A DNA stretch of 64,000 bases from Romanomermis culicivorax (Eukaryota; Nematoda; Enoplea; Mermithida; Mermithidae). The notes under the pieces are model-generated. The model was not told where the DNA came from. It saw nothing but the letters and a program-made list of their open reading frames with translations, and made no database searches. Of this stretch, positions 1 through 64,000 are shown piece after piece (position 1 is the first letter of the stretch; each line of letters begins with the position of its first letter). The position numbers were made by a program, and so were the translations under genes. Location of the stretch: contig CAWUHX010000305.1 of the NCBI GenBank assembly GCA_963922205.1, forward strand, positions 310,001-374,000, in the 5' to 3' direction.

Positions 1-933
1 TACTTTTTTGGTTTTCGCTGCGTCTATTATTTTAAATTAAATGTGCTATAGTACCTTATGCCTCAGCTATGATTGGAACTTTCGTAAAAAATTTACTGTC
101 TCAATAATTTTTATAGCACTCCACTTTTTCAGTTCTTTCAATATTTTGCTAACTACAGCATATTTATATTTGCTCAATAAAATTCTTATAATTTCTTATT
201 AATAGTTTTTCTTCTTCTGTGGTTTTTTATTCATTTTCTCTTTACCTCATTCATTTAATGCAATGTAGATTTTCCAGTCCATTAACTACATGCATGGCGT
301 CCAAAAAAATTAATTATTTAATTAAACTAATGACGAAAATATTTTTTAGCAATTGTATGTATATACATTGTTACTTGGTTACCTTTCTCTCTCTTTCCCA
401 AAAACGGTTTTTTATACTGCCCTAAAATCTTTCCCCCATAGTTGTTGTTAAGCAGCATTCTAAAAAATCTTTTCCCCGTGCTTTCAGAGAAATATTTTCT
501 TCTCCATACTACATTCTAATTTCTCTAAAATTGATCGTATATGTTGTATATGTATGTATTGCGCAAATTTCAGCTTGCGCGTAGAGAAAAAGTTTTCTTT
601 TTCTATTTCGAATGAAATGTGAATTTTCCGCTCCAAAAAAAAGTTTCCAGATTCATGGACGACGGATTTTTGCGTGTTTTTCCTTCTTCACAAAAAAGAA
701 TCATCTTTTCCTTATCACTCCTCCCAGCGACAATCTATCTTTCGCTTCGGAAAGGATAGGCTTTCTTTACTCGATTTTATTCCTATTTTAGCCGAAAATG
801 GAACCTGTCGGCTTGATGCTGAAACAGTGCTATCTTCAGAAAACGTAGTTTTCCTTGAACCTTTCTATTTCACGTCCCAAAATTAGTATATAATAAATAG
901 ACTATGCGAAGAACACACGTCCAATTTAAAAGT
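1..933. other. Region upstream of the PDE4 gene
   Basis: AT-rich sequence in which I see no convincing gene; the short open frames are T-rich low-complexity translations. A TATA-like run (TATATAATAAA) lies at 888-898, about 36-46 nt before the inferred PDE4 start codon, and could be a promoter element, but spacing is the only support. Confidence 0.4.
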
Positions 934-3900
934 ATGAGGTGAGTTAGTGATTTGTTTTGAAACCTAGCTTTGAGGCTTTTATGGTTTGTTGCTCCATTTA
1001 TTTTGCTGATGAAACTTCATTCTTGAGTTTCATTTTTTGTTTTTTCTCTCAACTTGAAATTCTATGAAATTCGCTACAAATATCTAGTTTTTTCTATAAT
1101 TTGCCGTTATATACATCATTATTTTATCTTTTTAAAGCGTCGATGCTCACAAAAGTTCGCCGCACGCCACGCTGGCCGGCGGGTCCGATGTTGCCGTAGG
1201 CGGCGTCAATCACCGGCAACGGCGGGAATCATTTTTGTACAGATCCGATTCGCAAACTCAAAGTGTCGCCTTCGCCGATGAAACGTCCCCGTGCGGCCTG
1301 GCGGCATGCAGTCGGGCGTCGTCGGTTGCGTCCGATTATTAGTAATTTTTTTTTATTTGCGCTGGCCAAAATTTCGTTTTTAGCATAATTTTTATGCAAA
1401 TTTCGCAAAATTTTCTGTACGCCTTTTTAGCATCACGGAAGAAAATTTCGTTACACCCTTTGCTCAAATTCTAGCCGGATTGAAAAACGTCAGGAATAAT
1501 TTCGTTCATTTGACGAATTTGCCGCACACCAGGTAAATTTCTTAGAATTAGAATTTTTAAATTTCTTGCTTTTCTAAAATTTGCGTTTTCTAACGTTTCG
1601 AAAATTGTTGGAATTTGAATCAAGAATCTAAATTTTGGACATCTGCAAAAAATTTGTATTTTTGATTAAAACTTTAGAATTTTTATAATTTCGTTTTGCA
1701 GATGTCAAATTTTCTGAATTTTCCGAAGTTCGCATTTTCTAACGTTCAAAAATAATAGAGTAAAATTTTCAAAAAATCAATAGAGTAGAATTTTCTGACA
1801 CCCGATTCTTTGACGGGTGTCAGAAAATTTTACTCAATTGAAGTCGGGATTTGGAATTTAAACTTGCAGACGTCAAATTTTTCGACGTTTCCTAAATTCT
1901 CGTTTTCTAACGTATAAAAATTCCATAAGATGTTCCTGGTGTGTAAGCCCTAAAATCAAAATTTGGTCGTTCTCGCTAGAATTCGTAGTCAATAGAGTAA
2001 AATGCTTAAGTTCTCGTTTTTTAACGTTCAAAAATTCTATTACAGGTTCGTAACGTGTAAGACTTCAAATCGGAGTTTTTCTCTTTCGCGCTATGATTCG
2101 TATTTAGAATTGAGAGTTTCAAACTTGAAATTTCCCAAATTTTAACAAATTTGTGTTTTCCCAAACCAAAAAAATTGCAGGAATTTACTATCTGTACAAT
2201 TTAAAACCAAAATTTTGACCAGAATTCGTATTTTTTGACGTCCTTTTTAATTTATTTTCCAAAATTCGTTCAGAAAATTAAAAGTTGGATAAAATTCTGA
2301 AAAACTTGTTTAAATAATTCGGAATCAAGAACTTCGTTTTGAAAATTTTTCAAACAGGTTTTTAAAAAAGTTTGAGTTTTGATAAAAAGTTGGCGTCCGT
2401 AATTTCAAAGTGTAAATTTGATATGTGGTCATTGAAGTTTAAACTGTTATGTCCGCATACTTTACACTCTCAGACTAAAAAAAGTATCGAGCAGCGGCAG
2501 TAGCGGCGGTGGCGGTGGGCCGACTGTCGGCAGGAAAATTTCGCACGCGGCGTCGCACGTCGTTGAAGACTTTTCGCCGTCGACGGCGGCGTCGTTGGCG
2601 GTGGCGCCTAGCAGATTGGCGTTCGAAACTCTGGACGAATTGGATTGGTGTTTGGAACAATTGGAAAGTATTCAAACGGGGAGATCTGTTTCGGAAATGG
2701 CCGAATCGAAAGTAAAAATCGAATTTTTTTGGTCCGTGTGAACAAATTTTCATAATTTTTATTCCAGTTTCAAAAAATGCTACGCAAAGAATTGGGTCAA
2801 TTGTCAAGTTCGAAACAAACTGAACAGATTTCTAGATATATTTTCGATACTTTCACTGGTGAGCCCAGGTTGTTTCATTTTTCGTTTTATTGACTTTACT
2901 GTATGTTTCCTTTGTTATGACTTTTTCTGTTTTCTTTCATGTTTTTTCTATTTTTATGCTCTCCTTTTCTGTTTCTTTCTGTCCATTTTCGTTGTTTACT
3001 GTGTTTCTTGTTTTATTGAGTCTTCTCTATTTTCTCATGATTTGACTTTTGTGATTTTCTCTTCTCATTTCCTCTTTTTACTATTTTCTTTTGTGTTTTT
3101 ATTTTTTTCTCTAGTTGTGCTCTGTTGTTCGTAAGTTTTTCAAGTTTGAGTGGCTTTCTCTGTATTCTCCATTGATTTGACTTTTTGCTTTCATCTTCAA
3201 TTTTTGTTTGCTCATTTAAATTTTTTAATTTGCCACATTTTTTTGAGTTTTCATTGAATTTCACGTCTCTTCTTTTCGATTTTTCGTTTTTTTGTTGGTT
3301 TTTTTTATTTTACACGCTTTTTGTTATTTTTCCGCTTTCTATTTCAATTCATTTTATTTTTCTTGTTAGTTTGATATTTAAATTTTCGATTTTTTGTTAT
3401 TTTGTCGTTTTATTTTTTTCTGCCGCGTTGTTTTTGTTATTGCTACTTTTCGTTGTTTATTTTCTATTTTTGAATCATATTTGTTGTACGACTTTTTTCG
3501 TTATTTGCTTTTTTATGCTGTTTTCTTTGTGTTTTTTTCCTTTTTCCGGTTTAGCTGTTTTTGTGTGTTTGTGTTCTTCGCTTCTTCGGTTATCATTTCC
3601 GTTTTTGTCTTTTATGTGATTTAATTCCTCTAAATATTTTTAGTTTTCTCGGTTGATTTTTTTATTTTTCGTCGTTCATTTTTTTCGGTTTAGAGAAAAA
3701 TTAAGTGCAAAATTTTGCATTCAATTTTTTTTCCTTCTCTATTTAATTTTTTCTGTTGTTCGTTCATTGCTTCTGAAATATGCACGTTGTTTATGATTCT
3801 TATTTTTCTTTTTGGTATTCAAATTTCTTCCTTTTCCATGTTATTTTTCTGTATTTTGTCTTCCTTTTTTATTTGTGGTATTTTTCACTTTTCTTCGTTT

Positions 3901-6900
3901 ATTATATTTTTTAATCATATTTGTTTACGATCCTCAAGTTGACTTTTGTTCATTTTAATCTTTTTATACATTTCGCTACAGTAAACCTCCAAGTTATTTT
4001 CGAACCTGCTGATATTTTTTCACTGTAGCTCCGTCCGACCACAACCTCGAATCTTCGCCGTTGCCGCCGCAACCGTCCACTGAAAATTATCGAAATCGCA
4101 ATGACGACGACGACGCTTGCGACGTTTCGACGACCGCCGGCGGGTCATCTCGCGCCACGTCCGCACCGCCGACGAGCGCGGCGGCTACGGCAGCGACTGC
4201 GATGACCCCGCCCACGCCGACGCGCGGCCGCCGCGTGGCCGCAACCGTGTCGCGTTTTTGTCGTTACGGTAGTAGCGTACGCGTCACGAAGGAAAAACAA
4301 GCGCGGACGGCGACGACTACGCCGACTACGTCCTCGCCGTTCGGCGTCGAAACGGACGATGCGCCTGCTGTCGGGGAGGTGAGAAATTATTGCTGAATTT
4401 TTTAATGTTATAAGCAGGGATTTTTTTCCGCACAGTGCGAGTTTTTTTGGGGTCGTGCGCAAAATTTTTGGAGAGTTTTCCGCACGGAACTTTTTAATGT
4501 TTTTAGTGGTTTTAGTGTTGATGCGGAAATTTTTCTGGCCGATTTCCGCAAGATGCTGAACGACCGGTGCGAAAAAAACCTTTGTTATAGGCGTATTACA
4601 CTTTTCCCGGTTGGTCTATCCTGATTTGGTCGAAGTTCCGTCATATTACAATCTTGCTTCGATGATTTTGCGGTTTTCACTAGTTTTCCAGCCGAGTTTA
4701 AGCTTTTTCCTTTTCGTTGAATCCTCAACATTACACTTTCTACGCTAGATTTGATTCTGCTTAAAACAATCCGGCTTCATTGCACTTTACATAGCTTCAT
4801 TTGGAGTGATGTTCTGGTGAATTTACACTTTCGGCTAGAAATGTCGGAATTACTTCTTTCGAAATTCGACCAATTATCAAAACTAGTCTACACTGGCATT
4901 TCCAAAATGTAATCTTCTGCTTGCTTTCACTCTGCCTTACACAAAATTTTTGCGTTGTAAAGTTGTTTTTTTCAGCTCTTATCGACTGTCAATAAATGGG
5001 GTATGGACGTTTTCCAGTTACAAATTTTGACCAAAAATCAAGCTCTAGTCGCCGTCGCATTCGCCTTATTTAAAGTTCGTCTCACTTTATCTTTGTACTT
5101 TACACTGAAAAAAATTTTTCCGTTTTTCAGGAACGCGATCTGTTCCGCAAATTTGCCTTGAACGTTGGCGCTTTTTTGCGCTATTTCTCCCGCTTGCAGG
5201 ACTTATACCGCGCCAATCCTTACCATAATTGCGTCCACGCCGCCGACGTTGCCCAAAGTACGCACGTGCTCTTGTCTACGCCGGCCTTGAATGTGAGTTT
5301 ATCAATTCATTAGTTCATTTGCTAACTTTTCTGCGAAGCTAATTTTGTATGCACTTGGCTCATTTTTCTGATCCATCAAGTAATTAATTTATGAGGTCGT
5401 CAATTTATCAGAGGCGGGAATTCATTTTGTTAATGTCTCCATTTAACGATTGTAAATTAGGCTGACTCTGCTAATTCTTTAAATTATTTATTCATTATCT
5501 CGTTGAAGCAGTGTTTTTTCAGCGGCACACCCATTAGCAGTATCGCTAATGGCAGTTTGACTCCATTAGCACAAAAAAAAATTTATTAGCGCACAGTAGT
5601 TTATTTCTTTTTACAATAGTGATCAAGTTATTAGTGATTGTATTAAGCATTATTGAAAAATGTGTCATTGTAAACTTATTTTTTTGACAGCGTTTTTTAA
5701 AACGTACTTACCTATATTCACAGGGCCGCAACACAGCAAAAAAAATTTTCCGGCGCCCAGCTTTTCTTTTAGAATGTTAAAACCTGAAAATTTTCAGGTT
5801 TTTACGTTCTAAAAGACTGGAAAATGAATCTTCATAACAATGAAAATAAATCGGAATGAAACTAATGCATCGTAATACCTTTATTATCCCGGCGCGCAGC
5901 GCCAGGAAAATCTTCGGATTTTTGTGTTCCAAATTGCTGGAAAATGTATGTTCCCAATAATTATTCCTGGATAGAAGCTCTAAATGTACAGTCTTATGAT
6001 GTTTTTATCGGCTTTCAATCGCAGATTGGGAAGGTTCACGTTTCAAAACGTTGGAAAACTCCAAACGAAGTGAGAGAATAAAATTCTGAGAAGTGAAGAA
6101 AACTCTTAATTATCAGCAAATTATTGACTCTTCACAAAATTAGTAAAAAAGAGATGAAGTAATTCAATTGATAGAAACTGATAAAGGTTAATTAGTAAGT
6201 GGAAGTAGATATGCTAACGGCCGCGCCTGATAGAAAGACTGTTATACTCATGACCGGCGCCAAGCGCCGGAAAATTTTGAGATTTTTCTCTGTGAGAGAC
6301 ACGAAATCGACATATGACAAAGTTCCAACGGCCTTGTATATTCATCATTGTAAATTCTGAAATGAAAATTCGGTCAGCGCTAATGACCAAAATTTTTCGT
6401 TAGCGCGGCCCATGTTTTATTAGCGTCGCGTTAAAAAAACAGTGAGTTGAAGCATATGTCTATTGACTTGTTGTTCATATCTTTTATTTTGTTGATTGAA
6501 GTTTTTTTAATTAGTGTATCTCGTCCAAAAATCCATTTCATTCATTTTATCGCTTAATTTTTTAATTATTCAAGTTATTGAGTCTTATTTTTATTAGCTC
6601 ATACATATCTTATTTTTATTAGCTCATACATATCAAGTAATTCGTGAATTTTTTGTTAAATCTATTGAAGTTATTTTAAAGCCGACTTTCTTTCTAATTG
6701 CTGACTAATTCGTGCGTCTCAGTTATTTTCTTATTCATCAAGTCTTATTTGACGAATCAATTAATCTACTCGTACATCAATTAGTTCATTGTTTTATCAT
6801 GTGCCAAGAGTGAATTTTGTTAATGGCTCTGTTTTATTTATTTTAAAACAAATGTATTTCATCAATTCAATATGTCATTAAATTTTCAGCAGAACAATCT

Positions 6901-8345
6901 TTTAATTCATTAGTTGGTTTTCGTTTCAGGAGGGAATTTCGTTGGTTTCTCACTCATAAAACAAACTTTGTCCATTAACTCATAATACTTTTTATTTATT
7001 TCATCAAGAGGCTTATTTTGATAAGTCATTAGTCCATTAGTAATGAAAATTGTTCATCTTAAAGAATGTGTTCACCGATTTGGAGAATATGGCGGCCATT
7101 TTCGCTGCTGCTATCCACGATGTTGATCATCCCGGAGTTACCAATCAATTTCTAATCAACACTAGTAAGCAGTACTTCTTACTGTACTTTGAACTTTTGC
7201 GAAGCTACAGTAAAAGTTTGGTTCACATTTTCCCTACTGTAGGTTCCGATTTGGCCGTACTTTACAACGACGAATCGGTTTTAGAGCAGCACCACTTGGC
7301 AGCCGCTTTTCGCCTTTTACAAGAATCGAAATCGGATTTTTTGTCGTCGTTGAACCGTAAACAACGCCAAATGTTGCGCCGTATAACGATCGATATGGTC
7401 CTAGCCACAGATATGTCCAAACATATGGCTTTATTGGCCGACTTCAAAACGACCGTCGAAACGAAGCGGATAGCCGGCGCCGGAACGGGCGTTCTATTAT
7501 TGGATAATTACGAAGATAGAATTAAGGTACGGTCGGCTGGACGCCAAGTTTTCAAGTTTTACTGGGCTGAAAATTTAGCAAAAGAATTTACAACGAAGAA
7601 ATCTAACAATTTAGTGAAAAAATTTTGAAGCCAAAATAGTCTAAACGTTTGAAAATTTACAAAAAATTAAAACTCTGGAAAAAATAAAAAAATTTTATCA
7701 AAATTGTAAAGCGTTCATTAGCAGAGTTGTGCAGGAAAATGAATACTTTTTTCTACTTTACAATGCTGCAGGTCCTCAAAAATATCATTCACTTGTGCGA
7801 CTTGTCCAATCCGAGTAAACCCCTGCGCCTTTATACTCAATGGACGGAAAGAATAACGGAGGAATTTTGGAAACAGGGCGACAGGGAGCGTCAGTTGGGT
7901 TTGGAGCCCAGTCCCATTTGCGATCGAAATAACGGCGATTTCGAAAAATCGCAAGTAAATTCTTCTATAATACACTCTGCACCTCAATCTGCAAAATTTT
8001 CAACCAACTTTAACGCCCTTTACACTAAATTTGATTTCGAGGATATACAGTGAAATTCAGCATGACTTTTGTGTTTTCAAGTATAATGATTTAACAATCT
8101 TGTAAATTCATTTTCGCTATACAAATTTTGAAAAAGTCTCCGTCAAGAATTTATCATAGTATTCTTAGATATGGCTTTATATTTTGTTAAAAATGATTTT
8201 TTTGTAGGTCGAATTCATCGATTTTATCGTCCATCCTTTATGGGAAACGTGGGCCGAATTCGTCTACCCGGACGCTAATTCTCTGTTGGAACAAATCGAA
8301 CAAAATCGACAATTTTATTTCGATAAAATTTCAAATAATCGGTGA
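934..8345 (+). CDS. pde-4: cAMP-specific 3',5'-cyclic phosphodiesterase, PDE4 family (12 exons)
   Basis: Exons that keep one continuous frame are 934-938, 1138-1341, 1431-1532, 2474-2711, 2768-2858, 4029-4378, 4976-5074, 5131-5292, 7065-7164, 7243-7526, 7772-7954 and 8208-8345 (TGA), giving about 651 residues, a normal PDE4 length. The start is chosen because ATG-AG at 934 before a GTGAGT donor joins in phase to the first coding acceptor. UCR1 is visible in exons 2-3 ([29 protein letters not shown]). UCR2 is in exons 4-5 ([21 protein letters not shown]). Exon 6 is a low-complexity Thr/Ala/Asp linker. The catalytic domain follows with metal-binding motifs [12 protein letters not shown] and HDVDHPG, then [15 protein letters not shown] and [12 protein letters not shown]. 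Known family role: hydrolysis of cAMP, with UCR1/UCR2 regulating activity. All introns obey GT-AG. Intron 8 contains a MITE. No break was found, so the gene is probably functional. Confidence 0.93.
2859..4028 (+). other. T-rich intron 5 of PDE4
   Basis: This 1.17-kb intron is strongly asymmetric: the coding strand is dominated by T with scattered C and G, and long A-runs are almost absent. The bias opens long spurious frames rich in Phe and Leu on the + strand. The donor is GTGAGC at 2859 and the acceptor is CACTGTAG ending at 4028. A similar T-rich tract occurs at 34020-34560. Confidence 0.7.
5509..6444. mobile_element. hAT-type non-autonomous element (MITE) in PDE4 intron 8
   Basis: The ends are inverted and start CAGTGTTTTTTCAGCG on the left and, read inward, CACTGTTTTTTTAACGCG on the right. 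They are flanked by 8-bp direct repeats differing at one base (CGTTGAAG 5501-5508, AGTTGAAG 6445-6452). CA(G/C)TG termini and an 8-bp duplication are hallmarks of hAT elements. No transposase frame is present. The interior holds small palindromes, such as CTGAAAATTTTCAG near 5785 and CCGGCGCCAAGCGCCGG near 6255. About 85 bp (6205-6290) recurs inverted at 13745-13830. Confidence 0.7.
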
Positions 8346-8797
8346 ATATACTTACGTACGTTTTACACCAATCCGGCGACATTTTAGAATAGTTTAATGC
8401 AGCGAATAAAAATATTGTAGCTGTTGTACGTATACTTCCGTTTTTTGCTCGTTTGTTATGTACATTGTAAATATGACGAATTATAACTCTACGTGCTTTG
8501 GTTATTCCACATTAGACTATAGTCTTTTTTCCTGAATGCGTGGGAAGATCTCATATTTTTGATTTCCTGCTAAATCGCGCTAAAGAATGGAAATTTGTGA
8601 GTACACCTTTACTATATGAATCTGAGACTTGATTGAGTGTCGATTCACCGAATGTCCCTATTCCTCGAACGTCTCGATTCTTCGAATAGTGCTTAAGATT
8701 GTATCTATCGAAAGTCCCGATTATTCGAAATTTTTTCATTCAAAAAATCCCGTTTCCTCGAAAATAATAAATGTGCAAGTTTGAATTTACCATTGCC
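8346..8797. other. PDE4 3' flank with a short interspersed repeat
   Basis: This holds the PDE4 3'UTR and then a run of imperfect copies of a 15-16 bp unit. On the minus strand the unit reads TTCGAGGAATCGGGA, spaced roughly 15-45 nt apart at 8635-8765. The same unit occurs on the plus strand at 10600-10735, so it flanks the nested element at 8801-10440 in opposite orientations. No gene is evident. Confidence 0.6.
8405..8410 (+). terminator. Polyadenylation signal of PDE4
   Basis: A canonical AATAAA lies 60 nt after the PDE4 stop codon, the expected position for 3'-end formation of this transcript. Confidence 0.55.
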
Positions 8798-8800
8798 TAA

Positions 8801-10440
8801 AGGCCCTGTCGTACTTCACCGCGCGGTGCCGGTTGTCCTATTCATACTGTCACGTGCCGCTCAATTTCCCCAACGTCACGTGATCCAAATCATGTCAATA
8901 TTTTGTTTTTCTTCATGTTTTGTTTATTACTCATTCATGTTTTCGTTTATTTGATTTCTACACATGCATTTTGTGTTCGTTTTTATATTTTTCATGCATT
9001 TCTATGTTTCGTTTTGTTGTATTTTTATTTCTTTATGAACGCGGGCTACAGAAGGCCCTTTAGCTAAAAACTTCCGCCAGCCGTGCTCCACGAGCACATG
9101 GCTATTTTTGGTGCATTCCATGCACCTCTTATCACCAAAAATTAGCGTCGTTTTTGTTACGCAAAAACGACTAGCTAAGAAGTTTAGCTAAAGACGTTCA
9201 TATGCTTAGCATAGGCACTGCAGCCGGCCTCAGTGCTAAACGCATGTGAACGAAAAAATGTCTATGTGCTCATAGGCATCTTCTGCATCGCGTCTAGCTG
9301 CAGAAGTTAGCTTGGACGCCGAGAAACTCCGCCCAAGCTGCAGCTGTACCCAAACATGTCCTTAAAAGGTCCGATTTTGTTGTCAGCGTCCGCCGCCTGT
9401 TGCCTAATTTGAATAAATTCGAATATCTACTCTTACTGCGTCTGCCGCCTTATACTAAATAAATTTGCATAAATTTATATCCCTCTACTGCGTCCGCTGC
9501 TTACCCGTCTACAGTACCCGCTGCCCATCAGTGCCAGGTGTCCGACCGCCCTGGTTAGCAGAGAAACGTTGGAGAATCGCCTCCCGATAGCCGAAATTTG
9601 TCGCTAGGACTCGTGTTGATCGCATCCCCGCCCAGTGCCAGAAGACCGAAAGTATCCAGGGACTTGCCGCCCGATTTCGTCGAACCGCTTGAGAAACAGG
9701 ACTAGGTGAGTCCTCTCAGGGGATTATTGTTGTTTGTGGGGTATTTGTTGGGGAACCCTTCTTAAGTCGGTTTCCCAGGTTTTCCCCAGATAAGTAGGGC
9801 CTCCACCTCTCAGGTTCAGGCTAAGAAGGGGCTGTCTGGTTCATAATCGGGCCCCACAAATTAGGTCATTTTACGGGTGACCCTGTCCCCATCACTGAGT
9901 AGGACTCGGGGATTGTCGCACCTAGCCTGGCGGCGTTGTCCATTACCCTACAGTAAGACCCCAGGACAACACCAGAGAGTACCAGCTATGGGTCTCCCTA
10001 TAGCCACCATTCGCCAGGTTAGGCCCCCAACGCCAACCAGGGGAGCCTGGGGAAAATGCCAGTATCCATCAGGAGTCACAGCCTATTACTCACTGTAATA
10101 GGATCAATCTGATATGGTTCACCATCAATGTGACGTCTAAAACACGGTACTACCTGATGTGATACCCAAACCTCCCCAGCTCCCCCATTAAAAGTGGCAT
10201 AAACGTGACAACACTAACAGGCGGCGCCGCGCGATGGCTCGTCATACTTCGCCGCGCGGTACCGCGCGGCGCCGTAGGGCGCCGCTTTTTTACTTTTGGA
10301 TTTTGCTCTTCTCAGAAAATGTGTATTGGTTTAGTTGAAACCTGATGGGGTGCCGCGCGGCGCCGTAAAAATTACAAAAACCTATTCATACTTCAAAGGC
10401 GGTACCGTGTGGCGCCGCGCTTTGAAGTATGACAGGGCCT
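8801..10440. mobile_element. Harbinger-like MITE split by a nested element
   Basis: The outer ends form an inverted repeat (AGGCCCTGTCGTACTTC at left; AGGCCCTGTCATACTTC inward from the right) flanked by TAA at 8798-8800 and 10441-10443. A 3-bp TAA target duplication is typical of PIF/Harbinger and Tourist-like MITEs. Without the inner insertion (8848-10210) only about 277 bp remain. That remainder is made of GC-rich palindromes such as CCGCGCGGTACCGCGCGG. There is no coding capacity. Confidence 0.65.
8848..10210 (-). mobile_element. 1.4-kb TGTCA...TGACA element, copy 1 (solo-LTR-like)
   Basis: The ends TGTCACGTGCC and ...ACGTGACA are shared, in opposite orientation, with the copies at 11267-12691 and 31852-33274. 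Flanking tetranucleotides ATAC (8844-8847) and ACAC (10211-10214) differ by one base. The interior is clearly homologous to the other copies, for example the TCTGCA...AGAAGATGCCTATG...CACATAGACATTTT block, but more diverged. No protein is encoded. TG...CA ends, a 4-bp duplication and AATAAA signals inside fit a solo LTR; a non-autonomous TIR transposon with 4-bp duplication is the alternative. Confidence 0.6.
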
Positions 10441-10443
10441 TAA

Positions 10444-11262
10444 GCCTAAGCCGAGTCTTCATATCATCAGCTATGGTAATTTTGAAATTATATTATTTAC
10501 GATCAAATTTACAGACGTTTCAAGAAAATCGATCTGTTTTATATGCACTTTCGATGAACTGGGATTTGTGATGCACCAATGTTCGATGAATCATAAATTT
10601 TATCTTCTTTCCGAGGAATCGGGAAAGCAAATTTATGATTCACTAAAGCACGTTTCGAGGAATTGGGAATTTTATCCACTTTTCGAGGAATCGGGACTCT
10701 CGAGGAAAGGGGACTTTAGAGGAATAGGGATCCAACCGGTTTACATAAAGAAAGTCCTGCACGTTTTGCTTGCAGTTTTCGACCTATTTTTGCCATTGAT
10801 ATCGTAAATCTACTGCCAAGTACAACGCAAGTTATCATTTGATTCTCATGAAAGTTAGATAATGATTACTAAATGTGTTGATGCAAAGTTACGCTCCCTA
10901 AGTCCAGTAGTAATGAACCATTATGTTTTGACCACTTGTTTATGGCTATCATTTTTATCATTTTGACTCATGTATAAATAGCGGATCCGCTTGTAATGAT
11001 GGCGTAGTTCCACGCCCCAAATAAACTATTTATTTATTACTAGAAAGTTTTGTTCGACTACAGCAACAGGGTTGCTATAAGCTAAGTACTGGGCACTTGT
11101 GTGTTTCTGCTTGAGGCTGGTATTCACTAGAAAGAACCTGTGTCACAGACCGTGACACTACAGTCCCCTGAGGCATTTGGTAGAACATTCAAGAAAACTG
11201 GAGCTCTCAGTCCAGTATAAGGACACTAGTAAATGCTGCAGGAATTGAGTCACAACTTGACG
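10444..11262. other. Repeat-rich intergenic stretch
   Basis: No gene is seen. It contains two TTAGGC-complementary hexamers directly after the MITE, plus-strand copies of the TTCGAGGAATCGGGA unit (10600-10735), and TATAAATAG at about 10974 followed by AATAAA about 45 nt later. That pair resembles the promoter and polyadenylation core of an LTR, but no partner repeat was found. Confidence 0.4.
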
Positions 11263-11266
11263 CCAG

Positions 11267-12691
11267 TGTCACATTAACTGAAATTGGGAGCCATGTCACA
11301 TTAAACAGATTGGTGATCAGTCACATTAACAGGGAAAACCCGTACCACTTCCCATAGGGAACGTGGCCATGACACGGTAGGTGACATGCTGTGACCCCGT
11401 GGGGTGGCTCCATTTATGGTTTCAGTTCGGGAACCCAACCCAGCTGGTACTACCACTGGTAAACCTATGGTGTACCTCGGCCTTGTCCTAGGGTTAATGC
11501 TGTAGAATAATGGACAACGCGGCCAGGTCGGGGGTGCCAATCCCTAGTCCTCATTCACTGGAATGGGGGACGGTGCCATTCAAGGAATGGCATACTGTAG
11601 GGGACCCGATTGTTAACCTAAATCCCCTTATTGGCCCTGACCTTAGGGGTCTGAGGGCTTTCTTAACTGAGGGTTCTTCCGGGGGAAAACTAGCTTAGGG
11701 GAGACTCCCACAAATATACCCTCAACGACAATAACCCCTGAGAAGACTTACGACACCTCTTCTCAAATTACTCGGCGCTGGGTGATGGGTTCGGGGTCAA
11801 GCAGGGTCCTACGGAGGGCGATGTACGGGAATGGGAATCCAGGCGATTGGGCGTGGGGTTCGGCAGCTGCTGATCAGCAGGCGGCGGTAACGGATGTTTC
11901 CTCGGCGAGGGGCGACGGGGTTCTACAATTAACGGCGACGGGGACGGGTTCCTATGGTCGGGATACTGTAGGGCGACGGGTATGTGTAGGTTGGGGCGAA
12001 AATATGTAAATTTATTCGACGTACGGCAAGGTGCAGTTGACACTAACAAAATATAATAAAATCGACGACGGCGAACGCGACGTAAGGCTAAAAACGATGA
12101 AAACAGGTTAGGCCCAAAAATGAGTGACAAAAAGACAAAACATGCCCTTTTAAAAGGCTCATAAACTACAGATACCTTGGGCGGAGTTAACACTCCCCCA
12201 AGCTAACTTCTGCAGCGGAAATCGTTGCAGAAGATGCCTATGATCACATAGACATTTTCCAGTTCACAACGTTAAGCATTGGGGCGAGTTTTCACTCTCC
12301 ATGCTTAACATAGGAACGTCACTAGTGAGAATTTCCAACTAGTCGTTTCACCTTGCAAAACGTCGCTAGTTTTTACTGATAAGAAGTGCACGTTGTGCTC
12401 TAATTACAGCGATGAGCTCGGAGAGCTTATCTCTAATGGAAATTCTTGACTAGTGGGTACATACCGTAGTCTACGCGTGCGATTGAAAATAATAAATCAA
12501 AACGGAAATAAGAGTGCGCAAAAGCAATAGAAATAAACATAAAAAGTACGAACATGAATTGCATGTAAAAAGTATAAAAACGAAACGCAAAATTGATGTA
12601 AATTACTGTAACACAAAACGTAACGAAAAACATAATGGAAAATTGTGATGTGAATCACGTGACGTTTGACGAAATCCGTCGGCACCTGACA
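11267..12691 (+). mobile_element. 1.4-kb TGTCA...TGACA element, copy 2
   Basis: 1425 bp flanked by a perfect 4-bp duplication CCAG (11263-11266 and 12692-12695). The left end carries three spaced copies of GTCACATTAA within 70 bp; the right end reads GTCGGCACCTGACA. The body is near-collinear with the copy at 31852-33274 and inverted relative to 8848-10210. On the minus strand there is an AATAAA near 12015. No protein-coding frame belongs to it. A solo LTR is the simplest reading. Confidence 0.7.
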
Positions 12692-12837
12692 CCAGTCTCA
12701 CTTTGGCGCCTGTCTCAGGCGCCAGTTTTACTATAGCGCCTACTATGTCTTAATAAGCGATGTGTTCTCATCTATGCAAATTTTATGTGTAATTTTACAT
12801 TATCATAATGGCTGCAAATAGCTCATGCAATCATGAA

Positions 12838-13119
12838 TAGCCTAAGCCTAAGCATAAGCCTGAGCCTGAGCCTTAGCCTGAGCCACAGCCTAAGCCTAAG
12901 CCTAAGCATAAGCCTAAGCCTAAGCCTAAGCCTAAGGCTAGGCCTAAGCCTAAGCCTAAGCCTAAGCCTAAGCCTAAGCCTAAGCCTAAGCCTAAGCCTA
13001 AGCCTAAGCCTGAGCCTAAGCCTAAGCCTAGGCCTAGGCCTAGGCCTAAGCCTAAGCCTAAGCCTAAGCCTAAGCCTAAGCCTAAGCCTAAGCCTAGGCC
13101 TAAGCCTAGGCCTAAAGGC
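12838..13119 (-). repeat. Interstitial telomeric repeat array (TTAGGC)n
   Basis: About 47 hexamers read CCTAAG on the plus strand, that is TTAGGC on the minus strand, with scattered substitutions such as CCTGAG, CCTAGG and CATAAG. TTAGGC is the telomere repeat of Caenorhabditis, Ascaris and many other nematodes. The C-rich strand on + is the orientation of a left chromosome end. Variants are densest at the left edge (12838-12920). The array continues in degenerate form at 14047-14172 beyond a transposon. Confidence 0.93.
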
Positions 13120-14046
13120 GGGTATATACTTACCCGTACGCAGGTGCACCCCCGATTTTTGAGCGGGCCCCGCAATTTGCAGCCTGGAAATTGAATGCAC
13201 AATTGTGCGCCGCATTGCGGGTGCCGGGTGAAAAATTTGCGGGACCCAATAATTTTGCGCGTGCGGGCTAGTAGAAACCATTTCTACTTTTTCGCACATC
13301 TGTAATTCATGGGGATCAGGAACCACCGCCGCAGTACAGTAAAGTAATGTTTTTTGCCCATGGCGCACGATTGAACTTCATTTTTGAGCACCCCCCCCCT
13401 GTTGGCGCGATGCGATCGCATGCGAATATTTTTAGCTTGTTTCTGAAAGGGGGGGGGGACCTTTGGACTGTTTCCTAAGTTGGGAAAAACATTTTCGGAT
13501 GCACGGTAGAAAATTCAAAAAATATTACGCGCGGAAAATACATGGCTACTGTGCCTGGCGCGTTTTTAAAGGCAATGTCATATGTTCAGGGGAGGGGCAC
13601 CGTTTTTTTCCCTCAAATGGGGTGTTTTGAGGAAAAAATTTCGAAATGAGGAAAAAAATTTTGGGTATGGTTCTCATTGAGGAAAAAATTTTCGGGAATT
13701 CAAAACCGAAAAGATGCGTTTTGGTGGACTTAAAAGGGTCAAAATCTCAAAATTTTCCGGCGCTTGGCGCCGGTCATGGGTATAATCTTAACTAGTTTCT
13801 ATCAGGCGCGGCCGTTAGCATATCATACTTGTGAACTATCGTTTTTTGCTCATGGCGCACGATTGTACTTGATTTTCCAGCCCTCCCTCACACCCGTACG
13901 CGCACGGTTAAGTATATTCAAATGCGGCCTGCAATGAGGCCGCATGCGCTTTTTTGGCTGAAGTATATTTTGACAACCCGCATTTCGGCCGCACATTGGC
14001 AGGTCGCAAAACTGCCCCGCACGTGCATACGGGTAAGTATATACCC
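13120..14046. mobile_element. TIR transposon inserted in the telomere-repeat array
   Basis: Both ends read inward GGGTATATACTTACCCGTA followed by (C/T)GCA(G/C)GTGC, a ~28-bp inverted repeat, and telomeric hexamers lie on both sides. The 927-bp body has no transposase. It contains a direct repeat of TTTTTTGCYCATGGCGCACGATTG (about 13350-13373 and 13842-13865) and poly-C/poly-G runs near 13389 and 13448. An 85-bp block (13745-13830) is also found inverted in the PDE4 intron MITE. I could not define a clean target duplication. Confidence 0.7.
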
Positions 14047-14172
14047 AGCTTAAGCCTAAGCCTCAGCCTAAGCATAAGCCTAAGCCCCTAATCCTAAGCC
14101 TAAGCCTAAATTTGATCCTAAGCAAGCATATGACTAAACCTAAGCCTGAGAGCCTAAGCTTAAGCCTGAACC
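14047..14172 (-). repeat. Degenerate telomeric repeats
   Basis: Interrupted CCTAAG hexamers mixed with unrelated bases. This is the far side of the array at 12838-13119, separated from it by the transposon at 13120-14046. Confidence 0.8.
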
Positions 14173-15074
14173 AACATTTCTTGTGCTTAATATGATTTTC
14201 TTCGTCATGTTGGTCTGGAGAAGGCAGAAAATTTCGATATTTTTCAAGCTTTGAATCGAGCCTTACTTAAGATATATCAAGTACTTATTAGGATAGTCAT
14301 AAAGTCGAATAGAATTTAGTATGATAATGAAATAATGTGGTGGCTGAAATAGCAGAGATGTAGATGGAACGCCAAAGTAAAACATCCAAGAAAGATCATT
14401 ACTAAACAATGGGCGCCGAAGTGAAGTGGAGACGCCAAGTTAAGAGCGCCAAAGTCAGACTGAACCGCTTGCGCTGCATCGGTTTCTCATGTCAGAATAG
14501 TCGATATTTGCAGTCCGGCAAGGTTCTCGAAGTGTGGTCGTGTGACCGCACAAGGCATGCTGTAAGGCTGTTTGCTGAGCACAGGTTTGGGAAAAAAGCG
14601 AAGAAATCCTTGGAAAAAATCGGCCTATCAGTACCTATAGTCTGTTTTTCTCGAAATGTTTGTAATCATTGCGGAAAGCAAGTACTCATTTTGTATTTTT
14701 GTCCTTTCCTACTGTAGCCTTATGTGTCGCATAAGACCGAAAATTTGTGAGCCTACTCAACTAATGTTTACCATATTTTGGGAAAAAATTATACAATAAA
14801 GGCTTGATGTAAACAGCTTTGGGGTGGTAATTTTTTGTCATTTTTCAATTTACAAGCATTTGAGTGTGCCACCAACCCTGGCAGCCTTGTTATGAACTGA
14901 GCTTTCATGTGATCATAATATTTCGTGGTAAGCCTTGTGACATAGGAAAAAAGTAGAGCAGAAAATGTGCACAAAATATGTAAAAAAGACCCCTAGAAAA
15001 AGCACATTATAGGGACATGTATATTTATGATTTACCTAAATTCAGTTTCTGTTTCAATTGTGCCTTTTCTATAG
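14173..15074. other. Flank 5' of the identified serine-protease exons
   Basis: An open frame of 102 codons at 14409-14717 (+) has no recognisable domain. Its 3' part overlaps a dispersed repeat (CTATAGTCTGTTTTT...GAAATG) also present in the MITE at 34951-35205, so I do not call it a gene. Upstream exons of the protease could lie here because an acceptor (TTTTCTATAG) ends at 15074. Confidence 0.35.
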
Positions 15075-15092
15075 GAATTGACATTTCGTAAA

Positions 15093-18000
15093 ATGCAAGG
15101 CTTTCTACCACACGTATTATACCAATTGATGGTGAGTGCACCTATTTACATGAGTACAGAAGTAGTATAGAGGGGGGGGGGGCTCGAGCGTAAAATTCGT
15201 CCCCGACACACACAAAACATAGGCGTTTGACTTAGAAAAAAAAGCGGCATCGTCCCCATGTACAAAGTATAGGCAAGCACAGCTAGCCTACACTTTGAAC
15301 CTATTAGTCATCAACTAGCTGCCATAAAGTTTCAACTTTTAGACAGCCAGCTAATAATAGGGGGGAATGGGACCCCTCCCCCTCCCAAGTTTTCCTCATG
15401 CTCAGCTATTACACTATTTAGTAGTTTAAAGAAGAAAGGCATGCTTGCTACTACGTCACCATTTTAAAAAACAACAAGCCTATAAAGAAGGAGTAAACAT
15501 GTTCTCTACTACTACGTCATTTTAGAAAGCATATTCTTTATGCATTTTTTATGTTTTAGTGAAGCCACATTTTTTTCAGTCATCACAAACATTGCTTCGA
15601 GCTCCATGCTTACTACTACGTCACCATTTTTATGAGTACACAATTTTCTTTTATTATGGACTGGTTAAATAAAGAACAAGCACAAAGCACAAAGCACAAA
15701 TTAGCATATTTTACAATTTTAAAGATAAATCAATAACATAGGTCATTTCTTTTGCTAGCGTAAAGACAAAGTGTGCACCAGATAAGGGTTAAATATTAGG
15801 TTTATAGTATAACCATTACTACTTCTTTTGTTATTATTTTTTTCATTTTTTATTTTTTTTTAGTTTTTAATTTTTATCATTTTTTTCTGAATTTTTCATT
15901 TTGATTTTTTTTTCATTTCGACTTTATTCCAAATAGTTTGCAACCAACATAATAACTATGATCACAATGATCAGTTTTCTTTGGTGTCTTTACTCTGAGT
16001 ACTGGCAAAGGATCTGACCCCAATTCTCTAAACTTTCCTGCTTGGACGTATTTACACACAGCATAGTGACAATTATGAATAGGAACTTTTTGGCACAACC
16101 TGCAAGGCTCCATTGCAGAGAATGAATGTTTCAGCTTTCTATATGATATATTTATACCAGTGGGTAGTACTGTAATTGAATTATACTAACACTTGCTCAT
16201 CAAGTTCAAAAATTGACAATTAACTCTTTGAAGTTCTTCTGCAGTTCACCGTAGGTCTTTGCTCCTGTAATAATAATTTTACCATTGTGAAAAATCAATG
16301 CACATAAGCCCCGCTTTTTAATTGTATATTTAAGTGCAGGAAATAATTCGGGAGAATAATCACATTGACCGCTATGAGTGTTATAGAATTCCTCAACATT
16401 GATACAGTGATCTAGGGCGTATGACCCAACAACATTGCACATTTTAAATTTCCTGGGTCTTGGCTGATAACCGAGTTTGAGCAGTATTTCTGCTGCATAA
16501 TCTATACTTTTCACAGCCTGCTGAGTTGCCTTAATGCCCACACATACGACCTTGCCATTTTCGTACAATAGTAGACAACATTTTGGATCATGGAGGTGCC
16601 AAATTAGCGACGGAAATTTTCCCATTGTCAGTTTAGAGCCATCCAATTTTTTAACAAGTGAGACCAAATTGAGTCGACAGCCAAGTTCAGCTGTTATAGT
16701 AATGTTTTGTACTTGCATTTCTAGAATAAACTTCGCTTTCTAAAGTGTAACTTCACAATTGTTTTACCAGTGACAAATTTTATAGGTTTGTCTTGATCTG
16801 TTCTAATTGAAATTTGGATAGAATCGATATCTTTTACCAGTACAGGCAAGTAGTGAGGAGCTATATATATCTTATCTATAATGTCACCAAAAGCTCCCTC
16901 AATATTAACAATATGGAGGAGGGGGGCTAAAATATCACCAGCAATCTGTTGTTCAATAATGTTACAATAAACGTACATAGTTTCGAGACCAGCCTTCATA
17001 TCAGCAGGGTGTGCAGCAGCAATTTTCAATTTTTCAGATGAAGTTGTTTCTAGTTGTGATTTCTCAAAGCCCAACAGGTAGAGTAAAGGATCACTTAATT
17101 TTATGCTCTTGATTCTAGTCAAGTTCACTTTCAGGACAACTGCTCTGGCTAATCTCCTGTATGAAAATTCGATAAACTCATTATATGGAACTTTTTCCTG
17201 TTCACTCAACAACCTGATGGATTGTTGAATAGCTTCAATTAAATCTATTATAGATTCATACCTTGTAGAAGGTACTTTTAGTAATTGCCTAGTATTGGTC
17301 TGAAGATCATAAAATTTTATTACACTATCACTAGGTGTTATATTGAACCACATATTTGGGTAGATGAATTCACAAAGTGCACATTCCCATTCACCTTGCA
17401 AAATCAATCTATGAGGCAACCTGATACTAAAATTTGAAGCCGAGTTACTCGGATCACTCTGAGCATTGCTCGGTAATGTTACATAAAACTGTGAAAAATC
17501 CATTTTTTGATATGTCATTATGGTAGAAACTAACTTTTATATTCTGTTGAGCTGTTCAAATAAAAATGCATCACCATATATGGGAGTATTTGTTCTAAAG
17601 AGACTGTTGATAAAGCCAGTGACAAATTCATCAGCATAGCTTTGTTCCAAACTAGCAGCAATATCCCTCATTCTTATACCTCTGACTATCCACACGAGAA
17701 AGTATACACATAACTGACCACATGTAGCAGTCAAGTACTGTTGAACACATTTGGTATTGCACTTGTAAGAAGTAGATATAGTCTTGATGTAATTCCTAAG
17801 CTGTTGAGGTGGTTCCAGGCCGTAACTGTCAAAATAACAACATGCATGTTTTTTATTGACAAACAGAGCTACCCAGTGTGAACCAGGTTCATCCTGCTTG
17901 TCCAGATTTACAACCAATGCTGCGGGTACAGTGTCAAGAGGTGGTAAACAGTCTATAGGAAATACCCCATTGAAGATTTGCCTGAGAGCTTGATCTCTAT

Positions 18001-21000
18001 TGATCAAGATGTAGATTTCAGAGGTATTCATGCAGTATAGTCATTAAAGACGTGTCTATTTTTATCGATCATAATCAAATTGTCAAATTCTGCATAAACA
18101 ATAACTTCTATACCTGCATCAGGTATCCTATCAGCAAATGTCAATTCGATACTTGTGGAACCATCTCTAATCAAGTCCCAATGTCCACTATCATCTTCAT
18201 CAGGTGTAAAATCGAAGGCAAAGTAGCACTGTCCATTTTTAAAATTAAGTCTGCTAATGCCATTCCCTTTGTTATCCTTAGCCATGTCTAGAGTTTCAAA
18301 GAGCTGATCATACGCTCGAATATATTAGTTGTTGGCTAAATCAAGTCTTAGTGGAGTTGCTGGGAAAGCTTGACCACCAGAGACAACTTTGACTTCGCTT
18401 ATACTGTAACATTTAAAATTAAATGGAGATTTTTTTATTTCTCCACGATATGCATCCGCATCGACACATGCTATAATCATCCTACGTGGCAACTGACCAG
18501 TGAATAGAGTATTCAGAGGTGTAGATTGCGTTGTACTAGCAATATGAAGATTCACCATTTGGATTCGTCTAATTGGGTACTTGACTGATGTCTTTAACAT
18601 TGCTTTCTCCAGAGCCAATCCAACACTGTCGAGCACTTCAACTTTCCTGATGAAGAGTTTCATCTGGGAAACTTCCAATTTTGCATTTTCTGCATCACCA
18701 GCTGGACACTGTAATACAAATGGATTACTATTGCGAATCAATTCCAGTTTGAGCTCAGTATTGCTGAGTAAATATCGATCTTGCATTAGAAGATCAATAT
18801 GAAGAGGAGCTGTTATTTCAACTGTTTGACCATTTTCAAAGTACTTTACTCTGTCTTTAAAACCCTGGCAATCAGCAGTATCTATTTTAGGACCAGCTTC
18901 CATAGTATACAAAGAAGACTGTAAGTGACTATTTTTAGCATCAAAACCAAAATTTAAATCAGTTTCAAAGAATGCTCTGTAGGCATACTTATCCCCACTA
19001 TCATGAATAAGATGACCATTCAGGAAGAGCTTCACTTGTCGGAAAAATGCTTTACCAATCAGATTGATAGGTGCAATTACTGGTGCAGCTCCACCAGCAG
19101 GAACAGTGTAAGTAATTTTCAAGGTCATGTACAGATAATTTTTGCTAAGCTGAATCATGTGAGGATCTGGAGGTATACGAAATTCGTATGGACCATCATT
19201 TGTGATAGGATTTATCGGGTTAACTTCATCCCAGTAGCCTCGTTTAATTACTACTTGTGTGGGAGGTACAGTGAAAAAGTCCAATTCAGACTTTGTACTA
19301 ATGCTAGAAATTGTATCAATTAGAGCCATGTTTCCTTCTCTTTTTCTTTGAGAATATATCATTTTTCTCAACTTTTATACCTTTTGGTCTAGTCCCCAAG
19401 CCTCTCCCAGTCTGCAAGGCCTCTCCCGCTGGGCCAACTTGGAGAGTGCTGCTCGGCCATGTTCTTCTAGAGACTCTTTAATAGATCGACCTTCGGCTAA
19501 ATCTCCAGCAATATGTGCACCTGTAGATAGCGCTTGCTTACCAATATGGCCAGCAGCTGACTTAATAACAGGAATGGCCATTCTGAATAATGATCTAAAG
19601 AAGCTTCCTAGACCTCCTCCACGTTGATAGGGTGTGCCTTTGAAGCCTTTGAAACCATAGCCAGTTTGTTCAGCTTGTTCAGTATAGTACTGAAGCCAAG
19701 TTGCATAATCTTCTGGATTAAAGTATTGTCTCATCTTTATAAATTTACAAACTACTGTAAATTACAACTTTTATGCTTTTCCAAATTCTAACCATCTAGG
19801 CCTTGGTGTAATGCTTTTGGGTGCCTTAATTTTTTTACCATCTACGGGTCCACTCGGGGAAGCAAATGTTTCATCACTTTCACTTCCAACATTTAGCCTG
19901 GACTTATTTACAAAAAGATCTCGAGGCACATTCTCCTTTAAGAGGTTCTTTACAAACAATTCTGACCCTATTGCTTGCTGGCGCCTCGGACCAACTCTCG
20001 CCACATCAGAAATCAAATCAACAATGTTGGTTCCACTTATTTTGGTGCCTTTCAGAATCATTTCTTGTTTATCCGACCACTCCATGTGTGGATTATCTTT
20101 GGCATAATCATATAACATTTTAGCTTGACTATGCCACTTTTTTGGTACAATTTTCATGGTTTTTTCATACAGAACATCTTTTCTCGGGATCACATCAACA
20201 GGGCTTTCAGCAGTGTCTGGCTTTTTTTGCTTCGGTGTTATTTCTTCCAAATCAGGAATGGGGTGTTCTGCAACAGGTTCACTAACAGTCAGCTCATAAG
20301 GTCTGGTTTGATCCTGCGTAGCCTGCCTATATCTGTGCAACACTTGATTGTATAAGATTATCTTTTTGTCAGAGGGCAATGACTTATTAGTTAAAATGTC
20401 ATTCATTTCTTTATCCAAAGCAGTCATTACATTAGCTGCTATGTCTTCCCTATGACCAATGTCGTGCGGTACAAGAATCATTTTATTTGTATGCATCATC
20501 TTTTTATAATTGCATCAGCTAGTAATTGTCCAGCTATTCCTAAGATTGGTGCCAACAATACAGGCAAAAATCCACCTTTATGTTCTAGAATGTCTCGTCT
20601 TTTGCTGAGACTTGTTTTCTCATCTGCTAATACTCGTAAATGTCCCTTGTGGGAACTTAATTTATTCAAGGTATTTTTGTCAACTTTTATATTGCCTTCG
20701 AGGAAGTTGAGTATACATTCACACAAATAAAGTATCAGTTCACGATCAGTGGTGCTAATAATAGCTTTACGTTGCTTGGGTTTAGCCTTAGCTAGTACCC
20801 TGATGTAATCAATATTATGTCTAAGATGATCACAAGGCATTTTGACTATAAAACTCAAGAATAGACAACTTTTATACTTTTGGCACATATATCGTGGAAA
20901 ATTTTGAGAAAATATCAGCTCTGAGTCTAAGTTTATCAGGTGTTGTTTGAGAAAGATCAACAATTATATAACTGTATGGTTTAAACGTGGCATCTTCGAA

Positions 21001-24000
21001 GGACTCGAGAAAGTACTTTACTTTATCAGGAAACAACTGTCTTGCCAAAGTTTTTACTTGGAGCCTATCTGCAGGATTTTTCATCAAAACAAGGTACTCT
21101 GCATTTATTCTAGATGTTCTTAGACCCTCGAAGAAAACATTTTGAACAATGTGTATCACAGACACATTCATGTGATGACATCCACGAGTAAAAAGAATGT
21201 CCAGGTGCTTATTTTTAGCCATTTCCTGCATGAGATCATCTAGTATAACAAGTTGGGGTGCAGGACTGAGCTCTCTAATCAAGTTCATGTCAGGTAATCC
21301 CTGATAGAAGTTGACTCTGCCAGACAAGTCATTGTAGACTGGCTGCTTCTCACTAAAGAACCAGTGAATATGTTCAGGAATGGGTTCAATCAAGTACTTC
21401 ACATTTAGTACTAAATTCTTTACAAAGGTTGTTTTACCCGCTTTTGCCCAACAATACCCAACAATACATGTAAAGGGGTGATTAAATTTTATAGCCATGT
21501 TTTTTTTTTCAATAGATTCTCAACTTTTATAACATGCGACATGCTGGAAATACCAGCAATTGTGCTTTGATTTCTTTTTTTAAAATTTTTTTTTCTTTAA
21601 ATTTTTTTCTTGTCTTTTATTTTTCATCACAATATTTAATTACAATTATTACAATATTAATAGGGTATATCTACACCTTCATCATTGTATTTTTGTACAG
21701 CCTCTGGAGTAAGATTCATCCAGATCTCAAAAAGAAGGGGTCCAGCACTACAAGTTTTCATCAAACCCTCTAGTGCCTTGGCAAAATGCCAAAACCCAGT
21801 CAGCTTTCTCTTACCCGTACAATGATCCAGCTCATTGGCCACTTTAGCCAAAATCTTCCATTCACGCTTGTAGCCATCATTTATTCGATCCCAAAAATAT
21901 GAGGCATATCTGGCCACATCTTTTTGAGTATAAGGTCTTTTGAGAAAAGTGCCCATACTCAGTGCAACATTTAAAAAAATACCTTCCATTTTGAAAAAGT
22001 GACTAAACTGTAGAAGGAAAAGTTTGAAGACTGAAGACTAAGGAGAATTTACAACTTATATACATAAAAAATGTTACAGAATACTTGCAAATCTCATTTC
22101 ACTAGTTTACTGTAGGCTTCAAGATGAGTGCCTGTCTATCAGCTAACTGTTTCTTTAGTACAGCGGTGCCAGCTTCCTGCAATGCCTTATTGTATTCTAG
22201 ACATTTTGGGCACATTTCAATAGTAAAGAATGTTTTGCCCTGAGACAACTGGAAACACTCCCATTCAGAGCTGTTCTTTTGACAAAAGTAACACAGTTCA
22301 ATCATCAAGGGATACATGGCTCTTGGCAAGTTTCGAGCGCAGAGTTCAATAGGAGCTTTAACTTTTTTCGATTCCATTCTAGTTAATCAAATGATTGAAA
22401 TAATTTTGAAGTTGCTTATATACTGAAATATCAGGCACATGTAAAAATTTTTAGACCTGCAAATCATTGTTTAATTTTCATACTGTAGCTATAGTTTTAT
22501 CAAATCTGTCACCCAACTATTGAATTTATCTGGGTGACCCTTCCATTTAACAAAGTATTCAGTTTTCCCAGCCCTTTTTCTCTTTCGTATAATCTTTTCT
22601 ATAATGCAGACATCTGTAATCTCATCAACTTTCTGTAATTCTGGCTCATAAAATACACCCTGTATGACTTCTCCCAGCTGATCTTCTACCGTATATACAG
22701 GAGGATATCTAGCTTTTTGCTCACGAATCACAAAAACTTCATCACTCCAATTGGGAGTGTAACCCTTCTCAAAAGTCCCTTTGACTTTGCTTATGCGTAC
22801 CTTGTCACCAGGGACCAGTTTAAATTGTAAACTATACTTACATTTCCTGAAAAGCTTTTCAACAATTTCAGCTTTATTCTCATCAGTAACATCAATGGGA
22901 GCAACACCTATGGTCCTATGCCTAGTCAAGTTGTAAGAGCTTAGCAGGTGGGGTAGAATGTTTAGGTACTTGTATGCATTATTTTGAGTAAAATGACGCC
23001 ACATTCTTTCCTTTAAAGTTCTATTGAACCGCTCAACAATGCTAGCCTTAGTTTCACTAGCAGTTATGAAAAAACTAATGCCAAGTTTCTTTAATAGGGC
23101 CTCGAAGGCTTTGTTTGTGAACTCTGTACCAGCATCAGTCTGTATTTTTTGTGGCTTTCTGCCAGATTTCAAAATTGTTTGAAAGGCATGCAAAATAGAT
23201 GATGTATTTTTATTTTTCAAGGGTACAGACCATGCAAATTTTGACAGGACATCTATACAATTTAAAAGGAATTTGTATCCATCATAATGCCTGGCGAGTG
23301 AACTGAGGTCTGCAAGATCCATTTGCCACTGTTCATCAATATCAGTAACTAGAACATTATTCCTGGGGTAATGGCGCCTAGCATACTTGTTTACAGTATA
23401 TGTTGGCTGTTTCTGTAACCATTCCTTAACAGAATGCAGAGTGACCCTGGGATTACTAGCTTTTGCCTGTCGTAACAGGTTCTGAACACTACAATACCCT
23501 GTACTTGGGTTGAAGTATATGCTTTCAAAGAGCTTGTCCATTTTTTCAAGCATGCTGCTGTCAAACTTTTATTTATACATCTGCAAGATTGAATCTGACA
23601 CTTTTTGTACTAGTTTTAGGTTTTTTGGTGAACAGGTTCTCCAAATATCTCCTTAACAATTTCAATAGAGTCAGTATTGTTAGTATAGCCAATAGAGCCA
23701 CACAATACCATATCTCAGTAAAAATTGTTTTCCCATTATGCCTTTCCAGACAAGCTAGAAAATGTTCAATAGTGTGGTTAGCATCCATTTTTTTTCTTCA
23801 TTTTAGAGAGCCAGCCAACTTTTATAGCCAGCAATCAATTTTCAAAGAGAGTCAGTTGTTGTTTATTTACCTAAACTTTATTGATTGAAAACCTTCCCAC
23901 TACATGAAACATTTTATGTAGATGAAAAAATGGTTAAGTCTGGCATATTTTTCCACTAGTGAAAGTAGCACGAGATCAAATTTAAAGAGCAGTGAGGTAC

Positions 24001-27000
24001 AGTATTAGAAGCTCAAGTGATTCACATGCTCATTGTTGTGAATCAAGGCCAGCTAAAAGGCAAGAAATACTTTTATACAAAGATAGTTGGGAAAATGACT
24101 CATAAGGTGACTGCTTGTCTAAAGAAAAGTGACGTAAGCAAGAAAGTTTTTATATGTGCATTTTGATTGAATTTGACTTGAAAGACAGATCAAAAAGTGA
24201 GATAAGAAAAAACCAGAAAAAACCAGTTTATTTCAGTATGAGTCATCAGAAAAAGTGAGAAAGATGTGACATTTGATGGAATAGATCAGTAGGTTTTGCT
24301 GTTCCACTAAGCCTACAGTAATCCTGCCCATAAGAGTATAAAAGCAAAAAAATTTGAGGAAAGCTCATTTGTGATTTTTATCAAGTTAAAGAAAGGTCGG
24401 ATTGTTAAAATGGATGTTAAAAATTTTTTGTGCAACAAATGTGGAAGAAGCTTTGGCGAAAAACGATATTTGAATGGACATATGGCTTCATCACACGAAG
24501 GGAGACGATTCGAATGCCCTCAATGTGGCTCAATGTTTACACAAATGAAAGGATTGAAGAATCATTACCAGAAACAACATCAAGAATTTAATTGCCTGTA
24601 TTGTGGAACCAGCTTTTGCAACCAACAAGCATTATTTTCCCCTATCCATAGTAGTAGCTGCTTGATGGTCAAACCAGAAGAGGGAAATTCAATGGAATTG
24701 ATGGATGAAAAACCAACTACAAATGGACTTATGATTCTGGAAGATGAAGAAACACCAATGGAGCTGAGTGCATACCCAGAAGAAATGCAGAGAGAAATCA
24801 ATAATTATTGGCGACTTATTCGAACCAATCAGTCCACTTCCAACCTACTGGAGCATACTTACAATTATAGATGGGCGGCTACCAATGGAGACCTTACAAG
24901 GATGATTTACAACATTTACCAGTCAGAAAAGGAATGTTTTCGTGTTGATGCTGCAATTGGATGCTTGTTGAAAAATCGAGAAACAGGTGAGTACAAATAT
25001 TGGTATGCATGCCAGAATAACTATACACTGTTAAACCATCCTATTTTGATCAAAAATGGGGGGGATGTGCAGCAATTAACTGGGACTATGAAAAAAATTG
25101 ATTTTGAAGAAAAATTTACATGCCCTGATACAAAATGGTCTCTTGCCCTCATCACGAATGTTGAATTCTATGTCATGCCACAAAAAAGCTTTGTGGCTGG
25201 TTGCAAAGACTTCCATTTACCTAACCCGCTCATCTACCAGACCCACAATATTATTGGTATGACCCAAGATGGCCAGAGAAACAGATTTAAAGATAATCTT
25301 TGTCTTTTTCGTTGCTTAGCCCAAGGAATTTTTGGCAGTTTTGAAGATAAAAGGCGTGTTTTTGAGCTCTTTTTAAAATATTGCCAAAAGAAGAATATCC
25401 CATCAGTTGTAGATACCTTTTCTGGGGTTCCATACACAGATTTGGAAATGATTGAGAAATTATTCGTCATTGATATACAGGTCTACCACTATGATCTTGC
25501 TAAAAATATGGCCATTTGCTGGAAAAATGTTATTCCACAATATGAAAAACTTATAAATTTGGATGTTTCATTTGATGACAGTAGGCGTGCCCACTATAGT
25601 TATATTGTCAATATAGATCAATATGCAAAACGGTATTCTTGTATTTTTTGCAGTCGTCTCTTTAGAAAACGTGAAAAACTTAATGAGCATACAAAAGACC
25701 ATTGCCACGAGGGTAAAACAATCCATAAATTTCCTGGTAGTGTATATACAGTGAAAAAATCCGTTTTTGAACAGCTAGATGAAATAGAAATTTTTGTAGA
25801 TAGAACATATCGTTTGTGTCCCTTTTATGCAGTTTTTGACTTTGAAGCCCTTCTTGTAAAAACTTCTAAGCAAACATCTGATAAATTAACTTTTGTTGCT
25901 CAGCATCAACCTGTATCATGTGCTATAGCAACTAATATTTCTGGATTTGCTCCAATTTGTTTTGTTGAAGATGATCCAGATGTTTCGGTCCAAAAAATGG
26001 TGGGTCATCTAGAACTGATTAGCTTCAGACAAAATTAAATTTTGACTAATCAGTATAACTCAGTATTCCAATGTTTAGAAGGTATGATAGAAAGTTGTAA
26101 GGCCTACATTGAAGAACTGTATGATCAAAAAAAAGATTCCAGGCGGGAAAAGGGACACCTCAACTCAATTATTGCAATCAAGACACGCCTTGAGAGGTAC
26201 TGTTCCCAGCTCACTTGTTTGGGTTTTAATTCAGGAAAATATGATATTAACTTGATAAAAAGAAGTATTTTCCCAAAACTTGTCCAGCAAGTGCGAGAAA
26301 ATGGGGAAGGACCATGGCCAAAAGCAATTTTGCGAAATGGGTCCTTCTTATGCCTTTCTACCAAAAGTCTCAGATTCTTGGACATCTCCCTGTATTTAGC
26401 CCCTGGTTTTAGTTTAGACACCTTTATGAAGGCTTATGGGGCATCCCTTAGCAAAGCCAAATTCCCCTATGAGTATTTGGATGCTTTTGAAAAGCTTTAT
26501 GAAAAATCACTGCCACCCCCACAAGCATTTTACAGTTCTTTGAGAAAAGAATCCATTTCTGATGAGGACTATCAACTGTGCCAAAAGTACTGGAGAGAGA
26601 ATGGAATGGAAAACTTAAAAGATTTTTTAATTTTTTACAATCTTCGGGATGTTGTGCCTTTTCTAGAAGCTGTTACAATGATGATGAGGCTTTATTGGGA
26701 CCAATTTGGAATCAATATTTTCAGAGAAGCAATGTCTCTGCCTGGGGTTACTGAGAGATACCTGTTCAAAAGCATTAAAGACACACACTTGGCCCTCTTT
26801 TCTGAAAATTCAAAAGATCTTCATTATTCCTTAAAATCCAGTATGAGGGGTGGTCTGGCGATGGTGATGACCCGACTGGCAATCAAGGATAAGACATTCA
26901 TTCGGAATAATCCCAAAAAACTAGTCAAATCAATAATTGGGCTTGATTTTAATGCCCTCTACCTCTGGGCGCAGTCTATGCCTACACCCACAGGATTTTT

Positions 27001-30000
27001 TGATCAGTGGGTCTGTCAGGGTGAAAAATTTCAAAAAGTAAACAGTTCTAAAAAAGTTTCTGTTGAATGGTTAGAAAAGATGAGTTGGGAATGTGGCCAT
27101 TTCATTCAACACCTTGGAAATGGCAAAGAAAAGTGCATAGGCCTGAGGCATTTACCTGTAGATGGTTACTGCCAGGACACGAACACCATATATGAATTTT
27201 ATGGGTGTTACTGGCATTGTCACAACTGCAACTTCAGCAAGCCAAATAAACAAAAGGATAGCAATGATGAGCATGCTAAAAGAGAGGAAAAGGAGGCATA
27301 TATAAAATCACTAGGCTACAACTTGGTAACCATCTGGGAGTGCCAATGGGACAACCAGCGCCAAGCTTACATTAATCAAAGAGCTAAATTGTGTTCAAAT
27401 TTTTTTAGAAAATTTCAATTTCAAAAATACATTAATAAAAATCTTATGGAAAAATCAATTACAGATGGCTCTGTTTTTGGGTTTGCAAAAGTCGATATTT
27501 CTACACCAGACCATCTAAAAGAAAAATATGCCGATTTTCCTCCAATAATAAAGCATGCAGAAGTGGGCCGAAATGATGCTGGTGACTTCATGAAGCAGTA
27601 TGCTGAAAATACCAACCAGCTAAGACAACCAAGAAAAAACCTCATCAGTAGTTACTTTGGCAAAGAGATCATGGTTTCTACACCCATGATCCAATTTTTG
27701 GTAAAACATGGTCTGATACTTGATAAGGTCCATGAAGTTATTCAATTTGACGAGGCAACACCTTTTGAAGCATTCCGTGACAAAGTTACCAAGCACAGAT
27801 GGGAAGGAGATACCAATCCCGAGCTAGCAATGATTGCTGATACGTTTAAATTACTTGGCAACACAGGATATGGAAAAACATTGACCAATAAGGAGAGTCA
27901 TATGGACGTCTTCTACGTAGATTATGAAAAGGCTGCTGAGCTAGGCCTCAGCCCTTACATCAAGAAAATAAAATGCATAACTGAAAAGTGTTATGAAGTC
28001 CACATGCGGAAAAAAGAAATTGTTTTAGACTTGCCCATTGTAGTGGGCCTTTCAGTCTATAATTGGGCAAAGGTCAGAATGATGGAGTTCTTCTATGATG
28101 TGCTCCAAAAGTATTTTGACCCTGCTGATTATCAGTGTATGGAAACAGACACTGACAGCATCTACCTCGCAATATCAGCTGAACACCTTTTGGATATTGT
28201 AAAGCCAGAACTAAAAAGTGAATTTTTGACTCAAGTCTACCCGAATTGGTTTGTGACAAACCCTGAACAGAAACAAACCCCTGGATTACTGAAAGAAGAA
28301 TGGCGTGGAACAGCTATGTGTTGTTTGTCTGCCAAAACATACATTGGGGTCGGAGAAGGTGAGAAAAAGACAAGTTGTAAAGGTCTCATGAAAAAAATAA
28401 ATGATCTCACCTTTGAAAAATATCTTTCTGTTCTGGAGACCAGGGAACCCTGGAATGGTGAAAATATAGGGTTCAGGTTGCAGGGAGACAGCAAAATATG
28501 GACGTACATGCAACAGAAGCAGGGTCTCCCATTCCTTTATGTAAAAAGGAAGGTCTTAGATGATGGCATAACAACTGTGCCATTGGACTTATGAATATTT
28601 TTTATTCTTGTTTTTTTATTATTCTCATATCTTTTCTTATTCTCATATTTTGCTATATCAGCTCCTACAATGTAGGAGTCATTTTTTTTTACATATTTAT
28701 TTATCATTTTTATGTGTTTGTATTTGTCTGTTTTTATATGTTCATGTATTTGTCTTGCTTCTGCTATGCAGAAGTAAAGCTTCTACAGGGTACTAGGTGC
28801 ATGGTGAGGAGCCAATGACGGCCTAGGGTCAGGCAGAAGCCAGCAGTGTAATGGCGCCAGGTGCATGGTGAGAAAGCCAATGACGGCCTGGAGTTGGACA
28901 CTGCGAGTCATACTATGTATGGCGGGTGTCTTCTGTAAAAGGGAGGCACTTGGTGTCACATATGTACAGGCCTCCACGTGGCTGACACTGGGGCTGGCCC
29001 AAAAGGTCAGTGCTAATGGGTACATAATAACTATAACATACATTCATATATAATACACAACTAACAAAAAAAAGAAAATGTTGGTGTAGAAAAAAAACTT
29101 ATTGGCAAGGTTGCTACATAAGATAATGGTAAACTAAGTTAAATTTAACCAATTTTTTTTGGTAGGAAAAAGGTAATTCATACAGTGATGAGCAGATAAC
29201 ATGAAAAAAGTAGACTAGTTGTAGAGTACTACATGATTGTTATGTGGTGGGAGAAAATGAGCTTATTGATTGCTGAAGAAATATACTACTTGATGCTCGG
29301 TACTTTGTGCTTGTTTTGTTGACTGAAAAAAACGACATCGATTGTAAGTAGAAGTATAAAAAAACAAAACATGACATTGAAAGGTGCTTTATTTAACCAG
29401 TCCATAATAAAAGAAAATTGTGTACTCATAAAAATGGTGACGTAGTAGTAAGCATGGAGCTCGAAGCAATGTTTGTGATGACTGAAAAAAAATGTGGCTT
29501 CACTAAAATATAAAAAATGCATAAAGAATATGCTTTCTAAAATGACGTAGTAGTAGAGAACATGTTTACTCCTTCTTTATAGGCTTGTTGTTTTTTAAAA
29601 TGGTGACGTAGTAGCAAGCATGCCTTTCTTCTTTAAACTACTAAATAGTGTAATAGCTGAGCATGAGGAAAACTTGGGAGGGGGAGGGGTCCCATTCCCC
29701 CTATTATTAGCTGGCTGTCTAAAAGTTGAAACTTTATGGCAGCTAGCTGATGACTAATAGGTTCAAAGTGTAGGCTAGCTGTGCTTGCCTATACTTTGTA
29801 CATGGGGACGATGCTGCTTTTTTTTCTAAGTCAAACGCCTATGTTTTGTGTGTGTCGGGGACGAATTTTACGCTCGAGCCCCCCCCCCCCCTCTATACTA
29901 CTTACAGAAATCTTCAAAGAATTTCTTTCATAGATCATCCATTTAGCAATTTGCTTACGAATGCGAATGTTTGGCGGCGAGAGAGCCAACATATTAAAGA

Positions 30001-30894
30001 ATCCTTGGCATGTTCAAATATGTCTGCAGCAATTGGATTTGAAGAAAAATCACTGCAATTTAGTGATGTGCGGTGCTGCTTTGATTAAAATGGGCAAACC
30101 GACACATAAACACCCTGGTATTGTACTAACGGCTGCTCATTGCGTGACAAGTCAAGGACGAGTGTAAGTAATTCTATGAATACGACATCATTTGACATCG
30201 TAAGAACCTTTAGAATACCGAAGAATGATGTAAATTTATACATGGGTTCCAATAAGCCCACCCAAGGTAGTAAATTTGGAGTCAAGAAAATTGTCGTTCA
30301 CCCAAAGTTTGATATTGTAACTATGGAGCACGACATCGCAATATTAATATTGCCTGATGTAGTAAGCTATTCGAAAAATATTCAGGGACTTTTATTACCA
30401 AAACTTGAAGAGCAAACACCGCCGAAAAATAATTACTGCAAAGTCAGTGGTTTTGGCCTCAATTGTGAAGCAGGTAAGGCAAATTTGAAAAATATACTCA
30501 ATTAAATGGAATCATTTCGACCAAATTTCAAGCGAATAAGCACGCTGAAGAGATGCAACAATTGCCCACTACAAATAAATGTTTAGAGGAGTACGGAAAC
30601 CAATATGATATAAAAAATGGATTCGTATTCTGTGCTGGATTAAATGACAGTGGCCGTTATCTCTATGAGGTAAGACATGTTCGCTGCACTATTATAGTCT
30701 TATCATTGCGCAATTCAGCCACACAGGGTGATTCTGGCGGCCCCTGTGTTTGTTCCGATGGGAAAAAAGAACATAGGCTTTATGGAATCGTCAGTAGTGG
30801 TTCAAACTGCAACGAAAGAAATGTTTCAACACTTTTCGTCAACGTAGCAAAATATTTACATTGGATTAATCGTGTTGTAAAAGATATAGTGTAA
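15093..30894 (+). CDS. Trypsin-like serine protease (S1), first identified intron occupied by a Polinton
   Basis: Exons that join in phase are 15075-15131 (ATG at 15093), 29934-30163, 30214-30473, 30533-30669 and 30727-30894 (TAA), about 277 residues. The first exon and the start of the next encode a hydrophobic leader (GFLPHVLYQLMIIHLAICL), a possible signal peptide. The mature start would be at RMFGGERA, a variant of the usual IVGG. The catalytic triad is complete: His in LTAAHC, Asp in HDIAIL, Ser in GDSGGP. Paired Cys residues fit a chymotrypsin fold. The three small introns are 50, 59 and 57 nt. The 57-nt one is in frame but must be removed to give the family's usual short CAG-to-GDSGGP spacing. 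Removing the Polinton and one TACAGA copy leaves a 54-nt first intron with GTGAGT donor and TTTCATAG acceptor. Further 5' exons are possible. Confidence 0.75.
15155..15160 (+). repeat. Left target-site duplication of the Polinton (TACAGA)
   Basis: TACAGA abuts the left TIR and is repeated exactly at 29903-29908. Six-base duplications are what Polinton integrases make. Confidence 0.92.
15161..15674 (+). repeat. Left terminal inverted repeat of the Polinton
   Basis: Begins AGTAGTATAGA followed by an 11-G run and CTCGAGCG. It matches the reverse complement of 29387-29902 almost base for base; the differences I found are three substitutions plus homopolymer length changes. It contains three copies of TACTACGTCA, two followed by CCATTTT and one by TTTT. 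Confidence 0.93.
15675..15912. other. Polinton spacer between left TIR and first gene
   Basis: AT-rich sequence ending in a T-rich tract (about 15830-15912) immediately 3' of the last minus-strand gene. No gene is seen; a 3'UTR is likely. Confidence 0.5.
15913..16113 (-). CDS. Small Cys/His-rich Polinton protein
   Basis: 66 residues, not recognised. It has clustered Cys and His (CRLCQK near the N-terminus, then HNCHYAVC, and DHCDHSYYVGC near the C-terminus) that could bind zinc. A TATAAATA box lies 36-43 nt before the start codon (16149-16156), as expected for a real gene of this element. It is the last gene of the minus-strand row, next to the TBP gene. Function unknown; a DNA- or RNA-binding role is only a guess. 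Confidence 0.6.
   Translation of the reverse strand: MEPCRLCQKVPIHNCHYAVCKYVQAGKFRELGSDPLPVLRVKTPKKTDHCDHSYYVGCKLFGIKSK
16149..16156 (-). promoter_or_regulatory. TATA box of the 66-residue Cys/His-rich gene
   Basis: Minus-strand TATAAATA within GGTATAAATATATC, 36 nt upstream of the ATG at 16113. It is a variant of the element-wide box. Confidence 0.6.
16206..16718 (-). CDS. TATA-binding protein (TBP) homologue carried by the Polinton
   Basis: 170 residues, essentially just a TBP core, with two pseudo-repeats of ~85 residues. Repeat 1 opens VQNITITAELGCRLNL and contains KFPSLIWHL and LYENGKVVCVGIK. Repeat 2 opens KMCNVVGSYAL and contains YSPELFPALKYTI and LIFHNGKIIITGAK. These align with TBP segments VQNIV..LGC, RF.A.I, IF.SGKMV.TGAK, K.QN.VGS, YEPELFPGLIYR and LIF.SGK.VLTGAK. 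Of the four DNA-intercalating Phe positions of yeast TBP, three are Phe here and the one before the first GK is Tyr. The known role of TBP is to bind the minor groove of TATA boxes and nucleate transcription. It sits between the penton-type gene and the Cys/His-rich gene, well inside the TIRs, so it belongs to the element. A weak TATAAAAT lies at 16777-16784. Confidence 0.85.
   Translation of the reverse strand: MQVQNITITAELGCRLNLVSLVKKLDGSKLTMGKFPSLIWHLHDPKCCLLLYENGKVVCVGIKATQQAVKSIDYAAEILLKLGYQPRPRKFKMCNVVGSYALDHCINVEEFYNTHSGQCDYSPELFPALKYTIKKRGLCALIFHNGKIIITGAKTYGELQKNFKELIVNF
16721..17518 (-). CDS. Minor capsid (penton-type) protein of the Polinton
   Basis: 265 residues. The N-terminal segment FSQFYVTLPSNA...NFSIRLPHRLILQGEWECAL is the conserved opening of the Polinton minor capsid protein (single jelly-roll, penton-like), and LLYLLGF is typical of the middle. 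Length fits the family. The gene lies between the protease gene and the TBP gene; its stop is 2 nt from the TBP start. A TATAAAAGTTA box at 17531-17541 precedes it and overlaps the stop of the protease gene. Expected role: capping capsid vertices. The frame is intact. Confidence 0.82.
   Translation of the reverse strand: MTYQKMDFSQFYVTLPSNAQSDPSNSASNFSIRLPHRLILQGEWECALCEFIYPNMWFNITPSDSVIKFYDLQTNTRQLLKVPSTRYESIIDLIEAIQQSIRLLSEQEKVPYNEFIEFSYRRLARAVVLKVNLTRIKSIKLSDPLLYLLGFEKSQLETTSSEKLKIAAAHPADMKAGLETMYVYCNIIEQQIAGDILAPLLHIVNIEGAFGDIIDKIYIAPHYLPVLVKDIDSIQISIRTDQDKPIKFVTGKTIVKLHFRKRSLF
17531..17541 (-). promoter_or_regulatory. TATA box of the minor capsid gene
   Basis: Minus-strand TATAAAAGTTA, 13-23 nt upstream of the ATG. 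The TAA stop of the protease gene (17537-17539) is part of the box. Confidence 0.65.
17537..18031 (-). CDS. Adenain-type cysteine protease (capsid maturation)
   Basis: 164 residues. Catalytic-region motifs appear in the adenovirus-protease/Ulp1 order: SHWVALFV (His), YFDSYG (Asp), and TCGQLCVYFL (Gln and Cys). Length is close to other Polinton PRO proteins. Its ATG overlaps the stop of the major capsid frame by four bases (ATGA), suggesting coupled expression. A clear TATAAAAG box is absent upstream; only GATAAAAATAG at about 18057-18066 is near. Expected role: proteolytic maturation of capsid proteins. Confidence 0.87.
   Translation of the reverse strand: MNTSEIYILINRDQALRQIFNGVFPIDCLPPLDTVPAALVVNLDKQDEPGSHWVALFVNKKHACCYFDSYGLEPPQQLRNYIKTISTSYKCNTKCVQQYLTATCGQLCVYFLVWIVRGIRMRDIAASLEQSYADEFVTGFINSLFRTNTPIYGDAFLFEQLNRI
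18028..19329 (-). CDS. Major capsid protein (double jelly-roll), one in-frame stop
   Basis: The first 334 codons run from MALIDTISS to a TAA at 18325-18327. The same frame then continues open to the TGA at 18028. The downstream segment (18028-18285) carries the C-terminal signature of Polinton major capsid proteins (CYFAFDFTPDEDDSGHW, IVYAEFDNLIMID), so both parts are one gene of ~433 codons. The N-terminal part has LDFFTVPPTQ and YWDEVNPI. The start at 19329 is chosen over an in-frame ATG at 19371 because the TATA box (19369-19379) would overlap the latter. Known family role: building the icosahedral shell, as in Sputnik-like virophages. Without readthrough the product lacks the end of the second jelly-roll. 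Confidence 0.85.
19369..19379 (-). promoter_or_regulatory. TATA box of the major capsid gene
   Basis: Minus-strand TATAAAAGTTG, about 40 nt before the chosen ATG. It contains the TAA stop (19375-19377) of the upstream gene. Confidence 0.7.
19375..19734 (-). CDS. Small glycine-rich Polinton capsid-associated protein
   Basis: 119 residues. The central part GGGLGSFFRSLFRMAIPVIK, then KQALSTGAHIAGDLAEG, is a widespread signature in Polintons and adintovirus-like genomes, resembling adenoviral core/pVI-type small proteins. It is basic and likely amphipathic. It lies directly upstream of the major capsid gene, and its stop is inside the capsid promoter. The C-terminal tail (RERPCRLGEAWGLDQKV) looks unlike the family and could have been altered. 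Role inferred: capsid interior or membrane-active protein. Confidence 0.7.
   Translation of the reverse strand: MRQYFNPEDYATWLQYYTEQAEQTGYGFKGFKGTPYQRGGGLGSFFRSLFRMAIPVIKSAAGHIGKQALSTGAHIAGDLAEGRSIKESLEEHGRAALSKLAQRERPCRLGEAWGLDQKV
19765..19775 (-). promoter_or_regulatory. TATA box of the glycine-rich small protein gene
   Basis: Minus-strand CATAAAAGTTG, 31 nt before the ATG at 19734. It includes the TAA stop (19771-19773) of the preceding gene. Confidence 0.65.
19771..20481 (-). CDS. Conserved Polinton accessory protein
   Basis: 236 residues from ATG 20481 (MILVPHD); in-frame ATGs at 20496 and 20499 are too close to the TATA box at 20500-20508. The opening MILVP followed by a charged helix with SALDxEM-like and YNQVLHRY segments is a pattern I recognise from other Polintons (a PW-type protein of unknown function). 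The C-terminal half includes a basic KKIKAPKS...PRPRWLEFGKA tail. There are no transmembrane segments or known domain. It lies in the capsid-gene cluster, so a virion role is possible. Confidence 0.7.
   Translation of the reverse strand: MILVPHDIGHREDIAANVMTALDKEMNDILTNKSLPSDKKIILYNQVLHRYRQATQDQTRPYELTVSEPVAEHPIPDLEEITPKQKKPDTAESPVDVIPRKDVLYEKTMKIVPKKWHSQAKMLYDYAKDNPHMEWSDKQEMILKGTKISGTNIVDLISDVARVGPRRQQAIGSELFVKNLLKENVPRDLFVNKSRLNVGSESDETFASPSGPVDGKKIKAPKSITPRPRWLEFGKA
20496..20840 (-). CDS. Conserved small Polinton protein with hydrophobic C-terminus
   Basis: 114 residues from ATG 20840; upstream in-frame ATGs precede the promoter and are rejected. The opening HLRHNIDYIRVLAKAKPKQR, then ADEKTSLSKRRDIL, then a hydrophobic end GGFLPVLLAPILGIAGQLL, is a very common arrangement in Polintons and adintoviruses. 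The role is unproven; a core or pX-like virion protein is often suggested. Its last codons (IIKR-stop) are written by the TATA box of the next gene. The frame is intact. Confidence 0.72.
   Translation of the reverse strand: MPCDHLRHNIDYIRVLAKAKPKQRKAIISTTDRELILYLCECILNFLEGNIKVDKNTLNKLSSHKGHLRVLADEKTSLSKRRDILEHKGGFLPVLLAPILGIAGQLLADAIIKR
20500..20508 (-). promoter_or_regulatory. TATA box of the 236-residue accessory gene
   Basis: Minus-strand TATAAAAAG, about 20-27 nt before ATG 20481. It encodes the C-terminal residues of the upstream gene. Confidence 0.6.
20866..20876 (-). promoter_or_regulatory. TATA box of the 114-residue gene
   Basis: Minus-strand TATAAAAGTTG, 26-36 nt before ATG 20840. 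It contains the TAA stop (20872-20874) of the ATPase gene. Confidence 0.7.
20872..21498 (-). CDS. DNA-packaging ATPase (FtsK/HerA type)
   Basis: 208 residues, the usual size of Polinton ATPases. FTCIVGYCWAKAGKTTFVKNL is the P-loop region, and QLVILDDLM is Walker B. RGCHHMNVSVIHIVQNVF with the following segment matches the sensor region of A32-like packaging ATPases. The P-loop is odd: at the first Gly of GxxxxGK[ST] there is Cys. The DNA there holds a tandem TACCCAACAA/TACCCAACAA-type duplication (about 21448-21468), so a slippage change may have altered it. Known role: pumping the genome into the capsid. The start follows the TATA box at 21521-21531. Confidence 0.85.
   Translation of the reverse strand: MAIKFNHPFTCIVGYCWAKAGKTTFVKNLVLNVKYLIEPIPEHIHWFFSEKQPVYNDLSGRVNFYQGLPDMNLIRELSPAPQLVILDDLMQEMAKNKHLDILFTRGCHHMNVSVIHIVQNVFFEGLRTSRINAEYLVLMKNPADRLQVKTLARQLFPDKVKYFLESFEDATFKPYSYIIVDLSQTTPDKLRLRADIFSKFSTIYVPKV
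21521..21531 (-). promoter_or_regulatory. TATA box of the ATPase gene
   Basis: Minus-strand TATAAAAGTTG, 23-33 nt before ATG 21498. Here the intergenic space is free (21499-21656), so the motif is not forced by coding. Confidence 0.72.
21657..21989 (-). CDS. Unrecognised Polinton protein, 110 residues
   Basis: It is in the same orientation as its neighbours, between the ATPase and a zinc-type small protein, but I do not recognise it. It is aromatic-rich (ASYFWDRINDGYKREW, GFWHFAKALEG) with a single distinctive LDHC and a hydrophilic end. There is no signal peptide or TM segment. A TATATAAGTTG box (22052-22062) lies 63 nt upstream, farther than usual, which suggests a longer leader. Intactness and promoter support it being real. 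Confidence 0.6.
   Translation of the reverse strand: MEGIFLNVALSMGTFLKRPYTQKDVARYASYFWDRINDGYKREWKILAKVANELDHCTGKRKLTGFWHFAKALEGLMKTCSAGPLLFEIWMNLTPEAVQKYNDEGVDIPY
22052..22062 (-). promoter_or_regulatory. TATA box of the 110-residue gene
   Basis: Minus-strand TATATAAGTTG, a one-base variant of the common box, 63 nt before ATG 21989. Confidence 0.55.
22102..22377 (-). CDS. Small zinc-ribbon-like Polinton protein
   Basis: 91 residues with CYFCQK in the first half and CPKCLEY in the second, about 28 residues apart. This paired CxxC arrangement would suit a zinc ribbon. The N-terminus ESKKVKAPIELCARNLPRAM is basic. The family is not recognised. A TATATAAGCAA box lies ~35 nt upstream at 22412-22422. 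Possible nucleic-acid-binding or regulatory role; not proven. Confidence 0.6.
   Translation of the reverse strand: MESKKVKAPIELCARNLPRAMYPLMIELCYFCQKNSSEWECFQLSQGKTFFTIEMCPKCLEYNKALQEAGTAVLKKQLADRQALILKPTVN
22412..22422 (-). promoter_or_regulatory. TATA box of the zinc-ribbon-like gene
   Basis: Minus-strand TATATAAGCAA, about 35 nt before ATG 22377. Confidence 0.5.
22489..23541 (-). CDS. Retroviral-type integrase with C-terminal chromodomain
   Basis: 350 residues from ATG 23541; an in-frame ATG at 23553 is closer to the TATA box and less likely. The DDE core is complete: WQMDLADL (first Asp), IQTDAGTEF (second Asp), KASIVERFNRTLK (Glu). A DKVRISKVKGTFEKGYTPNWS segment follows (SH3-like integrase C-terminal domain). 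The last 50 residues (CIIEKIIRKR...YFVKWKGHPDKFNSWV) form a chromodomain. Known role: inserting the linear element into host DNA with 6-bp duplications, matching the TACAGA repeat here. The chromodomain suggests chromatin-guided targeting. Intact. Confidence 0.92.
   Translation of the reverse strand: MDKLFESIYFNPSTGYCSVQNLLRQAKASNPRVTLHSVKEWLQKQPTYTVNKYARRHYPRNNVLVTDIDEQWQMDLADLSSLARHYDGYKFLLNCIDVLSKFAWSVPLKNKNTSSILHAFQTILKSGRKPQKIQTDAGTEFTNKAFEALLKKLGISFFITASETKASIVERFNRTLKERMWRHFTQNNAYKYLNILPHLLSSYNLTRHRTIGVAPIDVTDENKAEIVEKLFRKCKYSLQFKLVPGDKVRISKVKGTFEKGYTPNWSDEVFVIREQKARYPPVYTVEDQLGEVIQGVFYEPELQKVDEITDVCIIEKIIRKRKRAGKTEYFVKWKGHPDKFNSWVTDLIKL
23561..23577 (-). promoter_or_regulatory. TATA box of the integrase gene
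   Basis: Minus-strand TATAAATAAAAGTTTGA. It combines a TATAAATA core with a TAAAAGTT half and includes the TAA stop (23573-23575) of the upstream gene. Confidence 0.6.
23573..23788 (-). CDS. Small single-pass membrane protein of the Polinton
   Basis: 71 residues with one clear hydrophobic helix (IWYCVALLAILTILTLLKLL, residues ~26-45), a short N-terminal part and a basic C-terminal tail (LRRYLENLFTKKPKTSTKS). No family recognised. A perfect TATAAAAGTTG box at 23816-23826 lies 28 nt before the ATG. Small membrane proteins are common near the integrase in Polintons; the role is unknown. Confidence 0.62.
   Translation of the reverse strand: MDANHTIEHFLACLERHNGKTIFTEIWYCVALLAILTILTLLKLLRRYLENLFTKKPKTSTKSVRFNLADV
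23816..23826 (-). promoter_or_regulatory. TATA box of the membrane protein gene
   Basis: Minus-strand TATAAAAGTTG, 28-38 nt before ATG 23788, in non-coding DNA. Confidence 0.7.
23889..24336. other. Divergent intergenic region with an orphan TATA box
   Basis: This separates the minus-strand gene row from the plus-strand polymerase. A minus-strand TATAAAAGTA at 24068-24077 resembles the gene promoters but no protein frame follows it. An AATAAA on the same strand near 23880 could end a transcript of about 150-190 nt, either non-coding or leading into the 71-residue gene. Confidence 0.5.
24068..24077 (-). promoter_or_regulatory. Orphan TATA box
   Basis: Minus-strand TATAAAAGTA without a convincing downstream start; the first ATG leads to a stop within four codons. 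Confidence 0.4.
24337..24344 (+). promoter_or_regulatory. TATA box of the polymerase gene
   Basis: TATAAAAG (followed by C rather than TTG), 66 nt before ATG 24410. It is the only plus-strand member of the promoter set. Confidence 0.6.
24410..28594 (+). CDS. Protein-primed DNA polymerase B, N-terminal zinc fingers, one in-frame stop
   Basis: The frame from ATG 24410 runs 1394 codons to the TGA at 28592, broken only by TAA at 26036-26038. The N-terminus has two good C2H2 fingers (CNKC...HMASSH; CPQC...HYQKQH) and a degenerate third; another finger-like CIFCSRLF lies near residue 410. Exonuclease motifs: FDFEALL (Exo I) before the stop; NSGKYDIN (Exo II) and FYNLRDV (Exo III) after it. Polymerase motifs: LDFNALYLWAQSMPT (A), LLGNTGYGKTL (B), ETDTDSIYL (C). 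GCYWHC with the following Cys/His segment is the TPR insertion typical of protein-primed enzymes. Known role: replication of the linear element from a terminal protein. The stop separates Exo I from the rest, so the copy is probably inactive unless read through. Confidence 0.92.
28595..29386. other. Polinton region between POLB and right TIR
   Basis: No gene is seen. It holds a direct repeat of GGTGCATGGTGAG...GCCAATGACGGCCT (about 28795-28828 and 28860-28892) and AT-rich sequence, with T-rich tracts just after the polymerase stop. Confidence 0.55.
29387..29902 (-). repeat. Right terminal inverted repeat of the Polinton
   Basis: Near-identical inverted copy of 15161-15674, ending in a 13-C run and CTCTATACTACT. 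The inner limit is taken where matching stops after CTTTATTTAACCAGTCC. Confidence 0.93.
29903..29908 (+). repeat. Right target-site duplication (TACAGA)
   Basis: Exact repeat of 15155-15160. Merging the two restores a short host intron. Confidence 0.92.
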
Positions 30895-31851
30895 TACGAG
30901 CACGCCTTTTTATGACTCTTTTGTGACAAATGTAATACCAACACATATGTGATAGTGATAATGAGATGCATAACATGCACAGCATACAGATTCTGCTGGG
31001 GGTCAACCCCGACAAGGGGCGAGATGGAAATTTTCTTTCTTTCTTGATAACGGAAGGAGAGGTCTACTAACATTTAAGGCGTATTTATAGGAGACACTTC
31101 TCCTCGAGGGCAGTTCCTCGAGGACAAGTGCGCGAGAAGGTCACCTCGAGGATGATATAGAACAAAGAGGAGAGTATGTGCTCCTCGAGGATGCTCTCCG
31201 CTTTCGGCAAATAGAACAGCGCCGAGAGGAGAAAAATTGTTGCGGAAATTTTTTTCACGTGGCTATTTCTGCTTCCACATTTCAGCAGTATATTTGAACC
31301 TTTCCAGTCATATTTGAAGTTAAAATTCTACCGCATTTGATACAAGAACTATGAAAAGTCATTATTCGTGTATATGCCAAGAAATTTCAGCCTTTGAACG
31401 CATGTTTTTGGCTCCCTCAACAAAAAAAGATTGTCATTTTTTTGGCAAGTCAAAAATTTTGGCGAAAATTAGGTTTTTTGTTGAATTTTCGACGATTTTT
31501 AAATTGTGAGCAAATTAATTTAAAAAATTTGAAATATAAAAAATTTAAAAAATGTTAGGTTTTAGAAAAAAAATTGTGGATAAAATTTTCATATCAATTA
31601 AAATTTTTTTAATTTTTAAATTTTTTTAATTTTTAAATTTTTTTAATTTTTAAATTTTTTTAATTTTTAAATTTTTTTAAAATTTTTTAAATTAAATTAA
31701 ATTTTTTTATTTGTTAAATTTTTTACAAATTTTTGAATTTTTTACAAAATTTTTAAATTTTTTAAAAATTAAATTTAACTTTTTGATTTCTTTTAAAATT
31801 TTCAATTTTTAAAAAAATTAAATTATATTCTTAAAATTTTTCTCAAGATAA
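30895..31851. other. Protease 3' flank, CTCGAG-rich tract and AT-rich tandem repeat
   Basis: 31088-31200 contains at least five CTCGAG sites within partly inverted copies of CTCCTCGAGGA. From 31480 to 31850 the sequence is almost pure A/T, with a tandem unit of ~18 bp (TTTTTAAATTTTTTTAA) near 31600-31680. No gene is seen. Confidence 0.6.
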
Positions 31852-33274
31852 TGTCACATTAACTGAAATTGGGAGCCATGTCACATTAACAAATTGGTGA
31901 TCAGTCACATTGATGGGAAAACCCATACCATATTTCATAGAAAATATGGCCATGACACTGTGAGTGACATGCTGTGACCCCGTTGGGTGGCTCCTTTTGG
32001 TATTCAGTTCGGGAACCTAACCCAGCTGGTACTGACTACAGGAAAACCTATAGTGTACCTCGGAACTGTCCTCGGGTTCTGCTGTAGAATAATGGACAAT
32101 GCCGCCGGGTCAGGGATGGCAATCCCTAGTCCCATTCAGTGAGAATGAGGGACAATGCCATTCGTGGAATGGCTTACTGTAGGGGACCTGATTGTAAACC
32201 TAAATCCCCTATTTTGCCCTGACCCTAAGGGTTCGAGGGCTACTCTAACTGAGGGGATTCTCAAGGGAAAACCAGCTTAAGGATTTTTCCCACAAATATA
32301 CCCTCAACAATAATAACCCCTGAGAAGACTTACCTAGTCCTCTTGTCAAATACTGGGCAGGGGGGCGATGGGTTCAAGGGGTGTTCGTGGATCCTGGGGA
32401 TGACGGGAGTGGGTATGGTAATCCGATTCAGTTCGGCGCAGGGTATGGACTGATGTGGGTCGGCGAGCGACGCAGAAACGTTCCTCGAGGAAGGCGACAG
32501 GGTATTCCTAAGGGAAGGGCGACGGGGTAACTCCTAGGGTCGGAATATGGTAACATAAACGCAGTGGAGGCACCGAAGGCAGTATGCAAATTTATTAGAA
32601 TGTGGCGGCAGATGCAGAAATATGTAAATTTATAAAAGTATAACGTTGACAGATGTGGAGATGCAGCTAAAAACGCAAGGGAACGATTAGGCCCAAAAAT
32701 GAGTGCAAAACTAAAGAAACATGCCCTTTTAAAGGGCCTCGTAAACCTACAGTATGCTTTGAGTGGAGCTAGCCACACCCAAGCTAACTTCTACAGCGGT
32801 AATTGTTGCAGAAGATGCCTATGGTCACATAGACATTTTCCAGTTCAAATACGCTAAGCATTGGGACGAGTTTCACTCTCCATGCTAAACATATGCACGT
32901 CATTTAGAGAGAATCTCCAAACTAGTCGTTTCACGTCGTGAAACGTTGCTAGTTTTTACTGATAAGAGGTGCATGTTGTGCTCCAATTATAGTGATGAGC
33001 TCAGAGAGCTTATCCTTGGCGGAAATTCTAACTAACGGGTTACATACTGTAGTCTATGTTCGCAATGGAAAAATAACAAATCGTAATGGAAATGAAAGTA
33101 CAAAAATGAAACAGAAACGAAATGCAAAAAGTACACACAGAAAATGCATATACAATATAAAAACGAAATGCAAAATTAAAGTGAGTGATTGTAAAACAAA
33201 AAGTGGCGAAAAACATAATGGAAAAGCATGATGTGAATCATGTGACATTGGGCAAAATTTGTCGGCACGTGACA
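31852..33274 (+). mobile_element. 1.4-kb TGTCA...TGACA element, copy 3
   Basis: 1423 bp flanked by a perfect 4-bp duplication ATAA (31848-31851, 33275-33278). It is collinear with the copy at 11267-12691, from GTCACATTAACTGAAATTGGGAGCC to GTCGGCACGTGACA. It is inserted in a pure A/T tract. No coding capacity. The clean ends and tetranucleotide duplication define this family best. Confidence 0.75.
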
Positions 33275-33278
33275 ATAA

Positions 33279-34094
33279 GATTTAATTTTTTAAATTTTTG
33301 AAATTTTTCTGAAAATTTTTAAATTTTTTAAAATCAATTTAATTTTTTCAATTTTTTAAATTTTTTTATAAATTTTTTCTCAAAATTAATTTAATTTTTT
33401 AAATTTTAAATTAAATTAAAGTTTTTTTAAATTTATTAATAAAAACAAAATTAATAATTTTGAAGAAAAATTTTTTGAAATTGTGCGACAAAATATTTTA
33501 TCAATTTATAAAAAAATTAAATTAATTTTTTAAAATTAATCAAATAAATTTAATTTTTTTATCGTTTTAATAATTCGTCATAATTCTAAAAACTGGGTTT
33601 AAAAGCGCCTTTTTGGTAAGCTGACTGAAGTTCAGGGGGCCTTCGAGTGTTAAGTTGATGTCAAAAGTTTTTCGCAAAACAAATAACACCAAGAAATCAC
33701 GGTCTCGCTTAGAAAACTCGTAAAAATTACTGATTCTAGCGTAAAGTGCCGGAAAAATTACGATATATTTAGTAATTTTAACGAAAAACGGAAAATTTTT
33801 GACCTGCAGGCTATCATTTTTACCGTTTTCTCGGAGTTTTCGACGCAGCGTCGGAGGGCATAGCGCTGGGAGCCGTCAGAGTGGCATCAAAGTGCATCGT
33901 CGAAAAACTTGTTGGCATTGAATTTTATCAAGACTAGTTTTTCGACCGATGCAGATGACAATTCCTCATGTGAGCTATTCCCAATTGGGCGATTCCAAAC
34001 AAGCGATATTAGTAACAATTTCTTCATTTTTTCCTTCATTATCTCAGATGTTTTTTTAAATGTATTTTTTTCTTTGTTTTTTGAGTATATTGTT
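33279..34094. other. AT-rich tract and unassigned sequence
   Basis: To about 33570 this continues the A/T-rich tract that the previous element entered. The remaining sequence shows no recognisable gene. Confidence 0.5.
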
Positions 34095-34750
34095 AATGTT
34101 TTCGTTTATGATGTTTTTACATTTTCATCTTTCGTCTCTGCTTTCTTTTATTTTCGTTTTTCTTTCCATCTAGTTTTTTCTTTTTTGCTCATGAAACAAC
34201 AAATTGCAAGTTCTTATTTCTGATAAGCACAGCCTCCTATAGAGTTCTTATGAAATTCGGCACGCTATATTTTCTACATAATTTTATCCTTTGTGATTTT
34301 TCTTCATTATTTTTCATCTTGATTTTTTGCTTTCAATCTCTCCTGATTTTTTCTTTTTTGTTTTTTTCCACATTTTTTTCTTTTTTTCTTGCTGCTTTCT
34401 CTATGTTGCTTCTTCTTTCTTGTCACTGTCTTCATGTTTTCTTTCTTTTTTTAATGCTTTTCTACTCATTTTCACTTATTCTTAATGTCTTCATTTTTGT
34501 TGACGCTTCTTTTCTCTTGATGCTTTGTTTCAGCATTCTTTTGTTTATGTTTTTTATGAAGATTTTCACACTTACAACGATGAAAGATTCAAGCATGTCG
34601 AACTGTACGAGAATTATGCAGGAGACTACGGCTATTTAAAATGGCAAATTGTAATGTGTTGTTTCATGAGAAAAAAAGAAAAAAGTAGATGACAAGAAAA
34701 ACGAAAAAGAAAGAAAGCAGAGACAAAAGATGAAAACGTTAAAACATGAG
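34095..34750. repeat. Long imperfect inverted repeat around a T-rich spacer
   Basis: About 34095-34210 and 34650-34750 are inverted copies (shared block: TTGTTTCATGAG(C/A)AAAAAAG...GAAAGCAGAGAC(G/A)AAAGATGAAAA on the minus and plus strands). The ~440-bp spacer is strongly T-rich. No termini or target duplication were clear, so I record it only as an inverted repeat. Confidence 0.55.
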
Positions 34751-34907
34751 AAAGAATAAAAATCCAATATAACGAAAGTGTTTTTTTCCAACTTTAACCC
34801 AAGTTCTCGAATATCTAGTCCACTTCTTTTTCTAGCTTGGCAACTATTCAAGCAAGTATATTCTTCTTTTTTCTGCCCCATCGGGGCATTTTATAATAAA
34901 CTATATC
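34738..34907 (-). repeat. Isolated end of a GCCCCGAT-type MITE
   Basis: Matches the right terminal repeat of the element at 56680-57766 (AAAATCCAATATAA...CTAGTCCACTTCTTTTTCTA...CTGCCCCATCGGGGCATTTT), but no partner end was found. Confidence 0.6.
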
Positions 34908-34950
34908 AAATGACTGTACCTTCATTTTGATAAGTATGGTGCACAAGCAC

Positions 34951-35205
34951 TACCTATAGTCTATTTTTTATAAAATGCTTCCAAATAGAAAAGTGACACA
35001 AATCAGTAGTGTCGTCAATTCGTTTACATAGGGCTCTTATTGTAAAATTTTTCACTGAAAAAATTGTTAATGGTTAGGTCCTTGTGCTCACAAATTTCCT
35101 GTCTTATACGATATATTGTTTAGCTGAAAATCGTGAAAATCTGAAATACTGCTTGCTTTCCATTTTCATTATTTGGAAGCATTTCAATAAAAACAGACTA
35201 TAGTA
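34951..35205. mobile_element. Short MITE with CTATAGTCTGTTTTT ends
   Basis: Inverted repeats of ~40 bp: TACCTATAGTCTATTTTTTATAAAATGCTTCC at left and, inward from the right, TACTATAGTCTGTTTTTATTGAAATGCTTCC. A related single end occurs at 14630-14690. About 255 bp, non-coding. Confidence 0.5.
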
Positions 35206-36825
35206 CACGAGCATTACCATAGTCAGAATCGCTACCAAATTGAAAATATACTTATATACTTTGTGTGTTGAAAGGAGAATTTTTGGGTCGGTGCTAGATC
35301 CGCTACCTACTGCACATCCGCCACCTTATTCAGATTCAGTACTTTCTGCTGAGGTATATAACTTAAGTAACACGTTACATTTACTTTTTGCATTGAATAA
35401 TTCGTCTCATTAAATTTTTTACCGATTAGACGATGCATATATCGTGAAAATTTCATTAATTAATCATTAGCATTAAATTAAATTTCTTTTATTTAAAAAT
35501 TGTAAAACATGTGATTGCAACCGATGCGCATCAAAGTTTTCAAATTTCACCATATCTTCAGAAGTGAATGCAAAAAATTGTGTTCTGCCAAATGCATGTC
35601 ACGAAACTCGGTAAGATGCAGTGATTTGTTGTTCTTGGCCAAGGGTTATCCTAACAACTCTACATTGGAATGAGATAATTGCCATGGACCCACGTTTGCT
35701 GAAAATAATCAGTCCCTACTATTATTTTTTTCATTTTGAATTCAAAATGATAAAATATTTGGAAATAATTGAAAAAAGTTTTCGAAAAAATTAAAAAACA
35801 AAACGAAACCGCGTGTCATTGTTCATTATCATGACTAATTAAGATATTCACCATTGATGTTCACCGTATCGACCTCACACTTCACTTAATTTTATAAACC
35901 TGATGCAAGATAAAACCACTGTAGCTTTCAAATCCCAATCATCTTTGACAGCGTTTATGGTGGTTGAAGCTTGGCAAAAATTTATTGGACTTCCCTCAGA
36001 TTTCCTTTATGCTGCCGATAAGTGTGTATGACCCAACTAATTGGTGTCTGCGTGCTGCATTTACCTTTTGATTCCCCAATTTTGGGAGAGATAATTCGTT
36101 TTTTGTGGGGACACTGTATTATTATGTAAAATTAAGCCCTATATGCTCGATCTTCCACTTTGTAAAACATGTTTTTGATAAAATGATAATATTGTCAACG
36201 GCCTGTTGGGGATGTGCTTACGGCAGTAGCAATCCCACATCTATGCAAAATTGGTGAATCGACAAAGTTACGATTCGACCAAAAAAGAGAAATGTTGGTC
36301 ATTCTTTCATTCTCGTAATTTTGGTGTGTCATGGCCGAGTCGCGTCCGTTTTTATTGTATTGTTCTATTACCCCTAGTAAAGGCAAGCGTCGACAGCCGG
36401 ACACCCAAATTTACATATTAATAGTAATATTATTATCATTTATTATTTATTATATTATTACTTGCGCATTAAGGGGAAGGGGGAGCCGCATTACACGGGA
36501 GCCAAGCCAAGGTAAAGCCCCAGCTCCTTTGGATATTATTATAGTGAGTTCTCTTTATTTGTGTAAACCTTTAGGAGGCATCTGGGGAGACCCTGAGTGC
36601 CCTTTGATTGCAAGAGTTAGAGTTTCCAGTTACTTATTAGTGACTGAAGGTTGTGTTTATTTCTGCTTAAGAACTGTTGCACTGTGTTTGGTTGATTACT
36701 AATAGGAAGCTCCTTTGAGTGACCTACAGTAGTCGATTGAGTACAAGTCAATAGGACTTGAGTTATATTGCTGACATCTTCGGATTTAAGCAGAGAAGTA
36801 AACATGACAGGCCAGTGCATAACTT
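35206..36825. other. Unassigned AT-rich intergenic sequence
   Basis: Nothing recognisable as a gene. A moderately GC-rich patch at 36370-36620 stands out but shows no clear splice-consistent coding. Confidence 0.4.
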
Positions 36826-37941
36826 ATTTATCTGAAAATGCCAGGAAATGGCAAAAAGGAGAATATGTTTTTCCTTTTTGCTTGTTTCACTGGCTTAAAA
36901 GTTCGATATTAGGCCTCCCCATCATTTCATTTCAGCAAAATTCCAACTGAAAAAACTTTCCATTTTCTGAGAAACATATACGCGCTCTGTTTTTTAGTCA
37001 TTTCTGAAAATGCCTCTGCGCAAAAATGGACAAATCTTTGAAAAATTTCAGTATCAGTTATTAAAGTTGATTTTTACAGAAGAAAAAACCCTGGTTTAAT
37101 GAAAAACCCGAAATCTTTGTAATTACTTATGTGCCATTCTTTGTTAGAATTTTTCATTACTGTATACAATGCAGTGGCCTATACCTTGTTTCCGAAAAGC
37201 AGGTGGTAAACCCACAGTATTCCTGATTTGCAAGACAATAAATTTACATAATTTGAAACAAATTCGGAAAATTAATTGCTGGTAAACAGCAAAATTTTTG
37301 TTGATGGCGATTTTTGGGAGACTGGCGAACATTATTTGGGTAAAATTAGCTAAAGCATAGTTTCAAATAAGTTTAAACTAGCATTAATCATATTAGAAAT
37401 TGAAATTCCCATGTTTTAAACTGGGAAAAAACAATATGTGTGAATCAAGCATACGGTGAGTTTACAACCAGGTTCTCGGAAACGAAGTATAGTATTATGC
37501 TCAGTGAAATATGGGACAAGGAGAAACATATTCATCTTTTGCCACTTCCTAGTATTAGAGAATGGTTATTGTTCTGTATAGTTTTTGTCAATTATAGCAC
37601 TTTTCTTTGTACAAGCCTGTAATGAATTTTATACATGCAGTTAGAGGCATCACGTGTGTTCTATCATGAAAACGAAGTATGAATTCTACATACAGTAATC
37701 ATGTAGATTGTAAAAATTGCTACAAAACAAGCGAATTTCATGTGCAGAGGCTTAAAAACGTTTTGTCTTTTAAAAAACTGGGCGCGTATATGTTTCTCAG
37801 AAAATGGAATGTTTTTTCAGTTGGAATTTTGCTGAAATGAAATGATGGGGAGGCCTAATATCGAACTTTTAAGCCAGTGAAACAAGCAAAAAGGAAAAAC
37901 ATATTCTCCTTTTTGCAATCTCCTGGCATTTCCAGATAAAT
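36826..37941. mobile_element. MITE with ~170-bp terminal inverted repeats
   Basis: 36826-36995 and 37772-37941 are inverted copies, both starting ATTTATCTG(A/G)AAATGCCAGG and containing AAAAAGGAGAATATGTTTTTCCTTTTTGC. The ~780-bp middle is non-coding. TIR architecture and size resemble the element at 56680-57766, though the sequence differs. Confidence 0.7.
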
Positions 37942-39176
37942 ATCGTACTTTCAAGCTCCTGCAAGGAAGGTGTAAAAAAATTTTACTGAAAAAGTGTATT
38001 TTCGAAGTATAGTACAAACGCCACTAAAATGTGGCGAATTTTACATTTTCGGCATATATCATTTATGCAAATTTTTAGCGTACCTTGAGATATTTCGAAA
38101 AACAAATATATGCATCAGGGACAACAAAATACACTCTTTGCGATGGCGCTACTTAAAATCGATGAATCGAAAAAATTTTTTTTGTAAACAACATTTATGC
38201 AAATTTCTAACGTACTATACATTTTTACAAAAAACAAATATCAAAACTGGGGGGTAGAAAAACAAGCTCGTTTCAATGGTGCAACAAAAGATCTGAAGAT
38301 CGCAAAAAATTTTTTTAAATGGACATTTTCGCGTTGTTTAAACTTTCTTTACCCTGCACATACTATATGTTAAGGTGGTTTACTCTGGGCATTTTACTCA
38401 GCTATCGAACAAAAAAAGAATTAGCTTTCTACGACTTATACAACACGAGATATTTGTGCGGTCATCTACCCCAACTCGGCCAAATTTGCATACTTTCTAT
38501 GATAATCAAGTTTACACTGGAAATTTTCAAACCGCCAGTCAGTATCTTGTACAACTCGAGGAGCTGCATCCAACGGAACAAGAATCGTCTAGAAAGACTA
38601 AATAATCGTAAAGTTATTACTGGTCGGAGTTTTGAGATTTTTCTTTACACTGAAACAAGGTCGCATTTGCATATTTCGAAAAAATTTCGTGTTGATCCCG
38701 AGATATGACCCTACTGAAGATGTTAATACCACAATCGAGCTAATCGGTTAGAATAATCATTAGTTATGAAAAGGTGGCAAAACAAGACTCTAGTTTGTCT
38801 CATAACTTTTGCTACAGTGCGTCTACAGTATTCTAAGTAGTACCATATTGTAGCCCGCATCGAGTTCAATATAGTTGCCAAATTTCAGCTTTGGATGTCT
38901 TATAGTTTTTTAGAAATCTTGTCTTAAACGTGAAAATTGGCGTACCCAAAATGAAACATATTATAGTCTAGCACTAACGTGCTAGCTATGATTAGTCTAT
39001 AAATGATATAACTCGAACTGATTATTTGTCAGAGACATTAAAATTGAATGACGCTTCTCATAAAATGAACAGATGTTCAAATATCACGTCGATGTATCGG
39101 ACGAGGGGCATGAAAGGTAATCAACAATCATTTTTGGAAAATTTTTCGATCCGAGCTCATCAATCTGATCGAGAGA
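37942..39176. other. Unassigned intergenic sequence
   Basis: AT-rich, short frames only. Repeated AATTTTTTT(A/T) and ATTTATGCAAATTT(T/C)TA(A/G)CGTAC segments around 38060 and 38190 indicate a local diverged duplication. No gene called. Confidence 0.4.
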
Positions 39177-39435
39177 ATGGCGCAAATCGTAGCTGTCATC
39201 ATTATTGCTTGCTTTTTGATTATTGCTTGTGAATCAAGCGAGGGGAGAGGGGGAGCCTCGGGTCCTGGATTATTCACCTTTATGGGAATTCGAATGGGAG
39301 TATGTCGCATTTTTTCCCACACTCATTTTAGCCTGATGAGATTATTTTTTGCAGGGTGTAGACACAGATGGTCAAGAACAAGACAACAATAATGGACTAC
39401 AACAAAAGAAAAATAGTGAGCTCATGAATTGGTAG
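39177..39435 (+). CDS. Small secreted peptide precursor (two exons), unknown family
   Basis: Exons 39177-39299 and 39355-39435 (TAG) join in phase across a 55-nt intron with GTATGT donor and TTTTTTGCAG acceptor, giving 67 residues. Residues 1-18 (MAQIVAVIIIACFLIIAC) form a strong signal peptide. The following SSEGRGGASGPGLFTFMGIRMGG is short and glycine-rich; the second exon is polar (Asp/Gln/Asn-rich) and ends KKNSELMNW. FMGIR matches the FxGxR pattern of invertebrate tachykinin-type peptides, but the usual Gly-Lys/Arg processing signal does not follow it directly, so this is only suggestive. Size, leader and compact intron favour a real gene. Confidence 0.55.
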
Positions 39436-39758
39436 CACATTCAGGGTGTTCTTAGTTTTAAAAAATAATTTCAGCGGGTTTAATTCTACACAGTGAACTG
39501 AATCAAATGTCTGAAAATAAACGTAGGGTTCAATGGTGTTGATCTAAGTCATGAAGTTAAAAACGTTGAATCAAACATTATCTATATCACTGATTCTTTT
39601 CTTCGGTCGAACTGTCGCTTCTGCCCTCCTCTGCTAATCGCGAATATCCTGCTATGGTAAAAATGAAAAAATTAGTCAACAGCAGAAAGCGAAGTTTAGG
39701 TTCGCCCGTTGTAGTGTGTTTCCGCCGATTTTGTTATTTTTTTGCCAATCCGCACATG
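39436..39758. other. Flank of peptide gene with partial LTR start
   Basis: 39708-39758 repeats the first ~50 bp of the solo LTR that follows. The segment 39425-39600 is distantly similar to 55864-56060. No gene. Confidence 0.45.
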
Positions 39759-40297
39759 TGTTGTAGTGTGTTTCCGCCGATTTTGTCATTTTTTGTCAAT
39801 CCGCACATGAGGCCCGCAAGTACCAAGTGGAGCGAGCAACGCCGACCATCAACAGCCATCTTACTGTAGCGCACGTTGGTACGTGTGCGCTGGCTCTCTC
39901 TTAGTGTGCATTAATTTCTATTTTATATAACATACGTTTTCCATTGATCTTATAACCTACTCGCTGCCTCCCCGCATGCCCTTCTTTGTTTTGTTTTCTC
40001 CCTAGTGCATGGGAGTGAATAGTTTATACTCTGGTCCAGCCACATTTGTAAGTAAGTATTTTTTATTGCGTAGGATAAAATTGAAGAATGGTTTTCTTTC
40101 TTGTTTTTATCTTAATTCGGGAGCCAGTTAAGGAAGTATCTTTTCCTTGATTGGTAGGGTTATTAGTGTCGGGTCTAAGTACTATTAATTAAGTTAATCG
40201 GGTAAGCGTAGGCGTGGGAAATACGTACATTAAAGACGAACCCTGGGATCCCACTCCTGCCTAACTCATCAGCCCCGACACATACCAAAATACAACA
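39759..40297 (+). repeat. Solo LTR related to the 41-55 kb retrotransposon
   Basis: 539 bp from TGTTGTAGTGTGTTTCCGCC to AAAATACAACA. It is the inverted-orientation homologue of the LTRs at 41408-41940 and 55149-55688 (533 and 540 bp) but more diverged. The start is partly duplicated just upstream. No internal region is attached, and I see no clean target duplication. Confidence 0.75.
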
Positions 40298-41407
40298 GGT
40301 GGAATGGAAACGCGAAATCCACTTAAAAGTTCATTTTTAGATTTTTCATCCGGCAAATCGTCAGGCAATCCAGCACCGGATGACGTCATTTTTTCTTTTT
40401 CCCACACTGCTGTCCCACTTTCTTGCCAGAAGACTGAAATTTTGCCCGATCCGTCAAGTAGAAACAGTTTGTACTTTTCCGGATGCCCGAAAGCATATTT
40501 TGTATGTAATTTCAATAGAACCACGTGTTAAATTGGTTTTTGAATATACAATGTATGTGGGAGATATCGATTTATTAGTTGAGGCAAAATTTTGTGTTTT
40601 TAATCATGACGTTCGTTTAATTTTAGATTGCTGTATATTTTGAATGTTTTTTCCAATCTTGAAAGCATTAAAAAATGCTAGATCAAGAATATCTTGTTCA
40701 TCTGACATCATCAACTAATAATTCTGAATAGACTTGGAAAATAATATTATATATATTTTTCGTACACCCTTTCTCTTGAATTAAAATATTGAACAGATTT
40801 CAAAGCATTAAACATAGTAAAATCAAGAATGAATTGTCATCCGGCCTTTCCGGCGCCAGAAGAAGCATGAATTGCCATCTGATCTGACAACTTGCCAAAA
40901 GCCAAATTGCGGAATGCTGGACACTGAATGCTGGAAGCTAAAAATAACTTGCGGAACGCTGGATGTAGTATGAATCCGCCTCTTGTTGTACTGTAATCAG
41001 AAAGCGGATCACTACGAGCTGAAAATTTTCCATTTAAACTTTTTAGTAACAATGACAATTAGCCCTCTAACAGTGATAGGTTCCAAAGGGCATCAACAAA
41101 AAAACAACCGTGCCACACGAATCCAATGAAGAGTAACAGTTCAAGTATATTTTTGGAGTGTCAAAACAGGATTAAAACACTCTTCAAAAACTTAGCGCAA
41201 GATCAGGAATACGGTAATGTTCAAAAGTAAATGCTTATTGTTTTCAAATAACTGCAATTATTCAACAAATTATCACAACTTTAATAGAAATTTCGTTTCT
41301 GCATAGGTCTCAACAAATTTCGAAAACGTGTGTGATTTTAGCCACAGCTTTATAGAAACGTGATTGTTTAAAATTCGAAAATTGCAACTGATATAATTTT
41401 CAACAAC
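40298..41407. other. Intergenic sequence with a possible minus-strand exon
   Basis: A minus-strand frame at 40298-40524 encodes about 75 residues (LHTKYAFGHPEKYKLFLLDG...) of exon-like composition before running into the solo LTR. No family is recognised and splice sites are uncertain. The remainder is AT-rich without genes. Confidence 0.3.
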
Positions 41408-41940
41408 TGTTGTATTTGCAGATGCGTTGGGGCTTTGAGTATGGGCAGGATTGGGATCCCAGAGTTTGTCCTTAATGTGCGTATTTCCCATGCCCACACT
41501 TACCCAATCAACTTAATTAATAGTACTTAAACCCGACAGTGATAACCCTACCAATCAAGGAAAAGGTACTTCCTTAATTGTCTCCCAAATAAAAATAAAC
41601 ACAAGGAAGAAAACCTTTCTTCAATTTTACCTTAGGTAATAAACACTTACAAAACATGACTGGGCGAGAGTATAAACTATTCACTCCCATGCACTAGGGA
41701 GAAAACAAAACAAAGAGGGGCGTGCAGGGAGGCAGTGAGTACGTTATAGGACCAATGGAGAACGTATGTTATATAAAACAAATTAATGCACACTAAGATA
41801 GAGCCAGCGCACACGTACTGATGTGCACTACAGTAAGACGGCTGTTGATGGTCCGCCTTGCTCGCTCCACACTTGGTACTTGCGGGCCTCATGCACGGTT
41901 TGACAAAACATGACAAAATCGGTGGAAACACACTACAACA
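41408..41940 (-). repeat. 3' LTR
   Basis: 533 bp, TGTTGTATTTGC...CACTACAACA on the plus strand. It matches 55149-55688 with scattered differences. A TATATAAC motif on the minus strand may be its promoter. Confidence 0.9.
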
Positions 41941-41954
41941 CCCCTCCCCCCTTG
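41941..41954 (-). promoter_or_regulatory. Polypurine tract
   Basis: On the minus strand AAGGGGGGAGGGG directly precedes the 3' LTR, the standard position of the plus-strand primer. Confidence 0.75.
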
Positions 41955-42754
41955 CGGTAGATGGCCCTAAGCAATCGTCAACAAATAACCAAAACTTGCA
42001 AGGGAAAGGGCGCCACCACTACAGGCTGTCAGGGGGGTTGCCCAAGAGATCTTCGGCATCACGCAGCAGGGCTGACGGAGTCATTGCAGTTGTTTGAGCC
42101 GATTTTGGGCGGCGCGTAGGGTGAGACCTCCCAACGCGGGTCACAATTAGCGAGACTGTAAGTTGGGCAACACTGCAGCTCGTGTTGTCACTCTGTCTGC
42201 ACCGATATACTGGAGCGCACTGGCATATGTGTCTGTGCAGATGGGAGGATGAGGCCCGCCACTACAACAGTGGTGGTAACGATACGGGCACAAGGTGGAG
42301 GAGGCAGAAAGGACAAACAGCGCAAGTGGGGGCATGTGGCGGTAGAACAAGTCGAGCCATCTTACTGCGTGGTCTCAGCATCGGCTGCACGTGCGCTGGT
42401 GAATCTAGTACAAAAAATAAAGCACGACAAAAGAGATTAGAAAAAACAAAACAACCGGTATGAACGAGGTTAATGAAAACGAAAGAAAAAACAAATGTTA
42501 CTGTACAAAAGCTTTGATTCAATGGCGGGGATGATGACGGGTGTCTGATGCGGATCAGGATTGCTGGTAATTGTTGCTGTAGTTGCGGTTTTCCTGGCGA
42601 TAGCGGTTGTTGTGATAGCCATGGGGGTCACGGGCATCGTCATGGCCATCGAAGCAAACAAAACGAGATTGGCGAGGATAGCGGCCGTAGTCGGCGGTAT
42701 CGCATCAGCAAGAAGACGCAGTAAAGGTTTGGGAATGTAGCGGTGAAAGAGGAT

Positions 42755-43969
42755 TCAGGCCGGGGGTGGGAGCAGCGTGGCGATCAAAGAAGGGCAGTCC
42801 GAGGGTAACCCTGTTGGTGGCAATGGTCTCGGTGGCAGCAAGTTCAACGGGGCAGAAAAATCATGCTGATGCAGCAGGGGCATGGGACGGTCGGTTTCAC
42901 TATGATATTGGAGGTAGATTCTTTGGATGTTGGCGATTTCTGGAGGTTGTTCGAACAGTGAATATTGCGGGTAGGCCATCCAGCTATTGATTAAGCGGAT
43001 GGCGGTGTTATAAGCTTGCAATAGATACGACAGGTTGTCTAGGCCTCCTGCTTTGTACAAAAAGAGTGCCAGATGGGGTTAGTGGACAGCCTCGACTACG
43101 CCGAGCTCCTCGGCCCAGAGGCCGGCGACCCATCACAGAATTAGTGCGGGGAGGTCAGGCGATATGGGTGGTTATTGTTCGTGATACGCAGTACAGTAGT
43201 GAGCCTGGAAATATTGATACAAAGCCAGGGATGCATTCGTTGCAAGAATGTGAATGGTCATGGTGATGCAAATGCCAAGGCAGCCAAAAAAATTGATCAA
43301 AACCATCTCATGCAAGGCTTGCGGCGAGAAAAACGTGACAGATGGATCAATACGAGGCGGATAACGTGGCGTCGCCAGCGTAATACAGTGCGGTGAGTCC
43401 GTGGTTCGGAAATTTGTGTAATTCAGCAATCTGGTGGCCTTGCTCGGCAAGCATTGTTCCAAATGTTGCATCTTTTCAGTCGGTGGGGCGGCTCCGAGTA
43501 CCAGTCAGATCGTAATGACCAATGATGGTTGAGCGCGTGTAGTGGTTTGAATGGACATCCGGGCCATGGGTGGCAGCAACGTGGTGTGTGTTATGGTAGT
43601 TGCCGTGGCGGATGTCGGGGCCGTGGGCGGCAGTGACATAGCCGTAGATGGTAGCAATGTGGAAGATGACATGGCTGGTTCCACGTCCATTGGGGGCGGC
43701 GGTGGAAGCAAAACCTTGAACACCAGTTTCGGCAGATTTTTCAAGGCTTCCATGCGTTTCTGGATTTCTGTGTCACGATGCAATGGGCTAATATAGTCAG
43801 TCAATTTCAGTGGTGATTGGCAGAAACCGTGCTTGTACGTCTCTTCGTAGAAACTGGTGAAGTGCACTGTGCGCATTTGTTTGCTTTGAGTGCGATGCAG
43901 TGGTGCATCCATATGGCATTCGTGTTGGCGGCTGTCACGGCTTGTTGAGTGAGGTTGTTGGGTATCTTT
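42755..43969 (-). pseudogene. Distal remnants of the retrotransposon's third coding region
   Basis: Several minus-strand frames (42755-43060, 43172-43471, 43505-43912) with proline/alanine/threonine-rich composition like the preceding region, in different phases. No domain recognised. They likely belong to one formerly continuous reading frame, but this is inferred from composition and position. Confidence 0.4.
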
Positions 43970-46525
43970 TCAGTGGTGGTCGTCATGGGAGTGCGATTCG
44001 TAATGTGAATGATGTTTATCCGATTGGTGGGCAGGCGGCGTTGGTTTGGCCCGCGCTGCTGTCTTTGTGGTCGTGACTTTCGGCTGCGGTGTCGCACTAG
44101 TCTGCGAACTAGTTTGACCGGCCGCTTCTCGAGCTTTTTGTTGATTATATTGTTGGCGGTGACAGGTTGCTCTTTCACTGGGCGTCTTGCCGCACTCAGT
44201 ATGCGAAGTACTGGGTGGTGGCATTCTTCGAGTGCGCGGCTCATCCGTTGTACGCGTTTTGTGAGACTTGCAGTACTTGACTTCTTTCTGAAGATGTTGC
44301 TTGCACTTCATGGAGTGCTCGTAACATCCAGGTTTTCGGATAGGTTAGCCATGATGATCTAGAGCCGGTGCGGATGTGCTGGGAGCCTGTGGGGTTTGGA
44401 CATCCATAGGCGCCGTCGGCGGCAATAGAGTCGCAGGCGGTGGTGGTTGAGGTACCGAGGGTGGTGGCAGTGCTGCAGGCGGCTGTGCGGCTGCTTGAGC
44501 AGTAGCTAGAGCCAGTTGATCGACTTGAGTAACAGGTATGGTTGGTGTTGGTTGCGGCAGCAGGATACATTGTATTTCCTCTTTGAGCGCGTCTGGGTAA
44601 TCCATCCAATGGTGTTCGGGGAACAGCATACCGGGCGGTGGCGATGGGAAATGGTACGATGTGAAAGCTGCGGCCAGTGCTTGCCATTGCTGATCTGAAA
44701 TAATATGTTGGGAAAAACGAACAGGAGCACTATACCTAGCAGCGGTAACGGTGGCAATAATTGGAGATCCGGGCAGAATTGCCGGAGTGGCCAAATAGAT
44801 GTGCAGGTCCACAGCGGGCGCCATCGAAGGCAACATCGTTGCGGGTTCTACAGGCATGGCATCCATTGAGGTGGAGTGGTCGACGGTGCTTTCTTCGGGG
44901 ATATCGGTTAGTGTTTTCTCAGCGGTGCTGGTGTTGGTTTTGGCATCCATCGCAGTGGGTTGGACCGGAGTATGTTCGTCCATCGGCATCAGCTTGAATG
45001 TCGATATATCGTCAAGCGTCAATTTCAGAAAATCAGTGATTTTCGCAGTCAATGTGGTGAGATCTGCTGTGGCAGCAAGCATAGGAAGGGCGGACACATC
45101 GGTGGACGGCATCAGCTTCACTATATTCAGATTAAAAATCGACGTGTCCAAAAGCTCTTCATCAGCCAGCTCTACATCTATCGCCGAAGTTGGGCAGTCG
45201 ATTAGTTCCTTGGTGGTGAGAGTGTGCACCGAGGGCATAGTTGGCAAGGGGTACGTGTACACCGGCACAGGGAATGAAAATCGATTTTGAAAGTCGATGA
45301 TGTTGAGCAACTGCGAATAGAAATGAAAACAGCTATGGGGGTTGGCCATGTAATCCGATTCATCGATATCAATTTGTTCGATGGCAATTCCTATTTGAAA
45401 ATCCTCGTTGAAGATGATCGGGTGAAGGGCGAACTGGTTACAGATGTAAGTACTGGGGTTGCTACTGAAAGACAGCTCTCTCTCCGGTATCCGATTCATC
45501 CAATTCGTGAGGCGTGTTCGAGGGTTGCTGTCCGCGCGGTATCGCATACAGTTGTAAAAGGTGGTACACGTGGCCGGATCGAAATTTTGAGTGTGGCAAA
45601 TTAGCAAATTGTTGACGTAGGCATATTCGGGGGCAGAACAAGGTGAAGCCAAAAGCGCGGTTAACGGCATACAAGTTGTTAAGCGCTGAAACCAGTCGCC
45701 ATCCACCTGTAAAAGAGTAAGGATGATGGTAGGGAGATAACGATAATGGGTACCCTGGTAGGTTCGATCACGGAGCGGTTGCTTGGCGGTGACACATTTG
45801 ATCCACATGTCGTCCACCTCGTGAGGAATCGGTGGCAAGGCCGGATTGGGATCAAATTGGATGGGATCGCCGATGGCTAGTCCGTACATAGGCGAGACTG
45901 GAAAGTTGAGCAATTCGATGAGCCAGTCCATGAGCCTGCTCTTCATGGCCGAAGTGATGGCTGCTTGAAGGCGTTTGGGGTCATCGAACAATGATCCAGG
46001 TTGGATAGCCAGGTCTTCTTCATCTGATACCTCCAGCGACTTGTTCCATTCGTCTTTTTGTTTCTTCTTTTTCTTTTTGGGCACTTTCGGGGCGGTGAGA
46101 AGCTTAGGATGTGTCGTGCACATCAATATTTTGATGTTTCGAAAACTGTTGGGCACCCTTCCTAAACAAAAAGACCGACCAATGTGGGACAATGTGCAAT
46201 CGAGCATGAAAAATTTATATGCGGAGAGAACCTCATCTCGCATTATCGCTGGGAGGGCAATTTGTGAGATAGTGGGGTAAATTTTGTCTGCAGAATCGGC
46301 AGAATTGGCAGGTAGGACATGGGTTAATGCGACATTGTGAAATGTGGCTATTAACATCTCGGCGAGGTGGTCGATTTCGGCGGTGTCCAACGAGTCATGG
46401 AGAAACAATGCAGGGGCGCTGTATACTTCGGGGATGAAGCCGTAACGGCGGAAAGCCAAAAACAGTAAAAGCAGGTAATAGGCCTCAAGGGCCACATACG
46501 CGAGGACCTCCGATTGTAGGAACAA
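43970..46525 (-). pseudogene. Third coding region: exonuclease end, proline-rich body, Cys/His cluster
   Basis: A frame of 726 codons (46525 to 44345) ends in TAG and stays open to 43970. Its first residues (EVLAYVALEAYYLLLLF) resemble the last motif of DEDDy exonucleases (YxxxD), with Glu at the catalytic Asp position. The middle holds a KKKKKKQK basic stretch and an acidic EVSDEED, followed by long Pro/Ala/Thr-rich sequence. After the TAG comes a Cys/His cluster (CYEHSMKCKQHLQKEVKYCK) and a histidine-rich end. It is not an envelope: no signal peptide, no TM. The family of the body is unknown to me. Confidence 0.5.
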
Positions 46526-46559
46526 TGTCGCCGGGTTGTTGAAGAATCGCAGGGCGACA

Positions 46560-47240
46560 GGGAAATCTTAGCATGAGTTTCAAAACATCCATCGCCAACA
46601 TGGCGGAAACGGTAGCTTTCAATGTACGTTTTTCGGGGAAAACCCTATCTGCCAAGCCAGCTCGTACAGCAGCGGGGAGATATCGATGTTTTGGATCATG
46701 CGGTATGCGTTGAAATGGATCGCTTTGACGGCGGGATCTTTATTCTTCTTTCGACGGTTGGTTCCAAACTGGGTGCCTAAAAGAGCATATATTCCCGCCC
46801 AGTGGCTCCATCGAAGGAGACGAGGATGGTGTGTTTGCTGTCAACCAGGGAGAATAATGCAGTCCAGTCTTCCAGGGTGGTGGTGAAGGTTTCAAAAATG
46901 AACATTGTGCCTTTGGGGAATGTGAGTTGGACATATCATGGATAGCTGGATGCCATAGAATCGGCTGGCATGGGCATGACAAACTGGAAATTTTTCATAT
47001 CGGCAGCCATAATTGACTCAGTGTCAAAGCCGACCAAAGTGTAGCCACGGAAATTTGGCATGGGCTGGGTGGCCGCGGCCACCCCCAAATTTCTAGATGA
47101 AAGAAAGATCGGTGGCGGCAACACGTTAGGAGGTCTGGCAAACAAAGAGACGTACCAACACTCCAGATCAGCGGCGTAAATCAGCCTTTTGACATTGTTT
47201 TGTAAAGAAGAGCGGGCGTGATATTCGTCATAAAATTGAG
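46560..47240 (-). pseudogene. RNase D-like (DEDDy) 3'-5' exonuclease remnant in the retrotransposon
   Basis: Minus-strand sequence carries, in order, YTLVGFDTES (D-x-E of Exo I), a stretch reading TFPKGTMFIFETFTTTLEDW, HTILVSFDG (Exo II region), LLGTQFG, then ISPLLYELAWQIGF. The final motif YVALEAYYLL lies in the next frame at ~46500. The order and spacing are those of RNase D/WRN/EXD-type exonucleases. The frame is broken by at least one stop (TGA at about 46937) and a shift near 46790. The catalytic Asp of Exo III reads Glu in this copy. Assignment is from motif order only. Confidence 0.5.
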
Positions 47241-47599
47241 TGGGTACCAGATCGAGGGAGTGAAATGGACTCAAATGGTTGACTTTAGAACGAAACCAAG
47301 AGGGGTATGGCGTTGTATGCTGTGCGGAGAGGTGAGCATGCCCTGTGAAAATGGTTGCTTGGGCGACGATGTCACTTCGACAAACCCATTTTGTCAACTG
47401 GATGGGGCTATGATAGCGAGATGACGAGAGTTGTAGTACGCGGGGGTCGAAGCAGTGGCCAATTGGGGCATAGCAGGGGCCACAACTGGACGGTGATTGG
47501 ATGGTGGCGGCTGACCAAGGGCTCTGGTGTGGGGCTACAGAGTGTGGGGTTTCCCATGGAGTCCCAAGCCGAAAGAGCATGCAAAAGTAAAGCAAAGAA

Positions 47600-48279
47600 A
47601 GCTTTAAAAATAAAATGCATCATCGCAGCAGAAGCTAAGATGGTTCTGATGTGGCTGCTGTTCGGCCCATCATACGTAACATTCATTGACGTTCATGGAT
47701 TCCCGGTACGGTGGAGGTTCATCAGCTGCGGAGGGGAAAGAAGTTGACAGTGTTGTCATGTTGAAAAAATATTATGAGAGCAGCTGGAAAATAAGACTAT
47801 TGCGGGCGGAAGCGAGAAATAGAAATGAAATAAGTAAAGAATAAGCCGCTGAAAGGTGAAGAAAGTGTAAAGTAAGAAAATTCAAAATGATGATTACGAC
47901 AAAGCAATACAAACACCACTATGTTAATGGAAACTATGATCAACCGTTAGCAGTTAGTCTTATGAGAGTGAATGGGGCCAGGGTCGGGCAGAAGTAAACC
48001 GAATGGCCTTGCACGTAACAGAACCTAACATTAAAGAAGATACCCCCCCCACAGTGAAAGTGTGGAAAACGGGGAAGTGTGTAAGGCGATGGTGTAAAGT
48101 GGGTAAAGTGTTCACAGGTGATGTATCAGGCGGTGAGAATGTAACCGAACGGGTTATGCTTAGTCCGTAGTCATTGTCTTGTCAACATCATCGCCAGGAT
48201 CTAAATTAAACAAAATGCGGGAGTTATGAACAACATGGTGTGATGAGCGCCGTATCACAAAAGAAAATGTCAGTGCAAA
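47600..48279. other. Retrotransposon spacer between integrase and third coding region
   Basis: No convincing coding; AT/GA-rich with a C-run at 48043-48051. Confidence 0.4.
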
Positions 48280-49443
48280 CTATTGGCAGCGAGAAGTGTG
48301 GGGCAACCGTGGACCAATGGTTTCGAGGTCGAAAACGTCTTTGGCGGGGCGCGGTATGAATCGTTTAAGTTGAGTCGTGGGAATGGTTTGCGGCCTGCCG
48401 GGCGTATCGAGTGAATCAATGGTGACGACGTTTTCAGGTAAGCAGGACACATCCGTGATAATAAAAGGTCCAATGAAATCAAGTTGGATTTTGTTCGCCT
48501 TTCCTGTGTTGATCAAGAGAACAAGGTCCTTGATGGTGAAACCGCATGTTCGGGCTTTGCGATCAAAGTACTCTTTACTGACTGCAGCAGCTATATCAAG
48601 GTTAGCTTTGATTTTCTCGTGCATCTTTAGTTGCGCTTGCATGAGGATATGCTGGTACACATCGTAATTGAGCGATAGTGTGAGTCAGCGGGGGCAATTG
48701 TAATCGAAAGTTATGCGCGGTTCGTAGTCTCGTAATAAGCTGAAGGGCGAATGGCATGTGGCCGTATGCCGCGTGGCGTTGAATGCCAATACAGCGTACC
48801 GTAAGTAGTGCTCTCAATTGTCCGGGGCGTCGGCGGTGTATTTCTTTAGTTGAGCAATTAAGGTTTGATTGAAAAGCTCGACCATTCTGTTGCATTGAGG
48901 GTGATACACCGTTGTTCTGACTTTTCATTTTTTTAGTAGGTCGCAGATGTCTTGCATGAGCTTTGAGGTGAAACATCCACCCTGATCAGAAAGAAGGACA
49001 AGGGGGCTACCATGCAATAGGACAACATTGTTCACAAAGCATTCAATGATGGTTGAAGCCTTTTGATCAGGTATAGGATGCATGGAGACCCATTTCATAA
49101 AATAATCCTGGAAAACAATAATGTATGGGCGTTTCTCACCTACCAGCGAGATGTTGACAATATCGGTGGCAACAATCTCGAAAGGATGTATGGGTTGGAT
49201 TGGTAAGAGCAGCGGAGGCGGCTGTGCGCGCGGTGTTGTCAATTAGCAAATCTTGCAGGACTTGATCCAGTCGTGGACGTTTTCTTCCATGTGAGGCCAC
49301 CAGAAATGAGCTTTGATGGCTGCCAGTGTGCGGCTGGATCCTTGATGGTTCAAAATTTTCGCGCCGTTGAATTGGTGTAACATCTGGTCGACCATGGATG
49401 CGGGAACGACCAATTGCTTGATGTCTTTGATTTCATGATACAA
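48280..49443 (-). pseudogene. Integrase of the LTR retrotransposon
   Basis: 49443-49243 has the H2C2 zinc-binding part ([13 protein letters not shown]...CKIC). 49242-48925 has the core with VATDIV (Asp 1) and [11 protein letters not shown] (Asp 2). The segment with the expected Glu region is in another frame (about 48600-48976). 48660-48280 is the C-terminal part ending in a Gypsy-like LDFIGPFIITDV segment. A stop at 49243 and shifts near 48925 and 48650 break it. Confidence 0.75.
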
Positions 49444-49943
49444 AAGTCCATCTTCTGTGAAGAAAATTGGCGGGTGCTTTGCGATGTTGTGGATTTGGAG
49501 AGAAGCGACGAGTGCGGTGATAGCGGGATCAGCGGCCCGTGCTCATGAGACTTCGTCATGGCAGGCGATTGTAATGGCTTCGACTGGGGGTGGCGCCTAA
49601 TCGTGGCCAACGGCATGTGATTGGGGAATGTGGGTTGACTGATGGTCTTTTTGGTCATTGCACTAGTGATGGCATTGACTTCCACGTCAATTTCCTTGGG
49701 TGGTGAGACCGCTGCTGGGAGTATATGGGGTACCGTTAAGTCAGCGTCTGATAATGCATCAGCAGGATGAAAATTTTTCCCGAAAATTTCAGCGGTCAAG
49801 TCTTCAGTATTCGGAGTTGATGGTTTATCGCAGTCATCTTTCCTGGACAAGAAATCAGCGCAAGCGTTGTCTTTGCCTTTGACGTATTCAACCTTGTAGT
49901 CGTAGTCTTGAAGGTTGATAGCAAAGTGCTGGAGGCGTGAGTT

Positions 49944-50375
49944 TCAGTATTTTTCATCTTTGAGCCATTCAAGCGGCTTGTGGTCGGTATGAACGATAAT
50001 TTTTTGGCTGTATACGTAGTGATGGTACATTTGAAAACTGTAGATGATGGCGAGACATTGGCGTTCCGTTGTACTGTATCGGGTTTCGGTGTCAGTAAGT
50101 ACGTGGCTGTTGTAGGCGATGACCCATTGATCGTTGCCAGTTTCCTGGCACAAGATTGCTCCAATGGCGGTTGTACTGGCGTCAGTTTGGATAGCAAATT
50201 GCGCTTTGCTGTTGTGGACCGGGTAACGGGGGAAAGGCATTGACCTGAGAGCTTTTTTGATGTCTTCGAAAGCGGAAGGGTGTTCTTCAGTGGTGATGTA
50301 TTGGGCGTCTTTCCGTAAAGTCCATACAATGGACTGGACCAGGTTGCCAATTTTGGGATAAATCGCCTGCACCAT
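49944..50375 (-). pseudogene. RNase H domain of the retrotransposon
   Basis: In frame: [16 protein letters not shown] (first Asp), [18 protein letters not shown] (Glu), [11 protein letters not shown] (Asp). This is typical of Ty3/Gypsy RNase H. It is shifted relative to the RT frame, with the join near 50310-50350. Confidence 0.8.
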
Positions 50376-51061
50376 TGAACTAAACCTAAAAAACTTTGCA
50401 TACCTTTCTTGGTAGTTGGGAATTTGTACTCGGTGATAGCCTTGACTTTATCCCGATTGGCAGCGATTCCATTGGCATTAAGAAGATGTCCAAAAAATTT
50501 GACTTGCGGTGGCAGGAATTCACATTTATCGGGCCGGAGCGTAATATTGGCAGCTTGGAGGGCATCGAAAACGATTTGCAAATGTTCCAAATGTTCTTCA
50601 AATGAATTTGAGAAAATGATAATATCGTCGATGTAAATGAGGCAAATTTTCCATATATATGGGCAGAGAATTCGTTCCATCAAACATTGAAATTCGGCGG
50701 GTGCGTTTTTTGAGCCGAACGGCAAAACCTTGGATGGAAACAAACCTTTTTGGCAGCTGAAGGTTGTTTTGTTGCGGGAGTCGTTGTCGAGGGGTACCTG
50801 CCAGTACCCAGCTTTGAGATTGAGGGTGGTGAAAAACTTTGCTTGTCCCATCGCGTCCAAGTAATTGTCAATGCACCGAATTTGGAATTTGTCGCTGGGC
50901 GTGACATCGTTTATTCTGCAATAACCAACAACAGGTCGCCATGAACCATCCTTTTTCTTTACCAGGAACAGCGGTGCCGCCCAGGGCAAGCGGGATTGTT
51001 TGATAAAGTCGCTGTCGAGCATTTCCTGGATATGGGGGCCAATGATGGGTCTTTGCTCCAT
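50340..51061 (-). pseudogene. Reverse transcriptase of the retrotransposon
   Basis: From [13 protein letters not shown] through [15 protein letters not shown] [14 protein letters not shown], the fingers-palm motif [25 protein letters not shown], the active-site motif YIDDIIIFS and VKFFGHLL, to the thumb [13 protein letters not shown]. Catalytic Asp residues are present. This segment is open but its neighbours are not: an in-frame stop lies just upstream near 51090 and RNase H is in another frame. Confidence 0.88.
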
Positions 51062-51548
51062 TGCAGCGCGGTAGTAATGGTGTTATACTGGCTTTGCGGT
51101 GCCAGTATCAATGCTGACAGTAAATTCCTTGGTGAAGGTTGGTTTGTCACCAGGCAGGCTGAAGACATCGCCATTGTGTCATAGCATGTGAAGGGCCTTT
51201 GACTTTGGTGCGGCAGTGATGTAGGTTTTGGCAGTCATTTTGTCCAAAGCGATGTTCAATTTTTGTTGGTCTGTGTGACAAGGGAGCGATTTATCGAGGG
51301 TGGCTGGTTTGTGGTCGGTTAAATCGTGGTCCGCTGCAGCGGTTGCTACATGACAATCTACGGGAGATTCAGCCTGTACAAGCGCTTGTTTTGCCACTGC
51401 GAAAAGTTGGTTTGGGCAGAGCTTGATGCTATTCAGCCTATTATTGACAAAGAGCAGCGGACAGTGGCCGTTGGTGACATTGACAATTGCGGTTTTGATT
51501 GGGAGCTCCGCGGCTACGCTGTTGGTTGATAGTGGTTGAACAATTACG

Positions 51549-52571
51549 TCAGGAATGGTTGCCGTTGTTGTAGGGAAGATGGTGCTGTTTACCCATTGCT
51601 GGCAATGTGGCGAAATTGAAACTGATACTTGGGTGATGAGGAAAATTGGCTCGGCCAGCTCCGTAATCCAGTCCCCGAGGGGGCAGTTTGTGTGGACTAG
51701 GTTGGGTCTGCCGAATCGGTTGTTCAGCCTTGATTTCTTCAGGTTGACTGAAAAGATCAGATTTATCGTCATAAAAACTTACTCGCTCCTCTTCGGGGAT
51801 TTCTTCAAGAATGTTATCGTTCACGTCGTTCAAAAATAATTGTGTTTGTGAGCGGGCCAAGGCGATTACTTTGAGCGGTAGCTTTAGGTCTTGAATTTCG
51901 ATTTAATTTTCCTTGAAGTTTAGGATCGCGTGAATATTGGAATGGGGGAGAAAATCAGTGCCGATGATACATTGATCATTTCCGTTGTCATCAAGAATTA
52001 TGCACTTGATCATATGTTCACCGAATGTGGATTCCATTGTGATGACTACCGGACCATGGGCATTGACAACGGGGCCATCGGCCACTTTGATTTTACCACA
52101 TATCAGGAGTTGGAGCGATTGTTTGTCGAATGCCTGTTTGACTAATCCTGATGACAATACGGAGCATTAGGCACAGGTGTCGATGAGCGCGTGTGCCTTG
52201 ACGGCGCCAAGTTTAATGGGGATTTGGAAAATTCTGGTGGAGGCATATTTGCGGATGAAAGTCTTTGATGACGGCCTGAGGTTGTCAATCTGGCAAATGG
52301 ATGAGCAGATGTGACACGGATCATGGAAGGCATGGCCTGTTGCATTCCAACAAACAATCCCGGGGCTCACGATCGGGGTGGCAGATGCTATTTCTTTGGA
52401 AGGGATGACCATGTTGGCGGCGGAGGTTGATTGATTGAGCGCGCGCGTATCCAGAGCAGTTGCGGAAACGGTTGAGGATGATGGCAAAGCCAGTAGCGCA
52501 AGTGGGAATTTTGAGGATTGAGAACTGGTGCATGAGGAATCCGTGGGCATTGTAACGTATGGGGCTGGCAC
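51549..52571 (-). pseudogene. Retropepsin region of the retrotransposon
   Basis: The active-site segment reads HALIDTCA, with Cys where retropepsins have Gly (DTGA), followed directly by a stop at about 52168. The same frame continues with SVLSSGLVKQAFDK and IIGTDFL (the conserved second-half IxGxDFL motif). Downstream 51549-51860 is a linker to RT. The protease is therefore inactivated in at least two ways. Confidence 0.65.
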
Positions 52572-52871
52572 GGCATTATAGTGAATGTGTTGTTCCCATG
52601 GCGCCGGAAAATGTTGATTCGGGTAGATGGCGTAGGTGTTCTGAACAAAATCATTTGGAGGATTTACTGAATTACCCTCATAAAAATAGTTTCTTGCACC
52701 GCGGGAGTAATTTGAACCTCTCTGGGACAGTGCTCCGCAGCGTGGTCTCCAATCGTGTTGGCCACAGATATCATTGGAGCTGATTCGAAAATTGGTTTGT
52801 GGTGGTTGAACGCTGTGGGTTGGACAGTTGAAATCTTGCCGATTGGTTCATTGAGCATTTTGTCACTTGAG

Positions 52872-55137
52872 CCAGACACAATCTTCGGTATTGTGGGTGT
52901 GGGACTTGTGAGTGTGGCACCAAAGGCCTGTCAATTGCGCGATGCGGGGGCAGTCGCGGCTTGGGGATCGGTCAAAACGGTTGGGTTAAATATCCCGAGG
53001 TTGAGATTGGTGGCGAGGGCTTTGTAGCCGGGCATTGGATGGGTGTTCTTGGAGGTGTTGCCGTGATTTTTCGTTCTTCATGGTTGTGGTCGTATCATTG
53101 GATCAATTGCTCCAGGGGCATCTCTGTGTGCGGTTGCAAATGCGGGGTTTGTTCTAGCGGTTGTGGTTGAAAAGAGATGAATTTATTGGGTGTTGACACC
53201 GAATTTTGGGGGCGGCGATCAGTTGAAAGTGTGCAGTTGTGATGGCGGTCCTGTGATCGGTCCGTGCTACAGCGGTGGTCAAAATGGCGATTGAACGTCT
53301 GCGGTGATCTTGGTTGCTGTATTTCCTGATCCGCTTGGTTGACAAGTATTGGTCACTCCCCGGTTCCGATTTCAGCTTTAGTTGCATTGAGGATGCTACG
53401 GGCCTTGGCGACGGCATTGGCCAATTGTTGGACATTTGTGAAAGTTTTCGCTTGTTCGCTAATTGTTAATTGGTAGAAAACAGGCATTTTAGTCAAAAAA
53501 GTGTCAATTACTTGTTTGTGCCGAAAAGTTTGGTCCCCATCTTGGTATAGCAATTGTACATAAGTCATTACCTTACTCAAAAATGTGGCAGGTTCCTCTC
53601 CGGCTTCAAGGGTGATCGACGCGAGCTCGTGTTTGAGAGTCATTTTGTTGCAATGTTGCAATCCGGGGCTAATTGGAACATGAGGAAATTTTTTGCGTCT
53701 TCCTAGCGTGTCATATCTTGAATCATGTCACTCAGCGTATCGCGGGTAAGTCCGCAGAGTCGCTCATCTTGACGTGGTTTGAAGCGTCGTATCCGAACTC
53801 ATTTTCTAAGCGAATGAAAAAGTGTAGGAGGCGTTTGTTTTTCGCGGCTCCGTCAATGGCAAGCGGGTGCATGTTGTCGACAATAGTTTTGATTCGGCTA
53901 TCTTCTTGGTGATGAGACATGTGCGGCAAATCATATCGAGGTTGCAGGTGGTCATATTAATTGTCAGGCGGGTAATCCGAGAAACCAAATGGGTTGGCCA
54001 CGGGCTTGGGCATCTTTGAGGTGCAGAACGGGATGTTTCCTCTTCCCCATGGGCGTTATGAGAAAAGTCGTTATTGTACAGGGTGTCGGTGAATGGCGCT
54101 TTAGGTTTGACATGCACTGGTGGCCGACCGAAAGCCAAAGCTGGTTCAGTTTCACAGAGAGTCTCATTCGGGATATAAATATCGCGCGTTTCCTCGCTGT
54201 GAAACCGTGAGGTCACTGGCGGTGGTCTTGGTGTGGGTGGGTTACATGCTGCGGCTGCAGCGGTGGTTGTTGAAATTAATTGTTGCAATTGTTCTGCTAG
54301 GGTGGCAAAGCGTGCGTTTGTGGATTTCGCTTGCTCTTGGATTTGGCGTTGAACACGTAGTTGCCGGGCTTGAAATCAATTGGAAATGGCGCCGATAATT
54401 TGATTGATTGTTTGGACTGTTGGAACATTGTTGGTTATCCGTGCGGCAGCGGTGCTGAGCTGTTCTAACACATCGGATGCTTCTATTTGGAAATTATGAA
54501 CTTCATTTGTGTTTGCGATTGCTAAACTGTTGCGGTGATTTGTAACTGGAGCCCGGGTGGCAGCTGGGGCCTGCAGTTGATCGATATTGATAAAGGAGTC
54601 CGAGGAATCAGTTCGGGCGACGGTTGTGTCGTTGTTGACTTGCATGGCGGTGCTGGGCGGCAGTATCTATGATACAGCTGGCACTCTAGCACATATAATG
54701 GCGGCAATGACTGGATCTTGACTCAAGGGTGGCGACCCATGTGAATTGACTATCGCGGAGGTTGTGGAAATGAGCAGTACTTGAGTTTGTGCAGTCCTGT
54801 CCAATGCAGAGCTACTGAAATTAGACAAGGGTGGATTAGGGGGCAGGAGGCTTACCGTGGGTATGGCTGATGATTGTGTAATATTTGTCCACCATGGCGG
54901 ATATATTTGGTCAAAACTCAGGGCACGGCACGCGGCCATGGTTGCATTAGGCGAGCTTGATCGCGACGGGAGGCGTGTGAAATCCGGGGGTGTGTGGCTT
55001 ACTTTGGGCACCTTTTTCCAGAGGGTATAATAACCTTTTTTGTAACCTTGGGCACAACTAGGGCATGGTCGAATTTTGAAACTTGGGATCATATTTGGAT
55101 GCAGCGCAATGGCGGGGAAAGGAAGCATACAATCCAA
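52872..55137 (-). pseudogene. Gag region of the retrotransposon
   Basis: Frames at 54667-55137, 54376-54645, 53806-54288 and 53353-53661 are pieces of gag. The last contains [21 protein letters not shown] and IDTFLTKMP, which resemble Gypsy capsid C-terminal segments. Near 52900 one frame reads [18 protein letters not shown], a CxxH...H..C zinc-knuckle-like motif common in invertebrate Gypsy gag. Several stops and shifts. Confidence 0.6.
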
Positions 55138-55148
55138 ACAGTCATCAG

Positions 55149-55688
55149 TGTTGTATTTGCAGATGCGTCAGGGCTTTGAGTATGGGCAGGATTGGGATCC
55201 CAGAGTTTGTCCTTAATGTGCGTATTTCCCATGCCCACACTTACCCAATCAACTTAATTAATAGTACTTAAACCCGACAGTGATAACCCTACCAATCAAG
55301 GAAAAGGTACTTCCTTAATTGTCTCCCGAATAAAAATAAACACAAGGAAGAAAACCTTTCTTGAATTTTACCTTACGTAATAAAAACACTTACTCACAAA
55401 ACACGGCTGGGCGAGCGTATAAAGAATTCACTCCCAGGCACTAGGGAGAAAAACAAACAAAAGACGGGCGTGCAGGAAGGCAGCGAGTACGTTATAAGAC
55501 CAATGGAAAAGGTATGTTATATAAAACAGAAAGTAATGCAGACTAAGAGAGAGCTAGCGCACATGTACCAACATGCGCTACAGTAAGATGGCTGTTGATG
55601 GTCCGCGTTGCTCGCTACACTTGGTACTTGCGGGCCTCATGCGCGGTTTGACAAAAAATGACAAAATCGGCGGAAACACACTACAACA
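55149..55688 (-). repeat. 5' LTR
   Basis: 540 bp, TGTTGTATTTGC...ACTACAACA on the plus strand; direct copy of 41408-41940. Confidence 0.9.
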
Positions 55689-56679
55689 CAAGTGTCAGCA
55701 TACTTTATACAAAACTTTCCACGCTTTTTACAGAAATATGCAAATTTTTTCACATTATTTTAGCCTCCTAAAAATTTTCCGTGAATGATGGCAAAGTTGA
55801 AGAACAGTAATGATGGTAACTTAATGTAGCCCAAGCCACAGTAGAATCAGGTCACAAATGTAAGATAATGATTGGTAGCACATCCAATTTTTCTAGTAGT
55901 AAGAACATTGTGTTTTATTTTCAGGAAAAGTATGAGACAAGCAGGGAAGTAAATCAATTCTATAAAGTAAACATAATCAACTGTTAGCCAAAGTAGCATT
56001 TTGAGGTGTTGATCTAACTCAAGAAGATGAAAACTTCCAAATGAAACGAATATGATCTATGTCAATAATTGTTTTCTGCATGCATACGTACACTTTTTCA
56101 CAAATTTTACTTAAGCAGCCCGAAACCCCCTTTCAAACGATTTGCATTCAAAACACTACAATATACAATTTCGCTATTCGAAATGCCTTGCAGTACAACT
56201 ATTTTACTCTAAAAACTTTAAAAACGTATTCTTGGCAAAAAAAATTGTAAAGTTTCTCGGCCATCATTTGCCTGATGTTCAAGATCTCATGAAGTTCATA
56301 TTTTTTATATTGTTCCTTATAGAATAAGTGGTAATAAAAAACACCGGATAAAGCTAATTTAACAAATAAAACTCGTAGAATTCAACCGGAATGAAAAGTT
56401 GTTACAATAATAAACCATGCACTTTCTAAAGTTCTTCTTGAAATACTTGCAAATAATTAGAACTATACTCCACACATTTCACAATGATCGATGCAGCGAG
56501 GTCGGGGTCGAACTCTTATTCAAAATTGTAGAGCGCTCGTTGCCTCTATTGGATGAATTTTTCTTTCGTGATACGGACTCGTTGATGATTCAACCACTCC
56601 AAGATTATCGAAGCTAATTTAATGGTCTCTTGTAAGGCGGCATTTACCAAAGCTCCGATCACTGCGTCGATCATTTCAA
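55689..56679. other. Intergenic, with distant similarity to the peptide-gene flank
   Basis: 55864-56060 resembles 39425-39600 (anchors ATGATTGGTAGCACAT and GGTGTTGATCTAACTCAAGAAG). No coding frame kept. The rest shows nothing. Confidence 0.4.
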
Positions 56680-57766
56680 AACTAGTTTATTAGAAAATGC
56701 CCCGATCGGGCAGAAAAAAGGAGAATATACTTGCTTCGACAGTTGCCATGGTAGAAAAAGAAGTGGACTAGATTTTTGAGAACTTGGGTCAAAGTTGGAA
56801 AAAATTCACTTCCTTTATATTGGATTTTCATTCTTTCTCAAAAAAATTGTCTATGTCTGTGAAAAAGTATATTCTGCAGCATCGTGCATTTTGTCCTTCA
56901 ACTGGCATCAACTACAGTAAAATTTTTCTGTATGAAAATTATATGCACCTGACTTCAAGTGTAAAGAAATGGTAAACCGATAGCATTCTAACTTCCGACC
57001 AATTCAAAACTCCTGCCTTTCACACTAGCTGAAAAATAGTGAGGGAGGCATATTACAGTCATTTTCAGAACGATAAAGGAATCTGAGGTTCATTTCACTA
57101 ACCCAACATGAGGATAATCTCAACATCGGGATTAAATTGATGATCCTGAGTTTAAGCTATTCACAATGTCCAAATTATTTTCTTTCAATGCACAAATCAT
57201 ACTCACTTCAGGATTAACTAAAACTGAAGTTTGAGTTCGAGTTTGGGAATCACAGAAATTTTCATATTTATTTGCCTTAGAGACAAGAAAATTATGCGAA
57301 AATGTCACTTGATTCTTTTTGTTGACACCAAATTCAATGAAATGTCTAACACCATTGGAAGCAAACATGTGTGAGAGGAGACACGAGGGTACAAATTTCC
57401 ACAAGGGTTTTGAAACTGGAAAATTTGTTATGCAAAAAATTTTTTGGTCAATTTTTTTTGAATTTTTTGTCTCACAAAATGCTAAAACACCAAGGTCCAC
57501 GCCTGTACTCTCCTAAAAATTTCAGAGATGCACATGCTTGGTTGGAAAGTGTGATGATGCACTCAGCTGCAGAATATACTTTTTCACAGACATAGACAAT
57601 TTTTTTGAGAAAGAATGAAAATCCAATATAAAGGAAGTGAATTTTTTCCAACTTTGACCCAAGTTCTCAAAAATCTAGTCCACTTCTTTTTCTACCATGG
57701 CAACTGTCGAAGCAAGTATATTCTCCTTTTTTCTGCCCGATCGGGGCATTTTCTAATAAACTAGTT
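56680..57766. mobile_element. MITE with 201-bp terminal inverted repeats
   Basis: 56680-56880 and 57566-57766 are near-perfect inverted copies beginning AACTAGTTTATTAGAAAATG, followed by CCCCGATCGGGCAG and ending at CTGCAG. The ~685-bp middle is non-coding. Single ends of the same family occur at 34738-34907 and 60994-61142. Confidence 0.8.
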
Positions 57767-57942
57767 CACCTCTTTTTAGTGGGCCTCAACCATGCACAAA
57801 AACTTTCATAGAAGCACATTGAAGTCTTAAATTTGGTCATCTGCACTTCAAAAAAAAAAATAAAAAAAAAAAACTTCAAGCAACGAATTCTCACTTCCGG
57901 CAAAAGTAAAGGATGTGTAAACCGCATAGTACTTAAAAAACG

Positions 57943-58689
57943 GTGTAAAGATACTGAAAGGTGACCATATCTATTGAATTCCTCATGGTTTAGAATCCTT
58001 CAACCCAAAAAATCGCAGATATACCTTTGTTTACACAAATGACTTTTTTCGTGTAAACTGACTCCTTTCATTGAATTTCCCACGGTCAGAAACATCTTCC
58101 CTCAAAAATCGCAGAAATACATTTGTTTACACTCAATATGAATTGATGTGTAAAGTGATCACTTTCATTAAATTCCCAGTGGTCGAAAACCCCTCCCACA
58201 AAAAACTCACGAAAACAGGCTTGGTTAAATCCGGAATAATTCTTTTGTGTAAAGTGACACATCCATTGAATTCCCCGTAGTCGAAAACCCCTTCCATAAG
58301 AATCACGAAAATACGCTTGTTTACACCCGCGATAGTTTTTTTATAAGATGATCGCATTCATCAAATTCTCCGTGATCGAAAACCCCTTCCATCAATAAAT
58401 CACGAAAATACGTTTGTTTACACACGGGATAGTTTTTGGTGTAAAGTGATCACATTCATTGAATTAATCGTTGTCGAAAATCCCCTCCACAAGAAAATTA
58501 CGGCAGTACGCTTGTTTACACCGTGGATAATTGATTTGTGTAAAGTGAGGACGTCTATTGAATTCCCCGCAGTCGAAAACTCCCTCCACTGAAAAAATCA
58601 CGGAAATACGCTTGTTTACACCTGGGATAATTTTTCGTGTAAAGTGACCGCGTCCATCAAATTCCCAATGGTCGAAAACCCTTGCAGCC
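57943..58689 (+). repeat. Minisatellite, ~97-bp unit, about 8 copies
   Basis: Each unit contains GTGTAAAGTGA..., CATTGAATTCCC, GTCGAAAACCCCTTCCA, AATCACGAAAATACGCTTGTTTACACC. Copies start near 57945, 58050, 58150, 58250, 58345, 58440, 58537 and 58635. The first and last are most diverged. Units contain facing GTGTAAA / TTTACAC halves. Confidence 0.85.
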
Positions 58690-58739
58690 CAAAAATCCCA
58701 ATAAGGCTACAGGTTTATTTGAAACGGCTAAAAAATTAG

Positions 58740-59191
58740 TAGTGCATTATGCTGCAAAAACTAATTTTTTTGAACCCATAAGTATTATATAACAAAATTG
58801 AGGAATTTGGCTTTTTCCGGGACTTTGGACAACCATATAATTGAATTGAGGCCATATTTCAAAGAAAAAAAAATTCGCATTTGAGATTACACCCCCAAGA
58901 TGCTTAGGCCGAAGTATGGAGGTTGGATATGGCACACCGATTGCTGGGCATGGTAGAACTGGGGGGCCTAAAAAGGTGCGTTTTTTACCTGTTTTTGGGG
59001 CCCCACCGAGCACCACTTGCAGATAGAGGCGAAATGACGAAAGGCACCCCATAGTTTGCCCCTATGCCCGATATTATGCAAAAAACCCGAAGGTTCTAGC
59101 TCTTACCGTTTTGGCTCTAGAGGGGGGGGGGGACATGAAATTTGGGGGCCAAGTATATTATAGGTTGACGCTGTCGCGCCACCTATGATGA
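58740..59191. repeat. Dispersed repeat ending CGCGCCACCTATGAT, copy 1
   Basis: Shares TTGAATTGAGGCC, CCCAAGATGCTTAGGCCGAAGTATGGAG, CCATTGCTGGGCATG-type segments and CCAAGTATATTATAGGTTGACG...CGCGCCACCTATGAT with 61143-63610. An inverted fragment of the end is at 60597-60632. Non-coding. Confidence 0.7.
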
Positions 59192-60993
59192 ATTGAGCAT
59201 AGAAAGCAAGTACATACTATTTGCCTTTTTACAATTTTTTTGAGCAAACAACATACTCAATAAAATCTATGTGTAAAAGAACTCGGTGACATTGCCAATT
59301 TTTCTTATTTTTCAATTACAAAAAAAAAACAGACTAAAGTGAAGGATCAATAATGTTGAGGAAGTCAAATTGGAATGATTTCCCGTTTGATTTTCCGGTG
59401 ATATTATAAATCCCTTATCCCTGTTTCAAGGTCGAATATATTTTCCTGAAGACTAGATATTGCGGAATGCGGAAAGAATTGTTAATGATCATGTTTCGCG
59501 TCTTTATTTTGTCTGAATTTTGCTTTGGATTTTTCGAATTGTTGTGGTGAAGTAAACAGAGCCACGAAATTACTTTTTTGAGTTCATTATTCAATTTTTT
59601 TTACTTAGTCAATAATTTCTAGCTTAGCTAGCGTCTTACTGTAGGCATATAATTGAACATGTGAAATTTCGACTACAGTCTGATTATCCCGTTTTTGTTG
59701 CACATTTGTGGTGCAGTTGATATCTGTAATTAATCCAATGCAAATTTACTGTTATCTATAAAATCTTTCATTAATAGGCACTTCTGCATAACGTCGTGAC
59801 TCTATCTTGAGACATTGCCTCAGGATTGAAAAGCCATGTCTCAAGACTCCTTTTCAATGCTGAAGAAATGTTTTTCTCTAGTAAATCAGTTAGTCAGGCT
59901 AGAGTGTTCAGACTGAGTTCATTAGATATGTCTATCTCAGCTTATAACCGAAGAATTTTATATCTCGGTCCATAGTAAATTATGAGCTACACTTATTCAT
60001 TGTAGACCACTGTTTTTCGACTCCAGTTTTAATCCATTTTTTAGGAAAATCGAGTAGTTGTCAGTGTTTAGCTATTGTAGTGGGCTCAGTGTGATTGAGT
60101 ATCACCACGATTGAAAACTAAATTGACTAAACAGTTAAAATCGGATTTCTGTGCTACCATCATTGATCTTGAAAAATGACAACTGTTTCCAGGAAAATTT
60201 TCAAATTTCTATGTTTCATTTTTGATACGGGTTAAAAAATGATCCGAAACTTGTAAAACTCATTAGAACCGTAGAAAATTATCTCGGTGGGTGTTTTTCA
60301 TTCAGAACAGGACAATCCAGCTTCATTTCTCAAATTAAATTAAATTTTACGTATCATGAGAAAGAGGAAAAATGAATGGTTTTGATTAAGCAATACGAAT
60401 AAGACCGTGGTTTTCGAAGGGTGAATCTCTGATGCTATATCGAACGCAAAAATCAAAGTCTAGGCAATGCCAAATCAGTCTTTCGGCCCGCCCATCAACG
60501 GGCAGAAAAAATGTGCCGAGCCCAGCCAGCCAGCAAAAGCCCATCTTCCATAACTTGAAATACTAACATGATTAAATCGTTAGAATGAAAAAAACATCAT
60601 CATAGGTGGCGCGAATCTATAATATACTTTGAGCCCGGAATGCGAAGTAACCGTAAAAGTTGATGAGAAGATAGTAAATTTGCATCGCATACACTGAAGT
60701 CTTCTTTATCTCTAGTCGTTTCTCTAACTGACAGTCAACTAGAAGAAAAAATAATTCATTTACGCAGATTGTGCATCATACTTTCTACACTTCAAATTAG
60801 ATTTGAAAAAATAAACCACAGAAATGACCATTCCACAAGTACTTTTTGAAATCAGATGCATGGGTCAACTTTGACAGTAAATATGAATATAATTATCTAT
60901 CGAATAACAGTAGTAGAGTAGAGGCCTGTCGAACGTGTATCGATATCGGAGCGATCATGTTGGAACTCAGAAACGTCGAACAATTAAATAAAT
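59192..60993. other. Unassigned AT-rich sequence
   Basis: No gene seen. The inverted copy of the CGCGCCACCTATGATG end at 60597-60632 means 59153-60632 is bounded by inverted repeats and could itself be an element. Confidence 0.45.
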
Positions 60994-61142
60994 ATACTAT
61001 TAGAAAATGCCCCGATGGGACAGAAAAAAGAATATACTTGCTTGGATGTCACCAAACTTGAAAAAAGGAGCGGACTAGATTTTTGAGAACTTGGGTTAAA
61101 ATGGAAAAAATTCACTTTTCTAATATTGGATTTTCTCATTAA
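60994..61142 (+). repeat. Isolated end of the GCCCCGAT-type MITE
   Basis: Matches the left terminal repeat of 56680-57766 (TATTAGAAAATGCCCCGAT...GGACTAGATTTTTGAGAACTTGGGT) and stops at the junction with the next repeat. Confidence 0.65.
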
Positions 61143-63610
61143 AAATTTTGGATTGGAACACCATGTAATTGAATTGAGGCCAAATTTTTGAAAAAATGAA
61201 GAATCGCATTTAAAGCCCGGTTCAAACTTCTGCTCGGCGAACAAATTTACCCCGAGCATGCTCATGCTCGGCAAGTATATCCGAGCACAGCTCCGAGCAT
61301 GCTCGCCAAGCATGCTCGGGGATGCTCGGCGAGCACCTTGCTCGCCAGGCGTGCTCGGAGTTGGTTCATACTCCGTGAGCAAATTTTTCTCCTAAAATGC
61401 ATAATTATTTCTTTCCCTGTACGAACCATACATGTACATAGGGGGTAGGGAGGGGTAAACCCCCATACCTAAGACCCTGGCCACACCCCCTTTCCTAAAA
61501 AAATCGTCAAACACCACCCCTGAAATTTTTTTAAGACAGCTTTTTTGATGATTTTTGTGCATATTTTGCATGAAAAACAAGCTTTCAGAACTTTTTTTCG
61601 TTTTTTTGCTCACCCACCCCGCCTACCCCCTGGATAAAAAGCTCAAGAACCCTTCCCCCTGGAAAATTCTTGCCGGGCATGTCTGGTACGAACCATAAAA
61701 TCAGTATCCTGAAAACATGGCGTTTTTTCCTAACGTCCTTGTAATCAGGGGATCAAACGTGAAACAGGAATTCTTTTTCACGAACAAGCTCTATATGTTA
61801 AAATTTTTCGTCAATTTTTTTCGAATAGACATTGCAAAAACTTTACAACAAAAAATGAAATCCTACAAATAAATCTAGCGATTAGAGATATATCGGACCT
61901 TTTGACCATATGCTATGCTACCCGATCCTATACAATGTTTTCTGACCCGAAGGATGAAAAAAGACTTGAACTTAGCCATTATCCAGGATGCCTCTGTGCC
62001 TTGAAGGTCACGGATCACAAAAATTAAGTTGATCATTTTCACTGTTAGAAGAAAAAACAGATAAAATTTTGTTCTACATGAGATTAATTTAGTCATTATT
62101 ACATATATTTCAAAAATAAAATTTTCTCGGTAGTTTTCCAATGAAGGTAGGGAATGATCGATGTATTGGCATCGGTTAATTATTGACTTTTTTAAATGTC
62201 GGCCGATGGTTTTTTGGACGAGCTACGATCGATAATATCCTGTTTTCTATGGCAATTTTTGCATTAATCAGCCCTGCATGTGATTACTTACTGAGCAAGT
62301 GTAAGTCTTGGGTCACTTTTGGTTAATTGTGATAACAAAAACGTTGAATGAAATGACAATGTGCTTTTTCCCTTCAACGCATTATGACACAATGGTAGAT
62401 GAATAATTTTCAGCCTTCATCTTCTGAAAAAGTGTTCTTAAAAATCGTTCAATTTCCATAATTCACGAAGAATTATTCAACAATATCATGTTGAAAGCAA
62501 AACTTTTCGATGAAATACTGTTTCAAATTAAGTGTTCTTTAATTTCTATTGTATTCAAAAAGTTCTTTAGGGAAACTTTTGTGTGAACACCGATGTTGGT
62601 CATTCTTTAATTTACAAGCACTTAATAAAAAAGAGACAAAAATAAGTCTTGTACCTGTTTTCAAGAAACAGTTTTTGAGATTAAGCAAAAAATGAAATTC
62701 TTAACAAACACGATTTCGGCAGACAAGAAGGGCGCGCCATCTTTGGTTACCATTTCAGCCTCGTTTCATTTCTCGTTTCTCAAAGCAGCAATTACTATTT
62801 AAAAGCAACAGTCATTTTTCAATGTTTATTTACACTAAATAGTAAACAAATATGTAACATGGCGAGTATGTGCTTGTGTTACACTTTATGAACTGAACAT
62901 ATTTTTGACCTCTGACCTGGTTTGCTAGATGTCTCTGACCCGAACCGTGACCCGATTTGCTATTTTAACCGTCTGACCCAACCCGATATTCTCTGGCCCG
63001 ATACATGATTACTACCGACCGATCAGAGCGCCCATAATTTGGCATTGATCGTGCGCGCATTGTTTAATTTTTGATAAATTAGCCCAGTCTGCGACGTGCC
63101 TATACTTATAACATGTGTTGCTCGCCGAGCATGCTCGGAGGAGTAGAAAAATTTTCTACTACCCCGAGCATGCTCGGCGAGCAGCTTGCTCGACGCTGTG
63201 CTCGCCGAACATCTCCGAGCACAGCTCCGAGCACGCTCGCCGAGCACGCTCGCTCGCCGAGCGTGCTCGCCGAACAACGAGCGGAAGTATGAACCGGGCT
63301 TAAGATTGCATCCCCAAGATGCTTAGGCCGAAGTATGGAGCTTGGATACGGCACACCCATTGCTGGGCATGATGGAACTGTTTTTTGTCGTTTTTTGCAT
63401 GTTTTTGGGGTGGGCACCATTCGCAGACAGAGGGCACCATTCGCAGACAGAGGCGAAATGACAAAAGGCAACCCATAGTTTGCCCCTATGCCCGAAATTA
63501 TGAAAAAACCTGAAGGTTCTAGCTATTACCGTTTTGGCTCTATAAGGGGGGACATGAAATTTGGTGGCCAAGTATATTATAGGTTGACGTTATCGCGCCA
63601 CCTATGATTT
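61143..63610. repeat. Dispersed repeat ending CGCGCCACCTATGAT, copy 2, split
   Basis: Left part 61143-61210 and right part 63304-63610 together match 58800-59191. They are separated by the element at 61214-63300. A 20-bp segment (GGGCACCATTCGCAGACAGA) is tandemly doubled near 63415-63455. Confidence 0.7.
61214..63300. mobile_element. 2.1-kb Harbinger-like element with GAGC-rich subterminal palindromes
   Basis: Inverted ends AGCCCGGTTCAAACTTCTGCTC and AGCCCGGTTCATACTTCCGCTC, flanked by TAA (61211-61213, 63301-63303). The unoccupied repeat at 58872 shows the target site as TTTGAGATT. Just inside both ends, 100-150 bp are packed with GAGCATGCTC, CTCGGCGAGCA and similar palindromes. The rest is AT-rich with no transposase. 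Confidence 0.78.
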
Positions 63611-64000
63611 GCTTAGTCATCACGTTTTAAGGTTTTAATGTTACTTTCCTTGAATTAAATACGCTTTGCTTAGAATCTTATGACGACTTTCGCTTCTTTC
63701 TTGCTCATTTTTCCTTCATCGTCCTCTCGATCAATGCTGGGCGTAGAATCTGCTTTCGGTCAGCAAAGTCAATCAAAATCCGCCGGAATCAATAGCCCTC
63801 CTCAAATTCCGCCGAAGTGCGACGTATCTTGATGATATTCACGGGCTTGTTATTAAAAGCTTTCCAAAAATTGGCGACTTTTTCACAGCGGTTCAAATTT
63901 TGAATGCAATATAATTGCCCGTTTTTCCTGAAATGCTGAATAATAAGAGTGAAAAGCAGTTAATACTTGGGATTTTAAAGATTTTCAGCTAAACTGTATA
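63611..64000. other. Unassigned window end
   Basis: No complete gene. Short GC-balanced patches near 63720-63830 could belong to an exon beyond the window, but I cannot support it. Confidence 0.3.

Follow-up and report, generated by a model that had tools for sequence, protein, structure and literature searches.

A TBP gene within a full-length Polinton/Maverick

The window analyzed here is a 64,000-nucleotide stretch of Romanomermis culicivorax DNA. Judged by its sequence, the element at 15161-29902 (14.7 kb) is a full-length Polinton/Maverick, and the TBP encoded in it has a DNA-reading face. Repeat alignment delimits two terminal inverted repeats (TIRs): the left repeat (15161..15674, plus strand) starts with AGTAGT and the right repeat (29387..29902, minus strand) ends with ACTACT. 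The TIRs are identical at 511 of 514 aligned bases, apart from short indels, in an alignment whose pairing begins at base 15160, itself part of the target duplication. That duplication, TACAGA, can be read directly from the letters at 15155..15160 and 29903..29908 and has no strand. The AGTAGT start is the end motif reported for vertebrate Mavericks in the available text of PMC8097293.

For all counts we used a set of 14 genes, taking the first ATG of each ORF as the start, or a later ATG for the major capsid protein (MCP), PolB and a 114-aa gene (g114). Except for PolB, all lie on the minus strand. A 66-aa Cys-rich ORF (15913..16113) has no Pfam or NCBIfam match. The TBP gene (16206..16718; 170 aa) is supported by its ORF, Pfam, phmmer and predicted fold. 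A gap of 2 nt separates it from the end of the penton (PX-like) gene (16721..17518; 265 aa), for which a Pfam search gave nothing over the cut-off; the penton is assigned from its position and from homology to L001, a distant Polinton (tblastn to the ORF at 6143-7201). The adenovirus-type protease (17537..18031) matches Peptidase_C5 at 22.3 bits, above the cut-off of 21.3. The MCP gene (18028..19329) consists of two same-frame ORFs, 18325-19329 and 18028-18285, with a stop between them. Its product, a putative double jelly-roll MCP, has 268 relatives, and PF21738 was found in 5 among the 120 matches listed. Genes of 119 aa (19375..19734), 242 aa (19771..20499) and 114 aa (g114; 20496..20840) are conserved in L001. 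The packaging ATPase (20872..21498) matches Pox_A32 at E 1.3e-4 with 22.0 bits, 0.8 under the curated cut-off of 22.8, and the assignment is backed by its match to L001 (36% and 52% identity to two stretches). Beyond it lie a 110-aa ORF (21657..21989), a gene for a 91-aa protein with two CxxC pairs and a relative in L001 (22102..22377), an rve integrase with a chromodomain identified by Pfam (22489..23553), and gTM, a 71-aa ORF with a hydrophobic stretch whose first 66 residues have no Pfam match (23573..23788). PolB, with N-terminal C2H2 fingers, is on the plus strand (24410..28594) and again comprises two same-frame ORFs, 24371-26038 and 26042-28594, separated by a stop. This copy is damaged, with one stop each in the MCP and PolB frames, and the TBP frame is intact. 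Fragments of a cyclic nucleotide phosphodiesterase and of trypsin were also detected by sequence search and point to an animal host.

Two sets of features that mark a Polinton/Maverick are present: TIRs with a 6-bp target duplication, and PolB together with an rve integrase, an A32-type ATPase and an adenovirus-type protease. The element resembles vertebrate Mavericks and adintoviruses in its 6-bp target duplication, in its protease, ATPase, integrase and PolB, and in its putative MCP and penton, but it adds a TBP gene. Words beginning with TATA or TBP are absent from the available text of five papers on Polinton/Maverick elements (PMC8097293, PMC4028283, PMC11071308, PMC11071296 and PMC11244446).

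The TBP and its relatives

An earlier note had described 16206-16718 as a two-repeat TBP core, and a profile search bears this out. PF00352, whose family cut-off is 22.9 bits, matches in two stretches at 130.4 bits (E 2.2e-38), as expected of two TBP lobes. The protein aligns with human TBP over residues 2-165 (phmmer, 4.8e-28), and its predicted structure has the TBP saddle fold. The archaeal TBP models of NCBIfam match too, though none reaches its own cut-off (best score 113.2, cut-off 181).

The note's statement that three of the four intercalating Phe are kept was also correct, as human F197/F214/F288/F305 align with F/Y/F/F. When the base-contacting Asn/Thr positions (N, V, N, T) are included, 6 of 8 positions are kept: N167, N257, T313, F197, F288 and F305. 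Both DNA-contact changes, F214 to Y and T222 to V, sit in lobe 1. On the surfaces facing other factors, the TFIIB contact E286 is retained and E284 is replaced by S, all four TFIIA positions considered (184, 189, 191 and 205) are altered, and the helix-2 patch is altered at 5 of 7 positions; the human positions for these three surfaces follow lists that we chose for this comparison.

L001, on a deep-sea contig, is the sole locus to come from 29 matching stretches in a scan of genome contigs. Its MCP is 37% identical to that of the window, and its TBP, which adjoins the L001 ATPase ORF, is 34% identical and retains both Glu contacts to TFIIB. The claim that a Polinton encodes its own TBP is thus upheld by an intact gene inside a TIR-bounded element and by a TBP in a distant relative. 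Linkage of TBP to related elements comes from this one locus, the MCP relatives being proteins without contigs. When the window TBP alone was searched against a protein collection, none of 26 candidates reached E<=1e-5, and viral contigs scanned with the TBP, the MCP, a PolB piece, the integrase, and TBP and MCP alignments gave no relative.

At the position of T222, nine rows of the TBP alignment carry V, L or I (window, L001, P0122-P0127 and P0136), with P0136 counted among the Polinton-type rows on account of that same letter. The human, E. cuniculi and Sulfolobus rows keep T, as do P0132 and P0137, and P0130 has N.

The trees we compared do not place the origin of this TBP firmly. Holding the window TBP with eukaryotic TBPs gave an AU p of 0.045 with 22 rows and 0.233 with 14 rows. 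A branch supported at 94/100 in the 14-row tree sets the TBPs of the window and L001, together with six from metagenomes, apart from the rest. The best 22-row tree lacks this grouping and does not reject it (p = 0.138). The 22-row tree omits P0121 (the L001 protein), two partial fungal rows and P0135, and the 14-row tree further omits P0130-P0134 and P0136-P0138, so the 94/100 support depends on the chosen rows. The window row is long in both trees (1.06 with 22 rows, 2.25 with 14), and both were built without TLF/TRF2, mirusvirus or Nucleocytoviricota TBPs.

TATA boxes in the element and in L001

Within 90 nt upstream, 10 of the 14 genes have a match of at least 9/11 to TATAAAAGTTG. Shuffled controls (500 shuffles) averaged 0.90 such genes with a maximum of 4 (1.04 and 5 in another run), random windows from the element averaged 1.28 with a maximum of 6 in 2000 draws, and random flanking windows averaged 0.24. 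The 66-aa ORF and gTM entered the gene set with knowledge of their boxes; of the other 12 genes, 9 are boxed. Among nine control ORFs inside the element (eight overlapping or antisense ORFs and the MCP tail), none has a box of at least 9/11 and two have TATAWAW. Enrichment over the 49,256 flanking bases is seen for TATAAAAGTT (6 in the element, all on the minus strand, vs 0) and TATAAAAG (8 vs 1), and plain TATAAAA occurs 17 times in the element vs 26 in the flanks. A shared set of TATA-type promoters, as the note proposed, is therefore far above chance in this element. For scale only, TATA boxes occur in 5% of planarian promoters in the available text of PMC10558129.

The same box or a near variant had been claimed for about eleven genes. 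At the level of at least 9/11 the count is 10, and the exact 11-mer precedes only four genes, all on the minus strand: MCP (19369..19379), g114 (20866..20876), the ATPase (21521..21531) and gTM (23816..23826). A fifth exact copy, with its first base at 20691, falls within the g114 coding sequence. Matches of 10/11 on the same strand are TATAAAAGTTA (17531..17541), CATAAAAGTTG (19765..19775) and TATATAAGTTG (22052..22062). A 9/11 match, AATAAAAGTTT (23563..23573, minus strand), adjoins TATAAATA, whose first base is 23577, and the sole box of the protease gene is TATAGAAGTTA (9/11). Two corrections apply to the positions listed earlier. The box at 16149 (TATAAATATAT, 16146..16156, minus strand, 7/11) lies 43 nt ahead of the 66-aa ORF, which follows the TBP gene, and pertains to that ORF rather than to the TBP gene. 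The boxes at 20500, 22412 and 24337 are TATA without TTG: TATAAAAAGAT (20498..20508, minus strand) lies 9 nt ahead of the 242-aa gene, measured to its first ATG, and 27 nt ahead of the next in-frame ATG, TATATAAGCAA lies at 22412..22422 (minus strand), and TATAAAAGCAA (24337..24347, plus strand) is 73 nt ahead of the PolB ATG. The candidate box of the TBP gene is TATAAAATTTG (16774..16784, minus strand, 10/11), within the penton gene and 66 nt before the ATG (p = 0.010 under a box model made without TATAAAATTTG). Distances from box to gene are mostly 23-73 nt.

The L001 boxes agree with this picture in part. TATAWAW lies upstream of 8 of 18 L001 ORFs (shuffle mean 0.58, maximum 3 in 500), a count that covers all 18 ORFs and becomes 7/18 with another choice of starts. 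However, only 3 of the 10 genes common with the window have it, one merely 7 nt from the ATG, and it is absent upstream of the L001 TBP, MCP, penton and protease genes. The L001 boxes have no TTG part, and we therefore dropped TTG as a conserved promoter part. The idea that TATA promoters are fixed throughout the lineage was likewise given up, in view of the few shared genes that carry them. This comparison covers TBP-bearing Polintons, and any link between TBP and TATA promoters is tentative.

A proposed promoter-selecting role for the element TBP

We consider it somewhat better than an even chance (about 0.55) that the element TBP is a promoter-selecting factor that acts on the element boxes with host TFIIB and RNA polymerase II. 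What the sequences show in its favor is a protein with the sequence and predicted fold of a TBP, most of the base-reading residues, the TATA set of this element and the TBP in L001; the T222 change common to the window and the L001 group and the TBP frame left intact beside the stops in MCP and PolB also speak for it. Host TBP or TFIID would give rise to the first element transcripts, after which the element TBP would bind TATAAAAG(TTG) boxes, including the candidate box of its own gene, and recruit host TFIIB, the weakest step, and polymerase. With the TFIIA positions and much of the basic N-lobe patch altered, the complex of TBP and DNA may evade Mot1, NC2 and similar host regulators, which would favor element promoters. 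Against this explanation stand the S at E284, one of two TFIIB contacts, the sparse TATAWAW at shared L001 genes and the damage to this copy. Freedom from host control, which the note had suggested, is not supported. By Pfam, no TFIIB or RNA polymerase domain is found in the 14 genes, though a strongly diverged TFIIB could escape, and the host enzyme would therefore be needed. Host TBP also binds TATAAAAG. An autonomous transcription system was dropped because neither polymerase nor TFIIB was found.

TBPs in general bind TATAAAAG well, so the boxes could be served by host TBP alone. They may then be ordinary strong TATA boxes for host TBP/TFIID while the element TBP acts otherwise, for example by competing with host TBP or by tying up host factors and so dampening host transcription. 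The lack of a TFIIB or polymerase in the element suits this explanation, and the sparse boxes at shared genes of the TBP-bearing L001 strengthen it and weaken the promoter-selecting role. We regard it as less likely than the promoter-selecting role. Against it, two TBPs of only 34% identity both retain the DNA-reading face, whereas TFIIA positions are changed; a factor decoy needs the reverse. Alternatively, E284 = S could mean that host TFIIB is replaced by an element partner, perhaps the 91-aa protein, forming a minimal initiation pair with the TBP. The CxxC pairs of that protein are 23 residues apart and its L001 relative is found at BLASTP E 2e-6 (a single comparison), but it has no Pfam or NCBIfam match, its fold model is poor (pLDDT 49.5) and both Glu contacts are intact in the L001 TBP. 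We judge such a pair highly improbable.

The trees, whose placement is not firm, leave a small chance that the host gene for TBP was captured recently and hitch-hikes in this copy with no function in the element. The presence of TBP in L001, the T222 change common to the window and the L001 group, and the 94/100 split of the 14-row tree speak against it, as do the lack of an intron and an identity of only 32-34% with the TBPs of human and E. cuniculi. A broader version of the promoter-selecting role is possible but doubtful: an old Polinton lineage, comprising the genomic copy, the deep-sea contig and perhaps six metagenome TBPs, would keep TBP as a promoter selector with a changed first-lobe contact (T222 to V/L/I), read a dedicated TATA set, feed back on its own gene and use host TFIIB and polymerase while being blind to TFIIA, Mot1 and NC2. 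The sparse boxes at shared L001 genes weaken this version too.

Viral TBPs, in the available text of PMC7221094, likewise have two lobes with DNA contacts kept and the host-factor surface changed. There, the lost N-lobe signature is read as escape from Mot1, and TFIIB-contact changes like E284 to S are read as loss of host TFIIB binding. The same text reports that nearly all TBP-bearing large viruses, poxviruses excepted, also have a TFIIB-like protein. PMC11410667 reports TBP from seven large dsDNA virus families, and PMC10132985 from 59% of mirusvirus genomes; the TBP cluster of the latter paper covers 0% of Nucleocytoviricota, at odds with PMC7221094 and PMC11410667, and the methods differ. 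In contrast to those far larger genomes, the element has 14.7 kb, and neither TFIIB nor polymerase was found. Virus-encoded TBPs have so far been tied to large DNA viruses, mostly with TFIIB, whereas here a transposon-virus of this size has a bare TBP and a TATA set. If the old-lineage version is true, no smaller mobile element in the cited literature would encode a general transcription factor of its own. If the mechanism is true, it would offer a minimal route for an integrated virus to seize host initiation, bear on Polinton expression, and provide a natural variant TBP for probing surfaces relevant to host regulation. KSHV ORF24 is alike in proposal, as a virus-supplied TBP-type factor that directs host Pol II to viral promoters, but it is a multidomain mimic that reads TATTWAA and has five viral partners (PMC12529657), whereas plain sequence search was enough to find the Polinton protein, a bare TBP core.

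A TBP gene within a Polinton

A full-length Polinton/Maverick occupies positions 15161-29902, a 14,742-bp stretch enclosed by inverted repeats of ~514 nt that are identical at 511 of 514 aligned bases, with short indels in addition. Read from the letters, both outer flanks carry the six bases TACAGA. The repeat starts with AGTAGT, which is one of the end motifs reported in vertebrate Mavericks and is common to both (PMC8097293). Inside the element lie a protease, an ATPase, an integrase with a chromodomain and PolB with C2H2 fingers, as well as a capsid protein; among the 268 relatives of this last protein, the nearest is 75% identical. The TBP gene (16206-16718, minus strand, 170 aa) sits within this Polinton and starts 2 nt past the end of the penton gene. 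Its frame is intact in this copy, while the MCP and PolB frames contain one stop each.

Outside the element, trypsin-domain fragments lie at 30140-30894 (plus strand), ~240 bases past its right end. A reverse transcriptase ORF at 49796-51061 (minus strand, PF00078) is probably of retroelement origin, and 12823-13368 is a long low-complexity stretch whose overlapping frames would encode Arg-Leu, Ser-Leu or Gly-Leu repeats.

TBPs have been reported in mirusviruses (PMC10132985) and other large DNA viruses (PMC7221094; PMC11410667), a TBP mimic in herpesviruses (PMC12529657), and sporadic TBPs in Cymbomonas viral elements (PMC10675990). According to the latter report, the TBP-bearing Cymbomonas elements have no genes for PolB, a packaging ATPase or a double jelly-roll capsid protein. 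No report of a Polinton TBP was found in the literature surveyed, a partial coverage made up mostly of titles and abstract openings.

TATA boxes upstream of the element's genes

Of the element's 14 genes, 12 have TATAWAW in the 80 nt preceding their start; the exceptions are the protease and the 119-aa gene (19375-19734, minus strand). In 500 dinucleotide shuffles the mean was 1.07 genes and the maximum 4. Two small ORFs, the 66-aa Cys-rich ORF (15913-16113) and the 71-aa ORF gTM (23573-23788), were chosen with the boxes in view, and counts are therefore also given without them: 10/12 genes (shuffle mean 0.87, maximum 4). Two of the nine control ORFs inside the element had the motif. The earlier note's observation of a TBP-bearing Polinton with TATA boxes is confirmed.

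A longer consensus, TATAAAAGTTG, matched at 9/11 positions or better within 90 nt upstream of 10/14 genes (shuffle mean 0.90, maximum 4), of 9/12 genes without the two small ORFs, and of 0/9 control ORFs. Because this consensus was derived from the tested sites, the test was redone leaving each gene out of the model; 10/14 genes still scored at p<0.05, with the 66-aa ORF, the 242-aa gene (19771-20499, minus strand), the 91-aa gene (22102-22377, minus strand) and PolB missed. The element holds six copies of TATAAAAGTT, all on the minus strand and one within coding sequence, and the 49,256 flanking bases hold none. Plain TATAAAA gave a weaker contrast (17 in the element versus 26 in the flanks).

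The distance from TATAWAW to the ATG ranges from 9 to 73 nt and is 50 nt for MCP. As read from the sequence, the short distances of the penton, 242-aa and integrase genes would become 27-38 nt if the next in-frame ATG were used. PolB and the 91-aa gene share the variant TATAWAAGCAA, two cases being too few for a class. Two more boxes, TATAAAAGTAT and TATAAAAACTT, lie on the minus strand at 24077 and 24154, between gTM and PolB, with no clear gene downstream.

TBP-like relatives and their phylogeny

Scanning contigs of prokaryotic genomes with the MCP alignment yielded one locus, the distant Polinton contig L001 (JAJRVU010000309.1, 11,589 bp), in the Planctomycetota MAG Dive96, which its title suggests is from the deep sea. 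It matches the window's MCP, penton, protease, ATPase (present as two ORFs in L001), integrase and three further genes. PolB was not found on these 11,589 bp, and the contig is presumably incomplete. Its TBP is 34% identical to the window TBP (E 2.6e-30) and matches PF00352 at 1.9e-45. Because it adjoins the ATPase on the opposite strand, with 33 nt separating the two ORFs, the position of the TBP gene differs between the two elements.

In L001, 8/18 ORFs have TATAWAW in the 80 nt before them (shuffle mean 0.58, maximum 3 of 500). Among the ORFs with a window relative the count is only 3/10 (shuffle mean 0.14, maximum 3), and one of these boxes is just 7 nt from its ATG. The 80-nt scan found none upstream of the TBP, MCP, penton or protease, and the TTG part of the box was not seen in L001 upstream sequences. 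Therefore, the TBP clearly recurs and the TATA promoter set does so only partly. L001 also carries the palindrome GAGTGTC-N(2-4)-GACACTC at 1095, 1149, 9712, 11489 and 11538 (counted without a chance control), three of the five directly upstream of TATA boxes; it was not found in the window. A small protein with two CxxC pairs is common to window 22102-22377 (minus strand) and L001:1813-2100 (plus strand; BLASTP E 2e-6).

A profile built from the window and L001 TBPs retrieved 18 proteins (P0121-P0138), P0121 being the one from L001 itself. In a 22-row tree, P0122-P0127 and the L001 TBP group together with support (98/98). The longest contigs for P0122-P0127 are 1-4 kb, and these proteins are likely encoded by Polintons. 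The same tree sets the window TBP apart from the cellular and archaeal side (92/92, not starred); its nearest neighbours there are P0136 and P0130-P0134 (87/80). In its topology tests, a clade of the window TBP with the L001 set was not rejected (p 0.138), nor was the L001 set with eukaryotic TBPs (p 0.262); the window TBP with eukaryotic TBPs was borderline (p 0.045). A 14-row tree of chosen rows united eight Polinton-type TBPs at 94/100, and in these rows the window TBP with eukaryotes was not rejected (p 0.233). A single origin of Polinton-type TBPs is favoured, not proven. P0130, P0131, P0133 and P0134 are a 217-aa TBP-like family with an N-terminal extension, lying near the window TBP in the 22-row tree without firm support.

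TBP residues and a possible mode of transcription

Residue numbers are those of human TBP, taken from a structural alignment without gaps in which 162 is added to the window residue. The window TBP retains N167, N257, T313, F197, F288, F305 and E286, and carries F214 to Y, T222 to V and E284 to S; three of the four intercalating Phe are kept, as the earlier note had stated. The T222 position is V, L or I in the window, L001, P0122-P0127 and P0136, and N in P0130; human, E. cuniculi and Sulfolobus TBPs have T there, as do P0132 and P0137. Lobe 1 of TBP reads the 3' half of the TATA box, and the F214 and T222 changes would fit a pairing with the unusual 3' end of the boxes.

At positions 184, 189, 191 and 205, which we take to be TFIIA contacts, the window and L001 TBPs both differ from human at all four. 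Five of seven positions of a helix-2 patch of our own choosing differ in kind in the window TBP. Both TFIIB glutamates are kept in the L001 TBP. Viral TBPs are described as retaining DNA contacts and losing regulator contacts, changes taken as escape from Mot1 and as making host TFIIB binding improbable (PMC7221094). The window TBP resembles them in its mostly retained DNA contacts and changed regulator contacts.

The earlier note had proposed element-specific transcription, a reading that is partly supported. The TBP and promoter boxes agree with this, but Pfam found no TFIIB or RNA polymerase domain in the element's 14 genes, and host Pol II must therefore do the transcription. In the most likely model, early element transcripts would come from host TBP. 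The element TBP may next load onto the element's TATA boxes, perhaps including its own gene's box in a feedback, and would then draw in host TFIIB and Pol II, possibly escaping host regulators.

The residue after 305 is His in the window, L001, P0122-P0127 and several other rows, and Val or Ser in the human and archaeal rows. P0130 has Y at the F214 position.
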